Assembly: GCF_019703835.1 (NCBI RefSeq)
Contig: NZ_AP023054.1
Span: 1,178,001 to 1,242,000, forward strand
Source of the DNA: Thaumasiovibrio subtropicus
GTDB taxonomy: Bacteria; Pseudomonadota; Gammaproteobacteria; Enterobacterales; Vibrionaceae
Direction of reading: 5' to 3'
Length of the DNA: 64,000 bases
Position numbers and translations under genes: made by a program. Below, piece by piece: positions 1 to 64,000 of the stretch (within the stretch, counting starts at the first letter, position 1; the number at the start of each line of letters is the position of its first letter). The notes beneath the pieces are model-generated. The model saw nothing but the letters and a program-made list of their open reading frames with translations. It did not search any database and was not told where the DNA came from.

Positions 1-318
1 CTCAAACCATCCATCATGCTCGATGCTAACCTGTTCGACGTGCTGTATGTCTTGCCAGCGAACACTCCAGCCACCAGAGGGATGATGGAGTTGTAAGTGC
101 ATATAGGTGAGGGTCATGCTAATGGCGGGTTGAGAACGAATGCGCCAATAGATGAAGACTAACGTGAGTGCGCTGGCGACCATGACAGTGACGAGCCAGC
201 TCGGATTAATGTTCACGGTAATGAGGGCGACAAAAAGCAAGATCATGACGCCGAAAGCAAACCACGCAAAGTAGGTATGCAAGCTCGGTGGGATAGCGGT
301 TAGGTGACGCGTTTTCAC
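1..318 (-). CDS. Membrane protein, N-terminal part only (runs off the window start)
   Basis: Reading frame open from the left window edge on the minus strand. The N-terminal part has two adjacent hydrophobic segments (around FAWFAFGVMILLFVALI and WLVTVMVASALTLVFIYW) followed by a basic and then soluble stretch, so a two-helix membrane anchor with a cytoplasmic domain is likely. I favour a GTG start at 318 because GAGGA lies 6 bases upstream. The frame extends to an ATG at 354, but that ATG sits exactly at the junction with the insertion sequence and may have been created by it. The layout resembles the DUF2982 membrane proteins of Vibrio, but this is weak recall and no function is claimed. 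The IS and repeat immediately upstream probably alter its promoter. Confidence 0.55.
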   Translation of the reverse strand, partial: MKTRHLTAIPPSLHTYFAWFAFGVMILLFVALITVNINPSWLVTVMVASALTLVFIYWRIRSQPAISMTLTYMHLQLHHPSGGWSVRWQDIQHVEQVSIEHDGWFE

Positions 319-369
319 GGCAAAGTCCTCATACTCAATCACATTTATACTCATATATGGTCTTCCCTC

Positions 370-609
370 TATTGGCAAGATACCAATGTCGATAAAAGGG
401 ACAGGTTGCTTTCATATATCCGGCCTATGCGTGAAGCTCGTGTGGCTTCTGGCCTTGATGACACTTCGCGCATATAGCCCTTATCAAATTAACGGTTTTG
501 GTAAACCTTTGAGTATATCAGGGTCCCTATATGCTGGTCTTACCTGTTTTTCATCTAAACTGCTATCTACGCAATATCTGGTGTGTGACGCTTTAGTTAA
601 ATCTTTCTG
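370..609 (-). ncRNA. Candidate bridge-RNA region of the IS (non-coding end)
   Basis: The 240 bases between the transposase stop and the inner edge of the left inverted repeat hold no convincing gene on either strand. In IS110-family elements the non-coding end encodes a structured bridge RNA that selects target and donor, and in the IS1111 subgroup this end lies downstream of the recombinase, as here. The assignment is by position and family only. I did not fold the RNA or identify its guide loops. Confidence 0.3.
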
Positions 610-1634
610 TTAAACCGCCGCTGGCGCTTTATAGCTTTCTCCTCGACAGATAATGACCCACGCGATACGGATTATCTTATTCGCCAGCGCCACCACAGCC
701 TTGTTAAAACCTCGCCTTTCAACCAGCCGCAATATCCATTGACTAAGCCTGTCTGTTTTGCCATCGGCTCGACTCACAACCGCTCTTGCACCATGAACCA
801 CGAATGACCTTAACTGCTGATTCCCTCGCTTTGTAATGCCAAGCAATACCTCTCGACCTCCCGTGCTAAATTGCTTGGGCACTAAACCTAAGGCTGCTGA
901 CGCATCACGCCCTCGTTTAAATTGCTCACCACTTCCCATCCAGGCTCTTAAGGAAAAACTCACCACGGGACCAATACCTGGCACTTTTATCAAACGCTGA
1001 CAAACGTCTTTTTGCTTCACTTTTTCGGCCAACCTTTCGTCGTACCACTGTAGCTCTTCGTCAAGCCTTTCGAGTTGTGTGTATTGCCTGAATAAAAGCG
1101 CTCGAAATTCGTCGGTTAAGCCGTTCTCAACATCTTCTAGAATAAAAGGCAGCGATTTACGCAATACCTGACTTCCTCTCGCCAGCACTACCCCATACTC
1201 CGCCAGCAACCCTCTCACATGATTGATTAAGCGCTTTCTGTCACTACTCACGTGTTGACGCATGAGCAAAAAAGTTTGGTCGTCTTGCTGCGCTAGGGAT
1301 TTGACCGCAACGGGGCGAATCGCACCGTGCTGACACGCTTCTGCGATGGCCTTTGCATCGTTATAGTCATTCTTTTGGCCTCGTAAATAGCCTTTCACAT
1401 GCTGAGCGGGAAGTAATACAACAGAGTGCCCTAGCTGGCCTATTTTTCGTCCCCAGTAATGCGCTGTACCGCATGCTTCCATCGCAATGACACAAGTCTC
1501 TAGCTTCGAGAGATAGCCAATGAGCTGTTGTCGATTTAATTTCTTTCTCTCAACTTGCTTACCCTGTTTGTCCAACATGATGAAGTAAAAGTATTCTTTG
1601 CTAAATCGATACCAATGGTTTTACACTTATTCAT
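610..1634 (-). pseudogene. IS110/IS1111-type transposase, frameshifted near the N-terminus
   Basis: DEDD recombinase of the IS110 family. The natural start is an ATG at 1634, just after GAGGGAAG, giving MNKCKTIGIDLAKNTF with the first catalytic Asp in GID. The frame then breaks at a T4 run (minus strand, 1590-1587): one more T would read directly into FYFIMLDKQGKQ and the remaining 322 residues. Those carry AMEACGTAHYWGR (second acidic residue), KNDYNDAKAI (two further Asp), a PGIGPVVS helix-hairpin-helix-like segment, and the Tnp domain with QFSTGG (likely catalytic Ser) and GITKRGN. Either the copy is dead by a one-base loss, or a -1 slip on TTTT restores it. The 322-residue ORF alone lacks the first catalytic Asp. 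Confidence 0.8.
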
Positions 1635-1720
1635 GGTCTTCCCTCGTTTTTAGATAGGCGATTTATCAACGCTATCTTGGCACATTGCGATGCCGATTAG
1701 TGCGAGGGAAGACCATTACA

Positions 1721-1917
1721 TCAAACCACCTCAAGATGCTTGTTCAGCGAGAGTTTCTAGGCTCGCCCTTCGGGAAGCGACTAGCGCCCCGATTTCTGCG
1801 TTAAAGGTGTTTGAAAGGGGGAAGCCATTCCTTCACACCTTTGCCTTGGTATCTTTACCTTGACTTCGACGCGCTAGGCCGCTTCTGAATCCTGCATCTT
1901 GAGGTGGTTTGAGTATA
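1721..1917. repeat. MITE-like repeat, copy A (internally deleted, split by the IS)
   Basis: Begins with TCAAACCACCTCAAGATGCT and ends AGCATCTTGAGGTGG-like with TTTGAGTATA. The outermost TATACTCA lies at 346-353 on the other side of the IS. Compared with the full copy at 54119-54397 it lacks the roughly 90-base centre: the TTTCTAGG of the left inner repeat is joined directly to CTCGCCC of the right inner repeat. This suggests deletion between those inner inverted repeats. Confidence 0.8.
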
Positions 1918-2199
1918 TATGTTAATAAGTGGTTACATTGCAACTGGTGTTGCGCTTGATGCTCGTCGTTGAGCGGCATACATGCGCTTATTAATCTTTA
2001 CGACAACACAGACGAAACGGATGAGTTTGTTGGGCTTAAAGTGGTTTAGGTCTCATTTGCTTGCGAATTTCACATAATGTCGTGCAAAGAATCGCCAAAA
2101 ACTGCGCTTTCGCTACAAACGTCATCGGTTTTTTGATATAAAACGCGCTTACTTTTTCGCTGTATCACGGCGCAAGTAAGCAACGGAGTAGAATATTTA
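1918..2199. other. Intergenic stretch with no gene seen
   Basis: No credible ORF. It is the leader region of the winged-helix gene that follows. ACGGAG at 2183-2188 is that gene's ribosome binding site. I see no strong palindrome or terminator. Confidence 0.5.
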
Positions 2200-2595
2200 A
2201 TGAGAATTTCTCACAAACGTAAGGTTCAGCTTAAGCTGAACAAAAAGCTGAAGCTAACCGATGCTGCAGCTCGTCCAGTGCGCGCAGCTGTTAAAGCTGA
2301 AAAACCAGCGCCAAAAGCAGAAGCAGCAGTTAAAGCGGCTGAACCAGTAGTTGAAGCCGCGCCTAAAGCGAAAGCAGCTACCTCAGTAGCATTGACGCCA
2401 AAGCAGCAACAGGTGTTGGACATCGTCCACGCAAATGCAGAAGGCATCAACCCTAAGGGGATTGGTCTTGCTGCAGGCCAAGAAGATGCGAAAGCCGCTT
2501 CTTGGGCAACGGGTGCGCTAAAGAAACTGGCCGAAGAAGGTCTAGTGGAACGTATCCAACTTGCAGGCAATAAAGTGCTATATAAAGCCGCTTAA
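2200..2595 (+). CDS. Basic/alanine-rich protein with C-terminal winged helix (MarR-like)
   Basis: 131 residues. The first 60 are rich in Lys, Ala and Pro (MRISHKRKVQLKLNKKLK, then KAEKPAPKAEAAVKAA-type low complexity), resembling a histone-like tail. Residues about 65-131 (LTPKQQQVLDIVHANAEGINPKGIG...GALKKLAEEGLVERIQLAGNKVLYKA) look like a winged-helix fold: an HTH-like helix pair and a basic wing ending in a beta hairpin. Small MarR-annotated proteins of this form are familiar in Vibrio. Likely a nucleoid-associated or regulatory DNA binder; target unknown. Start supported by ACGGAG 11 bases upstream. Confidence 0.75.
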   Translation: MRISHKRKVQLKLNKKLKLTDAAARPVRAAVKAEKPAPKAEAAVKAAEPVVEAAPKAKAATSVALTPKQQQVLDIVHANAEGINPKGIGLAAGQEDAKAASWATGALKKLAEEGLVERIQLAGNKVLYKAA

Positions 2596-2849
2596 TTGTC
2601 AGTCCGCCTTGTACTCTTGACACCATGAGTTCAGGGCGGAGCAACCTTCTCGTTAGCAGCGTTATTTTCCACTCTTTTCCACGCAATTTCCCCCTATTAC
2701 TAGTCTAATTTGCTACCGTATCGCTAAGCAGTTGTCCCCACTACTTATTCCGTAACGATCTCATCTACCAGCCTTTTTTCCACACTGAGATGCATATTCT
2801 TTGCTATACCTTAAGGTACCGTTCATTTGCATCGGTAGAGGGGCTATGT

Positions 2850-3164
2850 ATGACTATGGTGAGCGCCAAAGAGTTCGCCCATTGGCTAAGACAGCGATTT
2901 GGCGAGGATGAGCAGGGCGTGAGTCTGACTCGAAAAGACATTAATCATCTCACAGGGCGTCAAAAATTTAATCAAGAATTCATCAATGACATTCATTTTG
3001 AGTTGATGCGACACGGTATGGCATTTGTCACAGATACTGGGCGAGAGAAGTTCTTCTTAGTGCCCGTTTCAGACAGACCTTGGCGAGCACAGTTAGAAGC
3101 GCAATATGAGCGAGAGCTATACTGCAACAACGTGTTGCCGTTTGATTTTGACCGCTCAGGCTGA
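2850..3164 (+). CDS. Small conserved-looking protein of unknown function
   Basis: 104 residues from the ATG at 2850, chosen because GAGGGG lies 7 bases before it. The frame itself is open from 2790 but that part has no ribosome binding site. The protein starts MTMVSAKEFAHWLRQRFGEDEQGVSLTRKDINHLTGRQKFNQEFINDIHFELMRHG. Alternating helical segments with a charged middle and a short FFLVPV strand suggest a small winged-helix-like or adaptor fold. No signal peptide or membrane segment. Followed within 20 bases by a strong terminator, so it is probably monocistronic. I do not recognise the family. Confidence 0.6.
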   Translation: MTMVSAKEFAHWLRQRFGEDEQGVSLTRKDINHLTGRQKFNQEFINDIHFELMRHGMAFVTDTGREKFFLVPVSDRPWRAQLEAQYERELYCNNVLPFDFDRSG

Positions 3165-3183
3165 CGCAGAATGCGTGTGATAC

Positions 3184-3216
3184 AAAAAATCCACCCAGTA
3201 GGGTGGATTTTTATTT
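3184..3216. terminator. Bidirectional rho-independent terminator
   Basis: AAAATCCACCC at 3186-3196 pairs with GGGTGGATTTT at 3201-3211 over an AGTA loop. T-rich tails lie on both strands. It lies between the convergent 104-residue gene and aspC. Confidence 0.9.
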
Positions 3217-3237
3217 ATGTGTCAGTGATATGAGCGA

Positions 3238-4428
3238 TTAGAGTACCGCTGCAATCCCTTTACAAAGCGGTAGCATGTTCGCTTTAGTCATGCCAGCAAC
3301 GCTAATGCGGCCCGATCCAACAATGTAAATAGCGAACTCTTCTTTTAGGCGTTGAACTTGTGTTTTGTTTAAGCCAGAGAACGAGAACATACCATTTTGG
3401 CGCTCGATGAAGCTGAAATCAGCGTCGACACCGAGCTCTTTCAAGGTGCTGACGAAGAGCGTACGCATCTCTTGGATACGGTCACGCATCTCGGCGACTT
3501 CTTGCTCCCATTCAGCGCGTAGCGCGGTGTCATTGAGAATTTCCGTCACAATGGCTGCGCCGTGAGCGGGCGGGTTCGAGTAGATAACACGTGCGATGCT
3601 TTTCACTTGGCTAAATGCTGTGGTGGCGGTTGCGTTATCTTTTGCAACAAGGGTAAAGGCACCAACGCGCTCGTTGTAAAGACCGAAGTTCTTAGAGAAA
3701 GAACTGGCGACTAATAGTTCTTCACATTGTGCGGCAAAGATACGCAGGCCAGCGGCATCCTCTTCAACACCACGGGCAAAGCCTTGATAAGCAAAGTCGA
3801 AAAGAGGTAGTAGCTTCTTCTCAGCAACCAGCGCTGCGAGTTGTTGCCATTGGTCCGCATCAGGGTCAATACCGGTTGGGTTGTGACAACAGCCGTGCAG
3901 CAGAACGATATCGCCTTCAGATGCACCTTGCAGGTCATTTAGCATAGCGGCAAAGTCCATGTCTTTGCTTGCTGCATCATAGTAGCCGTATTGCACGGTT
4001 TCGAGGCCAGCAGCCGTAAACACACCATTGTGGTTCGCCCATGTCGGGTTACTGATCCACACTTTTACGTCACCAAGTTGGCGCTTGATAAATTCAGCAG
4101 CAAGGCGAAGTGCACCTGTACCACCTGGTGCTTGTGCGGTTTGCGCGCGCTTATCAGCAATAATGGTTGCGTCAGCACCGAATAAGAGCTGCTGCACAGC
4201 GAGGCCATACTCAGCGGTACCTGGAATGCTGAGGTAAGACTTGGTTGTCTCTTTTTCAAGTAAGATAGCTTCCGCTTTCTTCACGGTACCTAAAACGGGC
4301 GTGTTACCTGATTCGTCTTTGTAGATACCAACACCCAAGTTAATTTTCTCTGGGCGGCTATCATTCTTAAACTCTTCCGTGAGACCTAGGATAGGATCGG
4401 CGGGAGCGGCTACGATTTTCTCAAACAT
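3238..4428 (-). CDS. aspC: Aromatic/aspartate aminotransferase
   Basis: 396 residues from [20 protein letters not shown], almost identical in layout to E. coli AspC (396 residues). It is a PLP enzyme moving the amino group between aspartate (and aromatic amino acids) and 2-oxoglutarate in the cytoplasm. [16 protein letters not shown] and [15 protein letters not shown] are visible; the Lys in SFSKN is the Schiff-base lysine and the Arg near SGRISVAG binds the substrate carboxylate. The frame is open further upstream to 4494. The ATG at 4428 matches the family; an ATG three codons upstream (4437) is possible, and neither has a strong ribosome binding site. asnS lies upstream on the same strand, each gene with its own terminator. 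Confidence 0.95.
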
Positions 4429-4663
4429 TTGCGTCATCCATGCGTAAGTGAAGGGGGATACTCCCTTTATACTTTTGGACGCGAAAAATCGCAATGGTCT
4501 GTCACAAAAATTACGTAAATCTTCTATTTTTATGTTACTTGCAGAGCAAAACGGAGAAAAGAGACGTTTTCTAGTGGCTGAGCGGCGATTTGAGGGTGTG
4601 TTTATTTCTTTTCAGCGTCGCAAGGACGCGGGATACAACAATGGCTTTGTTTCGATAATGTAA

Positions 4664-4692
4664 TAAAAAAGGCCGCATCTGTGCGACCTTTT
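4664..4692 (-). terminator. Rho-independent terminator after asnS
   Basis: On the minus strand AAAAGGTCGCA pairs with TGCGGCCTTTT around an imperfect stem (one mismatch), followed by TTTTTTATTA. It lies about 25 bases beyond the asnS stop. Confidence 0.8.
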
Positions 4693-4715
4693 GGATTAAA
4701 ACGTCTGAGTGACGT

Positions 4716-6119
4716 TTAAAAGTTTGCAGAACGTGGCGTACGTGGGAATGGAATCACGTCACGCACGTTGCCCATACCCGTTACGTAAGATACTAGGCGC
4801 TCGAAACCTAGACCGAAACCCGCATGTGGCACGGTGCCGTATTTACGTAAGTCACGGTACCAGCTCATGTGCTCAGGGTCGATGCCCATTTCACGCATAC
4901 GTGCGTCGAGTATATCTAGACGCTCTTCACGTTGAGCACCACCGATGATTTCACCGATGCCTGGTGCTAGAACGTCCATCGCAGCAACCGTTTTGCCATC
5001 GTCGTTAGAACGCATGTAGAAAGCTTTGATGTCTTTCGGGTAGTTCTTAACGATAACAGGCGCTTTGAAGTGTTCTTCTGCAAGGTAACGCTCGTGCTCA
5101 GAAGACATATCGATTCCCCATTCAACTGGGAATTCGAATTCGCGACCAGAATCGAGAAGGATTTGGATTGCGTCTGTGTAGTCAACTTGTGCAAAGTCAG
5201 AAGCAACAAACTGCTCTAGGCGAGTGATGGCTTCTTTGTCGATGCGTTGCGCGAAGAACTCAAGATCGTCGCGGCATTCAGCCAGTACGGCTTTGAATAC
5301 GTACTTCAGCATATCTTCAGATAGCTTAGCGATATCTTCCAGGTCAGCGAACGCTACCTCAGGCTCAACCATCCAGAATTCTGCTAGGTGGCGGCTAGTG
5401 TTTGAGTTTTCAGCACGGAACGTCGGGCCGAAGGTGTAAACCTTGCTCAATGCGCACGCGTACGCTTCTGCGTTTAGCTGGCCAGATACGGTTAAGAACG
5501 TCTCTTTGCCGAAGAAGTCTTCGTTGAAATCCACATCGCCTTTGTCAGTGCGAGGCAGGTTTTCCATGTCTAGCGTTGATACGCGGAACATTTCACCGGC
5601 ACCTTCCGCATCAGAAGCAGTGATTAGCGGCGCAGAGACCCAGAAGTAACCTTGCTCGTGGTAAAAACGGTGAATCGCTTGAGATAGGCAGTTACGAACA
5701 CGAGCAACCGCACCGATAACGTTCGTGCGTGGACGCAGGTGCGCGACTTCACGAAGGTACTCGATGGAGTGGCGGGTTTTCGCCATCGGGTAGGTTTCTG
5801 CGTCTTCAACCCAACCGACAACGTTAACACCCGTTGCAGCGAGCTCGAAGTCTTGACCTTTCGCCGGTGAAGCGACGACGGTACCGGTGACTTCAACAGA
5901 GCAGCCCGTTGTTAGTTTTAGGACTTCTTCGTCGTAATTATTCAGATTATTAGGGACCACGGCCTGAATCGGGTCGAAACAAGAGCCGTCATAAATGGCA
6001 AGGAAAGAGATTCCGGCTTTAGAATCTCGACGTGAACGGATCCAACCACGAACAGTGACTTCACTGTCTACCGCGATTTTACCGCTAAGCACGTCTTTTA
6101 CAGGCGCGTAAGTCGTCAT
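4716..6119 (-). CDS. asnS: Asparaginyl-tRNA synthetase
   Basis: 467 residues from [13 protein letters not shown], the family's usual length (E. coli 466). It charges tRNA-Asn with asparagine in the cytoplasm. The N-terminal OB fold ([26 protein letters not shown]) is followed by the class IIb catalytic core: motif 1 near [14 protein letters not shown], motif 2 [21 protein letters not shown], and motif 3 [15 protein letters not shown] with its Arg. The Asn-specific [10 protein letters not shown] is present. Six residues upstream there is an in-frame ATG (6137), but homology favours 6119. The gene ends [11 protein letters not shown] like its homologues. Confidence 0.97.
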
Positions 6120-6574
6120 GCTAAATCTATACTCCATGGAGGCACGAACATGTGCAGTTTTCTTAGTGTGAAACCAGCAATATTACCTGTCTGACCAGCG
6201 GCTTCAACCCTTGTGTGGTCTAGAAAGGCAAATTGTTGGTGATAACGGGTAATGACTGGTTAACGATTGCACGAAATTGGCAATAATGCGATAGAAATTT
6301 TTACTAGCCGACGGTTCAGCGCCGAATGGTGAGTTTTTCGCAGTTTTCTTAAGCGATAGCGAGTCTTAGGGAAGTCGTCTGGAGAGAAGCAGGGGGGCGA
6401 CAAAAGAGAAAAAACAGTGCGCTACGAGTAAATGCTCTCAAAATGTTAAAATTATCTATAAATCCCATACTAAATTTGAGAAAATAATTGCTCACTATTG
6501 ATGCTTCTTAGTGATCTTGAAGCAAAGTTTCTATTGTCTAAGGCATAATGTTCAGTCACTACTGTGATATTAGA

Positions 6575-6595
6575 TTATTTTTCGATGAAAAATAA
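6575..6595. promoter_or_regulatory. Probable Mlc operator (autoregulation)
   Basis: Perfect 9-base arms TTATTTTTC and GAAAAATAA flank GAT. Mlc/NagC operators are AT-rich palindromes with arms of this TTATTT...TTC type around a CG-containing centre. The position, 160 bases before the mlc start, fits self-repression, which is known for E. coli mlc. Calling it Mlc rather than NagC is inference. Confidence 0.7.
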
Positions 6596-6660
6596 AGCAG
6601 CTATAAAAATGCGATAATTGGGCTGTTCATCTTAAAACGTGTCTAAGAAAAGTAAAACAA

Positions 6661-6676
6661 TGTGATTGGAATCACG
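6661..6676. promoter_or_regulatory. CRP-cAMP site upstream of mlc
   Basis: TGTGA-N6-TCACG (spacer TTGGAA) differs from the TGTGA-N6-TCACA consensus at the last base only. It sits about 80 bases before the mlc start. E. coli mlc is also under CRP control. Confidence 0.75.
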
Positions 6677-6752
6677 TACAGATAATAATCGGCTTAACAA
6701 TTTCTTCGCAAAGTAAAAAAATACTTTCATTGTCTTAAATCGGAGTTCCGGG

Positions 6753-7982
6753 ATGTATCTTGCCCAACCAGGTCATATCGATCATATTAAGCGTAATAAT
6801 GCGGGCACCGTGTATCGCTTGATCGATCAAAATGGCCCGATATCAAGAATAGAACTCTCGAAAAAGAGCCAGTTAGCCCCTGCCAGTATCACCAAAATCA
6901 CCCGTGAGTTGATGGAAGCGCACCTGATTCAGGAGACGCAGATCATCGAGCCAGCCAGTCGTGGTCGACCTGCGGTGGGTTTACGTACCCGAAATGAAGG
7001 GTGGCAGTTTCTATCGATTCGTTTAGGCCGCGGCTACATGACGATTGCGCTACATGAACATGGTGGTGATCTATTAATTGATGAGCGTTTAGATATTGCA
7101 GAGCGCCATCAAGACGCATTGATTGAAAAGCTTGTAGTTGAAATTCATCGCTTTTTTGCCGACCACGTCAGTGAAATTGATCGTGTGACAAGTATTGCGA
7201 TATCGCTACCCGGTTTGGTGAATGCGGGCGACGGTATTGTGATGCAGATGCCTCACTTCGATGTCGATAACATGCCGCTGGGTCCACGTATTCACGAAGC
7301 GATCGGTTTGCCTGTATTCATAGCGAATGATACTCACGCTTGGGCATTGGCCGAAAAACTGTTCGGAAACTCACAAGAAGAAGAAAACTCTATTCTCGTG
7401 TCGGTACACCACGGTGTGGGTGCCGGCATCGTGCTTGACGGCAATGTGTTACAAGGCCGTTTAGGCAATATCGGCGAGATGGGGCATATTCAAATCAAAC
7501 CGTTTGGGAAAAAGTGTTTTTGTGGCAACCATGGTTGCTTGGAAACGGTGGCTAGCCTAAGTGCGGTGAAAGCGCAGGTTGAAGCGATGCTCGCAGAAGC
7601 TAAGCCGCTAGAACCGCGTCCCTCATCTTTACATGGTGGGCCAATTACGGTTGAGCGTATTTGTGAAGCTGCTGTTGCGGGTGATCCGCTCGCCAAGCAG
7701 GTGATCGTGGAGTTGGGTCATAACTTGGGGCAAGCGATTGCCATTATGGTCAACTTGTTTAACCCGCAGAAAATCTTGATTGGTGGGGAATTTAACCGCG
7801 CCAAAAAAGTACTTTACCCAGCGATTCGTGAGTGTGTTGAAAGTAGTTCTTTACCTGCATATACCAAAAACTTGGTGATTGAAGAGAGCTGCTTTTACAC
7901 CCAAGCAACCATGCCCGGCGCAGCACTGGTGAAGAAAGCCATGTACACGGGTGAGTTGTTAATGAAGATGATTGACGGTTAA
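6753..7982 (+). CDS. mlc: Mlc, glucose-responsive ROK-family transcriptional repressor
   Basis: 409 residues, aligned end to end by eye with E. coli Mlc: PGHIDHIKRNNAGTVYRLIDQNGPISRIELSKKSQLAPASITKI is the N-terminal winged helix, followed by the ROK kinase-like fold. GKKCFCGNHGCLET holds the structural zinc cysteines. VHHGVGAGIV and NLFNPQKILIGGE are ROK signatures. In enteric bacteria Mlc represses ptsG, ptsHI, manXYZ and malT and is inactivated by binding dephosphorylated EIICB-Glc at the membrane. NagC is a sister family, but the N-terminus and spacing fit Mlc better. GGAG lies 9-12 bases before the start. Operators for CRP and itself lie upstream, and a strong terminator follows. Confidence 0.92.
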   Translation: MYLAQPGHIDHIKRNNAGTVYRLIDQNGPISRIELSKKSQLAPASITKITRELMEAHLIQETQIIEPASRGRPAVGLRTRNEGWQFLSIRLGRGYMTIALHEHGGDLLIDERLDIAERHQDALIEKLVVEIHRFFADHVSEIDRVTSIAISLPGLVNAGDGIVMQMPHFDVDNMPLGPRIHEAIGLPVFIANDTHAWALAEKLFGNSQEEENSILVSVHHGVGAGIVLDGNVLQGRLGNIGEMGHIQIKPFGKKCFCGNHGCLETVASLSAVKAQVEAMLAEAKPLEPRPSSLHGGPITVERICEAAVAGDPLAKQVIVELGHNLGQAIAIMVNLFNPQKILIGGEFNRAKKVLYPAIRECVESSSLPAYTKNLVIEESCFYTQATMPGAALVKKAMYTGELLMKMIDG

Positions 7983-8007
7983 TCGAGCGTCTATGCGACA
8001 AATTGAG

Positions 8008-8036
8008 AGCGCGGCAGTGATGCCGCGCTTTTTTTA
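8008..8036 (+). terminator. Rho-independent terminator after mlc
   Basis: GCGCGGCA pairs with TGCCGCGC around GTGA, followed by seven T. Confidence 0.93.
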
Positions 8037-8052
8037 TGCGTCGTCTTTCGGT

Positions 8053-8619
8053 TTAGTGGAGTTGCCTTGAACCGACGACCATGGTGGAGAGATACGACAT
8101 GGCTTCAAGATGGTTAGGTTGAGCGAGGTACCACTGTTTTTGGTTAGTCGCGAGTTGGGATATCTCTAAAAATCGCGCGCAAACCCAAGCTGGGTCGTTA
8201 AACTCCGGTTTTTTGTAAAGGCTACTGAGTTCAGGGTGGTTATGAAAAAGCGACTGCAGTTTTTGGCTGAGTTGTTGATGGATTTGCGCGTCACAGGCTG
8301 TGGGTTGCCAACCCGCCGTGCGCTCTGTTTTTGCTGTCCACAAGCCGTCCTCTTCTTGATAGGGCTCATGAATTTTTACAACGTGCATCCCCTTGATTTC
8401 GATCCCCAAGGTGCCATTTTCCATCGGCCGCACATCGTTGACCTTGACCAGTGTGCCGTATTGGCAGACTCGCTCACCTTCTTGCATGGCCATCACGAAG
8501 CCTGTCTCATGTTCTAAGCAAGATTCCACCATTCTTAAGTAGCGAGGCTCAAAGATGCGAAGCTGCGTTATCCCTTTGGGAAGAAGGAAAACGGACAGTG
8601 GGAACAGGTAGTGATTCAT
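8053..8619 (-). CDS. Lon N-terminal-domain protein (substrate-binding domain only)
   Basis: 188 residues from MNHYLFPLSVFLLPKGITQLRIFEPRYLRMVESCL, the hallmark opening of the Lon LAN/PUA-like domain, with GTLVKVNDVRPMENGTLGIEIKGMHVVKI as its beta-rich core. There is no AAA+ module and no protease Ser-Lys dyad, so it cannot be Lon itself. Stand-alone copies of this domain are widespread in Vibrionaceae, probably as binding or adaptor proteins. An in-frame ATG at 8631 has a better-placed GAGG and is an alternative start adding MGLI. It lies convergent with mlc across the mlc terminator. Confidence 0.85.
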   Translation of the reverse strand: MNHYLFPLSVFLLPKGITQLRIFEPRYLRMVESCLEHETGFVMAMQEGERVCQYGTLVKVNDVRPMENGTLGIEIKGMHVVKIHEPYQEEDGLWTAKTERTAGWQPTACDAQIHQQLSQKLQSLFHNHPELSSLYKKPEFNDPAWVCARFLEISQLATNQKQWYLAQPNHLEAMSYLSTMVVGSRQLH

Positions 8620-8825
8620 GATTAATCCCATAAGCACCTCATCGAAATCTGCTTGAGTCGCGCACGATTGGGATCCCACCCGTTAAGGGCAAACAAGATC
8701 ACAAATAGGCATGCAATTTGGTTACTTTATCATCAAGCAAAAGTGACTTCGAGTCGATTGCCGTTGGGAAAGTGGAATCTGCAAGGGGGCGCAAAAAGTG
8801 GAAAAAAATATTCACCTGAGAGACA

Positions 8826-8853
8826 AGATAGCCCAAGCAGGAGTGGGCTATCT
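8826..8853 (-). terminator. Hairpin beyond bioA
   Basis: AGATAGCCCA pairs with TGGGCTATCT around an eight-base loop, just beyond the bioA stop. The minus-strand tail is TTGTCTC rather than a T-run, so it is a weaker terminator or an mRNA 3' stabiliser. Confidence 0.6.
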
Positions 8854-8861
8854 TCACCATA

Positions 8862-10142
8862 TTACCCTTTTTGTACCAGTGCGTTCTCGACAGCGCTTTG
8901 AATGGCGATGCAGAGTTTTTCGATGTCACTGTCTGGGGTGATATAAGGCGGCATCATATAAACCAACTTGCCAAAGGGGCGAATCCACACGCCTAGATCA
9001 ACAAAGTGCTGCTGGATTTTCACCATGTCGACAGGGTGGGTGAGTTCGACAACCCCAATCGCACCTAGCCAACGGACATCGGCGACCAAATCGTACTTGG
9101 CAAGCGGTGCCAAACACTCAGCAAACTTAGCTTCGATGCGTGCGACATCCTGCTGCCAATGGCCTTCTTGCACCATGCCTAAACTTGCATTAGCGACCGC
9201 GCAGGCTAACGGATTACCCATAAACGTTGGTCCATGCATAAAGCAACCTGCTTCACCGCCACACACAGTGTCAGCAACATGCTTGGTGGTCATGGTAGCT
9301 GATAATGTCATATAGCCGCCTGTCAACGACTTACCTACACACATGATATCAGCCTTGATCCCGGCATGGTCACAACCAAACAGCTTACCCGTACGGCCAA
9401 AGCCCGTCGCAATTTCATCAAGAATCAGCAAGATGCCATATTCATCGCAAAGCAGACGGACTTGGCGCAAATACTCTGGGTGATAAATCCGCATTCCCCC
9501 AGTTCCTTGCACGATAGGCTCAAGGATAACCGCGGCAATATCTTGGTGGTGCTGAGCTAACTGGCTTTTAAAACTGTTGATATCTTCTGGGTTCCACTGA
9601 TCCCAGAATTGGGTTTCTGGCGATTCGGCAAACACGTGCTCAGGGAGAAAGCCTTTATAGAGGCTGTGCATCGATGTATCTGGATCTGTTACCGACATCG
9701 CGGCAAAAGTATCACCATGGTAGCCGTGGCGTAAAGTCAGGAACTTAGCACGTTTCTGGCCGCGCGAATGCCAGTACTGCAACGCCATCTTGAGGGCAAC
9801 TTCGACAGAGACTGATCCAGAGTCGGCGAGAAAGACGTGATCGAAGCCACTCATACTGAGCAATTTCTTACCAAGCTCAACAGCAGGCGCATGGGTGATA
9901 CCCCCAAACATTACATGAGACATCTTGTCGATTTGCGCTTTCGCAACGTCATTCAGCACCGGGTGATTGTAGCCATGAATAGCTGACCACCAAGAGGCGG
10001 TGCCATCGATTAAGGTTTCACCTGTTTCAAGGTAGAGTCGATTGCCTTCTGCGTGAGTGACAGGAAAGCAGGGGAGCGGGTTCAAAGTGGAGGTATAAGG
10101 ATGCCAAAGATGCTCACGGTCGAACTGCAAATCAATCTGCAT
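8862..10142 (-). CDS. bioA: Adenosylmethionine-8-amino-7-oxononanoate aminotransferase
   Basis: 426 residues. A PLP enzyme converting 7-keto-8-aminopelargonate (KAPA) to 7,8-diaminopelargonate with S-adenosylmethionine as amino donor. HLWHPYTS, SWWSAIHGYNHP, FLADSGSVSVEVA, RHGYHGDTFAAMSV and DEIATGFGRTG match E. coli BioA step by step, and the Lys in GKSLTGGYMTLSA is the PLP lysine. It is transcribed divergently from bioBFCD across a BirA-type operator, the standard gammaproteobacterial layout. This implies repression when biotin is plentiful. Confidence 0.96.
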   Translation of the reverse strand: MQIDLQFDREHLWHPYTSTLNPLPCFPVTHAEGNRLYLETGETLIDGTASWWSAIHGYNHPVLNDVAKAQIDKMSHVMFGGITHAPAVELGKKLLSMSGFDHVFLADSGSVSVEVALKMALQYWHSRGQKRAKFLTLRHGYHGDTFAAMSVTDPDTSMHSLYKGFLPEHVFAESPETQFWDQWNPEDINSFKSQLAQHHQDIAAVILEPIVQGTGGMRIYHPEYLRQVRLLCDEYGILLILDEIATGFGRTGKLFGCDHAGIKADIMCVGKSLTGGYMTLSATMTTKHVADTVCGGEAGCFMHGPTFMGNPLACAVANASLGMVQEGHWQQDVARIEAKFAECLAPLAKYDLVADVRWLGAIGVVELTHPVDMVKIQQHFVDLGVWIRPFGKLVYMMPPYITPDSDIEKLCIAIQSAVENALVQKG

Positions 10143-10159
10143 GGTTAAATTTTGTCCAG

Positions 10160-10192
10160 ATGTTAACTTGGTGATGGGATATTGGTTGACAG
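10160..10192. promoter_or_regulatory. BirA operator between bioA and bioB
   Basis: ATGTTAACT-N15-GGTTGACAG compares well with the enteric BirA box TTGTAAACC-N15-GGTTTACAA (three and two mismatches). The right arm contains the -35 element TTGACA of the bioB promoter, so BirA bound to biotinoyl-AMP would block both directions. Confidence 0.8.
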
Positions 10193-10213
10193 TCTACTAA
10201 CTAAACGTAGACT
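10186..10213 (+). promoter_or_regulatory. bioBFCD promoter, sigma70 type
   Basis: TTGACA at 10186-10191 and TAGACT at 10208-10213 are separated by 16 bases. They also lie within a second palindrome, AGTCTAC-N9-GTAGACT (10191-10213), of unknown role. Confidence 0.65.
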
Positions 10214-10253
10214 AGCCAAGCATTACACATGGAAAAAGATAAAAGGTGAGCTG

Positions 10254-11306
10254 GTGGAAATTCGTCACAACTGGACAGTAGGTGAAGTACGCGATCTGTT
10301 CGAACTGCCCTTCATGGATCTGCTGTTTAAAGCACAACAAGTGCATCGTCAGTATCATCCCGCCAACAAGGTACAAGTGAGTACCCTGCTATCGATTAAA
10401 ACAGGTGCTTGTCCTGAAGACTGTAAGTACTGTCCGCAGAGCGCGCGTTATACGACGGACGTCGAGCGTGAACGCCTTATGGAAGTTGAACGTGTCTTAG
10501 ATGCTGCTCAAAAGGCCAAGTCGTCGGGATCAACTCGCTTCTGTATGGGCGCAGCATGGAAAAACCCGAAAGAGCGTGACATGCCGCATCTAAAACAGAT
10601 GATCAAAGGCGTGAAAGAGATGGGGTTAGAGACCTGTATGACGCTCGGCATGTTGACGCCGGATCAAGCAACAGATCTCGCTGACGCTGGTCTCGACTAT
10701 TACAATCATAACCTCGACACCTCGCCAGAGTTTTACGGTCAGATCATTACTACGCGCACCTATCAAGATCGCCTTGATACGCTCAGCCATGTGCGTGATG
10801 CTGGCATGAAGATCTGTTCAGGCGGTATTATCGGCATGGGTGAGTCAGCCAATGACCGTGCAGGGTTGCTTGTTGAACTCGCGAACTTGCCCTTCCATCC
10901 TGAAAGTGTCCCTATCAACATGTTGGTGAAAGTCAAAGGTACACCACTAGAAAGTGTTGACGATGTGGATCCTTTTGATTTCGTTCGCATCATTGCGGTC
11001 GCGCGAATCATAATGCCGGAGTCGGCGGTGCGATTATCGGCAGGTCGTGAAAATATGAACGAGCAGATGCAAACACTGTGCTTTATGGCAGGTGCGAACT
11101 CGGTCTTTTATGGTTGCAAATTGCTTACCACGCCAAACCCAGCTGAAGATAAAGACATGCAGTTGTTCGCGAAGCTGGGTATTAATACGCAAGAGACGTC
11201 TCAGAAGCCTGATGAAGTCGAAGAAGAAGCATTGATGGAGCAGGTTGCCGAGCGTGTTGCAGCGCGTCCAACCAAAGATGACCTCTTCTACGATGCGAGC
11301 GTATGA
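10254..11306 (+). CDS. bioB: Biotin synthase
   Basis: 350 residues from a GTG at 10254, chosen because AGGTGA sits just before it and [20 protein letters not shown] is where Vibrio BioB proteins begin; the open frame back to 10182 runs through the promoter. A radical SAM enzyme that inserts sulfur into dethiobiotin. The [10 protein letters not shown] cluster motif binds the 4Fe-4[28 protein letters not shown] and [10 protein letters not shown] complete the barrel and the 2Fe-2S ligands. It overlaps bioF by four bases (ATGA), so translation is probably coupled. Confidence 0.96.
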
Positions 11307-12418
11307 GTCGGCACACCCGAGAGTTAGCGTGGCGCGCTGAACTTGATGCGCGGACAGCACAAGGGTTGCGCCGTCGTCAGCAGGAAAACCGCTTTGCGTC
11401 ACAGCAGGTGATTAACTTTTCGAGCAATGACTATCTCGGTTTATCTCAGGCTGATGCGGTTAAAAACGCCTTTCAAGAAGGCGTTAATCAGTATGGGGCT
11501 GGCAGTGGTGCCTCCCCGTTAGTCACCGGTTTCTATCCCGCTCATCAAAAGTTGGTGTCACAATTGTGTGATTGGCTAAACAAACCCTGTGCACTGCTGT
11601 TTAGTAGTGGGTTTTCGGCGAATCAAGCGCTGCTTTTTACCTTGTTACAGCGTGAAGATGTTGTGCTTCAAGATAAGCTGAATCATGCCTCGCTCCTCGA
11701 AGCAGGGCAGTTGTCACCAGCAACACAATGGCGTTTTCGTCACAATGATATGCGCGATTTGGAAAAGCGTCTTCAGCGACACATGCCCTTGCTGACAATC
11801 ACTGAGGGTGTGTTCAGCATGGATGGTGATAAAGCGCCATTGACTGAAATGGCCCAACTGTGTGCCGACGCAGACAGTATGCTAATGGTCGATGACGCTC
11901 ATGCGATTGGTGTACTCGGCGAGCAAGGTGAAGGCTCTGCTGCGGAAATCACCCCCGACATTACCTTGGTGACCTTTGGTAAAGCACTCGGCGTGCATGG
12001 CGCCGCCATTCTATGCGATGAACTCGTGTATGACTATTTGTTGCAGTACGCGCGTCATTACACGTATTCAACGGCGATGCCACCTGCACAGGCGATGGCC
12101 GTCAGTGCTGCCATTGAATGCGCGCAAACTGAACATTGGCGACGTGAAAAGCTGCAGGCATTGTCGGCGTGTTTCTATGAAACGCTGGATAGCACTATTC
12201 ATGCCCCCATCACTGAGACCGCTATTAAGCCTGTCATCATAGCGGATACTGTGCAATGCCTAGCGGTGTCTGAACAGCTTAAGGGGCTTGGTTTTCATGT
12301 TAGCGCAATACGTCCGCCGACAGTGCCGACATCACGACTACGGATAACCCTTACAGCATCGCACACTGCGCAGCAAGTTATCGCGCTTTGTCAGGCATTG
12401 AATCGAATTTTGTCGTAA
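11303..12418 (+). CDS. bioF: 8-amino-7-oxononanoate synthase
   Basis: 371 residues, slightly shorter than E. coli BioF (384). A PLP enzyme condensing pimeloyl-ACP (or -CoA) with alanine to [55 protein letters not shown] and the PLP lysine in [12 protein letters not shown] are all present. The start overlaps the bioB stop, and a 36-base gap follows before bioC. Confidence 0.95.
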
Positions 12419-12454
12419 CACACTGGAATAACAATAACAGCAGAGAGTGAGCTT

Positions 12455-13234
12455 ATGTTCTCTGAACAAAAACAAGCCATCGCCAATGCGTTTGGAAAAG
12501 CGGCGCTGAGCTATGATGCCAGCGCAGAGTTTCAGCGTCGCGTTGGGCATGCACTACTTGATCGACTCCCTTATTTCGATCGTCCTCAACATGTGATTGA
12601 TGTCGGTTGCGGTACGGGCTACTTTTCCTCGCAGCTGCGTGATAAGGGCCATAACGTGACCTGTGTTGACCTTAGCCAAGCCATGCTGGATGTCGCGAAT
12701 CAGCGTTGTGGTGAAAGTGTCGATTACCTTCAGGCGGATGCTGAAAACTTACCTCTACCGTCGAATTCGATTGATATCGCGTTTTCTAGCTTAGCCTTGC
12801 AATGGTGTTCTGATTTGAGCGTCCCACTGCAAGAGATGCGCCGCGTGGTGCGCCCCGGTGGGATCATTGCTTTTACTACTCTCGTAGATGGTAGCTTAAA
12901 GGAACTGTCAGAAGCTTGGGCTTCCGTTGATTCTTATCAACATATCAATGAATTTTTATCAGAAAAGTTGATAAAAGTTGCGTTAGCGCAAGCGGGGCTT
13001 TCCGCAGAGCCCGTAGAATTTGTGCCAATTGTTCAATATTACGCAAGTGCAAAAGCGTTGATGCGCGACCTAAAAGGCATTGGTGCAAACCATGTACCTC
13101 AAGCGCGTCGGCCTGGATTGTCTGGGCGCAGAGCGATCGATCAAGTCGAGCAGGCTTATCAACAATATCGCCACGACAACAACCTTTTGCCTGCGACCTA
13201 TCAAGTATGTTTCGGAGTGATCGTCAATGAGTAA
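12455..13234 (+). CDS. bioC: Malonyl-[ACP] O-methyltransferase
   Basis: 259 residues. It methylates malonyl-ACP so that fatty acid synthase can build the pimeloyl chain. The SAM-binding Rossmann fold is clear: HVIDVGCGTGYFSSQL (motif I), VTCVDLSQAMLDVA, LQADAENLPLPSNSIDIAFSSLALQW and RVVRPGGIIAFTTL. The opening AIANAFGKAALSYDASAEFQRRVG is the BioC N-terminus that recognises ACP. The last codons overlap bioD by eight bases. The matching esterase BioH is not in this window. Confidence 0.94.
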   Translation: MFSEQKQAIANAFGKAALSYDASAEFQRRVGHALLDRLPYFDRPQHVIDVGCGTGYFSSQLRDKGHNVTCVDLSQAMLDVANQRCGESVDYLQADAENLPLPSNSIDIAFSSLALQWCSDLSVPLQEMRRVVRPGGIIAFTTLVDGSLKELSEAWASVDSYQHINEFLSEKLIKVALAQAGLSAEPVEFVPIVQYYASAKALMRDLKGIGANHVPQARRPGLSGRRAIDQVEQAYQQYRHDNNLLPATYQVCFGVIVNE

Positions 13235-13922
13235 CGCGTTTTTTGTTGCGGGTACCGACACTGAAGTGGGCAAGACTGTGTGTAGTCGTGCCATTATCCA
13301 ATCTGCAGTCGCTGCAGGTGTACAAGTCGCCGGGTTCAAACCTGTTGCGTCGGGCAGCCAGATCACGCCAGTCGGTACCCGAAATACCGATGCGCTTTAT
13401 CTACAAGATGCATCCAATGTTGAACTGACGTACGAAGAAGTAAACCCTTATACGTTAGTTGAAGCATCTTCACCGCATTTGTCTGCACGCAAAGAAGATA
13501 TTGCTATTGAGTTCGACGTGATTGATAGTGCGTTCGCGCACTTAAAATCGAAGTCAGAAATGGTGTTAGTCGAAGGTGCTGGTGGCTGGCGTGTGCCCGT
13601 TACCGATGAGATTTACCTTTCAGATTGGGTCCAGCGTCAGAAGTTGCCTGTCATCTTAGTCGTTGGGGTCAAATTAGGCTGTATGAGTCATGCAGTGTTA
13701 ACTGCTGAAGCGATAGAACGTGATGGCCTTGAAGTTGTCGGTTGGGTTGCCAATCGTATTAACCCGGGATTAGATAACTATGCGGATGTGATTAAGTGGC
13801 TGGAAGACAAGCTACCGGGTCAAAAGTTGGGTGAAATCCCTTACATGCCGGGTATCACTAAACGGGATCTGTCGAGCTATATTGACTTCTCTCTATTGGC
13901 ATCGAATGATACAAGTAAGTAA
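13227..13922 (+). CDS. bioD: Dethiobiotin synthetase
   Basis: 231 residues. It closes the ureido ring on 7,8-diaminopelargonate with ATP and CO2. FFVAGTDTEVGKTVCSR is the P-loop, GFKPVASGSQ carries the KPVASG motif, and VEGAGGWRVP the GAGG loop. Last gene of bioBFCD, ended by a terminator. Confidence 0.95.
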   Translation: MSNAFFVAGTDTEVGKTVCSRAIIQSAVAAGVQVAGFKPVASGSQITPVGTRNTDALYLQDASNVELTYEEVNPYTLVEASSPHLSARKEDIAIEFDVIDSAFAHLKSKSEMVLVEGAGGWRVPVTDEIYLSDWVQRQKLPVILVVGVKLGCMSHAVLTAEAIERDGLEVVGWVANRINPGLDNYADVIKWLEDKLPGQKLGEIPYMPGITKRDLSSYIDFSLLASNDTSK

Positions 13923-13933
13923 TCTCTGAGTAT

Positions 13934-13970
13934 AAAACACCGTTAAGTAAAAGACTTAGCGGTGTTTTTT
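13934..13970 (+). terminator. Rho-independent terminator of bioBFCD
   Basis: AACACCGTTAAGT pairs with ACTTAGCGGTGTT with one mismatch around an AAAG-type loop, followed by a T-run. Confidence 0.92.
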
Positions 13971-14533
13971 GTTTGTTTAGCGTCGAAATTGTTCATATCT
14001 TCACGATAATATTATTGAGAACAGAATACGTCGTATATTAAAACTAAATTTTTAATATTCCTGATTTTAAAAGCGTTTTATTAGTTTCCCACCTGAAATT
14101 AACGACTAATTGAAAGATTGCAATTAAATCGATTACATTTCACAAGTCCGATCACTCTCTTTTCTGAGTAACGCTGTCAAAATATGTAAGCAATGGTATT
14201 CCTATTGAGACGGAAAAGGCGATTTTCTTACACTTTAATCGTGGTAAATGCATGTTCATATGGAATAAAAACTTAAATTAGTGATATTGATCACCATCAA
14301 AAGTGTAAGATTATGTAACGTGATCTTGGTCTCTTATTTGCCGCGCTTATGCTCTAGCTTTTTCTATACTTCTCCTGAATTCACTCGTCATGTTGGCAGG
14401 TAAATATATAAAAACTCGAATATAGAAGTCGTAAATAAAAAGCAAATCTAAAACTTTACTTATTGTTTCACTAAACAATGAGCGGACTCGTTTTATTTAA
14501 AATTCATAGTGCATCGAAATAGAGGGATTTTCT
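13971..14533. other. AT-rich upstream region of the lipoprotein genes
   Basis: About 560 bases without a gene. It is clearly richer in A+T than the genes on either side, especially 14000-14130 and 14400-14500. It holds an overlapping CRP/FNR-type site at 14281-14300. The long AT-rich leader is the kind of region H-NS-like proteins occupy (inference). Confidence 0.55.
14281..14300. promoter_or_regulatory. Overlapping FNR and CRP-type sites
   Basis: TTGAT-CACC-ATCAA at 14287-14300 matches the FNR consensus TTGAT-N4-ATCAA exactly. It overlaps GTGA-TATTGA-TCAC at 14281-14294, the inner core of a CRP site with both outermost bases unmatched. About 240 bases before the lipoprotein start. This implies control by oxygen and possibly cAMP. 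Confidence 0.6.
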
Positions 14534-17500
14534 ATGAGCAGAAAGACCAAGATGCTCACGTTGGCGACGGCAATTTCCTTTGTCCTTGCTGGGTGCGGTG
14601 GAGGTGGAAGTGATTCCGTCGTCGGAGGCGGCGGCGATGGCGGAGGTGGCGGCGGCGATGGCGGCGGCGGTGGTGGTGGTGGTGGCACACCCATCACACT
14701 GACATCAGGCGTGAAGACGGTGATCGGCCAAGCCTTTGATCCCAAAGTGCAAGCTGCCGGTACTGGTGATGCCTCCCAGAATGCGGTGACCGTTACCGTG
14801 GACGTGCAAGATGCGAGCGGGACGTCGTTACTTGATGCACCCATAGCCACGACAACCGATGACTCAGGCCAGTATCAAGTAGACCTACCTGGAAGCTATA
14901 CCTCAACCCCTTCGAAAGTGATTGTTACCTATCAAAAAGATGGCTTTCTTGAAGGCGAAAAAGTGATTCCGTTGGACTCACAGCAGGCGTCAGCCCAAGT
15001 TCCGTTGCCATTATCCCCTGTTGCGACAAACACGGTGAAACGTTCAGATATTGTCGATAACGTCCTAGCCGCAGACGGTGATGGTCGTTGGCACATGAGT
15101 CTGGTTAAAACCAATGATGGTCGACTCGAAATCCGGGAAGGGGCTGCCCCTGCATCAATTGCTGCCGGTGAAGCGGATCTGTTGAATTTATCACTGGTTC
15201 CCAGCACGATTGCCGAAGATGTCGAAGCGATTACAACTCGCGCAGCACATTTTGATTCGAGTGATGCCAGCGATATTCAGAACTTCCCTGGTGAGTTTGA
15301 AGGGGTTGGTGAAACGAATACGACCGTTGATGGTATCGACCTCGTTTCGGATGGCAATGGTACAGAAACCTATCAGTTGATCTCGTCGACCTTTAGCCAA
15401 TTGGTTATCGAAGACCAAGATGGTAACTCACTGCAATTTGATGAGAGCGCATCCACTGCGGCAGATGATCCTGCCATCATCGTGATGCGCGTACCGCAAG
15501 GTAGCTACCCGACTATCACGGAAGATGCCAACTTAGATCTCAATAACTTCCAAGTCCCTATCTATGTGTATAGCGGCGAATGGCGCTTTGTGGGATACGG
15601 TACCTTAACGGACAACACAGGGGCTACGCCATATACCGAAAGTGGTGCCTTTGCCTTTGCCGATGGCGTGACCTATGACGCAACGAGCAATGCATTGGAT
15701 ATGTCCGCCGAGACCAAGCAAGTCTATGTGCGAGTCTTTGTCACGAAAGCGAACGAATGGCTACGTTGGATCAACCTTGATTGGCCGATCCGCACTTCAA
15801 TCAAAGAGATCTGTTTCTTCGGCAAGATCGATTTTGAGAGCCAATCAGAAATCGGTGATCGCTATAACGGTTACTTGAACTTCGAAACGCCGGATAACGG
15901 CTGGGACAATGTGTTGGTCAACAACGGTAACTACCGTAAGACTATCGCGGTTGGTTCAGCAGAGGCCGTTGTGACTGATCCTAACAATTGGGGTCTGTCG
16001 GTCTTTAATGCGCGTGTCGGTTCGGGTGTGACTGAGTACATCCCGGTCGATAACTTCCCGAATCCATTACAAATCGGTGAGGCAAACTGTAATGAAGTGA
16101 ACTTCACGATGCAGAACGACTGGGCATGTTCTATCACAGGTACGGTCACGGATACGAGCGGGAATGGACTCGCCAATGAAGTTGTGACGCTGCGTGGTGC
16201 GAGTGGTCAATCTGTAGCGCTCACGGATGCTGACGGTGATTATCGCTTTGCAGCAAACTGTAGTACCGACCAATCTGTACGCGCCTTGCTACAGACCAAG
16301 CCTGTTACCGCCGCAGATCTAGCCGATGGCAGCCAAGTGGTCGATTTCCAAGAACAGAATCGCGTACCTCAGGTATCACTCTCAGGAGATGATAGCACTA
16401 AGGTTAATGCCGATTACGTCTTGTTCTGGAATGCCTTTGACCCCGATGACCTCACCGCTGAACTCGAGCCAGAAGCACTGACGTGTAACAACGGTGCCTG
16501 CCCAACAGAGTCTGAATTGACGAGTAACCGACTCGTGATGAACTTTGATGCTGCGGGTGACGTGACGATACGGATGACGGTGCGGGATGCTGATAACGGT
16601 GTTGGCATTGATACCAAAGTTATCACAGTTAACCCTGCCGATAACCGCTTACCGACCATCTCTGGTTTCGAAGTGGGACAGGTCATTCCTGATGTCGATA
16701 GCGAAGAGGATCTCGCCCTGTTTGAACGTCTTGATAGTGAAGATGATTCAACCTCAGTGCGCGAAGGTTCTACCGCGACATTGACCGTGAATGCGCAAGA
16801 TCTCGATGGTGATGCACTCACTTACACTTGGACCGGTGTGGGTGACTGTACGACCGCCACCTGTACGCTTGCGACCGGCAGTGTAGGTGATATCGAAGCC
16901 AGTGTGGATGTGAGTGACGGTAAAGCCACAGTCTCTGGGGATGTGGTCGTGAAAGTGGAAGAAGACAAGGCGCCAGTGATTGAGTCTGTGTCGGTTTCAC
17001 CGAGCGAAATTGTCGCCATTGGTGGTGAAAATGTCGCGAACGCTATCCAGCTTGTTGCCGCCTTTAGCGATGACTTTACCCCACGTCGTGTCCTCAACAA
17101 GTCATGGCAGATCTTCCGTATTACCGAAGATGAAGTGTCAACGGCAGCAGAAGAGGCACTGACCTTGAACCTCACCACGGATGAGGATACGGGTGTCACA
17201 AGCATCGATCCGGGCCAATTGGCAGTCGGTCAATATCGCGCACAGATCACGGTGCAAGATATCGACGCGCAAGGCAACCCAGGTAACAGTACTGCTTCTT
17301 CAGCAGAGCAAGGTCTGTTTGAGGTGAAAGACAACCTCGCACCTGTTGTTGATGTGACAGCATCTAGCAACCTGCTGACGGCAACCAGCAGCGGCGGCCT
17401 CGTTGATTTGAGTGTCACAGCAACCGTGAGTGATGACCAAACCGCGTTGGCAGATCTTGAGTTGGATTGGAATGTGTCACCGACACTGACCAATACCGCT

Positions 17501-17956
17501 TCTGCGGATGGATTGACGCTGACAGTTGCAAGTAGCGACCTTCGCCCTGGTACCTATACCTTTTCGCTTGAAGTGACGGATGGCAATAACACCTCAACCA
17601 CAGACACCACGACGGTGACGATTGAGGAGCCAGATGTGCCTGAAGTGACCACGCTTAACGTCACACCGAAACTTCAACAGTCTGACCAAAGTGGCACGAA
17701 CCCGGGAGAAATCGCGGTGAATGCAGCGGCGCGTGCAGACACAGAAGTGAGCTTTGCGTGGAGCGTTACCCCAACATTGAACTTTACTGAAGTCAATGAT
17801 GGAGCAGGTATTCGCTTTGCAGCAGGCAGTGTGGCTGAAGGGCAATACACGGTGTCAGTGATTGCCACTGATGAATTTGGACAAGAATCGGAACCCCAAA
17901 CGACCACCTTTGAAGTCTTCGAAGCGAGCGGCAATGTGGGCGTGGATATCGAATAG
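14534..17956 (+). CDS. Large surface lipoprotein with Gly-rich linker and repeated Ig-like/PKD-like domains
   Basis: 1140 residues. A lipoprotein signal ends at lipobox VLAGC (Cys21), with Gly at +2, so outer-membrane sorting is expected. A flexible Gly-rich linker (about residues 22-52) follows. Then come a carboxypeptidase-regulatory-like segment (DAPIATTTDDSGQYQVDLP), a long unique middle with WRFVGYGTL and WINLDWPIRTSIKE, and a second regulatory-like segment (SITGTVTDTSGNGLANEVVTL). At least four Ig/PKD-like units follow, each starting near NRVPQV, NRLPTI, KAPVIE or LAPVVD and carrying DxDGD-type acidic loops. No catalytic motif seen. Probably extracellular binding or structural. The next lipoprotein starts 27 bases downstream and shares the transcript. 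Confidence 0.8.
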   Translation: MSRKTKMLTLATAISFVLAGCGGGGSDSVVGGGGDGGGGGGDGGGGGGGGGTPITLTSGVKTVIGQAFDPKVQAAGTGDASQNAVTVTVDVQDASGTSLLDAPIATTTDDSGQYQVDLPGSYTSTPSKVIVTYQKDGFLEGEKVIPLDSQQASAQVPLPLSPVATNTVKRSDIVDNVLAADGDGRWHMSLVKTNDGRLEIREGAAPASIAAGEADLLNLSLVPSTIAEDVEAITTRAAHFDSSDASDIQNFPGEFEGVGETNTTVDGIDLVSDGNGTETYQLISSTFSQLVIEDQDGNSLQFDESASTAADDPAIIVMRVPQGSYPTITEDANLDLNNFQVPIYVYSGEWRFVGYGTLTDNTGATPYTESGAFAFADGVTYDATSNALDMSAETKQVYVRVFVTKANEWLRWINLDWPIRTSIKEICFFGKIDFESQSEIGDRYNGYLNFETPDNGWDNVLVNNGNYRKTIAVGSAEAVVTDPNNWGLSVFNARVGSGVTEYIPVDNFPNPLQIGEANCNEVNFTMQNDWACSITGTVTDTSGNGLANEVVTLRGASGQSVALTDADGDYRFAANCSTDQSVRALLQTKPVTAADLADGSQVVDFQEQNRVPQVSLSGDDSTKVNADYVLFWNAFDPDDLTAELEPEALTCNNGACPTESELTSNRLVMNFDAAGDVTIRMTVRDADNGVGIDTKVITVNPADNRLPTISGFEVGQVIPDVDSEEDLALFERLDSEDDSTSVREGSTATLTVNAQDLDGDALTYTWTGVGDCTTATCTLATGSVGDIEASVDVSDGKATVSGDVVVKVEEDKAPVIESVSVSPSEIVAIGGENVANAIQLVAAFSDDFTPRRVLNKSWQIFRITEDEVSTAAEEALTLNLTTDEDTGVTSIDPGQLAVGQYRAQITVQDIDAQGNPGNSTASSAEQGLFEVKDNLAPVVDVTASSNLLTATSSGGLVDLSVTATVSDDQTALADLELDWNVSPTLTNTASADGLTLTVASSDLRPGTYTFSLEVTDGNNTSTTDTTTVTIEEPDVPEVTTLNVTPKLQQSDQSGTNPGEIAVNAAARADTEVSFAWSVTPTLNFTEVNDGAGIRFAAGSVAEGQYTVSVIATDEFGQESEPQTTTFEVFEASGNVGVDIE

Positions 17957-17982
17957 TAACCGGACGATTAAAGGGAAACGTT

Positions 17983-20676
17983 ATGAATAACAGGAATAAA
18001 CTAAGCGCTCTCACTGTTGCGGTACTCGCAGGGCTGAGCTTGGCAGGTTGTAATGGTGGTTCAGCCACTTCGTCGGTAACCGATGTAGCAGGTGGTGGAG
18101 CGGCCAAATCAGAGGTAGCTGCAGTGCAACTTAGTGCCCGTTTTCCAACGGGCGATGCACAAGCAGCGTATATTGGTGACTCACAATACATCAACGTACG
18201 ATTCTACGGTCACGATCTTGTCGGTACTGTGGATGAAGCGATGGATCTCCTTGATGCCTGTAGTGAACAAGATGACAACTACATCGAGTTCATGGGCGAA
18301 ATGATTGACTGCTATCAAGAGACAGGTAATGGTCTTCGCGGTGGCTTTGCAACCGAAGTCGAGCTGAGTCCATCAAGCCCAACGGCGCTGGTTGAACTGC
18401 TACCGGGCAAATACCGTGTTGAAGCGCGCATAGATAACGGCAACGGCCAACTGCGTGAAACGAGTGTTTCGTATGTCACCTTTGGTGAAGGTGACCATAG
18501 CTTGAAACTGCGCGCGATGGAGGCTACGTGGACATTTGAAACTCCGATGCCACTGGCATTACTGAATACCGAAACCAGTGTCGGTGAAGAGGCCTATGAC
18601 TGGGATCCAGAAGAAGAAGGTGTGCAAACAGCCGCAGATGTGCTTGGTATTACCAATGACATTATTGGTGTGCACTTGCCATCAGCTTACACCTTGCCGA
18701 TGCCTTTTGACTACGGCATGGCCGATGGTGATTTTAATGGCCCTTATACTGTGTTGGCAGGCGGATATTGGAATCGCGGCGGGGATTATGCCTTGTCGTC
18801 TATTTTCCGTCCTGTGATGCGTGTCTCAGATGGTGCTGGCGATGAAGAGCAACTCTTCCCTGAATCCGATTACTGGCATGATGACATGCTGATCACTGAA
18901 ATGGTCCCTGTCGATGACGGCGGTGATGGCACTGACGGTGGTGATGGTTCAGATGGCGGTGATGGTGGCGGCGATGCGGTGATGGCGGAAGATGATGCCA
19001 TGATGTATGGCTGTGACGATGCTGACGACCTGCCTGACGACATGATGGCTGTAGGCTGTGAGCGTATGTCTTACATGCAGTGGGCAACGCCGGGTTGGTT
19101 GCTTCAACAGTATGATCCGGATTTAGAAGCGGAAGACAAAAATGAGTATGCGCTTAGCCTTGGTTCTTGGGGTCTAGAGCAACGCCATGAGACAGATACT
19201 TTCGAAACCGACGAGTCTGATGAAGTCTATGAGCAAGTGATCGTTGAAGCGATTCTTGAGCTGGGGTATGCCAAAAAAGCCATTGAAGACGACGAAGACA
19301 ATATCACTGAGCGTGAAATCAACTATGAAGAAGATATCCGCTACTGGGATTCAGAACTTCAAGAGTGGGTAGACAGTGGTTACACCGTGGCGTGGGTAGA
19401 TACTGAAGTCGAGTCAACCTTTGATGACGAAGGCAATGAGGTGAACTGGAAAGACGTCCTCATGAACGAGTTAGGCGCCAGTGAAAATCGCTTTACTGAT
19501 GGCTCTACCATTACGGGTGCGCTGATAGAAGCCGTTATCGTTTCAGAAGGGACGCGCGATGGTTCTGAAGAGAACGAGCGCACCCCTGACCTCTATCTCA
19601 CTAAGATGCTCGACATGCTAGTGGTCGAAGATGAAGGCGATGGTGGTGAAGGTGATGGTTCAGAAGGTGATGGTTCAGAAGGCGATGGCTCAGAAGGCGA
19701 CGGCGATGCAGTAGTGGCTGATGCAGTTTGTACTACCTTAAGCGGTGGTTATGTCGACTACTCTTCTTCTTATGTTTACAACTACGAAGAAGAGCGTTGG
19801 GAAAGCGGCTACCTAAACCGTGCCTTGCTAGATGAGCAGTACAACTACTGGAGCCCATTGCGTCAGCTACAAGACCAGCTGGATAGTGCGGAAGAGAACC
19901 TTGCTGAGCGCAATGACAACATCGCTGTATACCAACAAGATCTTGCCGATCTTACCGACGACAATGGCGGTGTAGACCCTTACGCGGATTACCTAGATGC
20001 GGTAGCAGCACTAGAAGCGGAAGAGGATTCGTTAGGCATTACCGAAGCGGATGATAACCTTGAAGCCCTTCAAGAAGAGCTCGCTATGCTGGAGCAAGAC
20101 TACTGGGATGCAGTCGACGAGTTTGGCGAAGAGTCTGACGAAGCAACAGCGGCAGCAGCGTTAGTGAATGCGAAAGATACGGAAGTCACCGAAGCAAACA
20201 CCGCGCTCGAAACCCTACGTAGCGACAATGTCGATGTGCTTGGCCCACTGGAAGATGCGGTAGATGATGCGCAAATGGCGGACAGATATTGGGAGTTCCG
20301 CACTGTGTATAACAACATCGAGTGGGAAGAAGACCAAGCGGCGCAACAACAGTGGGATATCGACCACTACACCATGGAACTGGCTGATCTTCATGACTTC
20401 TACGACTTTAACCAAGACGGCACAGCAGACGTGTTTGAATTTGGTGTCTTTGTCGAGGACGTTGAGGTTGAGACTGAGTGGATGGAAATGGATGTGGAAG
20501 GTGAGGAGTGGACCCGTTGGGTTTACAGCGTCGTACTGATGGAAGCTGAGGTTCGCGACACCGTGGATGCGTATGTAGAAGATTGGGCAGCTGAAGTGTG
20601 TGTCCAACCATTTACTTTGAACGCATCAGACCTTGATATCGATTACAGTGTGAGCAGTACGGTAGGTATTGAATAA
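17983..20676 (+). CDS. Very acidic lipoprotein with coiled coil and EF-hand-like loop
   Basis: 897 residues. Lipoprotein signal to SLAGC (Cys23). Strongly acidic throughout. Gly/Asp repeats occur at about residues 307-327 (GGDG units) and 552-576 (GDGSE units). Residues about 620-790 are rich in heptad-like Glu/Ala/Leu and read as a long coiled coil (QDQLDSAEENLAERNDN onwards). Residues 808-819 (DFNQDGTADVFE) fit the calcium-binding EF-hand loop pattern at positions 1, 3, 5, 6, 9 and 12. Four or more Cys suggest disulfides. Ends STVGIE; the upstream lipoprotein ends NVGVDIE, a curious likeness. Family not recognised. AAAGGG precedes the ATG. Confidence 0.75.
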   Translation: MNNRNKLSALTVAVLAGLSLAGCNGGSATSSVTDVAGGGAAKSEVAAVQLSARFPTGDAQAAYIGDSQYINVRFYGHDLVGTVDEAMDLLDACSEQDDNYIEFMGEMIDCYQETGNGLRGGFATEVELSPSSPTALVELLPGKYRVEARIDNGNGQLRETSVSYVTFGEGDHSLKLRAMEATWTFETPMPLALLNTETSVGEEAYDWDPEEEGVQTAADVLGITNDIIGVHLPSAYTLPMPFDYGMADGDFNGPYTVLAGGYWNRGGDYALSSIFRPVMRVSDGAGDEEQLFPESDYWHDDMLITEMVPVDDGGDGTDGGDGSDGGDGGGDAVMAEDDAMMYGCDDADDLPDDMMAVGCERMSYMQWATPGWLLQQYDPDLEAEDKNEYALSLGSWGLEQRHETDTFETDESDEVYEQVIVEAILELGYAKKAIEDDEDNITEREINYEEDIRYWDSELQEWVDSGYTVAWVDTEVESTFDDEGNEVNWKDVLMNELGASENRFTDGSTITGALIEAVIVSEGTRDGSEENERTPDLYLTKMLDMLVVEDEGDGGEGDGSEGDGSEGDGSEGDGDAVVADAVCTTLSGGYVDYSSSYVYNYEEERWESGYLNRALLDEQYNYWSPLRQLQDQLDSAEENLAERNDNIAVYQQDLADLTDDNGGVDPYADYLDAVAALEAEEDSLGITEADDNLEALQEELAMLEQDYWDAVDEFGEESDEATAAAALVNAKDTEVTEANTALETLRSDNVDVLGPLEDAVDDAQMADRYWEFRTVYNNIEWEEDQAAQQQWDIDHYTMELADLHDFYDFNQDGTADVFEFGVFVEDVEVETEWMEMDVEGEEWTRWVYSVVLMEAEVRDTVDAYVEDWAAEVCVQPFTLNASDLDIDYSVSSTVGIE
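19636..19710 (+). repeat. 15-base in-gene tandem repeat (GDGSE units)
   Basis: About five units of GGTGATGGTTCAGAA with silent changes (GGCGATGGCTCAGAA). They encode an acidic Gly-Asp-Gly-Ser-Glu spacer. Unit count could vary between strains by slippage without a frameshift. Confidence 0.85.
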
Positions 20677-20728
20677 TACTTGGGCAAATTTGCCCTCGGC
20701 TGCTAGACCTTAAATAAGGTCAACTTAG

Positions 20729-20757
20729 ATCCCGGGCCAGGAAGGTCCGGGACTTTT
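20729..20757 (+). terminator. Hairpin with T-run between the acidic lipoprotein and subtilase genes
   Basis: TCCCGGGCC pairs with GGTCCGGGA around AGGAA, followed by CTTTTT. It either ends the two-lipoprotein transcript or attenuates readthrough into the protease gene, whose start is 17 bases beyond. Confidence 0.8.
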
Positions 20758-20773
20758 TGCTTAAAGGATTGTG

Positions 20774-23446
20774 ATGAAAACACTACGTTCTCTGCTCTTC
20801 TCATTTCTATTCCTATCAACGACTTCTCATGCGGCTTATCTGGTCGGACTCCACTCAGATACCAAGATACCGCCAAACCCATGGCAACTCTCGTCTGACA
20901 TTGCGGTGGATGTTGATGTGTTATCTGCGCACGCTCGTCTGTTAAAAATCTCAGGCGATGACATTGAGCAAGCATTGCCACTGCTGTTAGGGATGCCAAC
21001 TATCCGGTTTGTCGAATATGACGCGTCGATTGATATACCCGCGCCAATAGAGCCCTCAGACAAGACGATCTCTGCATTGCGTAGTGGTGATGCGAATACC
21101 GCGGCATTAACGGGCTATCCTTGGCAACAGCTTGGCTATGATCAATTGACCAATACGGAACGTGAGTGCGACCTCACCCGTATTGGGGTGTTAGATACTG
21201 GTGTGGATTTTGAACACAGTGCGCTATCCGGCCGGTTTGTCGACAATGGCGGTACACCGCTAGGTTATGACGGCATTACCGAGCAACTGGGTGGCGATGA
21301 TCAAAATGGTCATGGCACTCATGTTGCGGGCATTATCGCAGCGCATGGTAGTCAGTTTGAGGGGGCGTGTATTAATGCACGCATTATTCCGCTGCGCTTT
21401 CTTAACGCAACAGGGGGAGGCGACATTTCTGATGCGGTGAAAGCGGTACAATGGGCGATAGACAATGACGTCCATATCATTAACCACAGTTGGACAACAC
21501 CGACTTACACCGAATCTCTTGATACCATTATGGCGAGTGCCACAGAAGCGGGCATCCTACATGTTGTCGCAGCAGGTAATTCAGGCACCAACAATGACAC
21601 CATTGCCATTTATCCTGCCGACTTTGCGCGCACTAACCGAGGCGTTATTTCAGTCGCAAACACCAATAATAGCGGTGAGTTGTTTAACCGCAGTAACTAT
21701 GGGTTATCAAGTACTGATATCGCTGCCCCGGGCACAAGTATTTTCAGCCTAGACTTGAATAACAATACGCGCACGCGTACGGGTACCTCGATGTCTGCGC
21801 CGTTTATCACCGCTTTAGCTGCGATGATTCGCCAGCAAAATGTTAATGCCACACCGCAGCAGCTGCGAGCTATCATCAATGACAATATTACCGTCAGCCG
21901 CGAGTTGCAGCCCGTACTCAGAACGGGGGGAGTCGCGAACGGCCCGCAAGCGCTACAAGCCTTTCAAACCAACCCGTTTGCGTTGTTTGGGATCGATTGG
22001 CAGAACAGTCAATGGCAGATCATCGGCAATCGCTTGAATGAGGCGGCATCAGTATCGATAAATTACGATGCAGTACACCTAAGTGATGAGTCATTGAACT
22101 TTACCCTCATCAATAGCACCACATTGGCACTGACGACGTTGCCAAAAGGGGCAGGGATGATCACCATCCAAAATCAACAAGGCGATACGGATACTCTGTA
22201 TCTCCAGCAGCTCCTTGCATCACCTTCTAATCTTGCACTTATGGTGAATGAGGATGAAGGACTGTTGCTGACTTGGTCATGGCCGAGCGATGCGAAATCG
22301 GTCTCCATTTATCGCGCATTGCCCGACCAAGGGTTTGATTTCTTAGCGACGGTTGAGCAGCCCACCGCCCAGTATCTTGACCTACCGCCCGCGACAGGCA
22401 GTGTACGCTATCGGATGTTTGCTTCTCATCAAGTCTTGCGTCCGTTTACCGATGCGATTGTGAACCGCAATTCAGCCAATACGGCACCGGTATCTGCCGA
22501 TTGGGAAACCTCTCCTTGGCTAACCACGACATGGTCAACGATACCAATCAACCAAGAGATCGCACTGCCTTTGCGTTTCTCGCAAACGGTCGAGAGTGTC
22601 GTACTGACCGATGGCAGTTTGCCGGCGGGGCTTGCGGTGAATGGTAACCAAATCGTCGGTACCCCCTTTAACGAAGGTGAGAGCACTTTTACTTTAGTCG
22701 CCACCTTGGGTGAAAAACGTTATAGCCGCACCTTCACATTGACTGTCGCTGATGCTTGGGTCGTCCCTTGGTTAGATAACGCCGAAATTGCGCCACAAAG
22801 CGGACAGCTCAGTGCCGTAGAACACGTACAGGCAGATAACTACACGGCACTGCACTTTGTCACCACAGGCGATGCAGTGACAACACAAGTGAATATCAAT
22901 ACAAGTGCGGAACTGCTTGCGCTCTCTTTTCAAAATCTGTCGGGGGAGTGGGTGAATGCGAATGCCACCGAGGCCGCAAGTAAAATGACCCGCGCTTTAG
23001 TCACTTTCAGCATCGAAGATCAATCTGTGTTCGACCATAACCGCTCAGTCGGCGAGGTTGAAAGTCGTATGCGGACGGAAGCGGGATCACCACCGCAAGC
23101 CAATATTGCTGAAGCGCCAGATAGTCGCTGTTTTGTAGCGTCTTACCTTTATGCTCAAGATATTGAAAAAGTAGATAATTTACGAAAGTTCCGCGATCAA
23201 ATTCTGTTAAAACTGCCCTATGGTGATGAATTTGTGCATTACTACTACGAAAACTCACCTCTTTGGGTGGAAAAATTCCGTAAAAGTCCAACCTTAACAC
23301 GCACAGTTTACTGGCTGTTGATGCCACTCGCACAGGCTTGGCAGCTCATTGGCTTATTAGTTATCTTCATGCTAATCATGAGCTTAGGTAAACATTGCTG
23401 CCGAAGTTTAAAACATGGGCGTGAATGGCCGCAGAGAAAAGCCTGA
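20774..23446 (+). CDS. Secreted subtilisin-family (S8) serine protease with CFI-box-like C-terminus and membrane anchor
   Basis: 890 residues from the ATG at 20774 (AAGGA five bases before; a GTG directly upstream is an alternative). Sec signal peptide ending near SHAAY, then a propeptide-like stretch to about residue 110. The catalytic triad is visible: Asp141 (GVLDTGVD), His180 (NGHGTHVAG), Ser339 (TGTSMSAP), with oxyanion Asn269 (AAGNSG). Beta-rich modules fill residues about 400-770. The C-terminus has CFVASYLYAQD, LRKFRDQILL and FVHYYYENSP, the pattern of CFI-box C-terminal domains, then a transmembrane helix (IGLLVIFMLIMSL) and a basic tail. Probably anchored and exposed; may process the neighbouring lipoproteins (inference). 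Confidence 0.87.
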   Translation: MKTLRSLLFSFLFLSTTSHAAYLVGLHSDTKIPPNPWQLSSDIAVDVDVLSAHARLLKISGDDIEQALPLLLGMPTIRFVEYDASIDIPAPIEPSDKTISALRSGDANTAALTGYPWQQLGYDQLTNTERECDLTRIGVLDTGVDFEHSALSGRFVDNGGTPLGYDGITEQLGGDDQNGHGTHVAGIIAAHGSQFEGACINARIIPLRFLNATGGGDISDAVKAVQWAIDNDVHIINHSWTTPTYTESLDTIMASATEAGILHVVAAGNSGTNNDTIAIYPADFARTNRGVISVANTNNSGELFNRSNYGLSSTDIAAPGTSIFSLDLNNNTRTRTGTSMSAPFITALAAMIRQQNVNATPQQLRAIINDNITVSRELQPVLRTGGVANGPQALQAFQTNPFALFGIDWQNSQWQIIGNRLNEAASVSINYDAVHLSDESLNFTLINSTTLALTTLPKGAGMITIQNQQGDTDTLYLQQLLASPSNLALMVNEDEGLLLTWSWPSDAKSVSIYRALPDQGFDFLATVEQPTAQYLDLPPATGSVRYRMFASHQVLRPFTDAIVNRNSANTAPVSADWETSPWLTTTWSTIPINQEIALPLRFSQTVESVVLTDGSLPAGLAVNGNQIVGTPFNEGESTFTLVATLGEKRYSRTFTLTVADAWVVPWLDNAEIAPQSGQLSAVEHVQADNYTALHFVTTGDAVTTQVNINTSAELLALSFQNLSGEWVNANATEAASKMTRALVTFSIEDQSVFDHNRSVGEVESRMRTEAGSPPQANIAEAPDSRCFVASYLYAQDIEKVDNLRKFRDQILLKLPYGDEFVHYYYENSPLWVEKFRKSPTLTRTVYWLLMPLAQAWQLIGLLVIFMLIMSLGKHCCRSLKHGREWPQRKA

Positions 23447-23664
23447 CTTTTAGTGCGTTAATTGGGCAGAAAAAGTGTGATCAGTATAACGTTCTGTTTT
23501 CTGCCCTAAAATCAGTTGTAAATTTACTACAAAACTTGAAATTCAGATGCTCATTTTGCTTTAAAGCTGTTTTAATAGCGCCATATTCGGGGTGTGAGTC
23601 ATTTACCCAGTGATTTGCACTATTTAATTTGGTGTTATTTAGAATTTTAGTCTTTGAGGTTGCG

Positions 23665-24108
23665 GTGAAAGGGCGTATTTGTGTGCGAAATGCGGCGGCA
23701 GACGTGTTTGCGATGGTTTTCTTCGGTTTTGTAGCGGGTATGGCTATTGAAATCTTTATCAGTGGCATGTCGTTTGAGCAGTCTCTGGCATCGCGATTGT
23801 TGTCTATCCCAGTCAATATTCTGATCGCCTGGCCGTATGGCGCGTTTCGTGATTTTGTGATTCGCCAATCAGCACGCCTTTCTGACAATAGCTTGACCAA
23901 GAGCATCGCAGACTTTGTGGCTTATGTATTGTTCCAGTCGCCTGTGTATGCCGCGATTCTGCTGACCGTTGGTGCTGACTTTGATCAGATTGTTACCGCA
24001 GTAACCAGTAACGCACTCGTCTCTGGGGCTTTAGGTGTGGTTTATGGTCGTTTCCTTGACCTGTGTCGTCGCATGTTCCGCGTGCCGGGTTACTACACCG
24101 CAGCGTAA
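23665..24108 (+). CDS. alaE: L-alanine exporter AlaE
   Basis: 147 residues from a GTG at 23665, chosen because GAGGT lies five bases before it and the family begins shortly before AVADTFAM. An inner-membrane protein of four predicted helices that exports alanine. [50 protein letters not shown] and [14 protein letters not shown] match E. coli AlaE nearly word for word. Stands alone, upstream of tRNA-Ser. Confidence 0.93.
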
Positions 24109-24229
24109 TGATGCTGCACCTGCTTGATGGATTCTTGGCGTAGGGTTGGTCAGAATGATCGAATGTCCACCAAGATGCCCAAAGGATGCGCAAACAGACG
24201 AATTTTGGGGTGTTTTTTGAAAATGTTGC

Positions 24230-24258
24230 TTGACCCCGCAGCATGAAATCATTAAATT
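24230..24258 (+). promoter_or_regulatory. tRNA-Ser promoter with GC-rich discriminator
   Basis: TTGACC at 24230-24235 and TAAATT at 24253-24258, spaced 17, followed by GCGCCCCG. The GC-rich discriminator is typical of stringently controlled stable-RNA promoters. Confidence 0.65.
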
Positions 24259-24298
24259 AGCGCCCCGTTGAGACGCAAAGCGTTTCACAACACAATAC

Positions 24299-24386
24299 GG
24301 TGAGTTGTCCGAGTGGCTGAAGGAGCACGCCTGGAAAGTGTGTATACGGCAACGTATCGAGAGTTCGAATCTCTCACTCACCGCCA
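24299..24386 (+). tRNA. serX: tRNA-Ser (anticodon GGA)
   Basis: 88 bases including the encoded CCA. The acceptor stem GGTGAGT pairs with ACTCACC, followed by G and CCA (24384-24386). Anticodon GGA at 24333-24335 reads UCC/UCU. The long variable arm (ATACG-GCAA-CGTAT) marks it as serine class II. GTTCGAATC is the T-loop. It is the anchor of the island that follows. The symbol follows E. coli usage for the GGA isoacceptor. Confidence 0.96.
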
Positions 24387-24421
24387 AATTCTAAACCCCA
24401 GCAGAAATGCTGGGGTTTTTT
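24371..24421 (+). repeat. Left island boundary (attL-like): tRNA-Ser 3' end plus terminator
   Basis: TCTCACTCACCGCCAAATTC, a two-base A-rich variable part, then the hairpin CCCCAGCAGAAATGCTGGGG with six T. The same order of elements recurs at 37166-37216 with about five differences. Confidence 0.75.
24395..24421 (+). terminator. Rho-independent terminator after tRNA-Ser
   Basis: AACCCCAGCA pairs with TGCTGGGGTT around GAAA, followed by a T-run. Confidence 0.93.
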
Positions 24422-24478
24422 CGTATCTAGCATCATCACTAGCCTCGGCACCTAGTGTAAAACATAGTTAATGATCAC

Positions 24479-24961
24479 TTATTGGTAATGATTTTCGGGT
24501 TTCAAAGTACTGTCGTAGTTACGAGTGGCATTGACAAGTAAACACCCTATAAGGCCACCAGCTGCCATATATAGCGAGGTGTTTTTAGATTGGCTACACT
24601 GAGCCAAAAGTAAGCCTGCAATAGCACCAACTGCAGCCCCTTGTAATTGCTCACTTGACGGCTTACCGTACAGCATTTTTGAGGCTAAATGTTCACAGTT
24701 ATTACCTAACACCCCATATTTGTTTTCCTTTATAATCAATTGTTCTGCGTGGCTAAGCAGTTCACTTTGTTTCTCTTCACTTAGGCGACTAAATACTACT
24801 TTCACTGGTTTTCCCACCGCATACTCTTCTAAAGCGCAGATTTCAACATTTTCATCTGGAGAGTTGTGAAGTACTCGCCTGTCGCCAAGGTAGATTCCGG
24901 TATGTTCTACGAAAAGCTTTGAACGATAAAGTCGATCACCAACACTAAGATTATTCTTCAT
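24479..24961 (-). CDS. LRAT/NlpC-like acyltransferase-fold protein with Gly-rich hydrophobic tail
   Basis: 160 residues from the ATG at 24961 (AGAGGA seven bases before). LSVGDRLYRSKLFVEHTGIYLGD opens an LRAT-type permuted papain fold. His20 (VEHTG), His32 (VLHNS) and Cys89 in NNCEHLASKML form the expected catalytic set of LRAT/HRASLS proteins, which are thiol acyltransferases or phospholipases. After the domain come two hydrophobic Gly/Ala stretches (GAAVGAIAGLLLA and AAGGLIGCLLV), probably membrane-inserting. It is the first island gene after the tRNA and is divergent from an XRE regulator. The substrate may be a lipid or a protein; role unknown, defence or toxin-like activity possible. Confidence 0.75.
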   Translation of the reverse strand: MKNNLSVGDRLYRSKLFVEHTGIYLGDRRVLHNSPDENVEICALEEYAVGKPVKVVFSRLSEEKQSELLSHAEQLIIKENKYGVLGNNCEHLASKMLYGKPSSEQLQGAAVGAIAGLLLAQCSQSKNTSLYMAAGGLIGCLLVNATRNYDSTLKPENHYQ

Positions 24962-25092
24962 AAATTTTCCTCTATGTTTTAAAGTAACTGAATTCCCATG
25001 TTGCATTCATTTACGTTAGACGTATCTGAATGCATTTAATCTATACCTATGCATTTGGTTGATCAAGTGTTATTTTGTTATTGGTGGTGAAA

Positions 25093-25482
25093 ATGCAAGA
25101 TAAAATGGTTTCTTACTCATCGATTTTGGGTGTGGTCGTCGCGAATAAACGCAAAGAACTAGGCATAGAGCAGAGCGTATTAGCTGAAAAAATGGGCCTC
25201 TCACAAGCTAGCTACAGCCGTCTGGAGTCAGGAAAGTCAACATTCTCTGTTGACCAGATGTTTGAATGTGCCAAAGCGCTTGCTATTGCGCCAGACGAAC
25301 TCTTCAATTCAGTTGTCAATACAGTTAACAATCTTAAGGAAAGTGAACAGGTGTCCGTTCAGGCACAACTTAGAGGTAACGCAACAAAAGCGAAGTCTGA
25401 AGGGGGAAGCAATGTAGGTACTTTCATTGCGGGAGCTGCCTTGGGAGCGTTGATTATTGGGCTCGCAGGTAAATCAAAGTAA
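25093..25482 (+). CDS. XRE-family HTH regulator with C-terminal hydrophobic glycine-zipper helix
   Basis: 129 residues from the ATG at 25093 (the frame extends upstream through TTG/GTG codons). Residues about 10-65 form a lambda-repressor-type HTH: VVVANKRKELGIEQSVLAEKMGLSQASYSRLESGKSTFSVDQM. A linker rich in Gln/Ser/Lys follows, then GTFIAGAALGALIIGLAG close to the C-terminus, long enough to sit in a membrane and spaced like a glycine zipper. DNA-binding domain plus membrane tail is unusual for XRE proteins. Divergent from the LRAT-like gene, which it probably controls and whose tail it resembles. Confidence 0.8.
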   Translation: MQDKMVSYSSILGVVVANKRKELGIEQSVLAEKMGLSQASYSRLESGKSTFSVDQMFECAKALAIAPDELFNSVVNTVNNLKESEQVSVQAQLRGNATKAKSEGGSNVGTFIAGAALGALIIGLAGKSK

Positions 25483-25658
25483 GAAACACAGTAAAAACGT
25501 ATCTAAAAGTCTAAAATTGCCGCCCATCTATTAGGGCGGTATGAATAATAAGCGCTCAATCTCATAATCCCACCCTACCAATTGCCGATTCCCCAATTTT
25601 CCCATATTCTCTCACCATTAATTCTGATGAATAAAACCAACATGAGATAACACTCTGA

Positions 25659-25838
25659 ATGGTAGACCAAATTTTAACCTTGAAAGAGGTGGCTGCTTAC
25701 CTAAAGTTGGCCGAAAAAACAGCATATAGATTAGCAAGTGAAGGAAAGCTTCCTGGTTTCAAAGTTGGCGGTTCTTGGCGCTTCAAACGTGAAGACCTCG
25801 AAGCCTGGATAGAAAAGCAAAAAGGTGTGATTGAATAG
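25659..25838 (+). CDS. Excisionase-family small HTH protein
   Basis: 59 residues. [51 protein letters not shown] is the MerR-like/excisionase winged helix almost alone. Such genes commonly precede type I restriction-modification operons, and this one sits 86 bases before hsdM. It may regulate hsd expression or be the remaining recombination directionality factor of the island; without an integrase the first is likelier. The ribosome binding site is weak. Confidence 0.8.
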
Positions 25839-25924
25839 CCTGTTGGCAAGCATCACCCTCTATCTTTAACCCATTATCGAATTCAACGGTTCCGCATTGG
25901 CTGAACACTATCATTGAGAAAACT

Positions 25925-28594
25925 ATGCAAAAACTGACGCTTAACAAACTGTCTAGTAAGCTATTCAAAGCTTGTGACATCCTACGGGGAAAAATGGATG
26001 CCTCCGAGTACAAGGAATACATATTTGGTATTTTGTTCCTTAAGCGTATGTCGGATCAATTCCTGAAGGATTACCAAGCGAAGGTTAAAGAGCTCAAGTC
26101 AGAAGGGCATGACGATGACGAAATCGAGCTTCTGTTAGAAGATGAAGAGCAGTTTGATTTCTACGTGCCGGAGAAAGCACGTTGGGAAAACCTCAAGCAC
26201 CTGAAAACCAATGTCGGCTCAGGGCTAAACAAAGCGCTTGAAGCATTGGAAGAGAGCAATACCAAGAAAGGCTTGGAAGGCGTACTCAAGCACATTAACT
26301 TTAACCGTAAGGTGGGTAAAAAGCCTATCCCTGATGAGCGTCTGGTTGAGTTTATTCAGCACTTTGACAGCATCCCTCTCTCAAATGACGATTTTGAGTT
26401 CCCCGATCTATTGGGAGCAGCCTACGAATACCTGATCAAATACTTTGCTGACAGTGCGGGTAAAAAAGGCGGTGAGTTTTATACCCCTGCCGAAGTAGTG
26501 CGCTTGCTGGTAGAAATTCTTGAGCCTGCTGAAGGCATGGAGATCTACGATCCCACCTGTGGTTCAGGCGGTATGCTGATCCAAAGCCGCAACTACGTGC
26601 AGGAAACGGGCGGTAACGTTAAGAAAATTCACCTATTCGGCCAAGAAGACAATGGTGGCACCTGGTCTATCTGTAAGATGAATATGATCTTGCACGGAAC
26701 AGGCGGCGCAGACATTGAAAATGGTGACACTCTAGCCACACCACTGCACCGAACTAAAGATGGTGAAGTACGTCCTTTTGACCGCGTCATTGCCAACCCT
26801 CCGTTTTCACAGAACTACAAGAAAGCGGATATGCAGCTCAAAGAACGCTTCAACACCTTTATGCCAGAGTCTGGCAAGAAAGGGGATTTGATGTTTGTGC
26901 AGCATATGGTGGCCTCGCTCAAAGCGAACGGTAAGGCAGCAGTGGTGATGCCTCATGGCGTATTATTCCGTGGCGCAGAAGAGCGTACTTGCCGCCAAGA
27001 CTTTATTGAACGTGGCATTCTTGAAGCTGTGATTGGCCTGCCACAAGGTTTATTTTACGGTACGGGCATTCCTGCCTGTGTGTTGGTATTGAACAAAGCT
27101 GGACGCGAAAACCGTGATTCAGTGCTGTTTATTAATGCTGAACGTGAATATCGCGAAGGCAAAAACCAAAACAGCCTACGTCCTGAAGATATAGAGAAAA
27201 TCACCAGTGTCTATAAAGCTATGCTGGAAGATGAAAAAAAACCAGGCGTCGAAAAATATGCGCGTCTGGTCCACAAAGATGAGCTGGCGCGCGAAGATTA
27301 CAACTTCAACGTTCGCCGTTATGTCGATAACAGCCCAGCACCTGAGCCTCAAAACGTCAAAGCGCATTTAAACGGTGGTATTCCAACTCAAGAAATAGAT
27401 GCGCTGCAAACCACTTGGACTGATTACCCAGGATTGAAAGAAAGCCTGCTCGTTCCACGTTCTAACAACGAGTTCCAAGATTTTGATAGTGAGTTTGAAG
27501 CACTGTCATCGCTCAAGCCGCACATTGAAAGCTTCCCGGCAGTACTGAAAAAACATGCTGATTTCCAAGCTGCTTTGGATGATTGGAAGCAAGACTTTGC
27601 TGGCTTTGAAGCAGTGGGTGACAAAAAGCTCGGTGATGAAGGTGTATTTGCACTGCGCCGCGAATCCCTAAATACCATTGAAAAGCACCTAATGCCTATC
27701 AAACTGCTGAACCAATACAAGGTGCGTGGTGCATTGGCAGATTGGTTTAAAACCCTAGAAGCGGATTTTAAATCTGTCGCTGCTAGCGGCTGGAATGCCG
27801 AGCTTATTCCTGACGAAGTGCTATTCGCCAGCCAGTGCGCAGATGTGGTGGAAGAACTGGAGACCAAACAGGCGCGCATCAGTGAACTACAAGCCTTTGT
27901 GGATGCAGCAGATGAAGAAGACTACGAGCCGACCGATGAAAACCCTGCGCTGCCGTCCGAGTATGTTAAACAGCTGAAAGATGAGTTGAAGGAGCATAAA
28001 GCAACGATCTCAGCAGGGCTAAAAGTATTAATATCGCAGATTAAAGATGCGTTTATTCAGATTAAATCAGAGGTGAAGCTACCAAAAGGCACCAAGCAAA
28101 GTGCTTACACTGCTGGCTTAACTGCCAAGGAGCTTAATTTTGCAATACACACCGAGATCATTGCTTTGGCGGCTGAGCATGATGTGCTTCTAGATAATAT
28201 CGACCTTATCAAAGAGAGTGTTAGAAATGGGACTAGGGCGGCCTTGGAAGTAAAAACTATCGAGGAAAGAATAGCAGCACACAAAGCGTTAGAAGATGAG
28301 TTGAAACAGCTGAAAGCTGAAATCAAGGAAACAGAAAAGCGCCGTGATGAACTGCTTGAGATTGCCCGCGACGCAATTACACCAGAAGAAGCGAAAGTGC
28401 TGATTCTGGAACGATTCAAAACCGAGTTGGATCGCCAATACCAAAACTATGTCCGAGCATTGTTGCTTGATCGTATCGCTGCAATCGAGAACCTACATCG
28501 CAAGTACCAAGTTACCGCAAAAAGTATCATTACCAAGCGAGAGCTGGAAGCGAGCAAGCTGGCTGGCTTTATGAAGGAGCTTGGTTATGAGTGA
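25925..28594 (+). CDS. hsdM: Type I restriction-modification DNA methyltransferase subunit (HsdM), extended
   Basis: 889 residues, far longer than the usual 480-530. The N-terminus ([38 protein letters not shown]) is the HsdM_N helical domain. SAM-binding motif I is DPTCGSGGM from residue 209, and the catalytic motif IV NPPF is at 291, the gamma-class N6-adenine type. [34 protein letters not shown] follows. After about residue 480 there is an additional 400-residue region, mostly helical and charged, with a coiled coil ([25 protein letters not shown]) near the end. The methyltransferase marks the host recognition sequence. It overlaps hsdS by eight bases. Confidence 0.92.
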
Positions 28595-29834
28595 TTTACC
28601 TACGGTCAAAGTGAGTAAGTGTTGCGATATCCTTGATAACTTACGCATACCTCTCAATTCTGAAGAACGAGAGAAAATTAAAGGAAATATTCCGTACTGT
28701 GGAGCGAATGGTATTCAAGGCTATATAAGTGAGTACATCTTTGACGAAGATTTAATACTTTTAGCCGAAGATGGCGGTAATTTTGATGATTATCAGACTC
28801 GCCCTATTGCATATCGTATTTCGGGTAAATCCTGGGTTAATAATCATGCGCACGTCTTAAGGACGAAGGAAGGGTATGATTTTTCGTTTGTTTTTTATTC
28901 ATTGCAGCATAAGAACGTAATCCCGTTCATTAAAGGGGGCACGAGAGCAAAACTTAATCAGGCTGAACTCCGTGAAATAACTATTTGGGATGCTCCGCTT
29001 CCAATTCAGCAACGAATTGGAGAGATCCTTGAGACGATCGATAACCAAATCGACGCCACTCAAGCCCTCATTGACAAATACACCGCTATTAAGCAAGGCA
29101 TGATAGCGGATTTGTTTAGCCGAGGTATCGACCCTGAAACCAAAGCTCTTCGTCCAACGTTTGAAGAAGCGCCAGAGCTTTATAATGAGACGCCGTTGGG
29201 GATGTTGCCGGAGGGGTGGGAAGTTATTGAGTTAGAAAACCTTTTGGATGATGTAACCACTCCAATGCGAAGTGGACCATTTGGTAGTGCTCTGTTGAAA
29301 GAAGAGCTGGTCAGTGAAGGTATTCCCTTATTAGGTATAGATAATATTTTTGTTGAGCAATTCAAGGCTAACTATAAGCGCTTTGTGACTGAGCGGAAGT
29401 TTAGAGAATTATCTCGCTATGCCGTTCGAGAAAGAGACGTGGTCATTACGATAATGGGAACTGTCGGAAGATCGTGCGTTATTCCCGAATCCATAGGGCT
29501 GGCTTTATCGTCTAAGCATTTATGGACAATGACGTTTGATAAGAAGCAGATATTACCTGAACTAGTTTGTTGGCAATTGAACCATTCGCCTTGGGCTGAA
29601 AGTTGGTTTAGGCGTGAATCGCAAGGGGGAGTTATGGATGCAATCCAGTCTCAAACGCTTAAGAAGCTGAAGCTAGTCGTTCCCCCGTCAGCAGAGCAAA
29701 AAGTGATCTATGAACGTTATGCAAATTTAAATAATCATATTGAAGTTAATCAGATCTTATTGGACAAGCTGAAACTTCAAAAGACTGGCCTAATGCAAGA
29801 CCTCTTAACAGGCAAAGTCCCCGTACCCGCATAA
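28587..29834 (+). CDS. hsdS: Type I restriction-modification specificity subunit (HsdS)
   Basis: 415 residues from the ATG at 28587 inside the end of hsdM. Two target-recognition domains are separated by a conserved helix: TRD1 about residues 5-140 ([30 protein letters not shown]), the central spacer [41 protein letters not shown]2 about 210-370, and a closing helix ([20 protein letters not shown]). The tandem TRDs imply a bipartite DNA target, which cannot be predicted here. The TRD parts are more A+T-rich than hsdM, usual for swapped TRDs. Confidence 0.93.
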
Positions 29835-29896
29835 CAAAAAATAAGAAAAATGGCAGCAGGCAAACACCTCGCTGCCAGCAATAAGGATATCAAACA

Positions 29897-32800
29897 ATGT
29901 CAGAGTACCAATTGGTTGAAAAGCCGCTGCTAAACCAGCTTAAAAGCATGGGCTGGGATATAACGGATTTAGGGCAAGGTGTGCCGACCGACCCTACCAC
30001 CAGCTTTCGCAGCTCTTTTCGTGAAGTCATTTTAAAAGACATTTTTAAAACCGCAGTACACCGCATTAATACCACTGATGACGGCAAGCCTTGGCTGACG
30101 GATAGCCAACTGGATATCTTGCTTGATGATGTCACCGACTTTGGTACTCACAAATTACTGGCGGCCAATGAAGAGTTTATTAGCCGTTTGCACAAGTGGC
30201 AGATCGACCGCAACGAGTTGGAAAATGAGGATGACCCAGTAGTTAAGCTGATTGATTTTGATAACTGGGAAAACAACACTTTCACTGCCATCAACCAGTT
30301 CCGCGTTGATACCCCAGGGCTAGGTAAAGAGCACATTCGCCCTGACATTGTACTGTTCGTCAACGGCCTGCCGCTGGTGGTGATTGAGTGTAAAGAGCAG
30401 TCACAGCATTGCTGCAACCCAATGGCAGCTGGCATTGACCAATTGCGTCGTTATGCTGACTTGCGTGAGCCTGAACACAGTAAGCTGCGTGAGGGAGAAC
30501 CCGCTCTGTTCTTTACCAATCAGTTGATGATCAGCACGTTCGGTGATGATTGCAAAGTGGGCACCATCACCTCAAATGAAGATTACTACTTCAACTGGAA
30601 AACCATCTACCCTGACACAGAGCCCTATATCGCACCGGAAATCGGCACCCATCGCAGCCAGGAAAAGCTCGTTCAGGGTATGCTTCACCCACAAAGACTG
30701 CTTGATATCACCCGTTGTTTTACCCTGTTTATGGATACCGACAACGGCCCTCGCGTAAAAGTGATTTGCCGTTACCAGCAATTTCGCGCGGTGCAGAAAA
30801 TCATTGAGCGTATGGAGCAGGGCGAAACGGGCATTCAACGCTCCGGTGTGGTTTGGCACACACAGGGAAGCGGAAAAAGCCTGACCATGGTGTTCTTGGT
30901 GCGTAAGCTTCGTCGCCATCCTGAGCTGAAAAGCTACAAAGTGCTGATGGTCAACGACAGAAATGATCTTGAAGAGCAGCTCACTAATACAGCGGCTTTA
31001 ATTGGTGACAAGGTCGTTGTCATTAAAAATACGAGAGATGCGAAGGTAGAACTAGCAAACGATACGTCAAATACCAATATGGTGATGGTGCATAAGTTTC
31101 GCGAGCAAGACAGTGGTTTCCTACCGGAGTCTGTGCGTAAGCTTTTGTCTAAACAGCTTGCGGAAGCGAAAGAGGCCGGTGATGTTGATCGTATCGAAGA
31201 ACTAGAGTCAGACTTTGATGCAGAGATCGTCATGCATCAGCCTTTTGGTAAGATCAATGAAGGCGAAAAAGTCCTGATCTTAGTGGATGAAGCGCATCGT
31301 ACGCAGCGTGGAGGTAAAGACCGTCCAAGCCTTTCAGATAACCTGTTTGATGCTTTCCCGAATTCGACCCGAGTGGCATTTACAGGAACGCCGCTTATCG
31401 CTGATCACCACACTTATCCAACCTGGAAACGCTTTGGCGTCAATCAAGAAAAAGCCTATATCGACAAGTACAAACTTCAGGATGCGGTTGATGATGGTGC
31501 AACGTTAAAAATCCTCTACGAAGGCAAAACCGCAGACAGTGCGATTTATGACAAAGCGGGGTTTGATACCAAGTTTGAAGATCTCTTTGCGGACAGAACA
31601 GAAGAAGAGCTAAGAGAGATCCGTAAAAAGTACGGTGCGGAAGGGGATATTCTTGAAGCAGAAAAGCGCATTGAGGAAATTGCTGAGGACCTAGTAAAAC
31701 ACTACATAAGGCAGATTCTGCCAGCAGGCTTTAAAGCGCAGGTGGTGTGTTCTTCCAAGCAAGCGGCTATTCACTATCAAACCTATATTGAAAAGGCACT
31801 GGCGAAAGAAATCGAGCTATACAAAAAGCAGCCAGAGCAATGTATCGATAAAGCTTGGCTTGAGCGCCTTGAGTTTTTGAAAACGGCGGTTGTGATTTCA
31901 AGTGATGACACCAATGAAGCAGCATCTTTCACCTACGCCAGAAAGCAGGCTAAAGAGCTAAAAGCAGTCGATAACTTCAAGAAGAAGTTTGATCACAGCA
32001 AGCCAAATACTGGCGTCGCTTTCTTGATTGTCTGCGACATGCTGTTAACGGGCTTCGATGCGCCCATTGAACAGGTGATGTATCTCGACAAGAAACTGCG
32101 AGAGCATAATTTGCTGCAAACCATTGCCCGTGTAAACCGCACCGCGAAAGAGAAAAAACGTGGCTATATTGTCGATTATATTGGTCTTGCTCATCACCTG
32201 AGAGACGCATTGTCTATGTACTCGCAGGATGACCAAGAGGACATTCTGGAAAGCTTGCAAAACATTGATAGCGAAGTGCCGGTTTTGGAAAGTCGTTATC
32301 GTCGTTTGCTTCAGCTGTTTACCGAACTCGATGTTCACAATATCGAAGCATTTGTGAACCAGAAACTTAGTGTGGATGAGCACTATCAAGTGCAACTTCA
32401 GGCGATTTCTGTTTTAGAAGACCCTCGCCAGCGTGACAGTTTCAATGTGTTCTTGAAGAAGTTTCTTCAGAGCATGGACATCATTATGCCGAACTCCTTG
32501 GCAGATCCTTACAAAACGCCGATGTACCAGTTTGTGCATATTCAAGCGAAAGCGCGTCAACGTTATCAAGATGACAGCATGAGCTTCCAAGGTGTGGGCG
32601 CAAAGATTCGTCATCTAGTAAATGAACACCTGATTAGTCTTGGTATTAACCCCAAAGTTAAGCCTATCGACTTGTTCAGTGATGCGTTTATGACCCACAT
32701 GGGAAAAGAACCGGACTTACAAGCGCAAGCCAGTGAGATGGAACATGCTATTCGTAAGCACTGCAAAGTGAATGCGGATGATGACCCAGTATTTCACAAA

Positions 32801-33883
32801 AAGATGAGTGAGAAGCTGGATGAGATAATCAAAAAGCACTCTGGCAACTGGGAGAAGATGATCCTAGAGCTAAGTGCTTTGCGAGATGAAATCGACGCCG
32901 GACGCGGCCCTAACGCGCAAATCTCCGACCCGTTCTTTGATTTGATTGTCAGCATTGCGTTCCCAAACGGCGAGCCTATTAAGCCTCTGGACAAGGTGAA
33001 AGCCTGTGTCGACGCCATTATGGAAGAGCTAGGTGAGAATATCAGTAGCCTAGACTTCTGGGAGCGTGAGGACTTAGTGTCTGAGTTGAGAGGGCGCATC
33101 AAAAAACGCTTTATTCTTAGCAAAGTACCGCAACTGAAAGATGCGCGTGAACAATTAACGATTGAGGTGGTGGCGCTGGCGCGTAGACGGGAGCTATTGA
33201 TTCTGTCTGATCAGGCACTGAACCAACGTATAGATGAAATTATTGAAAAGCTTCGTGTGATTGATCTTGAAGCGTTGCAAAAACAAATCATCGAACAACC
33301 AGATCTCTCTATGCTGAAATATGACTTGGATGGTGTTGACTTATACTTGGCTCAAGAGTTGGAGCAATATGAGAGTTTCTATGAGCTAGCGTTGATTAAG
33401 GTAGCAACCGATATTAACTATGTTGAAGAGGCAGAACATCATTCATCGTTGCCGTATGAAGTCAGGAAGCAGTTTTTACTTAATGCTGAAGATGTTCGAG
33501 AAGCTCTTGCCGATATAATTCTTTCAATTCAATCAGAGCTAACTTTCCCTGATTTTGAACACAAGCCTATAGTTGCTTTAAAAGAGACAGAAAAAGGAAG
33601 TTTGTTCATAACTGTTGTCGTGGGGCTAATGACCAATTTTATCTACGATGTCATTAAAACGACAGCTTTGAAGGGACGACCGCCGATTAAAGATATCGTT
33701 TCAAAAGGAAAGCGAGTTAAAAATGAGTTGCCAGCGTTGATCGAACGAAATCGTGCAGAGCGCGGGCTTGATGAATCGAACTATGGGGTTTCTTATACCG
33801 AAGAAAAGAACTTAGTCGATGACGCACTAAAACAACTGCGTGACCGCAATTCATCGAAGCAAGATAAGAATAAAAATCACTAA
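29897..33883 (+). CDS. hsdR: Type I restriction endonuclease subunit (HsdR)
   Basis: 1328 residues, at the long end for the family. N-terminal PD-(D/E)xK nuclease: RPDIVLFVNGLPLVVIECKEQ with Glu164 and Lys166. Superfamily 2 translocase: Walker A GSGKS (324-328), DEAH (464-467), VAFTGTPL (motif III), LLTGFDAP and ARVNRTAKEKKRGYIVDYIG (motifs V and VI). The C-terminal 400 residues are helical (contacts to HsdM), with a final hydrophobic segment near SLFITVVVGLMTNFIYDVI that is unusual for HsdR. It cuts unmodified DNA after ATP-driven translocation. Confidence 0.93.
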   Translation: MSEYQLVEKPLLNQLKSMGWDITDLGQGVPTDPTTSFRSSFREVILKDIFKTAVHRINTTDDGKPWLTDSQLDILLDDVTDFGTHKLLAANEEFISRLHKWQIDRNELENEDDPVVKLIDFDNWENNTFTAINQFRVDTPGLGKEHIRPDIVLFVNGLPLVVIECKEQSQHCCNPMAAGIDQLRRYADLREPEHSKLREGEPALFFTNQLMISTFGDDCKVGTITSNEDYYFNWKTIYPDTEPYIAPEIGTHRSQEKLVQGMLHPQRLLDITRCFTLFMDTDNGPRVKVICRYQQFRAVQKIIERMEQGETGIQRSGVVWHTQGSGKSLTMVFLVRKLRRHPELKSYKVLMVNDRNDLEEQLTNTAALIGDKVVVIKNTRDAKVELANDTSNTNMVMVHKFREQDSGFLPESVRKLLSKQLAEAKEAGDVDRIEELESDFDAEIVMHQPFGKINEGEKVLILVDEAHRTQRGGKDRPSLSDNLFDAFPNSTRVAFTGTPLIADHHTYPTWKRFGVNQEKAYIDKYKLQDAVDDGATLKILYEGKTADSAIYDKAGFDTKFEDLFADRTEEELREIRKKYGAEGDILEAEKRIEEIAEDLVKHYIRQILPAGFKAQVVCSSKQAAIHYQTYIEKALAKEIELYKKQPEQCIDKAWLERLEFLKTAVVISSDDTNEAASFTYARKQAKELKAVDNFKKKFDHSKPNTGVAFLIVCDMLLTGFDAPIEQVMYLDKKLREHNLLQTIARVNRTAKEKKRGYIVDYIGLAHHLRDALSMYSQDDQEDILESLQNIDSEVPVLESRYRRLLQLFTELDVHNIEAFVNQKLSVDEHYQVQLQAISVLEDPRQRDSFNVFLKKFLQSMDIIMPNSLADPYKTPMYQFVHIQAKARQRYQDDSMSFQGVGAKIRHLVNEHLISLGINPKVKPIDLFSDAFMTHMGKEPDLQAQASEMEHAIRKHCKVNADDDPVFHKKMSEKLDEIIKKHSGNWEKMILELSALRDEIDAGRGPNAQISDPFFDLIVSIAFPNGEPIKPLDKVKACVDAIMEELGENISSLDFWEREDLVSELRGRIKKRFILSKVPQLKDAREQLTIEVVALARRRELLILSDQALNQRIDEIIEKLRVIDLEALQKQIIEQPDLSMLKYDLDGVDLYLAQELEQYESFYELALIKVATDINYVEEAEHHSSLPYEVRKQFLLNAEDVREALADIILSIQSELTFPDFEHKPIVALKETEKGSLFITVVVGLMTNFIYDVIKTTALKGRPPIKDIVSKGKRVKNELPALIERNRAERGLDESNYGVSYTEEKNLVDDALKQLRDRNSSKQDKNKNH

Positions 33884-34563
33884 TGCACTACAAAGATATC
33901 AAATATTGCTTGAAACAAAGCAAGCGAAAGACCACCAGTATTCTTATCGAACGAGATGGGAGCGTTACTGTGCTTGCGCCGGAAAGCTACGATATTGAAA
34001 AAGTAGAGAGCATCCTTGAGGAAAAACGCAGTTGGATTTATCGCAACCTTGCAGAGTGGGAAGATCTTAACCGCACCAAAGTCGAGCGTGAGTTTGTGAG
34101 TGGTGAGGGTTTTCCCTACTTGGGCTGTAACTATCGCTTAAAGCTGGTGGACGAGCAGAAAGAAGACTTGATCCTGAAAAATGGTTACTTCCTCATGCGC
34201 CGTGATAAAGCGGAATATGGTAGCGAGCTATTTAAACACTTCTATCGCACCAAAGGGCTATCTCGCATTAGTAAACGGGTAGAGCATTTCGCCCCAAAGC
34301 TAGGAGTGGATTATCGTGCAATCCGAGTAATGGAGCTTCAGCACCACTGGGCCTCCTGTTCACCAAAAGGCGACCTGAACTTTCATTGGCGTTGTCTGAT
34401 GGCCCCACTCGCAGTTCTGGATTACATCGTGGTGCATGAATTAGCTCATCGGATTGAGCGTAATCATAATGCTAATTTTTGGAACACTGTTGACAAAATT
34501 GTGCCTGATTACCAAAAACATGTTTCTTGGTTGAAGCATAATGGCGCAGGGATGGATCTTTAG
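33883..34563 (+). CDS. YgjP/DUF45-family metal-dependent peptidase
   Basis: 226 residues. The start overlaps the hsdR stop by one base (TAATG), so it is coupled to the restriction operon. HELAH at 185-189 is the zinc motif, with a following HNANFW as third ligand region. MELQHHWASCSPKGDLNFHWRCLMAPLAVLDYIVVHELAHR is the family signature. Members often sit next to type I systems. A role in turnover of the restriction complex is plausible but unproven. Confidence 0.88.
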   Translation: MHYKDIKYCLKQSKRKTTSILIERDGSVTVLAPESYDIEKVESILEEKRSWIYRNLAEWEDLNRTKVEREFVSGEGFPYLGCNYRLKLVDEQKEDLILKNGYFLMRRDKAEYGSELFKHFYRTKGLSRISKRVEHFAPKLGVDYRAIRVMELQHHWASCSPKGDLNFHWRCLMAPLAVLDYIVVHELAHRIERNHNANFWNTVDKIVPDYQKHVSWLKHNGAGMDL

Positions 34564-34802
34564 TCTCTCGGACAACAAGTTAAGTTACAGTGTTTGAATT
34601 ATCGTTAGAAAACATAAAGCTACTCATGCTTTTAGTGTTCCTGAGCAGGGGCTGGTTCTAGTATTCAAAGGATCTTAAGCTAATGGAGTTAAAAAATTGA
34701 TGAATATTGTAGTCGTACCTTGAGGTAAGCCTATTCCAAGTAGTGGCATTAGCACGGCATATCTAAAAAATCGACCATTGGAATGACTTTTCATTCGTCA
34801 CT
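34564..34802. other. Gap between the restriction operon and the Septu-like pair
   Basis: About 240 A+T-rich bases with no ORF and no strong hairpin. Presumably the promoter of the Septu-like genes. Confidence 0.4.
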
Positions 34803-36221
34803 ATGTTTGATTTGAAGCTATTTGATGAGCAAGGTGATTTTCATGAAATCGGTGGGGTCAAGATTGGATTTAAAGGTCAAACTACTAAGGAAGATACCTA
34901 CAGTACTCTTGATTCAACTATTGAGTCCCTTCCTGATGGATACTTTTCTGTAGGGTTAGATGTCGAGTTCTATCAGCGTATTTCTATACTTACACCGAAA
35001 ACTAGAGATACATTGCTAAGTTCCCTTAAAGATATCGTCCATGAGCCAGGTTTAATTTCAATGGCTCAAGATGAAGAGGTTTTTAAAACTTCTTTATTAA
35101 GAGATGTAAGCTTGTCAGTAATAAAAGGACAGTTTGTACGCGTACTAAGTGGAAGTAATCCGCTGACCAATTTTGAATTCAAGTTTGTTAGGCCTGCACA
35201 AGATCGAATGGGTGGAATTGAACTCGAATTTGATGTTCAAGTAGAACAGAAACCAAGTACGAATATACATGCTCTCATTGGTCGTAACGGTGTTGGTAAG
35301 ACAACTTTGCTTAATGGCATGATTGAAGCCATTACGAGTAGAGGGCAATCCAATGCAAAGTTTTTTGATTTAGAGAGCTGGGGAGATGCTACTCCAATCG
35401 ATAATGACTATTTTAGTAGCTTGGTTTCGGTATCTTTCAGTGCCTTTGATTCTTTTGAGCCTCCTCAAGAGCAGCCAGACCCTTCTAAAGGAACCTGCTA
35501 TTTCTATATAGGCTTGAAAAAAGATGAAAATACTTTGAAAGGACTGAGTGATTTACATGCTGATTTTTTGAAAGCACTGAAGACATGCTTAAGCCAATTG
35601 CCGAGAAAGGAGCGTTGGTTAAAAGCTATAGACACTTTGGAGTCAGATGAAAATTTTGCGGGTATGAAACTAAAAGAGCTCGCAGAGTTTTCAGGCAAAG
35701 AATTTACAAAGAAAGCTCGGAAACGTATAGAAAATATGAGCTCAGGTCATGCTGTTGTCTTATTAACGCTCACTCAGTTGGTTGCTAAAGTGGAGGAAAA
35801 AACACTGGTGCTAATTGATGAGCCAGAGAGTCACCTCCATCCGCCATTGCTGTCCGCTTTCGTTAGAGCTTTGTCTGATTTGCTACTAGATCGCAATGGT
35901 ATATCTATTATTGCAACGCATTCTCCAGTAGTTCTTCAAGAGATCCCTCGACAATGTGCATGGAAGATCAACCGTGTTCGACGGTCTTCCGAGCCAAGTA
36001 GACCCGCTATAGAAACATTTGGGGAAAATGTCGGTATTTTGACGAGAGAAGTATTTGGGTTAGAGCTAACAAAATCTGGATTCCATGACTTATTAGTCAA
36101 GTCTGTTGCTGCTGGTGATAGTTATGAAAAAATTGTTCGTGATTATGGAGGGCAGCTAGGTATAGAAGCTAGAGCGCTATTGAAGGCACTTGTAGTGCAC
36201 AGAGAACGGAGCGAGAGCTGA
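34803..36221 (+). CDS. Septu-like AAA ATPase (PtuA-type)
   Basis: 472 residues. An OLD/Rad50-like ABC ATPase: Walker A GRNGVGKTT (Lys166), a signature-like NMSSGHAVVLL, Walker B LVLIDEPESHLHPPLL (Asp339, Glu340) and H-loop ATHSPVVLQEIPR. No TOPRIM nuclease domain follows. An HNH-protein gene starts one base inside its stop codon (TGATG), the arrangement of Septu (PtuA-PtuB), an anti-phage system in which the ATPase controls the HNH nuclease. Lower G+C than flanking core genes. The start is taken as the first ATG; there is no clear ribosome binding site. Confidence 0.8.
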   Translation: MFDLKLFDEQGDFHEIGGVKIGFKGQTTKEDTYSTLDSTIESLPDGYFSVGLDVEFYQRISILTPKTRDTLLSSLKDIVHEPGLISMAQDEEVFKTSLLRDVSLSVIKGQFVRVLSGSNPLTNFEFKFVRPAQDRMGGIELEFDVQVEQKPSTNIHALIGRNGVGKTTLLNGMIEAITSRGQSNAKFFDLESWGDATPIDNDYFSSLVSVSFSAFDSFEPPQEQPDPSKGTCYFYIGLKKDENTLKGLSDLHADFLKALKTCLSQLPRKERWLKAIDTLESDENFAGMKLKELAEFSGKEFTKKARKRIENMSSGHAVVLLTLTQLVAKVEEKTLVLIDEPESHLHPPLLSAFVRALSDLLLDRNGISIIATHSPVVLQEIPRQCAWKINRVRRSSEPSRPAIETFGENVGILTREVFGLELTKSGFHDLLVKSVAAGDSYEKIVRDYGGQLGIEARALLKALVVHRERSES

Positions 36222-37076
36222 TGCTTAAACTTAAACAACCTTTTTACGATTACGTTGATGTACTTACTCTATGTCGGGATGGCATAACGGGTAATAGAGG
36301 TCTTCTTCAGAACGTTAATGAGGCGGTTACGAGTCTGCAACAACAAGCACAAGCATATGAGGCTTCTGGTGCAACGGGTGAGTTATTTACTATCGAACCT
36401 CTTCTAATTCAAGAAGACGATGACCCTGTTGTTATCGGGCGACTGAGGAAGTCTGACTTGATAAAGTTGTACGGTAACTACATGGTGGGGAAAAAAGCCA
36501 GCTCGAGCCGTCTATGATTCCTTGATGTTGGCCGCTGATGAAAAATGTCCATTTTGTGGTGGTATTGGACGCCCTCGAAATTTGGACCATTATTTACCTA
36601 AAGTACACTTCGCTCAGTTTTCTATTGTACCTGTCAATCTAGTGCCTTCATGTCGAGACTGTAATATGGATGGCAAAGGGGAGGATTTCGCCGCGACAGA
36701 GTCTGATCAAATTATACGCCCTTATCTAGATGACGATTGTTATTTCAATGAACAGTGGCTGCATGCTAGGTATCTAGCAAACAATGATGCTGAACCAGGG
36801 GTTATTGAGTACTTTGTTTCTCCCCCCGAGCACTGGGAAGATGAACATAAAAACCGAGTTGAAAAACACTTCAACGATTTTGAGTTAGGATTGAGATTTT
36901 CAAAAGAGGCTGGTCCAAGGCTTGCCACACTAATGTCACAATATCGCGGGCTGTTAGATCTTCAAATAGATATAGAGGCTAGTAAAAATGTGATTTTTCA
37001 GAATGCCATTGACGAATCGCCATTCGTTAATCACTGGGAAAGAGTGATGTGCATGGCTTTGATGTCCGAATTGTAA
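36221..37076 (+). pseudogene. Septu-like HNH nuclease (PtuB-type), frameshifted at an A6 run
   Basis: Two consecutive frames make one protein of about 285 residues. Frame one (36221-36517) gives 98 residues ending KLYGNYMVGK and then out-of-frame KASSSRL. The other frame continues KPARAVYDSLMLAADEKCPFCGG from the same point and runs to 37076. Removing one base from GGGGAAAAAAG (36487-36497) joins them. The second half carries the zinc/HNH core: CPFCG, LDHYLPK (catalytic His) and NLVPSCRDCN. Either the nuclease is inactivated, or slippage on A6 restores it, or it is a sequence error. The C-terminal frame could start alone at TTG/ATG 36522-36525 and keeps the whole HNH motif. Confidence 0.78.
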
Positions 37077-37165
37077 TGGGATGCAGGAAGTAATACCTTT
37101 GGTAATGCATTGTATTTTGATTTAATGGCTATTTATTTCAGTAGTTTAATTGGTTAGTCCTGATG

Positions 37166-37216
37166 TCTCACTCTCGCCAAATTCGAAGCCCCAGCAGAAA
37201 TGCTGGGTTTTTTCGT
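37166..37216 (+). repeat. Right island boundary (attR-like)
   Basis: TCTCACTCTCGCCAAATTC, then the hairpin CCCCAGCAGAAATGCTGGG with six T, a copy of the tRNA-Ser end and terminator at 24371-24421. It has a one-base deletion and several substitutions. It is not a functional tRNA end (ACTCACC has become ACTCTC). Confidence 0.72.
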
Positions 37217-37490
37217 TCTGGCGCTTACCCCGCGTGCTAACTACTTTATCTTCTACTGTAGCCATCCTTGTCTCTATTTTTCAAATCTTACGGATTTCAG
37301 TTCGATGAACGGGGAAAAAACATAATTGCTATTTGACGACGATCGACGCATTGCGTGCTGACTCGCAGTATCTCTTCAACTTTTATCTGTTGCGAATTAT
37401 TCCTTGATATGGTTTAGCGATACTTAATCTATGGTCTTCACACAAGCCACGATTTGTCTATTACCCGGAAATAGAAAGTAAGAGGTCAAT
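37217..37490. other. Post-island intergenic region
   Basis: No gene seen. The leader of the CbrC-like gene, with AAGAGG near its end. No clear promoter motif was picked out. Confidence 0.4.
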
Positions 37491-38114
37491 TTGGTTACTT
37501 TTAAAGAACTTGGGATGGAGTTCCCTCTTTTTGAAGCACCCGTTGAAGATGCCATAGTCGACGGGGCTGGTAATTGTTCGCACTGCAAAGCTGAATCCCC
37601 GGTTTTGTTTAATGAGTTTTGCTTTTCTTGTTTCAGGTCGGGAGAGGGAAGCAATACGGTTGATACCGAGTATGGGATGGTGAGTAAGGAAGACTCACTC
37701 AAAGGGTGCACCTATGGGATTCCATTAGACCCAAATGATCTTCCTGATCTTCCGCTGATTGCTCATGAGGTTGATCCTCAGTTTCCCGACGAACATTGGT
37801 ACAGTGTTCAGTTCAAACCTGCTGATTTAATCGAGCTTACTCGCACTCCCATCTACCATACATCACAAGGTGAGCAATGGCTGTTTTGTTGCGAGAGACC
37901 TTCCATATTTCTTGGCCACTGTAGTTCAGATAAATTAGCTGAAATTGCAGAGGAAAAAAAGCTGAGCATTGAAGCTACACTGAACAGTCTCCTTTCGCAT
38001 CCCTTTGATGATATGTGTTGGCTGGTAAGCGCTATTGATAGTGGACTCTGTGATTTATACCTGTTCCGGTGCCAACAGTGTTCTAAGCTTCATGCTCACT
38101 TCGACATGGATTAG
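37491..38114 (+). CDS. CbrC (UPF0167)-family protein
   Basis: 207 residues. FPLFEAPVEDAIVDGAGNCSHC...FCFSCFRSG opens with two Cys pairs, and RTPIYHTSQGEQWLFCCERPSIFLG matches the conserved RTPGY...W..HC....F.G block of CbrC. E. coli CbrC affects colicin E2 tolerance and is induced by CreB; its biochemistry is unknown. There is another CxxC near the end (FRCQQCSKLHAHFD), so zinc binding is likely. A TTG start at 37491 has AAGAGG five bases before it; an ATG at 37515 is the alternative. Confidence 0.7.
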   Translation: MVTFKELGMEFPLFEAPVEDAIVDGAGNCSHCKAESPVLFNEFCFSCFRSGEGSNTVDTEYGMVSKEDSLKGCTYGIPLDPNDLPDLPLIAHEVDPQFPDEHWYSVQFKPADLIELTRTPIYHTSQGEQWLFCCERPSIFLGHCSSDKLAEIAEEKKLSIEATLNSLLSHPFDDMCWLVSAIDSGLCDLYLFRCQQCSKLHAHFDMD

Positions 38115-38130
38115 CTTAGGAGGCACGAGA

Positions 38131-38271
38131 ATGAACGCAGACCTTTACACCGTCGCTGACGTACCATCACCATCTTTACCACAAACTCACATTTCCCTCT
38201 GCCGTTTTTGCTCTGCTACCGTTAGAATAGCCACACTCCACCTAACTTCCGAATCTATAGGAATGCCATGA
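38131..38271 (+). CDS. 46-codon ORF translationally coupled to the PRPP-synthetase-like gene
   Basis: ATG at 38131 is preceded by an ideal AGGAGG (38118-38123). The product has 46 residues, starting MNADLYTVADVPSPSLPQTH and ending ESIGMP, with two Cys near the middle (LCRFC). It overlaps the next start by four bases (ATGA), and that gene's own AGGA lies inside this ORF. This layout fits a leader peptide or a small coupled protein. No known family recognised. Confidence 0.5.
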   Translation: MNADLYTVADVPSPSLPQTHISLCRFCSATVRIATLHLTSESIGMP

Positions 38272-39482
38272 GCAGCCAAAACGCACTCTCTAGCGATATA
38301 GTGATTGTCAGTAACTCTTCCGATAACCCTTTTGCCATCGATGTCGCTTATGCGATGGGGCAGCATGAAGACATCTCTGATGTCATCAGTATGAAGCACT
38401 TTATGAACACGGAGTTTTGCCCCCGTTTTATCTCTGATGAAGATGACATGGAAAGCATCGGAAACAGTTTGGATGGTAAGACGGTTGTTATCGTCAGTAC
38501 CGGCAATCTAGTCACCAGCCGTCAAGAATTAGCGATGCATAACTTTATCATTGCTCGCGCGGCCAAAGAGAATGGTGCCAGCCGTGTGGTGCTGGTGGAG
38601 CCTGACTTGTTCTTCTCTGCGCAAGATCGTGGTGCGCGTCCAGAGCTCGGTGATACAGGGGGAGAGCGTTCTGTTGCGGACATTAAGAAGTTTGATGGTC
38701 AGCCGTATACGGCGCAGTTATACGCGCAACTATTAAAGCTATCTGGGGTTGATGATGTGGTGACGGTTCACAACCACTCAGAGTCGGTGCAGAAGATGTT
38801 TGGCGACGTGTTTGGTGGCCGTTTCTACAACCTCATTCCTTATCAGATTTATGCCCACTATTTATTGAACTCAAACATTTTGAACTACGGCCCAGAGGGT
38901 GAAGGGCTGGTGTTATGTGCACCAGACAAAGGGGCGCGCGATTTCGTTAAAGAGATGTACAACAGAATTGGTTTGAGCAAGGCCAAATTTATCATGTTGG
39001 ATAAAGAGCGCACGGCAGAGCGTAAAGTGGAAATCACCCTGCATAAAGAGAGTGAAGATACCTTCGAAGGATTAGAAAACCCAAGCATCGTACTCTTTGA
39101 CGATATGGTTCGCACTGGCTCAACAGTGGTGCAATCGTGCCAGTTCTTGCAGCAGCTCAAGCCTGAACGTATGGTGTTTACGGTTTCACACTTCTACGCC
39201 AGTACTGAAGGGCGCGAGCGTATGTCTCATCCTGCACTGGGTGAGATCTTAACGCTGAATACCATGCCGACGATTCTCAACCGAGATGAGCAAGGTCGTT
39301 TGCGCAAGAAAATGGTCGTGCTAAAAATCGAGAAGTATTTAGCGCAGGAGTTGAGCAAAATTTTAGCCATCCCGCCGCGTTTAGAAGAAGAAAACCCTTA
39401 TAAGATTGATATGTCTTCTAAGAACCCACGCTTTCAGCGCAAAATTTGGTTCTCTGATCAGTTATCTGAACTTAAGGGCTAA
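38268..39482 (+). CDS. Ribose-phosphate pyrophosphokinase (PRPP synthetase)-like protein
   Basis: 404 residues, longer than housekeeping Prs (about 315). The PRPP-binding loop VLFDDMVRTGSTV and the phosphoribosyltransferase fold are clear, and IVIVSNSSDNPFAIDVAYAMGQHEDISDV resembles the N-terminal half of Prs. ARPELGDTGGERSVADIKKFDGQPYTAQLYAQLL stands where Prs has its ATP-binding flexible loop, but the usual RKDRK-type sequence is altered. So it is a divergent paralogue, perhaps making PRPP for a special pathway or acting as a phosphoribosyltransferase. Start overlaps the small ORF upstream; terminator follows. Confidence 0.8.
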   Translation: MSSQNALSSDIVIVSNSSDNPFAIDVAYAMGQHEDISDVISMKHFMNTEFCPRFISDEDDMESIGNSLDGKTVVIVSTGNLVTSRQELAMHNFIIARAAKENGASRVVLVEPDLFFSAQDRGARPELGDTGGERSVADIKKFDGQPYTAQLYAQLLKLSGVDDVVTVHNHSESVQKMFGDVFGGRFYNLIPYQIYAHYLLNSNILNYGPEGEGLVLCAPDKGARDFVKEMYNRIGLSKAKFIMLDKERTAERKVEITLHKESEDTFEGLENPSIVLFDDMVRTGSTVVQSCQFLQQLKPERMVFTVSHFYASTEGRERMSHPALGEILTLNTMPTILNRDEQGRLRKKMVVLKIEKYLAQELSKILAIPPRLEEENPYKIDMSSKNPRFQRKIWFSDQLSELKG

Positions 39483-39522
39483 TTTAGGCCATATCGCCCG
39501 ATGATGGGCGAGTAAGTTAATC

Positions 39523-39557
39523 ACGGCACAGACTTATCAAAGTTGTGCCGTTTTTTG
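39523..39557 (+). terminator. Rho-independent terminator
   Basis: ACGGCACA pairs with TGTGCCGT around a 13-base loop, followed by TTTTTG. It closes the PRPP-synthetase-like transcript. Confidence 0.85.
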
Positions 39558-39693
39558 TTTTATCTCCCTTGCGATGACTTATTGGTCTGTGGTTATTTCA
39601 AAGACTTGTCTGCTTCAAAGATCAATTTATTTGGTCGTTAATGGTTGATAGGAAATTTTGAAAAGTAGCTATCTTGAGTAGGTATAAGGTTAT

Positions 39694-40386
39694 ATGGCGT
39701 TTTTAATTAAAGATACACAGCTAAAAGTAAAGCCCGTCGCGATGACACAGCAAAATGAGAAATACATTCCTTTTCCAACGCAGGAAGAGGTCGCGTTTGA
39801 TAGCGACGCGCTGTTGCCGATTGGTTTGCTCTCTTATGATCAGTTCGATGAAAGGGATAACGAGCAGATACTTATCGCGGTACCGAACGTGCAAGGAACA
39901 TTTGATGGTGACTATGAGTATTTGACTTACTCAAAAACGGCTCAAGGATGGCGACTTGATGAAGAGTATGCCGATGCGTTGGAGTACAAGCTAGAAGAGT
40001 ACATGACTGAGCATTATCAGAAAGCAGTGTCTTTTTTCAATGAAAATCGTCATTTAACCTATGGACTAGAAGAAGGTGAGGCAACGGCGCTGTTTGAGCT
40101 AGGTGGACAGCCGCCGTTAGGGCAAAACTGGGATGCGGTGCTCTATGATGAGATGGGGGATAACCCTGAGTTAGATCACTATCATGAAGTGATGGACGAA
40201 GAAAGTGGTGAAAACTTTGACCATATGAGCACGCGAGAGATTACTTATCTTAACGAAGAGAGTGACAAGGAGTTCATTTTCTTGGGCGCCTTTAGCTATG
40301 ACACCTATTTAGAGGGTGGTGGCGAATGCATTGTTTTCTATCAACCTGAACTGAAGAAAGTGATGGTCGTGGCCGAGTTCTCATAA
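39694..40386 (+). CDS. Acidic cytosolic protein of unknown function
   Basis: 230 residues, markedly rich in Glu/Asp and Tyr/Phe. No signal peptide or membrane segment. Opens MAFLIKDTQLKVKPVAMTQQNEKYIPFPTQEE; includes DNPELDHYHEVMDEESGEN and ends FQYQPELKKVMVVAEFS-like strands. The alternation of strands and acidic loops recalls SMI1-type immunity or stress proteins only in composition. AAGG lies five bases before the ATG. Stands alone between two terminators. Not recognised. Confidence 0.6.
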   Translation: MAFLIKDTQLKVKPVAMTQQNEKYIPFPTQEEVAFDSDALLPIGLLSYDQFDERDNEQILIAVPNVQGTFDGDYEYLTYSKTAQGWRLDEEYADALEYKLEEYMTEHYQKAVSFFNENRHLTYGLEEGEATALFELGGQPPLGQNWDAVLYDEMGDNPELDHYHEVMDEESGENFDHMSTREITYLNEESDKEFIFLGAFSYDTYLEGGGECIVFYQPELKKVMVVAEFS

Positions 40387-40433
40387 AGTACGTCGAGTTA
40401 CCCCTTTATTGGCAATATGTTTGTGGATAAACA

Positions 40434-40465
40434 GCGCCGCCCTCTCTCGAGGGCGGCGTTTTGCT
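40434..40465 (+). terminator. Rho-independent terminator between convergent genes
   Basis: CGCCGCCCTC pairs with GAGGGCGGCG around a short TCTC loop, followed by TTTTGCTTTT on the plus strand. Confidence 0.88.
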
Positions 40466-40466
40466 T

Positions 40467-41360
40467 TTATGGCATCTCATCGATGACAGGCGGAGCATAA
40501 TGTTTGGCATCGAGCTTAAGCCATTCCGGTAACAAAGTACCAATGGAGATGGAAGACCAGGTGCCGCAAACAATGCCGATAAACAGTGCGGTGGCAAAAC
40601 CGCGTAAGGGCTCGCCACCCATGAACCACAGTGCGGCAACGGTGAGAAGTGTTGTGCCTGAGGTGACGACGGTACGTGAAAAGGTGCTGCGCACGGCGTT
40701 ATCACACACTTCGCCGATGGCCATCTCAGGTTTGGCGGTGAGGTATTCGCGGATACGGTCAGCAATGATAATCGAGTCATTTAGCGAATAGCCTAAGATA
40801 GCCAACACGGCAGCAAATACCGTTAAGTCGAATGCCATTTGCGTTAACGCAAAAAAGCCCAGCACCAACACGACATCATGGATGAGGGCAATCATAGCAC
40901 CGCTCGCCAATCGCCACTCAAAGCGATAACTGAGATAGGCTAAGATGGCCATTAGGGTCGCAAATAAGGCGAGCCCACTCTGTTCCATCAAGTCTTGCCC
41001 GACTTGTGCACCAACGATGCTATTGCTAACAAGGGAGATGTTGTCGCTCATTGTGCTCAGCACTTCACTCGTCGCCATCTCAACGCTAGGTGCTTGGTAG
41101 CGAATCACCCAACGCCCATCACCGCCAAGTGGTGTGACGGTGGCATTGACGCCGAGCGCATTCTCAAAACCCGTTTTTAAGGTTTCGCTGTCAATGTGCA
41201 GTGGCGCTTCAACTTCCGTCATCATGCCGCCAGTAAAGTCGAGGCCATAGTTAAGCCCTCGTGTGCCTAATGACATGAGTGCGAGGGTTAAAAACATCAC
41301 CGAAAACCAACCGGTGATTAAGCGAACACGTCGCATGTGTTGAGTAAAGAAAGCGTTCAT
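40467..41360 (-). CDS. secF: Protein translocase subunit SecF (second copy, SecF2 type)
   Basis: 297 residues from the ATG at 41360, two bases after the secD stop, with GAGGA before it. Six-helix RND-type membrane protein: LGTRGLNYGLDFTGGMMTEVE is the SecF signature after helix 1, followed by a small periplasmic domain and RFEWRLASGAMIALIHDVVLVLGFFAL and YSLNDSIIIADRIREYL in helices 4-6. With SecD it uses the ion gradient to pull exported proteins through SecYEG. Upstream vemP marks it as the inducible copy. Confidence 0.93.
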   Translation of the reverse strand: MNAFFTQHMRRVRLITGWFSVMFLTLALMSLGTRGLNYGLDFTGGMMTEVEAPLHIDSETLKTGFENALGVNATVTPLGGDGRWVIRYQAPSVEMATSEVLSTMSDNISLVSNSIVGAQVGQDLMEQSGLALFATLMAILAYLSYRFEWRLASGAMIALIHDVVLVLGFFALTQMAFDLTVFAAVLAILGYSLNDSIIIADRIREYLTAKPEMAIGEVCDNAVRSTFSRTVVTSGTTLLTVAALWFMGGEPLRGFATALFIGIVCGTWSSISIGTLLPEWLKLDAKHYAPPVIDEMP

Positions 41361-41362
41361 TA

Positions 41363-43177
41363 TTAAATCCTCACATCTCGGCGGGTGTCTTGGCCCCAAA
41401 GTAGATTGATCACGGCGCGGGATACAAAGATGCCCGTGAACATGCTGGTGACTAACCCTAACCCGAGGGTTAAGGCAAACCCCTTGATGGGGCCGCTACC
41501 AATGCTAAAGAGCACTAGGGCGGTGATCATGGAGGTCAAGTTGGCATCCAGTATGGTGCGAAATGCGCTGGAAAAACCGAGATCAATCGCTTGCGCATAG
41601 CTGCGACCAGATTGGAGTTTGTCGCGAATTCGTTCAAAGATGAGCACATTGGTATCGACGGCCATACCCACAGTCAACACGATGCCGGCAATACCGGGAA
41701 GGGTCAGCACCGTCCCCGGTAGTAGAGCGATGAGACCAAGTAGTGAGACCATATTGAGTAGCAATGCGGCATTCGCTACCCAGCCAAGTCGGCGATACCA
41801 GCACGCCATAAATGCCAGAGTCAGCGATAAGCCCAGAGCCAGTGCCGAAAAGCCGTTGCGAATGTTTTCGCTACCGAGTGACGCGCCAATCGTGCGCTCT
41901 TCAACGATGGTAATCGGTGCGGTGAGCGAACCCGCCCGTAGCAGTAAGGCGAGCTGTTGTGCATCTTGGCGAGAGCCCGCGCCGGTGATCCGAAACTGAC
42001 TCCCCAGTTGGGTTTGGATGGTGGCAATACTGATAACGCGCTCTTGCAGTGCCATGCTGCCATCCTCGTTGGTGTGGTATTCACGATAGACCGTGGCCAT
42101 CGGTTTACCAATATTCGTCCCAGAGTGTGATTGCATGACACGCCCACCTGCGCTGTCGAGTGAGATATTGACCTCAGGACGTCCCATCTCATCACTGCCG
42201 GATTGCGCATTCACAATATGATCGCCCGTCAATATTGGACGCGGCGCGAGAACAATAGGGTTGCCTTGTTCATCGTCTAATATCAGGTTTCTACGGTTAA
42301 AGCGGGTTTCCTCAGCCAATACTTCGTAGAAAGCGAGGCTGGCCGTTGCGCCAATGACTTGTTTCGCTTGGGTTGGATCTTGAACACCCGGCAGTTCAAT
42401 ACGGATATGATGTTCGCCCTGACGTTGCACCAGTGCTTCGGTGATACCGAGTTCTTCAATACGCTCACGCAGTGTCGTGAGATTTTGCTGAATGACATCG
42501 CGGGTAAATTGGGTGATAAACGCGTCTGATGGTGCGACAACAAGCGCTCGAGACCCTCGTTCGAGAGTCCAACCTGAGTGATGTTGACGTAGATAGCGGT
42601 GAACAATTTCGCGCGCTTTGTCTGAGGTGTTCACTAACATGAGTTCGTCACCCGTAGGCACAAAACGTACCCCCGTAATGCGTTCTGCGCGCAATTCAGC
42701 ACGAAGTGCATCTTCGATGGCATCACGTTGTTCAAAGAGCGCTGTTTCGATATCAACTTTCAACAGAAACTGCACCCCGCCACGTAGGTCCAAGCCGAGT
42801 TTTATGGGGGTGAAGCCCAATTGCTGCAACCAGTGAGGGGCAACGGAGACATAGCCAAAGGTTAAGCTGTCATCGTCACTGAATACTGCGTTCAGTAACG
42901 CCGCTGCTTTCGCTTGTTGATCTTCGTCTTCAAAGATCAGTTGTGTACCTTGGCTATCTTGTTCGATAGCCAATGGTGTTAGGTTGTTATCGAGTAACGT
43001 GCGTGACAGTGCGCCTATATCGAATGTTGATTGATGGGGTAGCAATACGGCGGGTTTTTCACCATACCAAGTGGGTAAAGCGCTTAAGGTCAGGGTGATG
43101 ATCGCAATGATCAAAATGATATATTTCCACGTCGGGTAGCGGTTTAATGCCTGCGACGTTGGGCGTGCATTTCTCAT
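41363..43177 (-). CDS. secD: Protein translocase subunit SecD (second copy, SecD2 type)
   Basis: 604 residues. ALNRYPTWKYIILIIAIITLTLSALP is helix 1, LGLDLRGGVQFLL the SecD signature, then the large periplasmic P1 domain and helices 2-6 with GMAVDTNVLIFERIRDKL, which holds the ion-pathway Asp. No yajC or tgt precedes it, unlike the housekeeping copy. In V. alginolyticus the secDF2 pair is induced when Na+-driven SecDF1 is short of sodium, through stalling on VemP. Here too vemP lies 109 bases upstream, and a hairpin covers the ribosome binding site. Confidence 0.94.
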   Translation of the reverse strand: MRNARPTSQALNRYPTWKYIILIIAIITLTLSALPTWYGEKPAVLLPHQSTFDIGALSRTLLDNNLTPLAIEQDSQGTQLIFEDEDQQAKAAALLNAVFSDDDSLTFGYVSVAPHWLQQLGFTPIKLGLDLRGGVQFLLKVDIETALFEQRDAIEDALRAELRAERITGVRFVPTGDELMLVNTSDKAREIVHRYLRQHHSGWTLERGSRALVVAPSDAFITQFTRDVIQQNLTTLRERIEELGITEALVQRQGEHHIRIELPGVQDPTQAKQVIGATASLAFYEVLAEETRFNRRNLILDDEQGNPIVLAPRPILTGDHIVNAQSGSDEMGRPEVNISLDSAGGRVMQSHSGTNIGKPMATVYREYHTNEDGSMALQERVISIATIQTQLGSQFRITGAGSRQDAQQLALLLRAGSLTAPITIVEERTIGASLGSENIRNGFSALALGLSLTLAFMACWYRRLGWVANAALLLNMVSLLGLIALLPGTVLTLPGIAGIVLTVGMAVDTNVLIFERIRDKLQSGRSYAQAIDLGFSSAFRTILDANLTSMITALVLFSIGSGPIKGFALTLGLGLVTSMFTGIFVSRAVINLLWGQDTRRDVRI

Positions 43178-43188
43178 AGGTATTCTTG

Positions 43189-43208
43189 TCCTCTCAGTAC
43201 GGGCTGAG
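43189..43208 (-). promoter_or_regulatory. Stem-loop sequestering the secD ribosome binding site
   Basis: On the minus strand CTCAG and CTGAG pair around CCCGTA, and the 3' arm runs into AGAGGA, the Shine-Dalgarno of secD. In the known VemP mechanism a stalled ribosome opens a helix like this so SecD is made. The stem seen here is short (5 bp) and longer pairings with the upstream 80 bases were not computed. Confidence 0.5.
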
Positions 43209-43286
43209 TCAGAAAAATCAGGGATTTAAACTGGTGTGACCGTGGCGAGCTGCACGCAGAAGCGAGCGCTCTGATGTCACAGAGGA

Positions 43287-43709
43287 TCAGGAAAATTGGC
43301 TATTGAGTGCCACATAGAGGGCGTTGGTTTCTTTCCACCCCGCTAACCGGAAGTGATGGGCATAACTTCGATAGGGAGCCTCAGTGAATTGAAGCGAGTC
43401 AGCCACAGTGTGTTGCGTAAAGGTCGCCGTCAGGAAAGGAGGTGTTGTGGGCTCTTCATCACTGTCACTGCTTCGAACTTGTCTCAGCAGGCCACAAGCG
43501 CGTGTCTGAGGCAATACCGCCAGTTCGTTAGGGGTGATGGGGGTGTCAGATTGGGGCGCAGGGGATCCAATATCCCATGGCGCATTATGGGGAAGCTGCA
43601 GTGATGTTCCCGCGTGTTGAGCGCCTGATAGCAGATAGTCTTGTGCCGTAGCTGGTAACACGTTTACCAGCAGAACAAACCAAATGATATGGAAAATCCG
43701 CAGCAACAT
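43287..43709 (-). CDS. vemP: VemP-type secretion-monitoring arrest peptide
   Basis: 140 residues (V. alginolyticus VemP has 159). A signal peptide (MLLRIFHIIWFVLLVNVLPATAQ) is followed by a low-complexity middle with little similarity to anything. The C-terminus HHFRLAGWKETNALYVALNSQFS contains the VemP arrest motif GWKETNAxYVALN, with Gln138-Phe139 where stalling is expected. VemP halts its own translation unless the Sec machine pulls it; the stalled ribosome exposes the secD2 start. Placement directly upstream of secD-secF on the same strand confirms the role. Confidence 0.9.
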   Translation of the reverse strand: MLLRIFHIIWFVLLVNVLPATAQDYLLSGAQHAGTSLQLPHNAPWDIGSPAPQSDTPITPNELAVLPQTRACGLLRQVRSSDSDEEPTTPPFLTATFTQHTVADSLQFTEAPYRSYAHHFRLAGWKETNALYVALNSQFS

Positions 43710-43838
43710 ACTGTTATGCTCTCAGTAAGGGGAAGGAAATTGTATGGCGTGTTTGCGGGAAGAACAAGCGAAAATGTGACGACAGTTGCACTTCTCTATC
43801 TGAAGGTGCCCTTGATTGGGCACCTTGTTGAGAGGAGG

Positions 43839-45404
43839 CTAGACCATTTCAGTATCGACAGAATCGTGCGACGCTTCGGTGCTCGACGTGGCGCTTTGAG
43901 GCTGAGAAAGCCAATACTTATCCGGCGATAGAATATTATTGGGGTCCATTGCCTGTTTGAGATTGGCTAGGAACTGGCGGTTGGCTTGGTTAATGTAAGG
44001 CGTAATGGGTTCAAACAGGTTTGAGCCACTGCGGTATGGGCAGTAACCCGCGCCAAGCAAGGCATCATCCACCTCTTGATAAAAAGCGGCGGCTTTTTCA
44101 ATTTCTTCCGGTGTTTTGCCATAGCGAATGTTGGCAATAAGTACCACGGCGCGCCCGGTGATATTGGTCATTGAATAGCGCTCTTCGTAGCCATATTTTT
44201 CAAACACGGTTTTGCAGGTGGCAATCATTTTGGCGATGCTATCAGGTGTCGGGCTGCTGATTGCGCATATCCAACGGAAGTAAGCCGGAAACTCAGAGGT
44301 CTTCATCTCTGAATGGGCGTCGCGATAATCGAGCAAGGTTTTGACTGCATCATCAGAGGGTACGCCTTTCTTCAGATCAACGATGAGTTGCAAGCTCGAT
44401 ATCATTGGGTTTTTAAGGTACGTATTGATCTTCTTGAGTATTTTCCAGCGAAAATCGTTCAGCATCACCACGCGTGAGTTAGGGATGCTTCGACTGATCA
44501 CTTTCTTAAAGTGTTTGAAACGCGCTTTAACGATGCCTTTTGGCCCTGCTAATGAGGTGGTCAGGACCCAAGCGGCCGGCGCCTTGATCGCTTGGTCGCC
44601 CAACGCACGTGCCATACTCACGGTATGTACGCCGCTGGTGACAACGCCGTCGAGTTTAAGCTTGGCAATGGTCGAGACCATCGCCGGGGCATCCTCATCA
44701 TTTTTGCACAACACCATCACCGTCATTTGATGTTCGGGTTTAGGTTGTACGGCAATGGCCATTTCTAACACGATGCCCAAGTTCGACTGTGAGAAGAGGC
44801 CATTGACGACAGGGCCAATACCATAAGGGTAGAGATGAGCGGCAATGCTCTCATCAAACATGCCCATCCCCGTGTTAATGATATCGCCATTAGGGAGCAG
44901 AACACGCATCGAGAGCACGTTACCAAATCGGTCACTGTAATCGGTATGGCCGAAACCGCGCTCCAAAATGTTACCCACTACGCTGGTGTGCAACCCCGCG
45001 GCGGTGACATCCAGTTGCAAATTGGAGTTTGCTGCTTGTAGTGCTTGATAGAGTTCGGATTGAGTAATGCCAGCCTGTACTCGTACAAACGCATGTGCTT
45101 CATTGATCTCTAGCGTTTGATTAAGTCGACTTAAATTAACGATAACTTGATTGGCTTTCGTCCCTTGAGATGTGCCGTAGCCCCAGTTTCGGCCCTGTGC
45201 CACGGGGTGGATCTCAAATTGGTGCTGGTTGGCGGCTTTGACTAGAGCGACAAGTTCTTGTTCGGATTCTGGAAAAACAATGGCGACGGGAGGGTGGATA
45301 CTGCCGTTGAGAGCGAGCCCTTGCTCTTGCAATGTTTCGTGATCTTGAATGATTTGGGAAGTGGAAAATATATCACTGAGGTGATTAATTATCGGAGTAG
45401 CCAT
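43839..45404 (-). CDS. FAD-binding oxidoreductase of the vanillyl-alcohol-oxidase/4-cresol-dehydrogenase type
   Basis: 521 residues from MATPIINHLSDIF at 45404 (AAGGGG upstream; the frame opens further up at 45449). The PCMH-type FAD domain is clear: PESEQELVALVKAANQHQFEIHPVAQGRNWGYGTS, VRVQAGITQSELYQAL and HTSVVGNILERGFGHTDYSDRFG (FAD pyrophosphate loop; His may link flavin). The C-terminal cap ends LKQAMDPNNILSPDKYW, the usual family ending. No signal peptide. Substrate probably a phenol, alcohol or acyl-amino-acid-like compound. Divergent from a FeeM/LuxI-like gene; joint function is an inference. Confidence 0.82.
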   Translation of the reverse strand: MATPIINHLSDIFSTSQIIQDHETLQEQGLALNGSIHPPVAIVFPESEQELVALVKAANQHQFEIHPVAQGRNWGYGTSQGTKANQVIVNLSRLNQTLEINEAHAFVRVQAGITQSELYQALQAANSNLQLDVTAAGLHTSVVGNILERGFGHTDYSDRFGNVLSMRVLLPNGDIINTGMGMFDESIAAHLYPYGIGPVVNGLFSQSNLGIVLEMAIAVQPKPEHQMTVMVLCKNDEDAPAMVSTIAKLKLDGVVTSGVHTVSMARALGDQAIKAPAAWVLTTSLAGPKGIVKARFKHFKKVISRSIPNSRVVMLNDFRWKILKKINTYLKNPMISSLQLIVDLKKGVPSDDAVKTLLDYRDAHSEMKTSEFPAYFRWICAISSPTPDSIAKMIATCKTVFEKYGYEERYSMTNITGRAVVLIANIRYGKTPEEIEKAAAFYQEVDDALLGAGYCPYRSGSNLFEPITPYINQANRQFLANLKQAMDPNNILSPDKYWLSQPQSATSSTEASHDSVDTEMV

Positions 45405-45445
45405 TATTGAATTCCCCTTACTGAATAGTTTGCGTTCACTGGGTT

Positions 45446-45512
45446 GCATATTAATATGCTTGCCAATCCAAATAGATATTTACTTCGTCGATTTACATCA
45501 TGTAGATATTTA
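45446..45512. promoter_or_regulatory. Operator-like elements between the oxidase and acyltransferase genes
   Basis: A perfect 14-base palindrome GCATATTAATATGC at 45446-45459, and the direct repeat TAGATATTTA at 45473-45482 and 45503-45512, exactly 30 bases (about three helical turns) apart. Binding protein unknown. Confidence 0.55.
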
Positions 45513-45658
45513 TTTGCGATCTGCCACTCAATAATCATGTATTCGGAAGTGTAAGAAAAACACGGATATTAACTTGCCTCAAACAACAGGCTATTGTGTC
45601 TTATCTTTAATCGCTCAATTATTGACTGTTTTGTTATTTGAAGCTAGCGAGGGGCAGG

Positions 45659-46315
45659 ATGAAATACGGTACATTCAAAAATATATATTGCCAAACAGAA
45701 GAAGAAAAAATCACCGCATATAATATTCGTTATCAGGCATACACTCATGTTGGATTTAACCCAACAGATACTCATGGCTTATTTACGGATCCGCACGATG
45801 AAGCGCCAAACAACTTTACCTTTTTGCTAAAAGATAATGGGAAACCTATTGGCACAACGCGGCTGAGTATCGTGCATCGTCCTTTCGGCTGGATAGATGT
45901 TCCCAGCCGCGCTGGGTTTGAAGACGAGTTTTTAGCCTTAGAGCAAGAGTATGACGCCATTATTGAAGCGGGACGACTTGCGGTGTTACCTGATCTCAGG
46001 GGCTCAACGCCAACTGTGATTGAAGCGTTACAGTGCGCCCCTTACTCTTTCATGTCTAAGTTTGGTCGTACAGCCATTGTGTGTGCATCGGGTAAACGCC
46101 ACTTACGTTATTACCAGCGCAACGGTATGAAGAGCATGTGTGGTTTTGCGCCAAGGCCGAATGCAGCGATTGAGTTGACGTTAATGGTGAAAGATTGTGA
46201 TTTCGAGCGCCATATCACGCAGTGTGGAATGAAACAAAGTACCATCGATAACCTCATTCCTACGATCCCGAAAGAAAAGTTGGATAATCATCGACAAATT
46301 GAATGTCTAGTATAG
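45659..46315 (+). CDS. FeeM/LuxI-like GNAT acyltransferase (N-acyl amino acid or acyl-signal synthase)
   Basis: 218 residues from the ATG at 45659 (GAGGGG four bases before). It follows the autoinducer-synthase variant of the GNAT fold: AYNIRYQAYTHVGF (N-terminal Tyr/Arg helix), GKPIGTTRLSIV (beta4), EAGRLAVLPDLRGS (acyl-carrier binding) and SGKRHLRYYQRNGMKSMCGF. FeeM makes long-chain N-acyl tyrosine from acyl-ACP; LuxI makes acyl-homoserine lactones; the EAGRLAV block fits FeeM better. No luxR partner is adjacent. The likely product is a lipidated amino acid. Confidence 0.72.
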   Translation: MKYGTFKNIYCQTEEEKITAYNIRYQAYTHVGFNPTDTHGLFTDPHDEAPNNFTFLLKDNGKPIGTTRLSIVHRPFGWIDVPSRAGFEDEFLALEQEYDAIIEAGRLAVLPDLRGSTPTVIEALQCAPYSFMSKFGRTAIVCASGKRHLRYYQRNGMKSMCGFAPRPNAAIELTLMVKDCDFERHITQCGMKQSTIDNLIPTIPKEKLDNHRQIECLV

Positions 46316-46574
46316 AAATAACTATTTTGGAAAGGCGAAGGCATTAATATATCGCACAATGGAATACTGACAAATTAGTTATTACAAAGAAGGTCATGAC
46401 GATTATTTAATAGTGCTATGCACTCTCCCGCTACCGACTATTTATAAATTCGGGTTGAGATTTCTACATAGAGTTAAAAAGGGAGTACGCCGATTTTGTC
46501 AATAAATCATACCCAAGGTTCTAATTGAAACTTGGGTATCGTCAAGCTTTTTGAGCTAGCTTGAGCATGGTAGG
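46316..46574. other. Intergenic region after the acyltransferase gene
   Basis: No gene. CATACCCAAG and CTTGGGTATC (46508-46540) form a hairpin with a 13-base loop that probably ends transcription from one or both sides, though it has no strong T-run. Confidence 0.5.
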
Positions 46575-46919
46575 TTAGTGCTTGAAGGTATTTGCAGCGT
46601 TAGGGTTGAGGGATACCATATCACCGACGGGATTAATCAAGTGTGGGATGATCTTTGGCAGATTCAAGACGATATCTTCATCTTCCACGGGGTTAATGTG
46701 TAGGTGATACCAGCCAAGCAAGCCAAACACGGCATAGCCAATCGCTTCATCTTCGTCGCCATGCTCGATGATAATTTGTAGGAAACGCAATAGGGTTTTG
46801 TCGTTTGCCCCGGCTTGGTCAAAGGTCTCTTTGTAGATAGCGATGGCTTCACCAACTAAGCCTTCAAAATCAGTTTCAATTGCGAGTTGAAATGACCCGC
46901 CATCAACAGAAATTTTCAT
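46575..46919 (-). CDS. Small acidic protein of unknown function
   Basis: 114 residues. MKISVDGGSFQLAIETDFEGLVGEAIAIYKETFDQAG, then a helical middle (LLRFLQIIIEHGDEDEAIGYAVFGLLGWYHLHINPVEDEDIVLNL). No signal peptide. Looks like a compact cytosolic alpha-beta protein. Lies alone between the FeeM-like gene and the BCCT transporter. Not recognised. Confidence 0.55.
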   Translation of the reverse strand: MKISVDGGSFQLAIETDFEGLVGEAIAIYKETFDQAGANDKTLLRFLQIIIEHGDEDEAIGYAVFGLLGWYHLHINPVEDEDIVLNLPKIIPHLINPVGDMVSLNPNAANTFKH

Positions 46920-47015
46920 AGTTATTTATCACTTGTAGGGATGAATGAGGGAGTGAGGGAATATTAGCGGATTCCCTCATTGATGTCGCGCTTCGTTATT
47001 TATTTTATATTCGAG

Positions 47016-47161
47016 CAACCACTAGGTGCTTGTTCAGCGAGAGTTTCTAGGCTTGCATCGAAGCGCTGCTTTGAAGGTCAAGTGGGCTTCTTCAAAAGGA
47101 AGCAACAGAGGTGGCGAGCCTAGAAAGCTCGCCCTTCTGAAGTCTACACCTTGAGGTCGTT
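47016..47161. repeat. MITE-like repeat, copy B (shortened, diverged)
   Basis: CAACCACTAGGTGCTTGTTC at the left and CACCTTGAGGTCGTT at the right are decayed terminal repeats, with both inner inverted repeats (TTTCTAGGCTTGC and GGCGAGCCTAGAAA) kept. It lacks the right half of the full copy. Its right end supplies the last six codons and stop of the BCCT gene. Confidence 0.75.
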
Positions 47162-48742
47162 AGAACATAGACCTTGCGCGACCGCCATCTGCTGCGCAAA
47201 TCGCGGGCCGAGCCATAAGCTAGGCAGCAGGATCAAGGAGACAGGGACTGCGGTAATGACGATAAAAGATTGCAGCGCACTGATGCCACCTTCTCCCATC
47301 GCAATCAAGGCAATGGCGACCAACCCCATGGTAATGCCCCAAAAAGCACGGATGATCGCATTGGGCTCTTTGTCACCGCTGATGACCATGCTGATGGTGT
47401 AGGTCATCGAGTCGCCAGTGGTGACAATAAAGGTAGTGGTCAAGATGAGAAACAAGATCGAAACCAACACTGGCGCGGGCAACTGACCAGTAATTGCCAA
47501 TAACACAGCAGGCAGATTAAACCCTTCAAACGCAGAAGCAATAACGCCGGGATTCGCCATTTCAAACGCCAGTCCACTGCCACCGATGGCGCTGAACCAG
47601 AAACAGGTAATCAGCGGCGCGACAATACTGATGGAAAGGACTAGCTGACGCAGGGTACGACCACGAGAAATACGCGCAATGAAAATGGCCATCATTGGCC
47701 CATAGCCAATAAACCATCCCCAGAAAAAGACTGTCCACCAACTTAGCCAGCCAGTGTCTTGGCGATAGAGGGCCATCACGACAAAGTTATCGACTAATGT
47801 ACCGACCCCTTGTAGGTAGCCATCAATAATAAAGGCCGAGGGGCCAAATAGCAGAATAAAGCCGATCAGCAGAGTGGAAAGTATGATGTTGTAGCGGCTC
47901 ACCAGTTGAATGCCTCTGCCCACGCCACTGAGCGCAGACAAGGTGTACATGGCCATTGCAAACAGAATAACGGTAACCTGCGTCGCAAAGGTATCAGGTA
48001 GACCGAACAAGCTATTTAGCGCATAGCTAACCTGCAAGCCGAGAAAGCCAATGGGGCCAATAGTGCCTGCTGCAACAGCAATAACGCAGAAGGTATCGGT
48101 AAGGGTGCCGATTTTACCGTCGATGGCGCGTTGACCAAACACAGGGTAAAGCAGGGTTCGAGGTTTTAGAGGAAGGCCTTTGTCGTAGTGGAGATGCATT
48201 AGCACTACCGACGTTAAGCAGCCCAAAATGGCCCAAGCTAGGAAACCCCAGTGCATAAAGGATTGGGATAGGGCATTGATAGCTGATTGCTTTACCGATA
48301 CCTCACCAAAGAGAGGGGGGGTAGAGACAAAGTGTGCAATGGGTTCCGCTGCGGCCCAAAACACGCCGCCTCCGGCGAGTAAGGTGCAGAGCACTATCGA
48401 TAACCATTTGAAGGTGGAGATTTCAGGTGTTTGAATCCCCCCTAATCGCACCGCGCCCGTGCGTCCTAACGCTAGCGCAATACCAATGACAAAGTTGGCG
48501 AGCAAAAGCACCTGCCAAAAGGCGCCAAAATAGGTGGTTGCCAGATTAAAACCTGTGTTTACAAGGGTAGATAGTAGTGGTGCGTTGGTCACTGCTAATA
48601 GAACAAAAACAATAAAAAAAGCACTACTGAGCTGGAATGTAGGGTTACTTAATTGGAGTTTCTGAAAAAGGTTTGCCGTTTCCTGAGCGGAGGGACTTTC
48701 AGCCAAAACAGCACTGCTGGTGGCTTGAGTCATATCGGACAT
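47144..48742 (-). CDS. BCCT-family transporter (betaine/choline/carnitine type)
   Basis: 532 residues, about twelve helices. The Trp-rich core SWWTVFFWGWFIGYGPMMAIFIARISRGRT and AGGGVFWAAAEPIAHF are BCCT signatures. These Na+- or H+-coupled carriers import compatible solutes such as glycine betaine, or exchange carnitine. The segment normally reading G-M-G-I-G (sodium-coupled carriers) reads AGGGVF here; coupling is not decided. The C-terminal tail is very short and its final residues (NDLKV) are encoded by the repeat copy B, so the original tail may have been replaced. Confidence 0.88.
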   Translation of the reverse strand: MSDMTQATSSAVLAESPSAQETANLFQKLQLSNPTFQLSSAFFIVFVLLAVTNAPLLSTLVNTGFNLATTYFGAFWQVLLLANFVIGIALALGRTGAVRLGGIQTPEISTFKWLSIVLCTLLAGGGVFWAAAEPIAHFVSTPPLFGEVSVKQSAINALSQSFMHWGFLAWAILGCLTSVVLMHLHYDKGLPLKPRTLLYPVFGQRAIDGKIGTLTDTFCVIAVAAGTIGPIGFLGLQVSYALNSLFGLPDTFATQVTVILFAMAMYTLSALSGVGRGIQLVSRYNIILSTLLIGFILLFGPSAFIIDGYLQGVGTLVDNFVVMALYRQDTGWLSWWTVFFWGWFIGYGPMMAIFIARISRGRTLRQLVLSISIVAPLITCFWFSAIGGSGLAFEMANPGVIASAFEGFNLPAVLLAITGQLPAPVLVSILFLILTTTFIVTTGDSMTYTISMVISGDKEPNAIIRAFWGITMGLVAIALIAMGEGGISALQSFIVITAVPVSLILLPSLWLGPRFAQQMAVAQGLCSNDLKV

Positions 48743-49013
48743 GAGTTAAATCGCTTTTTTAAGGCTGAGAGAGGAACTCAGCATGTGTTTTGCTTCATAA
48801 GTTTTCATTTTCATGTGAAGCTCGTCACGAAATTGTAGCATGAATGGCATCTTGAACGATACTAGAAGCGTAAATCAGTTTGGGAAGGCTCAATGTTAGA
48901 CCTAGAAACTGTGCTAGCAAAACAGCCTGATTCGCTGAAAATAGAGTGAAGGTGATCCAATTTTCTAGACATGCCGTAAACAGGTCTAACTATCAACTCT
49001 TCAGGAGCAAGTA

Positions 49014-49535
49014 ATGAAACACCTATGGAAAGGGCTAACACTGTTTTTCTCTGCATTGGTCATGACAGGCTGCTTGGGTAAACCCGAAAATGTCGAGCCT
49101 GTGCAGGATTTCGAACTCGATCGTTATCTTGGCAAGTGGTATGAGATAGCAAGACTCGATCACTCTTTCGAGCGTGGATTAGACGGTGTCACCGCAGAGT
49201 ATTCTATGCGTGGTGATGGCGGTGTGAAAGTGGTAAATCGGGGCATTGATATTGAAACTGGCCAGCTGGATGAGGCAGTGGGTAAGGCGTATTTTGTGAA
49301 TAGTGCCGATGAAGCCTTCCTTAAAGTCTCGTTTTTCGGGCCTTTCTATGGCTCATATATCGTTTGGGACCTTGAAGAAAATTATCAGTATGCCTTTGTC
49401 TCCGGCCCTGATCTCGATTACCTCTGGTTGCTGTCGCGCACACCGGATATTGCACCAGAAGTGGTGGTCGATTTTCAACGCAAAGCCGAAGCGATTGGCT
49501 TTGATGTGAGCCAACTGATCTATGTCAATCATTGA
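49014..49535 (+). CDS. blc: Outer-membrane lipocalin Blc
   Basis: 173 residues. Lipoprotein signal to VMTGC (Cys20; Leu at +2, so outer membrane). LDRYLGKWYEIARLDHSFERGLDGVTAEYSM is the lipocalin GxW motif with the Blc-specific extension; YLWLLSRTPDI is the third conserved region. Binds lysophospholipids or fatty acids and is stress-induced in E. coli (sigma S). Single gene with its own terminator. Confidence 0.93.
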   Translation: MKHLWKGLTLFFSALVMTGCLGKPENVEPVQDFELDRYLGKWYEIARLDHSFERGLDGVTAEYSMRGDGGVKVVNRGIDIETGQLDEAVGKAYFVNSADEAFLKVSFFGPFYGSYIVWDLEENYQYAFVSGPDLDYLWLLSRTPDIAPEVVVDFQRKAEAIGFDVSQLIYVNH

Positions 49536-49559
49536 TCCTTGCTTTAGCTTCATCGCTTG

Positions 49560-49590
49560 AACGCCAGCCAGTGAGAGGTTGGCGTTTTAT
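49560..49590 (+). terminator. Rho-independent terminator after blc
   Basis: AACGCCAGCC pairs with GGTTGGCGTT (one G-T pair), followed by TTATTT. Confidence 0.88.
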
Positions 49591-49705
49591 TTGTCCCTTC
49601 TCCAATCCGATCGCTTTGCCTCACTTCATCTTGGCGCAAATATTCAATTATCTACCGCTTATCGCCAGTAATCTGAATCTGTAACCCATTATTTAGGAGC
49701 AGACG

Positions 49706-50419
49706 ATGAGCGACCTTTCCTTTCTTTCTTCCGAACCGGATGCGGTGCTGGCAACAACCGCATTCGTCTATGACAAGCGATTCAAAAACAGACGTCCCAT
49801 GTTTTCTATGGCGCTCACGATCCAACGCAGTGCCGAAGGGAAGGTGGAAGCCCAGCGTGATTGGTATGGGGTGGGGGATACAGTCATCGCGAGCGAAACC
49901 TTGGTATGGAGTGGCACGCACGGTATTACGCATATGGGGATGCACAACCCAAGTTTAGAAGAACGTGGCGCGCTTTCTCATGATAACGGTAAAGGTGAGT
50001 TTCAGTTAGTTGCGCCTAAGACAGACATGGTCAAGCGGGTGAAACAGACCCAGTTTCCATCGAGCCCTGCGTCATTGACAAGCTTGCCACTAGAAGTCGT
50101 CAAGCATTGGGATGCTTTAAAGAGAGGCGAAAAACTGACCTTTGACTATGCGGTGTTGAAGGTACAAGCCCATACCCAGATTGAAGTGTCAGGCAGGGAA
50201 AGTGGTCCCGAATTCATTGTAAAAGTGACACCCAAGAAATGGTTTTGGCGTTTTGTTTTTGGGTCATCTTATCTGCATTTCAACCGTGATAGACCCTTAC
50301 TGCGCAAGATGGTTGGCCTGATGGAGCCGAGAGATCTGAAACCCAATGGCAAGTACATCGAATATCTCGGTGAGATGGCCTTTGAACCTGCGATTGATTT
50401 GACGGAAGTGGTGAAGTGA
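49706..50419 (+). CDS. Unknown protein, first gene of a four-gene cluster
   Basis: 237 residues, no signal peptide. Starts MSDLSFLSSEPDAVLATTAFVYDKRFKNRRPMFSMALTIQRSAEGKVEAQRDWYG. Beta-rich with aromatic residues and a basic KWFWRFVFGSSYLHFNRDRPLLRKMVG segment near the end. TTTAGGAGC precedes the ATG. Its stop is directly followed by the SDR start, so the two are probably coupled. The cluster (unknown, SDR, membrane protein, AraC) suggests modification of a lipid or small ketone, but no function is shown by the sequence. Confidence 0.65.
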   Translation: MSDLSFLSSEPDAVLATTAFVYDKRFKNRRPMFSMALTIQRSAEGKVEAQRDWYGVGDTVIASETLVWSGTHGITHMGMHNPSLEERGALSHDNGKGEFQLVAPKTDMVKRVKQTQFPSSPASLTSLPLEVVKHWDALKRGEKLTFDYAVLKVQAHTQIEVSGRESGPEFIVKVTPKKWFWRFVFGSSYLHFNRDRPLLRKMVGLMEPRDLKPNGKYIEYLGEMAFEPAIDLTEVVK

Positions 50420-51145
50420 ATGAATAAGAAAACGGTACTCATTACTGGGGGAACCCGAGGCATTGGCGCTGAGCTGATACGTCTTTATCGTGTTCAAGGT
50501 TATCACGTCATTGCCACCGGTAGTCGACGGGCGACGGTGGATCGCGCGAAAGAGAAGGAGTCTGGTTGTGAATGGCATGTGTGTGACCTTGCTGACCGCA
50601 ATAGTATTGTGACTTTTTGCGAGTCGATGGGGAACAGGCGATTGGACGTGGTGATTCATAATGCTGGCATTCAGCAACTACGCAATTACTTTTCCCCTCA
50701 AGACGAGCAGATCAGTGCAGAACAAGAGACCATGGTGAATCTGACCGCACCTATGTTGATGACAGAGCGACTGTTCCAAAATGTTCAACAGGTTGAAGGC
50801 ACTTGGGTGTTTGTTAGCTCAGGGTTGGCAATTGCGCCTAAGCAAAGCTCGCCTGTCTATTGTGCTAACAAAGCGGGATTGCGCGCCTTTAGTAAGTCAC
50901 TGCGTGCTCAAGCCAAGTTCGGCGGCTATAAGGTTGCGGTGTGTGAAGCGATTTTACCTTTAGTCGATACGGATATGACGCGTGGGCGTGGGAAAGGAAA
51001 AATTTCGGCAAATCAGGCGGCTAGAGGGATACAGATCGGTGCTGAAAAACGCAAAGCAGAGATCCCGATAGGCGCGACAAGAGTACTTATGGGCTTAAGA
51101 CGTCTTTTCCCGAATTTGGCGGAAAGCATAATGTTGCGCGCATAG
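50420..51145 (+). CDS. Short-chain dehydrogenase/reductase
   Basis: 241 residues. TGGTRGIG (Rossmann dinucleotide loop; Arg favours NADPH), HNAG (NAG motif), VSSGLAIAPKQSSPVYCANKAGLR with the catalytic Ser...YxxxK. Classical SDR of the DltE-like group. It starts immediately after the stop of the preceding gene. Substrate unknown. Confidence 0.88.
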   Translation: MNKKTVLITGGTRGIGAELIRLYRVQGYHVIATGSRRATVDRAKEKESGCEWHVCDLADRNSIVTFCESMGNRRLDVVIHNAGIQQLRNYFSPQDEQISAEQETMVNLTAPMLMTERLFQNVQQVEGTWVFVSSGLAIAPKQSSPVYCANKAGLRAFSKSLRAQAKFGGYKVAVCEAILPLVDTDMTRGRGKGKISANQAARGIQIGAEKRKAEIPIGATRVLMGLRRLFPNLAESIMLRA

Positions 51146-51173
51146 TTCACATTTAAGGTTAAGGAGAGCGACG

Positions 51174-51764
51174 GTGAAAAAAGAACGTTTAGGACAACGT
51201 GTGATGCGATGGATAAAAACCCATGGTCAAAAGACGAAAGCAGTGCCTATGATGGGGGCACTGTCAATCGGTGACTTCTTTGTGCCTGCGTTACCGACAC
51301 AAACATCAGTGATGTTATTGAGTTGGCTACAACCGCAAAGAGCGGCGCTGATAGCCTTTACATTTGCGTTTGCTGCGGCCTTGGGGGCCTCAGTGCTGGC
51401 GTTACTCGTGTTGAGTATAGAGACTTATGCGCAAGCGGTGATGCCTGTAGAAGGGGATGAGCTGTACGGACATTGGCAAACATTACAGTCTTATATTGCT
51501 CAGTATGGGGTGATAGCGTTATTTGTGATGTCACTGTTACCGACGCCGCCTCGAAGCATGATTATACTGAGCTTATTATCAGGTTTAGCCTTGTTCTCTG
51601 TGGTTTTCGCCGTGTTTGCAGGTAAGCTTGTTTGGTTTGGCCTTGTTGTGACTTTAATCACAAGGGCACCTAATTGGCTCATGTCGTTGCCATGGATTGG
51701 TAGGAGACTGTCTGCCATTTTGCATAAGCGAGATCTGGATAAACGTGACAACGGAATAGCGTAA
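51174..51764 (+). CDS. Inner-membrane protein, VTT/DedA-like
   Basis: 196 residues from a GTG with AAGGAG before it. Four to five hydrophobic segments. The motif FFVPALPTQTSVMLLSWLQPQRAALIAFTFAFAAALGAS and the later PTPPRSMIILSLLSGL resemble the two reentrant arms of VTT (DedA/TMEM41) proteins, which flip lipids, but the acidic residue usual in the first arm is replaced. Ends in a basic cytosolic tail. It is followed after five bases by the AraC gene. Confidence 0.6.
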   Translation: MKKERLGQRVMRWIKTHGQKTKAVPMMGALSIGDFFVPALPTQTSVMLLSWLQPQRAALIAFTFAFAAALGASVLALLVLSIETYAQAVMPVEGDELYGHWQTLQSYIAQYGVIALFVMSLLPTPPRSMIILSLLSGLALFSVVFAVFAGKLVWFGLVVTLITRAPNWLMSLPWIGRRLSAILHKRDLDKRDNGIA

Positions 51765-51769
51765 GCACC

Positions 51770-52741
51770 ATGACTTCGACCCTGAATCAAGACAAGAAAA
51801 AGCCCGCTCATCAAGCAACAGGTCATCGAGCGCCTTTTGCGAGCCGCACTATGCTGCAAGTACTTCGTTCAGGCCTACAGCTGCATCAACAGGCCATTCC
51901 GGATTTGGACCTGAGTCCGAACCAAGCGACGGTGCCATTGGCGACGAAGCGAGAGTTTTTAAATGCCGTAGAGCGTCGCTATGGGCTTGCGCTGTTGTTA
52001 AAGCTAGGGCGTGGTGCGATCTTTCATGCCAATACACCTACTGCGCATGCATTGCTGCATCAATCCGATGCTAAAGCCTTTTTACGAAAATGGCAGCGGA
52101 TGGAGCGTTATATTCATGGCAATCACTATATCGATTATAAATTCACTGAGAGCGGTGCGCAGATTTCTCATCTGTCTAGAGAAGATGATGCCCCCTCATT
52201 AGAAGAAGATTTGGCGGTGTTCGGTGTACTTTGCGCCATGCTCAACATGTTAGGGTTGACGGACATTGTGTTATCTCAACACGCTGATCCGAAGTTGCCC
52301 GTCACTTACTGCTATACCCGTAATCATGTGGAGACGTCGCAGCTCAGAAAAAGAGAGACGTGGTTTTTGCATTGGCGAACGAATAGCGACCAACCGCATA
52401 TCCAGCTACATCAAACTTCGTTAAATTGGAAAGACAGGACAGAGAGAGCGATTGAACATCTTGGTATGCTCGATTGCAGCTTGGAAAATGTTGCGAAAGC
52501 ACTGCATGTGTCGACGCGGTCTTTACAACGCTATTTACGCCATGAGAAAGCCAAGTTTGCGCAAGTCGTGCAGGAAATAAGGGTGAATCATGCTGCGCAA
52601 TTGCTATTAAACGAACAACATTGCCTCGCTGAAATTGGTTTTATCTGCGGGTTCAGCGATCAAGCGCATTTTACGCGTATGTTTACGCAGTGGAACGGGA
52701 TGTCGCCCACAGCATACTTGAGAATGAGCGAGTCTAGATAG
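51770..52741 (+). CDS. AraC-family transcriptional regulator
   Basis: 323 residues. The C-terminal AraC double HTH is clear: CSLENVAKALHVSTRSLQRYLRHEKAKFAQVVQEIRVNHAAQLLLNEQHCLAEIGFICGFSDQAHFTRMFTQWNGMSPTAYL. The N-terminal 200 residues resemble the OruR/ArgR-like ligand domain with conserved Y and HH patterns. Last gene of the cluster; probably controls it. Confidence 0.88.
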   Translation: MTSTLNQDKKKPAHQATGHRAPFASRTMLQVLRSGLQLHQQAIPDLDLSPNQATVPLATKREFLNAVERRYGLALLLKLGRGAIFHANTPTAHALLHQSDAKAFLRKWQRMERYIHGNHYIDYKFTESGAQISHLSREDDAPSLEEDLAVFGVLCAMLNMLGLTDIVLSQHADPKLPVTYCYTRNHVETSQLRKRETWFLHWRTNSDQPHIQLHQTSLNWKDRTERAIEHLGMLDCSLENVAKALHVSTRSLQRYLRHEKAKFAQVVQEIRVNHAAQLLLNEQHCLAEIGFICGFSDQAHFTRMFTQWNGMSPTAYLRMSESR

Positions 52742-52754
52742 AAAAGCAGAAAGT

Positions 52755-52774
52755 CAGGCCGCACTAGCGGCCTT
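52755..52774. terminator. Hairpin between convergent AraC and periplasmic-protein genes
   Basis: AGGCCGC pairs with GCGGCCT around ACTA, overlapping the end of the minus-strand gene. It could serve both transcripts; tails are short. Confidence 0.7.
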
Positions 52775-53447
52775 CTCCATGCTCAAATACCGCTTGCGGG
52801 ATGGTGGCGATAGCATACTCTTGGTGTAAGCGACCATCGTAATAGAGGTAAGCCATTTCATCTTCACGAGGATCAGGCGCGGGTAAAAGACCTGAAAAAT
52901 GTGCCATGGTCTTCTGGTTCACGTCAATTTCAAACGTAAATGCATCCATGAAGAACCACATGCCAATGGAGCCGGGTCCTACCTTGATTTCATACCCTCG
53001 CTCGGTGACGCCATGTAATGAGATAGTAAACGGTGCTAGCTTCTTTGCCTTAAGCAGGGGGCCATCACAGCGAATTTCTTCTCCTTCTTTTAGTTCTTCA
53101 AGATAAGCCAAGGCAAATTCTGGCATCAGTTCGGGTAGGCAGAGCGGTTTGTTGCCGCGATGGGCTTGCCAGAGTATGTCTTCCTGTGGTGAATAAGCGC
53201 TGACTTGCTCACCATTGATGACCAGTTTGCCGAGTTGGCTTTGATGACCTTGCGTGACAATGACGTCTATTTCCGTGGCCTGCCAATGAATATCGGCGAC
53301 GTAAACGGACTGAGTCAAATCACGGACCTCATAGCGCTTGTGGTTCTCTGTGTAGGTAGAACTCAGCGTGAATTGAGACGTCGCGTTTGCTGCAAAAGAG
53401 AAGGTAGCCAAGCAAATGGATAGGATGGGTAACGTTGTTTTAAGCAC
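52764..53447 (-). CDS. Periplasmic protein of unknown function
   Basis: 227 residues. Signal peptide cleaving near NAT-SQ (MLKTTLPILSICLATFSFAANATS). Beta-rich mature part with repeated strand-turn patterns and two Cys (KPLCLPE, EIRCDGP) that could form a disulfide. PGSIGMWFFMDAFTFEIDVNQKTMAHFSGLLPAPDPREDEMAYLYY is the most conserved-looking part. Not recognised; possibly a DUF3108-like envelope protein but this is only a shape likeness. Confidence 0.65.
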   Translation of the reverse strand: MLKTTLPILSICLATFSFAANATSQFTLSSTYTENHKRYEVRDLTQSVYVADIHWQATEIDVIVTQGHQSQLGKLVINGEQVSAYSPQEDILWQAHRGNKPLCLPELMPEFALAYLEELKEGEEIRCDGPLLKAKKLAPFTISLHGVTERGYEIKVGPGSIGMWFFMDAFTFEIDVNQKTMAHFSGLLPAPDPREDEMAYLYYDGRLHQEYAIATIPQAVFEHGEGR

Positions 53448-53750
53448 TTTAGTCGCTCCGGTAGGTTATCGATTGTTGGTTGAAAAAAGTATCAACGCCA
53501 CTGTAAACCGTGCGAAGCGATAAGCCTTGAATATTTCTGCCAATCCATTATGCGTTCTTTGTATCTTTATGTGATTATTCTGTGATGGTTGTGAAAATCT
53601 ATGGTGAGTATGAAAAGTATGAGTTTTTAAGGTGTCTCATAAATGACTCATCTATTTCCAGGTGGAACTATTTACAATCGGAAAATACTAAATTAGTATT
53701 CTGGACGAATTGTTTGGTGCAGCGGACGCAGTTTCAGTGGAGACGATGGT
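53448..53750. other. Intergenic stretch with no convincing gene
   Basis: A 63-codon open frame from 53582 (GTG) has no good ribosome binding site and overlaps the following gene, so I leave it out. GGAGA near 53740 is the ribosome binding site for the next gene. Confidence 0.45.
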
Positions 53751-54080
53751 GTGAAGAGACCATTTATCGATGAGTTGTTCGCGAGCATTGATTTAGCCCG
53801 TGAGCAAGTCGTGTTAGCAAGTGGTGCCGTGAAAGTAAAACTGGTGCAGTTGGAACGCAGTTATTCTGTGCTGACGGATCATTTAGGGGACTTGGAAGCG
53901 AATCAAGTGTTGAGTTACTCAGAAGTCAAAGCTGCACTCGAGCAGTGCCTCGATTACATTGTTAATCCTTTTTCGGTGGTCAAGAAAAACGATTTCATCG
54001 CCTACCTTTGTTACTGCCACTTGGCGCTGCGCCGAGCAGAAGAAGCCATTGACTCACGTTATGGTGAACTCGGGTTATAG
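53751..54080 (+). CDS. Small helical protein of unknown function
   Basis: 109 residues from a GTG with GGAGA upstream. Almost wholly helical: IDELFASIDLAREQVVLASGAVKVKLVQLERSYSVLTDHLGDLEANQVLSYSEVKAALEQCLDYI. Its stop codon is the first base triplet before a MITE end fragment. No family recognised. Confidence 0.55.
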   Translation: MKRPFIDELFASIDLAREQVVLASGAVKVKLVQLERSYSVLTDHLGDLEANQVLSYSEVKAALEQCLDYIVNPFSVVKKNDFIAYLCYCHLALRRAEEAIDSRYGELGL

Positions 54081-54116
54081 GCTGCTTCTGAATCCTGCAT
54101 CTTGAGGTGGCTTGGC
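54080..54116. repeat. MITE-like repeat, right-end fragment in tandem with copy C
   Basis: GGCTGCTTCTGAATCCTGCA followed by TCTTGAGGTGGCTTGG, the right end of the repeat, directly after the stop of the preceding gene and three bases before copy C. It looks like the rest of an earlier insertion. Confidence 0.75.
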
Positions 54117-54118
54117 GC

Positions 54119-54397
54119 TATACTCAAGCCACCTCAAGGTGCTTGTTCAGCGAGAGTTTCTAGGTTTGCCATCGAGGCACTGCTTTGAAGATCTAGTGGA
54201 CTAAATCAAAAAGCAGTAACAAAGGTGGCGAGCCTAGAAAACTCGCCCATCGGGAAGCGACTAGCGCCCCGATTTCTGCGTTAAATGTGTTCGAAAGGGG
54301 GAAGCCATTCCTTCACACATTTGCCTTGGTATCTTTACCTTGACTTCGACGCGCTAGTCGGCTTCTGAATCCAGCATCTTGAGGTGGCTTGAGTATA
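54119..54397. repeat. MITE-like repeat, copy C (complete, 279 bp)
   Basis: Terminal inverted repeats TATACTCAAGCCACCTCAAG (left) and CTTGAGGTGGCTTGAGTATA (right). Inner inverted repeats TTTCTAGGTTTGCC and GGCGAGCCTAGAAA lie in the left half. No ORF longer than a few tens of codons. Used here as the reference copy for the family. The TA at both outer ends would fit a TA-target transposase. Confidence 0.88.
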
Positions 54398-54439
54398 GTG
54401 TATATACTGCGGGGATGAGTGGGATCATCGCAGTGGGTA

Positions 54440-55321
54440 ATGATGCTAAATCCAAGTTGGTTAAATACGTATATCACACTTGTTGAGACAGGCCATTTTA
54501 CTGAGACAGCAAAAAAGTGTTTTATGACGCAGCCAGGGGTGACTCAGCATGTACACAAGCTGGAGGCGGCACTGGGCTATGCCTTGTTAAATCGTCATGG
54601 GAAGCAGTTTGAACTGACGCTGGAAGGCGAAAAACTCTATCGCTACGCGCTGACACAGCGCCAGTCTCACCAACAGTTTCTTGATAGCTTGAATGACAGT
54701 GATCCCTATGCGGGTGTTTGCCAGATCGCTTGCTCAGGTGCGGTGGCAATGCAAATTTACCCCACACTGATAGCGAAGCAAACCGCGCATCCAGAATTGC
54801 AGATTCGTGTTGAAGCCGCACCGAATCGGCGCATTTTTGCCATGTTGCAAAGTAATGAGATTGCTTTTGGCATCGTGACGCAACAGCCGAATGATAGCGC
54901 TTTCACTGCGATCGAAGTTGGTGAGCAACCACTGACGTTATTTGTGCCGTCTCGCCATGCTAGTACAGCAGACTTTGAAGCATTAGCCTTGTTGGGGTAC
55001 ATCGCGCACCCAGATGCAGACCATTATTTGGATCGAATCCTTGGGGCGAATTTTCCTGATCACTATCGGGGTATGACACGGATTCCTCAGCGCGGCTATG
55101 TCAATCAAATCAACCAAATATTACTGCCTGTCGCTGCGGGACTTGGCTTCACTGCGTTACCTGCGAAGGTGGGAGAGTCAATGCAAGCGCGGGGTGATAT
55201 TGCGAGGTTGCCGCTCAAGGTCCCCAGTATTGACCCGCTATATCTGGTTTATAAAACGCACCGTCAATCAATCCAACGCTATTTGTGGTTGGAGCCTTTG
55301 GTGAAAGATCTACTGCGTTAA
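54440..55321 (+). CDS. LysR-family transcriptional regulator
   Basis: 293 residues from the ATG at 54440. N-terminal winged helix WLNTYITLVETGHFTETAKKCFMTQPGVTQHVHKLEAALGYALLNRHGKQFELTLEGEKLY, then a periplasmic-binding-like effector domain. A MITE copy ends 43 bases upstream, so the native promoter has been replaced or lies within the repeat. The gene it controls is not obvious; the kinase downstream is on the same strand after 147 bases. Confidence 0.9.
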   Translation: MMLNPSWLNTYITLVETGHFTETAKKCFMTQPGVTQHVHKLEAALGYALLNRHGKQFELTLEGEKLYRYALTQRQSHQQFLDSLNDSDPYAGVCQIACSGAVAMQIYPTLIAKQTAHPELQIRVEAAPNRRIFAMLQSNEIAFGIVTQQPNDSAFTAIEVGEQPLTLFVPSRHASTADFEALALLGYIAHPDADHYLDRILGANFPDHYRGMTRIPQRGYVNQINQILLPVAAGLGFTALPAKVGESMQARGDIARLPLKVPSIDPLYLVYKTHRQSIQRYLWLEPLVKDLLR

Positions 55322-55468
55322 AGGTGAATGATAATTGTAAAAGAACGTATAAATGCGGCTTATGTCGGAAAAGTCATCTCTAATCGCTAAATTTGCTGTG
55401 AGATTACTGATGAGCCAGTAATCTACGCAGTGATGTTCTCGCTGGGGAGACGTTTATATGGAGGGTAC

Positions 55469-56242
55469 ATGGAAGAGTTACAAGGTGGACGAGCGACAAC
55501 CGTGATGCGTTTAGATGATAAAGTCATCCGCCCTGCTGGCGATGGATCCGGCGCAATTCACCGCTTGCTTAACTTTCTTCACCTTGAGGGTTTTCAACAT
55601 GCACCTATGGCATTTGGGTATGATGCGCAAGGCAATGAATTACTCTCTTATGTCGTTGGCGATGTGTACGATTATCCGTTGACGGGGGCGGTGGCAAGCC
55701 ATGAAGCGCTCACCAGTGCCGCAACCTTGTTACGTAAATATCATGATATGACGGCGTTGTTCTTACATGAATCGCGTGAGGCCAATCAATGGGCACTCCC
55801 GCCCCGAGAGCCGCAAGAGGTCATCTGCCACAACGATTATGCCCCCTACAATGTGTCACTGACCCGTCAAACGGTCACTGGAATGTTTGATTTTGATTTG
55901 GCAGCGCCGGGGCCTCGTGTATGGGATGTCGCTTATGCGGTTTACACATGGGCACCCTTTAAAACCCACCCTTTTGATGCGATGGGTACCTTGACCTCAC
56001 AAAGCGATCGAGCGCGTCGTTTTTGTGACGCGTATGGGTTAGATAATGCTGCTCGCTTAGCATTGGTTGAAACCATGATCGCGAGGCTGCAAACCTTGGT
56101 TGATTTTATGCACCTTGAAGCGGAAAAGGGCAATCAGGCATTCATTGCTAATATCGAAGATGGCCATCATCTTGCTTATCAGAAAGATATTGAGTATTTG
56201 AAAAGTAATAGCGAAGCGATTACGCGCACACTGGTGAAGTGA
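55469..56242 (+). CDS. APH/choline-kinase-fold phosphotransferase
   Basis: 257 residues from the ATG at 55469 (GGAGGG just before). HNDYAPYNVSL is the catalytic loop (Asp in HND) and MFDFDLAAPGPRVWDVAYAVYTW the metal-binding DFD loop of aminoglycoside phosphotransferase-like kinases. RATTVMRLDDKVIRPAG holds a weak nucleotide-binding lobe with the Arg/Lys. Chromosomal members phosphorylate small alcohols or antibiotics; resistance is not implied. Confidence 0.82.
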   Translation: MEELQGGRATTVMRLDDKVIRPAGDGSGAIHRLLNFLHLEGFQHAPMAFGYDAQGNELLSYVVGDVYDYPLTGAVASHEALTSAATLLRKYHDMTALFLHESREANQWALPPREPQEVICHNDYAPYNVSLTRQTVTGMFDFDLAAPGPRVWDVAYAVYTWAPFKTHPFDAMGTLTSQSDRARRFCDAYGLDNAARLALVETMIARLQTLVDFMHLEAEKGNQAFIANIEDGHHLAYQKDIEYLKSNSEAITRTLVK

Positions 56243-56244
56243 AA

Positions 56245-56275
56245 AACGGGCCGAAGCCCGTTGAACATTTTTGAA
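56245..56275 (+). terminator. Rho-independent terminator
   Basis: AACGGGC pairs with GCCCGTT around CGAA, followed by ATTTTTG. Confidence 0.75.
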
Positions 56276-56299
56276 AGAGACATCTCTGCGCAGCTTTTC

Positions 56300-56361
56300 C
56301 TAGAATACCTTTACCTTGTTTGGACAGTTTCTAAATCCCGCCTGTTGAGGTGGCTTGAGCG
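56300..56361. repeat. MITE-like repeat, decayed right-end fragment
   Basis: TACCTTTACCTTG, then TTTCTAAATCCCGCCTGTTG and AGGTGGCTTGAG match the right third of the repeat with many changes. It lies at the end of yjeH. Confidence 0.6.
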
Positions 56362-56373
56362 CGTGCCCCTTTT

Positions 56374-57627
56374 CTATGATGCTAGCTTTTGATTTAGCCG
56401 ACCTTTGGGATTGAACAACAGCAACCCAAACACCCCCAGCGCATAAAGACTTGCCCAGCCGAGGCATGCAAAAACAATCATGCAAAGCACAAGTGCTAGA
56501 TAGGCGAGGGCCTTTGTGGCACCGCTGAGTAGTTTCACTGCCGCAAGCATTGCCAGCAGGTAAATCAGTACAAAGACCCCGTTCGCTAACTTAACAAACA
56601 TGTGAATGTCGACGCCGATCCCATGGCCAATGAGCAATGAGAGCATGATGACCGCGGTGACAGCATAGGTGGCATTGCGGGGCACGCCTCGTGGATCGAT
56701 CTGGGTTAGGCGGCTGTTTGTCCTGGTTTGCTTGGCTTGGCTCCATAGCATACGAGATAGGCTCTGCATGTAGAGGTTGACGCTGGCAAAACAGGCGAGA
56801 AATCCAAGTAAGCTGACCAATAATTTACTGCTTTGACCAAACAGCATTGCTGTTATCCAAGGTAAAGCACCAGTATCCATCTCTGGTGTCCCGTAAGCAG
56901 AAAACTTGAGTACAACCACAGTACAAGCCCAATAGGTCAACCCTGCCACGATACAACCTAAAATGATCGCAATAGGAAAATCGCGCTGGGGATTTTTGAA
57001 CTCTTCCCCCATGTGAGCAAAGGCTTCGATACCGACGAAACACCAGAACATCACCGCGAGAGCAGCGCCAATTGCCGCCCAATCTACCGTTTGAATCGCA
57101 GGCATCTGTATATCGATATGGGTAACGTCACCTCGCCAAAAAAAGAGTGCAATTAAGGTTAATAAACCGATTGCAATCACCGTTTGTAGGCGAGAAGAGG
57201 TTTTGCTGCCTGCCAGATTGACCACGACTAATAAGGCAACGGTGAGGCATTCCGCAACAAAAGGATATTGGATCTGGGTGGGGAGCCATGGTGTCAGAAA
57301 GCTAGCGGCAAGCGCAATCGCGGCGGGGACACCAACAGGGATGCATGATAGAAACAACCAGCCAACGGCGTTGGCAAGTTTGTCATTGAAACCGATATTA
57401 ACAAAGTGCGCAGTACCGCCTGCGTTTGGATAACGCTTGCCCAATGCGGCAAAAGTAAGTGCGATGGGGCAGATGGCGATGAGCAGTAGCAGCCACGCCC
57501 AAAGGACATCTTCACCGGCCACAGTAGCGGCAAGGGCGGGAATCATAAACAGACCTGTACCAAGCAAGGTGGTGGATAATTGCCCAACTCCCGACAATAA
57601 GGTGATTTCTTTTTTTAATTGAGACAT
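56374..57627 (-). CDS. yjeH: APC-family amino acid exporter YjeH-like
   Basis: 417 residues from MSQLKKEITLLSGVGQLSTTLLGTGLFMIPAL. About twelve helices. YPNAGGTAHFV, GWLFLSCIPVGVPAA, VMFWCFVGIEAFAHMGEEFKNPQRDFP and TYWACTVVVL match E. coli YjeH, which exports methionine and branched-chain amino acids. The divergent Lrp/AsnC gene with a palindrome in the shared 139-base gap suggests amino-acid-controlled expression. Confidence 0.9.
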   Translation of the reverse strand: MSQLKKEITLLSGVGQLSTTLLGTGLFMIPALAATVAGEDVLWAWLLLLIAICPIALTFAALGKRYPNAGGTAHFVNIGFNDKLANAVGWLFLSCIPVGVPAAIALAASFLTPWLPTQIQYPFVAECLTVALLVVVNLAGSKTSSRLQTVIAIGLLTLIALFFWRGDVTHIDIQMPAIQTVDWAAIGAALAVMFWCFVGIEAFAHMGEEFKNPQRDFPIAIILGCIVAGLTYWACTVVVLKFSAYGTPEMDTGALPWITAMLFGQSSKLLVSLLGFLACFASVNLYMQSLSRMLWSQAKQTRTNSRLTQIDPRGVPRNATYAVTAVIMLSLLIGHGIGVDIHMFVKLANGVFVLIYLLAMLAAVKLLSGATKALAYLALVLCMIVFACLGWASLYALGVFGLLLFNPKGRLNQKLAS

Positions 57628-57723
57628 GGCGACACTCCGTGTTTCGACGCATTTTTTCAGACTATCGCGACTTGGCAAATAACACATCTGGCAAAGTGAC
57701 AGTATCGTTAGTTAAAATGACAG

Positions 57724-57740
57724 CAATTGATGACGAATTG
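57724..57740. promoter_or_regulatory. Palindromic operator candidate between yjeH and the Lrp-like gene
   Basis: CAATT-N7-AATTG, extended outward as AG...TTGCT. It lies 27 bases before the Lrp-like start and about 100 from yjeH. Probably the Lrp-like protein's site. Confidence 0.5.
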
Positions 57741-57766
57741 TTGCTGAGTGGCAACTAGGTGGAAAG

Positions 57767-58204
57767 TTGGATAAGTTTGATCAGGATATCATCGCGATCT
57801 TAACCAAATCGGGTAGACGCTCTGTTAGTGAAATTGCGCGGGAGGTGAACCTGTCACGTACTGCTGTCACGGCGAGGATAAAACGTTTAGAAGAAGAAGG
57901 CGTGATTTTAGGTTATCACGCCACTGTTGCCCGACCCGAAAGTCAAGTCACCGCATACATGGCGCTGCATTTTGATACTTCGAATGCCGATTACAGTTGC
58001 GAGAAGTATAGCGCGATTATCGAAAAGATCCCTGAAGTGCAATGGATGGACATCATCAGCGGAGAGACAGATATGATGTTGTTTGTAGAGGCCAAAAGTA
58101 TGCAGCGTTTGAATCAGATCCGAGATGACTTGCAAAAATTGCCTTATCTTCGTCATTTGATTACCCATACTGTGCTGAACACCTTCTTTAATCGCCGTTT
58201 TTAA
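57767..58204 (+). CDS. Lrp/AsnC-family regulator
   Basis: 145 residues from a TTG with AGGTGGA before it. MDKFDQDIIAILTKSGRRSVSEIAREVNLSRTAVTARIKRLEEEGVILGY is the winged helix of the family, followed by the RAM effector domain (VQWMDIISGETDMMLFVEAKSMQRLNQIRDDLQKLP). Divergent from yjeH; likely a local regulator sensing an amino acid that YjeH exports. Confidence 0.9.
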   Translation: MDKFDQDIIAILTKSGRRSVSEIAREVNLSRTAVTARIKRLEEEGVILGYHATVARPESQVTAYMALHFDTSNADYSCEKYSAIIEKIPEVQWMDIISGETDMMLFVEAKSMQRLNQIRDDLQKLPYLRHLITHTVLNTFFNRRF

Positions 58205-58356
58205 TTTTAGGCCACCAGCGTAGATACTGTATGCCTAGAAACGCTCGCTCTTGAGGGGCTTAAGTCTCGACATACTAAGATCTCGATCGAACAAACGCCA
58301 AGTGCTGTATAAATAAACAGTATTTTGAAGCGTATTCTGATAACTTGCTACATTGA

Positions 58357-58627
58357 TACACTCAAGCCACCCGAGGTGCTTGTTCAGCGAGAATGCCTAG
58401 GTTTGCCATCGAGGCGCTGCTTTGAAGTTCTAGTCAACGAAATCAAAAAACAGTATTAACGATGGTGATCCTCAAAAACTCGCCCTTTGGGAAGCGACTA
58501 GCTGCCCGATTTCTGCGCTAAATGTGTTCGAAAGAGGAAACCATTCCTTTACACCTTTGCCTTGGTACCTTGACTTCGACGCGCTAGCCAGCTTCTGAAT
58601 CCTGCATCTTGGGGTGGCTTGAGTATA
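58357..58627. repeat. MITE-like repeat, copy D (complete, diverged)
   Basis: About 271 bases. ACTCAAGCCACCCGAGGTGC at the left, CTTGGGGTGGCTTGAGTATA at the right. Inner repeats changed to GCCTAGGTTTGCC and a degraded partner. Older than copy C by its number of changes. It ends 28 bases before the VOC start and so supplies part of that gene's promoter region. Confidence 0.85.
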
Positions 58628-58655
58628 AGCCAGAATGAGTATTTCGAGAGGCCTT

Positions 58656-59033
58656 ATGTTACTGAATCATGTGTCCGTTGGCGTGACTGATTTGCAACGC
58701 GCTGTGGCGTTTTATGACGCCGTTTTTGCTGCGCTCAATGTGCAACGATCGCACTTAATTGAGGGTGTTGCTGCTGCATATGGGAGTGAGTTTGAGTTTT
58801 GGCTCAATGCGGTAAGCGACAAACCTCAGATGACGGCGGTAGGCAGCCATTTTGCTTTTAATGCCAGTAGCCAACAGACAGTGACCGCGTTTTACCACAC
58901 GGCCATTGCACGCGGCGCGAGGTGTAATGGGAAGCCAGGTATTCGCGCTGAATACGGTGAACACTATTTTGCTGCCTATGTGATTGATCCTGATGGCAAT
59001 CGCTTAGAAGCGGTATGTTTGGTCGCGGAGTAA
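58656..59033 (+). CDS. VOC (glyoxalase/dioxygenase fold) protein
   Basis: 125 residues from the ATG at 58656 (GAGAGG before it). NHVSVGVTDLQRAVAFYDAVF opens the first beta-alpha-beta unit and GEHYFAAYVIDPDGNRLEAVC closes the second, with His and Glu at the usual metal positions. Similar proteins are often annotated as lactoylglutathione-lyase-like; the substrate is unknown. Confidence 0.85.
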   Translation: MLLNHVSVGVTDLQRAVAFYDAVFAALNVQRSHLIEGVAAAYGSEFEFWLNAVSDKPQMTAVGSHFAFNASSQQTVTAFYHTAIARGARCNGKPGIRAEYGEHYFAAYVIDPDGNRLEAVCLVAE

Positions 59034-59051
59034 GCACCGAGCGAAAGTGCG

Positions 59052-60161
59052 TCATACCGAACGCATCCCCGTTTTATGCTTGTGCTTTTGGCGATACATT
59101 TTTCGGTCAGCAACGTGAATGACATTGTCAATGGTATCGCCATCAAGCGGGTACTGGCTAAAGCCGATACTGGCAGATACCTCGAAGGCATTATCGTCGA
59201 CGTGAAACGGCTGGGTAAAGACCTCTTCAAGGAGGCTCAGTGTATCGTCAAGTAGCGGTTTTTCGACTGAACGGAGGACAACCGCAAATTCATCCCCACC
59301 GATTCGATAGGTGACTCGCGCATTAGGCAGCTTGTCTTGCAGTCGTCGCGCGACGGCCATTAATAACCCATCACCCGCAGCGTGGCCATGATTATCGTTG
59401 ATTTGCTTAAAGTCATTGAGGTCAAACCAAATGAAGGTAAAACAGGTGGAAGTGAGTCGCATGGATTCGAGGTCACTCGTCATCGCAAGGCGATTCGGTA
59501 AACCGGTCAGGGGGTCATGATTTGCGGTTTTGCGATGATAAATAGACTCTTGCCAAAATACCCAGAGGATCATTGTCATCGAAATGCCGAGCGCAATGGA
59601 CGAGAGCCGTTGAATGGCGAAAAGGGCATTGATGTCATCTTGCTGTCTTTGGATCAACGGATTTCGTAGTTGAAACTTCTCATTTATTTCGTTGAGAATG
59701 ATGACATATTCTTTGTCGATCCGACTGTAAAATTGCTTCGGGCTCATGATGCCATCAGCGACCTCTTCAACCAGAGGTTCAAGTAACTTAAATCGAAAAA
59801 AAGCATTCGAAAAGAAGCTTAATAGATTATCAAACTCACGAAAATGCGCCGCTTCATTGCTGTTCAGCAGCACATCAAAGCGACTCCAAGTGAGTTCATA
59901 ACTCAGCCTCACATCGTCAATACGTTCGCGATCGTACATCAGGAGTTCAACGTTGTTGAGTAAGCCGGAGTACTCTTTGTTAAGTTGAAAGACAAACCAC
60001 GCCGCTTCATTTTGTCGAAACGACATGCTCTTGTTGAGATCATTCATGTGAGAAAGAATGAACGCGTTGAGAATCAACAAGCCAAACGTAATTGTCACGA
60101 CTAACCACTTAACCAGCGGTAAGTAGCGGCTGGTGATGAGGCTAGTGAACTTACCATCCAT
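59052..60161 (-). CDS. Membrane diguanylate cyclase
   Basis: 369 residues. Helix 1 (WLVVTITFGLLILNAFIL), a periplasmic helical domain to about residue 180, helix 2 (ISMTMILWVFWQ), then the GGDEF domain: DPLTGLPNR, DLNDFKQINDNHGHAAGD and RIGGDEF. The active site is intact. The RxxD inhibitory site is absent (PNAR instead). Makes c-di-GMP. The start overlaps by 11 bases the gene for a periplasmic protein, so its sensor domain probably reads that protein. Confidence 0.92.
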   Translation of the reverse strand: MDGKFTSLITSRYLPLVKWLVVTITFGLLILNAFILSHMNDLNKSMSFRQNEAAWFVFQLNKEYSGLLNNVELLMYDRERIDDVRLSYELTWSRFDVLLNSNEAAHFREFDNLLSFFSNAFFRFKLLEPLVEEVADGIMSPKQFYSRIDKEYVIILNEINEKFQLRNPLIQRQQDDINALFAIQRLSSIALGISMTMILWVFWQESIYHRKTANHDPLTGLPNRLAMTSDLESMRLTSTCFTFIWFDLNDFKQINDNHGHAAGDGLLMAVARRLQDKLPNARVTYRIGGDEFAVVLRSVEKPLLDDTLSLLEEVFTQPFHVDDNAFEVSASIGFSQYPLDGDTIDNVIHVADRKMYRQKHKHKTGMRSV

Positions 60162-60618
60162 CGTCTTGGGTACCGATCTCTTTTAGTTGCCAAATCATTT
60201 TGGAGTGAAACTCTGGGGTATCGAGCTCAGGATGCGTTACCAGTGAAAAGATGACCCAGTACGGTCCTTTATCCCGAATTTTCATGCGCTCGCCGTTATT
60301 GAGATACGCGATAATGGGCTTGTACTCGAGGATCTCATTGCGATTGATCGAAATGGTGTAATCGTTCAATGCTCGAAAATGCAGCGTTTCGGGGATTTCC
60401 ATCTCTAAATGGGCAAACAGCGTCGGAATGGTCACGCCAGTGTACTCTCTTGTCGTATCTACCCAAGGAAGAGGAGTTTCGTAGCTTAGAGTAGGAAGCG
60501 CGGAGATCTCACTGTATTTGACTAGGTGGGTTTTGTCGCCACGAACAATAAGCGTCGATGCCTGCGCAGGTAACGCTAGGAGCAAGCTAGCAACAACGCC
60601 GATGATGTATTTATACAT
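60151..60618 (-). CDS. Small periplasmic protein, sulfite-oxidase-like fold, partner of the diguanylate cyclase
   Basis: 155 residues from MYKYIIGVVASLLLALPAQAS (signal peptide). The mature part SALPTLSYETPLPWVDTTREYTGVTIPTLF...FRALNDYTISINRNEILEYKPIIAYLNNGERMKIRDKGPYWVIF matches the SUOX-like/molybdopterin-binding fold but is truncated, without a visible cofactor Cys. Such proteins often pair with c-di-GMP enzymes as ligand-binding partners. Overlaps the cyclase gene. Confidence 0.75.
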   Translation of the reverse strand: MYKYIIGVVASLLLALPAQASTLIVRGDKTHLVKYSEISALPTLSYETPLPWVDTTREYTGVTIPTLFAHLEMEIPETLHFRALNDYTISINRNEILEYKPIIAYLNNGERMKIRDKGPYWVIFSLVTHPELDTPEFHSKMIWQLKEIGTQDDGW

Positions 60619-60800
60619 ACTAGCCTCATAGATATTAACAATGCTTTGAGAGTATAGTATGTTTTTTGGCTCGTTTGTCCAATCAATTGTTTCACAGAGA
60701 TATTTTACGTGAATGTATTGCGCCCTTGGTGGCAGTGGTGAAATCGAGACCCTGATGGTGGCTAGAGCCACCTTTTCGGCCGTTGGTCACTGATTTTTAG

Positions 60801-62255
60801 CTAGAGCAGTGGGCTAAACAAATAAAAGAAATGTTCGAGGAAACGGTCTTTTACGGTTCTTAATTGCCAACGCGCTTGATCGACGGTTTCTGATTCGTCG
60901 ATGTACTTTTGCTGTAACCAAATCATCTGTTTAGTGAACTCTCGATCGTCAATCGCCAACGTCAGCTCGAAATTGAGCCAAAGACTGCGCATATCCAAGT
61001 TAACTGTGCCGATCAGGCAGTGCTTCTTGTCGATAACAACCGATTTGGTGTGCAACAACCCACCATCAAATTGGTGAATGGTCACCCCGGCGCTCAGTAA
61101 GTCGTGGAAAAATGAGCGGCTCGCCCAACGCACCATGATGGAATCATTATGCTTGGGAAGGATGATGTTGACCTCTACGCCACGTTGAGCGGCATTGAGT
61201 AACGCATAATGCAGTGCTTCGCTTGGCACAAAGTAAGGCGTGGTAATGGTGATGCTGTCACGTGCTTGGTAAATGGCCAAGCTGAGTACCTTATGAATGA
61301 TGGCATCAGGCATACCGGGCCCGGATGGAATCGTCATAATGGCATCATATTCGTTGGTTTTTTCTAATCCACATTGTGGAATAGGTGGTAAGGCGCGTTT
61401 ACCTGTTTCCACTTCCCAGTCCCAAGCTTGGATAGCATTTAATACTGCCACGTTGGGACCCGTAATACGTACCATGATGTCAACCCAGTGACCGACACCA
61501 GCGTCCGCTTTGAAGTAACGCGGGTCGACAAGATTCATCGAACCTGTATACCCCACCTTGTTATCTATGACGACGATTTTACGGTGTTGTCTCAAGTCCA
61601 TGCGTCGCAAGAACATTCGCCACGGACTCACAGCGAGCGCTTCAACCACTTCGATACCCGCCGCTTTAAAGGTTTTCGGCCATGCGGAGCGAAAGAAAGT
61701 CAGGCTTCCTGCTGAGTCGAGTAGTAGCTTTATTTTTACGCCACGCGCTGCGGCATCAAGTAGCGCTTTACCGACATCGTTGGCGAGGCCACCGGGATGC
61801 CAAATATAGAACTCGAGGTGGATCGTGTGCTTTGCTTTCTCTATGTCTTCGATCATCGCCAGCATGATTTCATCCGGCGCGGTCAGTAGAGACAAGGTGT
61901 TACCACTCAAGCTAGGAATATTCAGTTGCTGCTCGCATAACTGATGGATCGGCAAGGCTTCTCGGCTGATCTTGGTCGGTTGATGTGCTTCACATGCGTC
62001 GAGTGCCCTAAACCATTCGCCATAGGGCTCAAACATACGATCGGCACGCTCTGCGCGTTTTCTACCGAGGTTTAACTCGCCAAACATCAGGTAAGCAGCA
62101 ACGCCAACAAAGGGTAACGAGTAAATCACCATCAGCCACGCTAGCGACACACCTACGACGCGACGCTTGACTACTACGCGGATCGAGATACCAATCGCGA
62201 GAATGTAGTAGAGCACCACACTGATTAAAGCGAGTACAGAGTAGAAGTTGGCCAT
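60801..62255 (-). CDS. clsA: Cardiolipin synthase A
   Basis: 484 residues (E. coli 486). Two N-terminal helices, then two phospholipase-D HKD motifs: HRKIVVIDNKVGYTGS and HTKSVVIDKKHCLIGT. Joins two phosphatidylglycerols to cardiolipin plus glycerol at the inner membrane. QHRKI and NLDMRSLWLNFE flank the sites as in ClsA. Single gene. Confidence 0.94.
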   Translation of the reverse strand: MANFYSVLALISVVLYYILAIGISIRVVVKRRVVGVSLAWLMVIYSLPFVGVAAYLMFGELNLGRKRAERADRMFEPYGEWFRALDACEAHQPTKISREALPIHQLCEQQLNIPSLSGNTLSLLTAPDEIMLAMIEDIEKAKHTIHLEFYIWHPGGLANDVGKALLDAAARGVKIKLLLDSAGSLTFFRSAWPKTFKAAGIEVVEALAVSPWRMFLRRMDLRQHRKIVVIDNKVGYTGSMNLVDPRYFKADAGVGHWVDIMVRITGPNVAVLNAIQAWDWEVETGKRALPPIPQCGLEKTNEYDAIMTIPSGPGMPDAIIHKVLSLAIYQARDSITITTPYFVPSEALHYALLNAAQRGVEVNIILPKHNDSIMVRWASRSFFHDLLSAGVTIHQFDGGLLHTKSVVIDKKHCLIGTVNLDMRSLWLNFELTLAIDDREFTKQMIWLQQKYIDESETVDQARWQLRTVKDRFLEHFFYLFSPLL

Positions 62256-62696
62256 TGTGACTCCAAGGTAGATTCAAAATTAATGTACAGCGTTTGGATA
62301 ACACAAACCAGAAAAATCACTTGTGCTAATGGATTGATAGAAAAGTAGAAAAACCATACGCCGATGGCGTAGGGAAGTCAGGAAGGCCTTTCAGCACAAT
62401 AAGGCGGGTTTTGTTGTTACGGTGGAGTAACTGACTGTTGCGGTGATGTGTCGGATTTGGTTTGGAATAGTGACTGTAGATCGATTTACAGGTGATAAGT
62501 GTGCAAATTTTATGCAACGTAGAAAAAAATTGGCGAAATGGGTTTGAATATAGAATTTGCCGCTTCCAATTTTAATCGCAAACTGTTTTACTTGCTACCC
62601 GTAAGCCGTCAACTAACACCTTATAGAGTGTAAACTAAAAATTACACCGCAAACCTTGTGACGGTCGCGATGACAGACAGAATAGAGAGAAACAAT
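62256..62696. other. Divergent intergenic region between clsA and the NSS transporter
   Basis: About 440 bases without a gene. ACGCC-GAT-GGCGT (62358-62370) is a small hairpin. A+T-rich around 62500-62650. It presumably holds both promoters. I see no RNA gene. Confidence 0.45.
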
Positions 62697-64000
62697 ATGG
62701 CAACGAGTGTCGCAGGCGAATCAAGAGCACAATTCAGCTCAAAGATTGGCTTTATTTTAGCCGCTGCAGGTTCAGCGGTTGGACTCGGGAACATTTGGGG
62801 GTTCCCGACCCAAGCAGCAAGTAACGGTGGAGGCGCATTCCTACTCATTTACCTGTTTATGGTTTTCTTATTGGGGTATCCGTTGTTGGTGGCTGAGCTC
62901 GCCATTGGCCGTTACAGTCAAGCAAACCCGATAAAGTCGTCGGGGGCAATCATGCCGAAAGGCCTTGCCGGCTCAGGCCGCGCACTCGCGGTGGTTGGCT
63001 TGATTACCGCATCATGTATCCTCAGCTTTTATGCCATCCTTGCTGGTTGGTTATTGGGTTTTTTCATCAGCCCACTGCTTGAAATTGTCGGGTTTACAGA
63101 GGCAGCGACTTGGTTAGAGACGTTCTCTACGGGCCGTAACTTGCTGTTGATGGGGTTATTCATGGCTGCCACTATTTATATTGTAAAAAGTGGTGTGGCT
63201 GAAGGGATCGAGCGTTGGTCAACACGCCTAATGCCCGTGCTGGTGGTGTTGTTCTTAGTCTTGATCGCTTACATCATGACGCAGAGCGGCGCGATGGCGG
63301 GACTAAAAATGTTCTTGGTACCTGATTTTAGCCAAGTCGACTCCGGCATGATTCACAGTGCTATGGGTCAAGCGTTTTTCTCTCTTTCGTTGGGCGCGTG
63401 TACCATGATGGTTTATGGTTCATATCTGCGTAAAGATGCCGATCTTCCTAAAACCGCGGGTCAAGTTGCGCTGATTGATACGGGGATTGCCTTTATTGCC
63501 GGTTTGCTGATTATGCCAGCGATGTTTGTTGCTCAGAACAATGGTGTGAAGATTTTTGATGAGGCGGGAAATTTAGAAAGCTCAGGAGATCTGGTATTTG
63601 AAGTCCTGCCAGCCATGTTTGAAACCATGGGCGGTGCTGGGTTATTGGTCTCAATCATTTTCTTTGCGCTGATGGTTATAGCGGCACTGACGTCGTCGAT
63701 CTCACTGCTTGAAGTGCCAGTATCAACGGCAAGTGAAGAGCTTAATCTGCCGCGCAGCACTTCCTCTTGGTTGATCGGTGGCGTGATTTCTGTGCTTTCA
63801 GTGGCCATCATTTTTAACTTTGGCTGGTTGTTTGATGCCGTGATTGTGGCGTCAACTGAGTATGCGCAACCTATTTTAGGTGTTGTTTTTGCCTTGCTCG
63901 TCGGTTGGGTATGGAAACGTGATGGTTTGTTGAGTGAGTTACGCCAAGGCGCGCCAGAGATGGAGACGAGTCTGTTCTGGAAAATTTGGCCTTGGTACGT
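62697..64000 (+). CDS. Sodium-dependent transporter of the NSS (SNF) family, C-terminus beyond the window
   Basis: At least 434 residues from the ATG at 62697 (GAGAGA upstream). FSSKIGFILAAAGSAVGLGNIWGFPTQAASNGGGAFLLIYL is helix 1 with the sodium site GSAVGLGN, typical of bacterial neurotransmitter:sodium symporter relatives (LeuT fold). About eleven helices seen before the window ends. Substrate probably an amino acid. Confidence 0.92.
   Translation, partial: MATSVAGESRAQFSSKIGFILAAAGSAVGLGNIWGFPTQAASNGGGAFLLIYLFMVFLLGYPLLVAELAIGRYSQANPIKSSGAIMPKGLAGSGRALAVVGLITASCILSFYAILAGWLLGFFISPLLEIVGFTEAATWLETFSTGRNLLLMGLFMAATIYIVKSGVAEGIERWSTRLMPVLVVLFLVLIAYIMTQSGAMAGLKMFLVPDFSQVDSGMIHSAMGQAFFSLSLGACTMMVYGSYLRKDADLPKTAGQVALIDTGIAFIAGLLIMPAMFVAQNNGVKIFDEAGNLESSGDLVFEVLPAMFETMGGAGLLVSIIFFALMVIAALTSSISLLEVPVSTASEELNLPRSTSSWLIGGVISVLSVAIIFNFGWLFDAVIVASTEYAQPILGVVFALLVGWVWKRDGLLSELRQGAPEMETSLFWKIWPWY

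Follow-up and report, generated by a model that had tools for sequence, protein, structure and literature searches.

What keeps the genes of two very long lipoproteins and a subtilase side by side? This question is raised by a 9.6-kb segment between bioD and alaE in the 64,000-nucleotide stretch of DNA analyzed here (the window). The segment has three genes as its sole content, termed ORF1, ORF2 and ORF3 (Table 1). A first-pass annotation had proposed that they form a surface system, in which an anchored subtilase releases or matures two displayed lipoproteins. The three ORFs were found at the positions it gave, and all of their products were predicted to be exported.

Table 1. Coordinates of the cassette features, numbered along the window, and the loci beside surface-polysaccharide genes
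Feature	Position	Strand	Remarks
Insertion relative to the same-genus genome G001	13970..23565	+	Boundaries approximate; only the three genes inside
ORF1	14534..17956	+	Lipoprotein of 1140 aa; ends GNVGVDIE
ORF1 conserved core, DNA (profile A7)	15029..16168	+	Found only in the 11 carriers of 326 Vibrionaceae genomes
ORF1 tail codons (G-N-V-G-V-D-I-E-stop)	17930..17956	+	Degenerate pattern with one match in this genome
ORF2	17983..20676	+	Very acidic lipoprotein of 897 aa; tail ...TVGIE
Hairpin TCCCGGGCCAGGAAGGTCCGGGA then CTTTTT, between ORF2 and ORF3	20730..20752	+	dG -17.3
ORF3	20774..23446	+	S8 subtilase; alternative start 20771
CFI-box domain and C-terminal helix of ORF3	23129..23446	+	Helix in 4 of 11 species
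Loci L080, L081, L082 (G584, G525, G632), L008, L079 (G054, G446)			Module beside rfaD-wzz-waa, or wecA-like and ugd

Distribution and inheritance of the cassette

All three genes occurred together in 11 of about 330 Vibrionaceae species. ORF2 was matched in 11 of 330 Vibrionaceae genomes, with three weak partial N-terminal matches elsewhere, and the ORF1 core was found in the same 11 genomes (326 searched). The post-catalytic region of ORF3 reached full-length scores only in the eight carriers present in a 257-genome sample. Strong matches to the three proteins had likewise coincided in the same three genomes of an initial set of 100 relatives. One of the carriers, Vibrio sp. Of7-15, was the sole match in a scan of genome contigs. 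Outside the family, 395 genomes of the order gave nothing beyond weak partial matches to the cassette, and none of 369 genomes of the class gave a credible match. Searches of plasmid records for ORF2, and of phage records and IMG/VR for the ORF1 core, gave no matches. The first-pass annotation had staked its hypothesis on the co-occurrence of the three genes across genomes, and with 11 of 11 carriers holding them together the hypothesis survived.

Every carrier had the three genes next to each other in the same order and on the same strand, with a gap of 17 to 32 nt between ORF1 and ORF2. The pairwise identities of the three proteins between species were closely correlated (r = 0.96-0.99, Mantel p 0.0002), a result that agrees with the genes being inherited together. 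The 11 carriers are not independent, and three of them are close relatives. The cassette was found in at least seven different chromosomal contexts, flanked for example by bioD and alaE in the window and by polB in G008. In the same-genus relative G001, the distance from bioD to alaE is only about 450 bp, and none of the three genes is present there. The proposal of a system is therefore supported by the perfect adjacency and order in 11 species, in varied genomic contexts, and by a site in the sister species that is empty of the genes. The cassette is a unit both inherited and exchanged between species. In one carrier (G495, locus L085, 6386-14292), ORF1 is split into several frames, ORF2 lacks its C-terminal tail and ORF3 has a shortened CFI-box. 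All three genes seem to be decaying jointly in this copy, or else the assembly may contain errors.

Surface-polysaccharide genes, named by inspection, adjoined the module in 5 of the 11 carriers (Table 1), and surface modules may commonly land in such a neighborhood. A search of the insertion ends for direct repeats gave none of at least 9 nt.

Elsewhere in the window, tRNA-Ser(gga) has its 3' flank and terminator (CGCCAAATTC..CCCCAGCAGAAATGCTGGG) repeated at about 37175-37207, and the repeat bounds an island of about 12.8 kb (24384-37207). At its start (24479-25482), two genes of opposite strand lie side by side, the minus-strand one for a small protein with an LRAT domain (PF04970, 5.8e-11) and the plus-strand one for an Xre-type HTH protein (PF01381). 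Besides this LRAT-domain ORF and Xre regulator, the island holds a set of type I restriction-modification genes. An AAA-type ATPase is encoded at 34803-36221 and a possible HNH protein at 36522-37076, and these two resemble a Septu pair, by eye only. Overall, this segment looks like a defense island.

The hairpin between ORF2 and ORF3

In each of the 11 loci, the gap from ORF2 to ORF3 contains a strong hairpin, which in most of them is terminator-like, with a T-run after it. The score of the window hairpin was reached by none of 200 shuffles, and across the loci at most 2 of 200 shuffles did so. The stem sequences were unrelated between lineages. The hairpin lies only about 20-30 nt from the ORF3 start in the window, G008, G054 and G637. 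A promoter would not fit into this distance. ORF3 is thus probably transcribed by read-through, and the protease would then be made at a lower level than the lipoproteins. In G584, G525, G632 and G539, the gap after the hairpin is long enough for a promoter, and the hairpin could signal separate regulation of ORF3 rather than dosage.

The constant hairpin and the space that some loci leave for a promoter of its own would suit an ORF3 that is merely a neighbor, with a separate job such as general periplasmic quality control, next to a functional pair consisting of ORF1 and ORF2. We regard this as very improbable, because the synteny is complete across at least seven contexts, no full-length ORF3 stands alone among the 257 genomes, the insertion in the window comprises exactly the three genes, and G495 carries broken or shortened copies of all of them.

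The two lipoproteins

ORF1 proved to be, as first described, an Ig-like protein of 1140 residues with a Gly-rich segment after the lipid Cys. Its LAGC lipobox, with Gly at +2, is followed in order by a Gly-rich linker, an N-terminal beta domain, a core of about 380 aa (residues ~166-545), a CarboxypepD_reg-like domain (533-584) and PKD/Ig-like repeats. The lipid Cys was invariant in nine of nine homologues, and the nine intact proteins each contained exactly eight other Cys residues. Their lengths ranged from 1061 to 1679 aa because the number of Ig-type repeats varies. The long Gly-rich stalk, which the first-pass annotation had stressed, is present in the window but is not conserved across species, and no conserved cleavage motif was seen in the linker or stalk of the lipoproteins. 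The core had no solved homologue at E<=1. An AlphaFold model of ORF1 from a three-row alignment reached a mean pLDDT of only 51, and a PDB fold search of ORF1 returned generic Ig, cadherin and S-layer matches only, with TM-scores of at most 0.3. In a test for the GlyGly-CTERM/rhombosortase type, ORF1 matched NF038111 only in part (37 of 1700 bits).

The description of ORF2 as an acidic lipoprotein of 897 residues with an EF-hand-type loop was also borne out. Asp and Glu make up 24.7% of its residues (pI about 4). The LAGC lipobox, here with Asn at +2, precedes a beta-rich N-terminal domain, variable acidic inserts and an invariant CxQPxxLxASxL motif. The EF-hand-type loop DFNQDGTADVFE occupies residues 808-819, and an EF-hand-like loop is conserved among the homologues. 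The coiled coil reported earlier was predicted confidently in the window (~625-800), but only G008 shares it. The lipid Cys was invariant in all 11 homologues, and intact members have six further Cys residues; one Cys count, that of G604, is inflated by an extra, earlier lipobox-like match in the signal peptide. No Pfam family matched ORF2, a profile search gave no credible solved relative, and the AlphaFold model (again from a three-row alignment) had a mean pLDDT of 40.

Judged by their sequences, the ORF1 core and ORF2 are two new protein families, without recognized relatives in the libraries searched. The fixed Cys counts suggest that both proteins may contain disulfides. None of the ORF1 and ORF2 homologues has Asp at +2, and the outer membrane is therefore the predicted destination of both. 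As for adhesion or a calcium-dependent matrix, the functions put forward initially, the Ig/PKD domains and the single conserved EF-hand-like loop agree with them and nothing further was found in support.

The subtilase and its CFI-box

ORF3 most likely starts at the ATG at 20774, which has an AAGGA ribosome-binding site on its 5' side. The protein consists of a Sec signal peptide, a propeptide region, the catalytic domain, a post-catalytic region, a CFI-box, a C-terminal hydrophobic helix and basic residues. Its identification as a subtilase with a CFI-box-like motif was upheld by models that both scored above their cut-offs, PF00082 (4.5e-47, 161.2 bits against a gathering score of 21.8) and CFI_box_CTERM (NF041770, near the C-terminus, 60.2 bits against a curated cut-off of 40). 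The PDB matches of ORF3 were subtilisins. The triad D141/H180/S339 and the oxyanion N269 (numbered on the 890-aa form) were invariant in 11 of 11 homologues.

The CFI-box spans residues 786-852 of the 890-aa form (787-853 of the 891-aa form). It was detected in 10 of the 11 homologues (E<=0.001), the decayed G495 having a shortened version. Three cysteines of ORF3 are invariant, including Cys786 of the CFI-box. If Cys132 and Cys199 pair with each other, Cys786 has no invariant partner and is probably unpaired. Each of the four carriers tested encodes a single CFI-box, that of ORF3, and in the window genome no other was found. Elsewhere, a CFI-box ends a 193-aa protein without a signal peptide that is cold-shock-domain-like and zinc-ribbon-like (L120, G392), and another ends an unrelated protein of 344 aa that has an export-type signal (L122, G240), so the CFI-box is not limited to exported proteases. 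A literature search returned no paper naming the CFI-box-CTERM domain.

The idea of an anchored subtilase stood for only part of the family. A membrane helix follows the CFI-box in the window, G008, G054 and G446, and is missing from six intact homologues and the decayed one. Anchoring is therefore a feature of a lineage rather than a core feature. The basic residues after the helix predict insertion in the inner membrane. The Sec-type signal of the window ORF3 contains no lipobox; among the 11 homologues, one has a lipobox-like LCSC in its signal region. There is no GG motif before the helix and no GlyGly-CTERM model matched, so ORF3 does not qualify as a GlyGly-CTERM/rhombosortase substrate. 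An autotransporter barrel was not recognized in ORF3.

These features bear on the possibility that ORF1 and ORF2 are an adhesin or matrix pair on the cell surface, binding a partner or each other, and that ORF3 is the switch that frees them, as NalP does. The varying number of Ig/PKD repeats in ORF1 would agree with such a role, the EF-hand-like loop and acidic composition of ORF2 fit calcium use, and NalP is a precedent of the subtilisin type for the release of surface lipoproteins (PMC5472700). However, a protease with this task must reach the surface. ORF3 has neither a recognized barrel nor a lipid anchor, and its membrane anchor, where present, predicts an inner-membrane position at a distance from the surface. 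The stalk offers no conserved cleavage motif and is itself not conserved, and the fold of ORF1 matched only generic Ig and S-layer structures at low TM-scores. We consider a release switch of this kind unlikely.

A C-terminal tail common to both lipoproteins

It had been noted that both lipoproteins end alike (...IE), and this likeness is real and conserved across species. ORF1 and ORF2 have the tail [IV]-x-[IV]-[ED]-COOH in common. Among the 175 ORFs of the collected loci, it ended 21 of the 22 ORF1 and ORF2 proteins, compared with 1 of the 153 other ORFs, and the sole exception in the module was ORF2 of G495. The individual patterns are GN[IV]x[IV]x[IV]E for ORF1 and [IV]x[IV]E for ORF2; the two G637 tails have Asp rather than Glu in the last position (ORF1 GNTGIIID, ORF2 IIID). 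In a DNA pattern search of the genomes, the ORF1 tail gave a single match per genome, located at ORF1, in 10 of the 11 carriers, and the reversed control gave none.

The profiles of ORF1 and ORF2 align over the signal peptide and linker only, and the proteins are otherwise not homologous. A tail common to two unrelated proteins indicates that both have the same partner, one specific to the module. The uniqueness of the ORF1 pattern within each genome argues for a private reader as well, and disfavors a general export signal. The common tail suggests that ORF1 and ORF2 are handled by one partner, which would recognize the tails and is most likely the ORF3 protease. Alternatively, the tail could pair ORF1 with ORF2, or merely close a beta-sandwich.

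A model for the cassette

Our best explanation is that the cassette is a compact three-gene envelope module of Vibrionaceae that moves horizontally, and that its subtilase matures, or docks on, the two tail-tagged lipoproteins. We assign this reading a probability of about 0.45, somewhat below an even chance. ORF1 and ORF2, both acidic, would be made from one tightly packed unit, exported by Sec, lipidated and then sent to the outer membrane. ORF3 would follow as a Sec-exported subtilase, with the hairpin passing less transcript and hence allowing little protease per lipoprotein. The optional C-terminal helix, with its basic side cytoplasmic, would hold the protease in the inner membrane. Acting from the periplasmic side, ORF3 would dock on ORF1 and ORF2 or mature them, with the [IV]-x-[IV]-[ED]-COOH tail as the recognition tag common to both.

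Within this model, ORF3 may cleave ORF1 and ORF2, a protease-substrate link that we infer. The controlled release or maturation envisaged in the first-pass annotation is plausible, since it fits a shared private tail and a conserved protease. The candidate reader of the tail is the C-terminal region of ORF3 with the invariant Cys of the CFI-box. We think it rather unlikely that the private carboxylate tail of two non-homologous lipoproteins is read through the CFI-box region, as a form of tail-addressed processing or assembly of outer-membrane lipoproteins by a self-contained, mobile machine. If true, such a system would also assign a function to the CFI-box.

The cassette defines a three-gene unit that includes two families, the ORF1 core and ORF2, unrecognized in the libraries searched, and it offers a simple genetic test of the role of the CFI-box. 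If the tail is an address tag, some Vibrionaceae possess a dedicated processing or assembly route for large envelope lipoproteins, which moves as one cassette. Similar pairs of proteases and lipoproteins matter for surface control in other bacteria.

Comparison with known systems

In the dentilisin system of Treponema denticola (PrcB-PrcA-PrtP), the protease is required for a partner lipoprotein to be processed (PMC8167434). The present cassette resembles it in having two lipoprotein genes directly upstream of an S8 protease gene, here in 11 of 11 loci, and in the predicted envelope location. However, ORF3 scored only 62.5 bits against denti_PrtP (NF033595; cut-off 300), with the match limited to the S8 domain. 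ORF3 carries a CFI-box and is not a lipoprotein, and a hairpin precedes its gene. The lipoproteins here are also far larger, of PKD/Ig type and EF-hand type, with a common C-terminal tail. ORF3 as a dentilisin PrtP was rejected on the score and on the lack of a lipobox in the window protein.

A complex built on dentilisin lines is the main alternative to our model. ORF1 and ORF2 would then be the anchors and chaperones of a cell-surface ORF3, the tails would be docking strands of the complex, and the substrates would be extracellular, such as nutrient, host or competitor proteins. The hairpin would provide lipoproteins in excess over the protease, and the six intact ORF3 proteins without a membrane helix would need a partner to remain on the cell. 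Nevertheless, PrtP is acylated and ORF3 is not, the homology does not extend beyond the S8 domain, and the helix, where present, predicts the inner membrane rather than the surface. ORF1, with its variable Ig repeats, is also far bigger than an anchor requires. We regard this alternative as possible but doubtful, and retain a subtilase that matures or docks on the tail-tagged lipoproteins as the preferred reading.

NalP of Neisseria is a subtilisin autotransporter that releases surface lipoproteins and autotransporters. Its likeness to ORF3 lies in the proposed logic, a subtilase acting upon cell-surface lipoproteins. NalP is a lipidated autotransporter, whereas in ORF3 neither a barrel nor a lipobox was recognized, and its gene always adjoins those of the proposed substrates. 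The best S8 model for ORF3 was the mycosin TIGR03921 (127.8 bits, below the cut-off of 278.75). Mycosins (MycP, type VII secretion) share with it a signal peptide and S8 domain. In 4 of the 11 ORF3 homologues, the likeness extends to a membrane helix at the C-terminus that leaves the protease on the outer side. Unlike mycosins, ORF3 carries a CFI-box, and its post-catalytic region is long. By inspection, the flanks of the 11 loci contained no type VII genes, and ORF3 was rejected as a mycosin on the score and this context.

An anti-phage subtilase of the IetAS type was likewise rejected, as IetS/IteS gave 22.8 bits against 900 and the cassette contains no ATPase. An anti-phage function of ORF3 was discarded with it, the weak PADLOC/IetS matches being confined to the S8 domain. 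Among the CFI-box-CTERM proteins (NF041770), ORF3 is distinguished in that its box ends a subtilase always encoded with two lipoproteins. The dentilisin operon of Treponema is the nearest known logic, without homology beyond the S8 domain, and the cassette is of the lipoprotein-plus-subtilisin type, with two new protein families.
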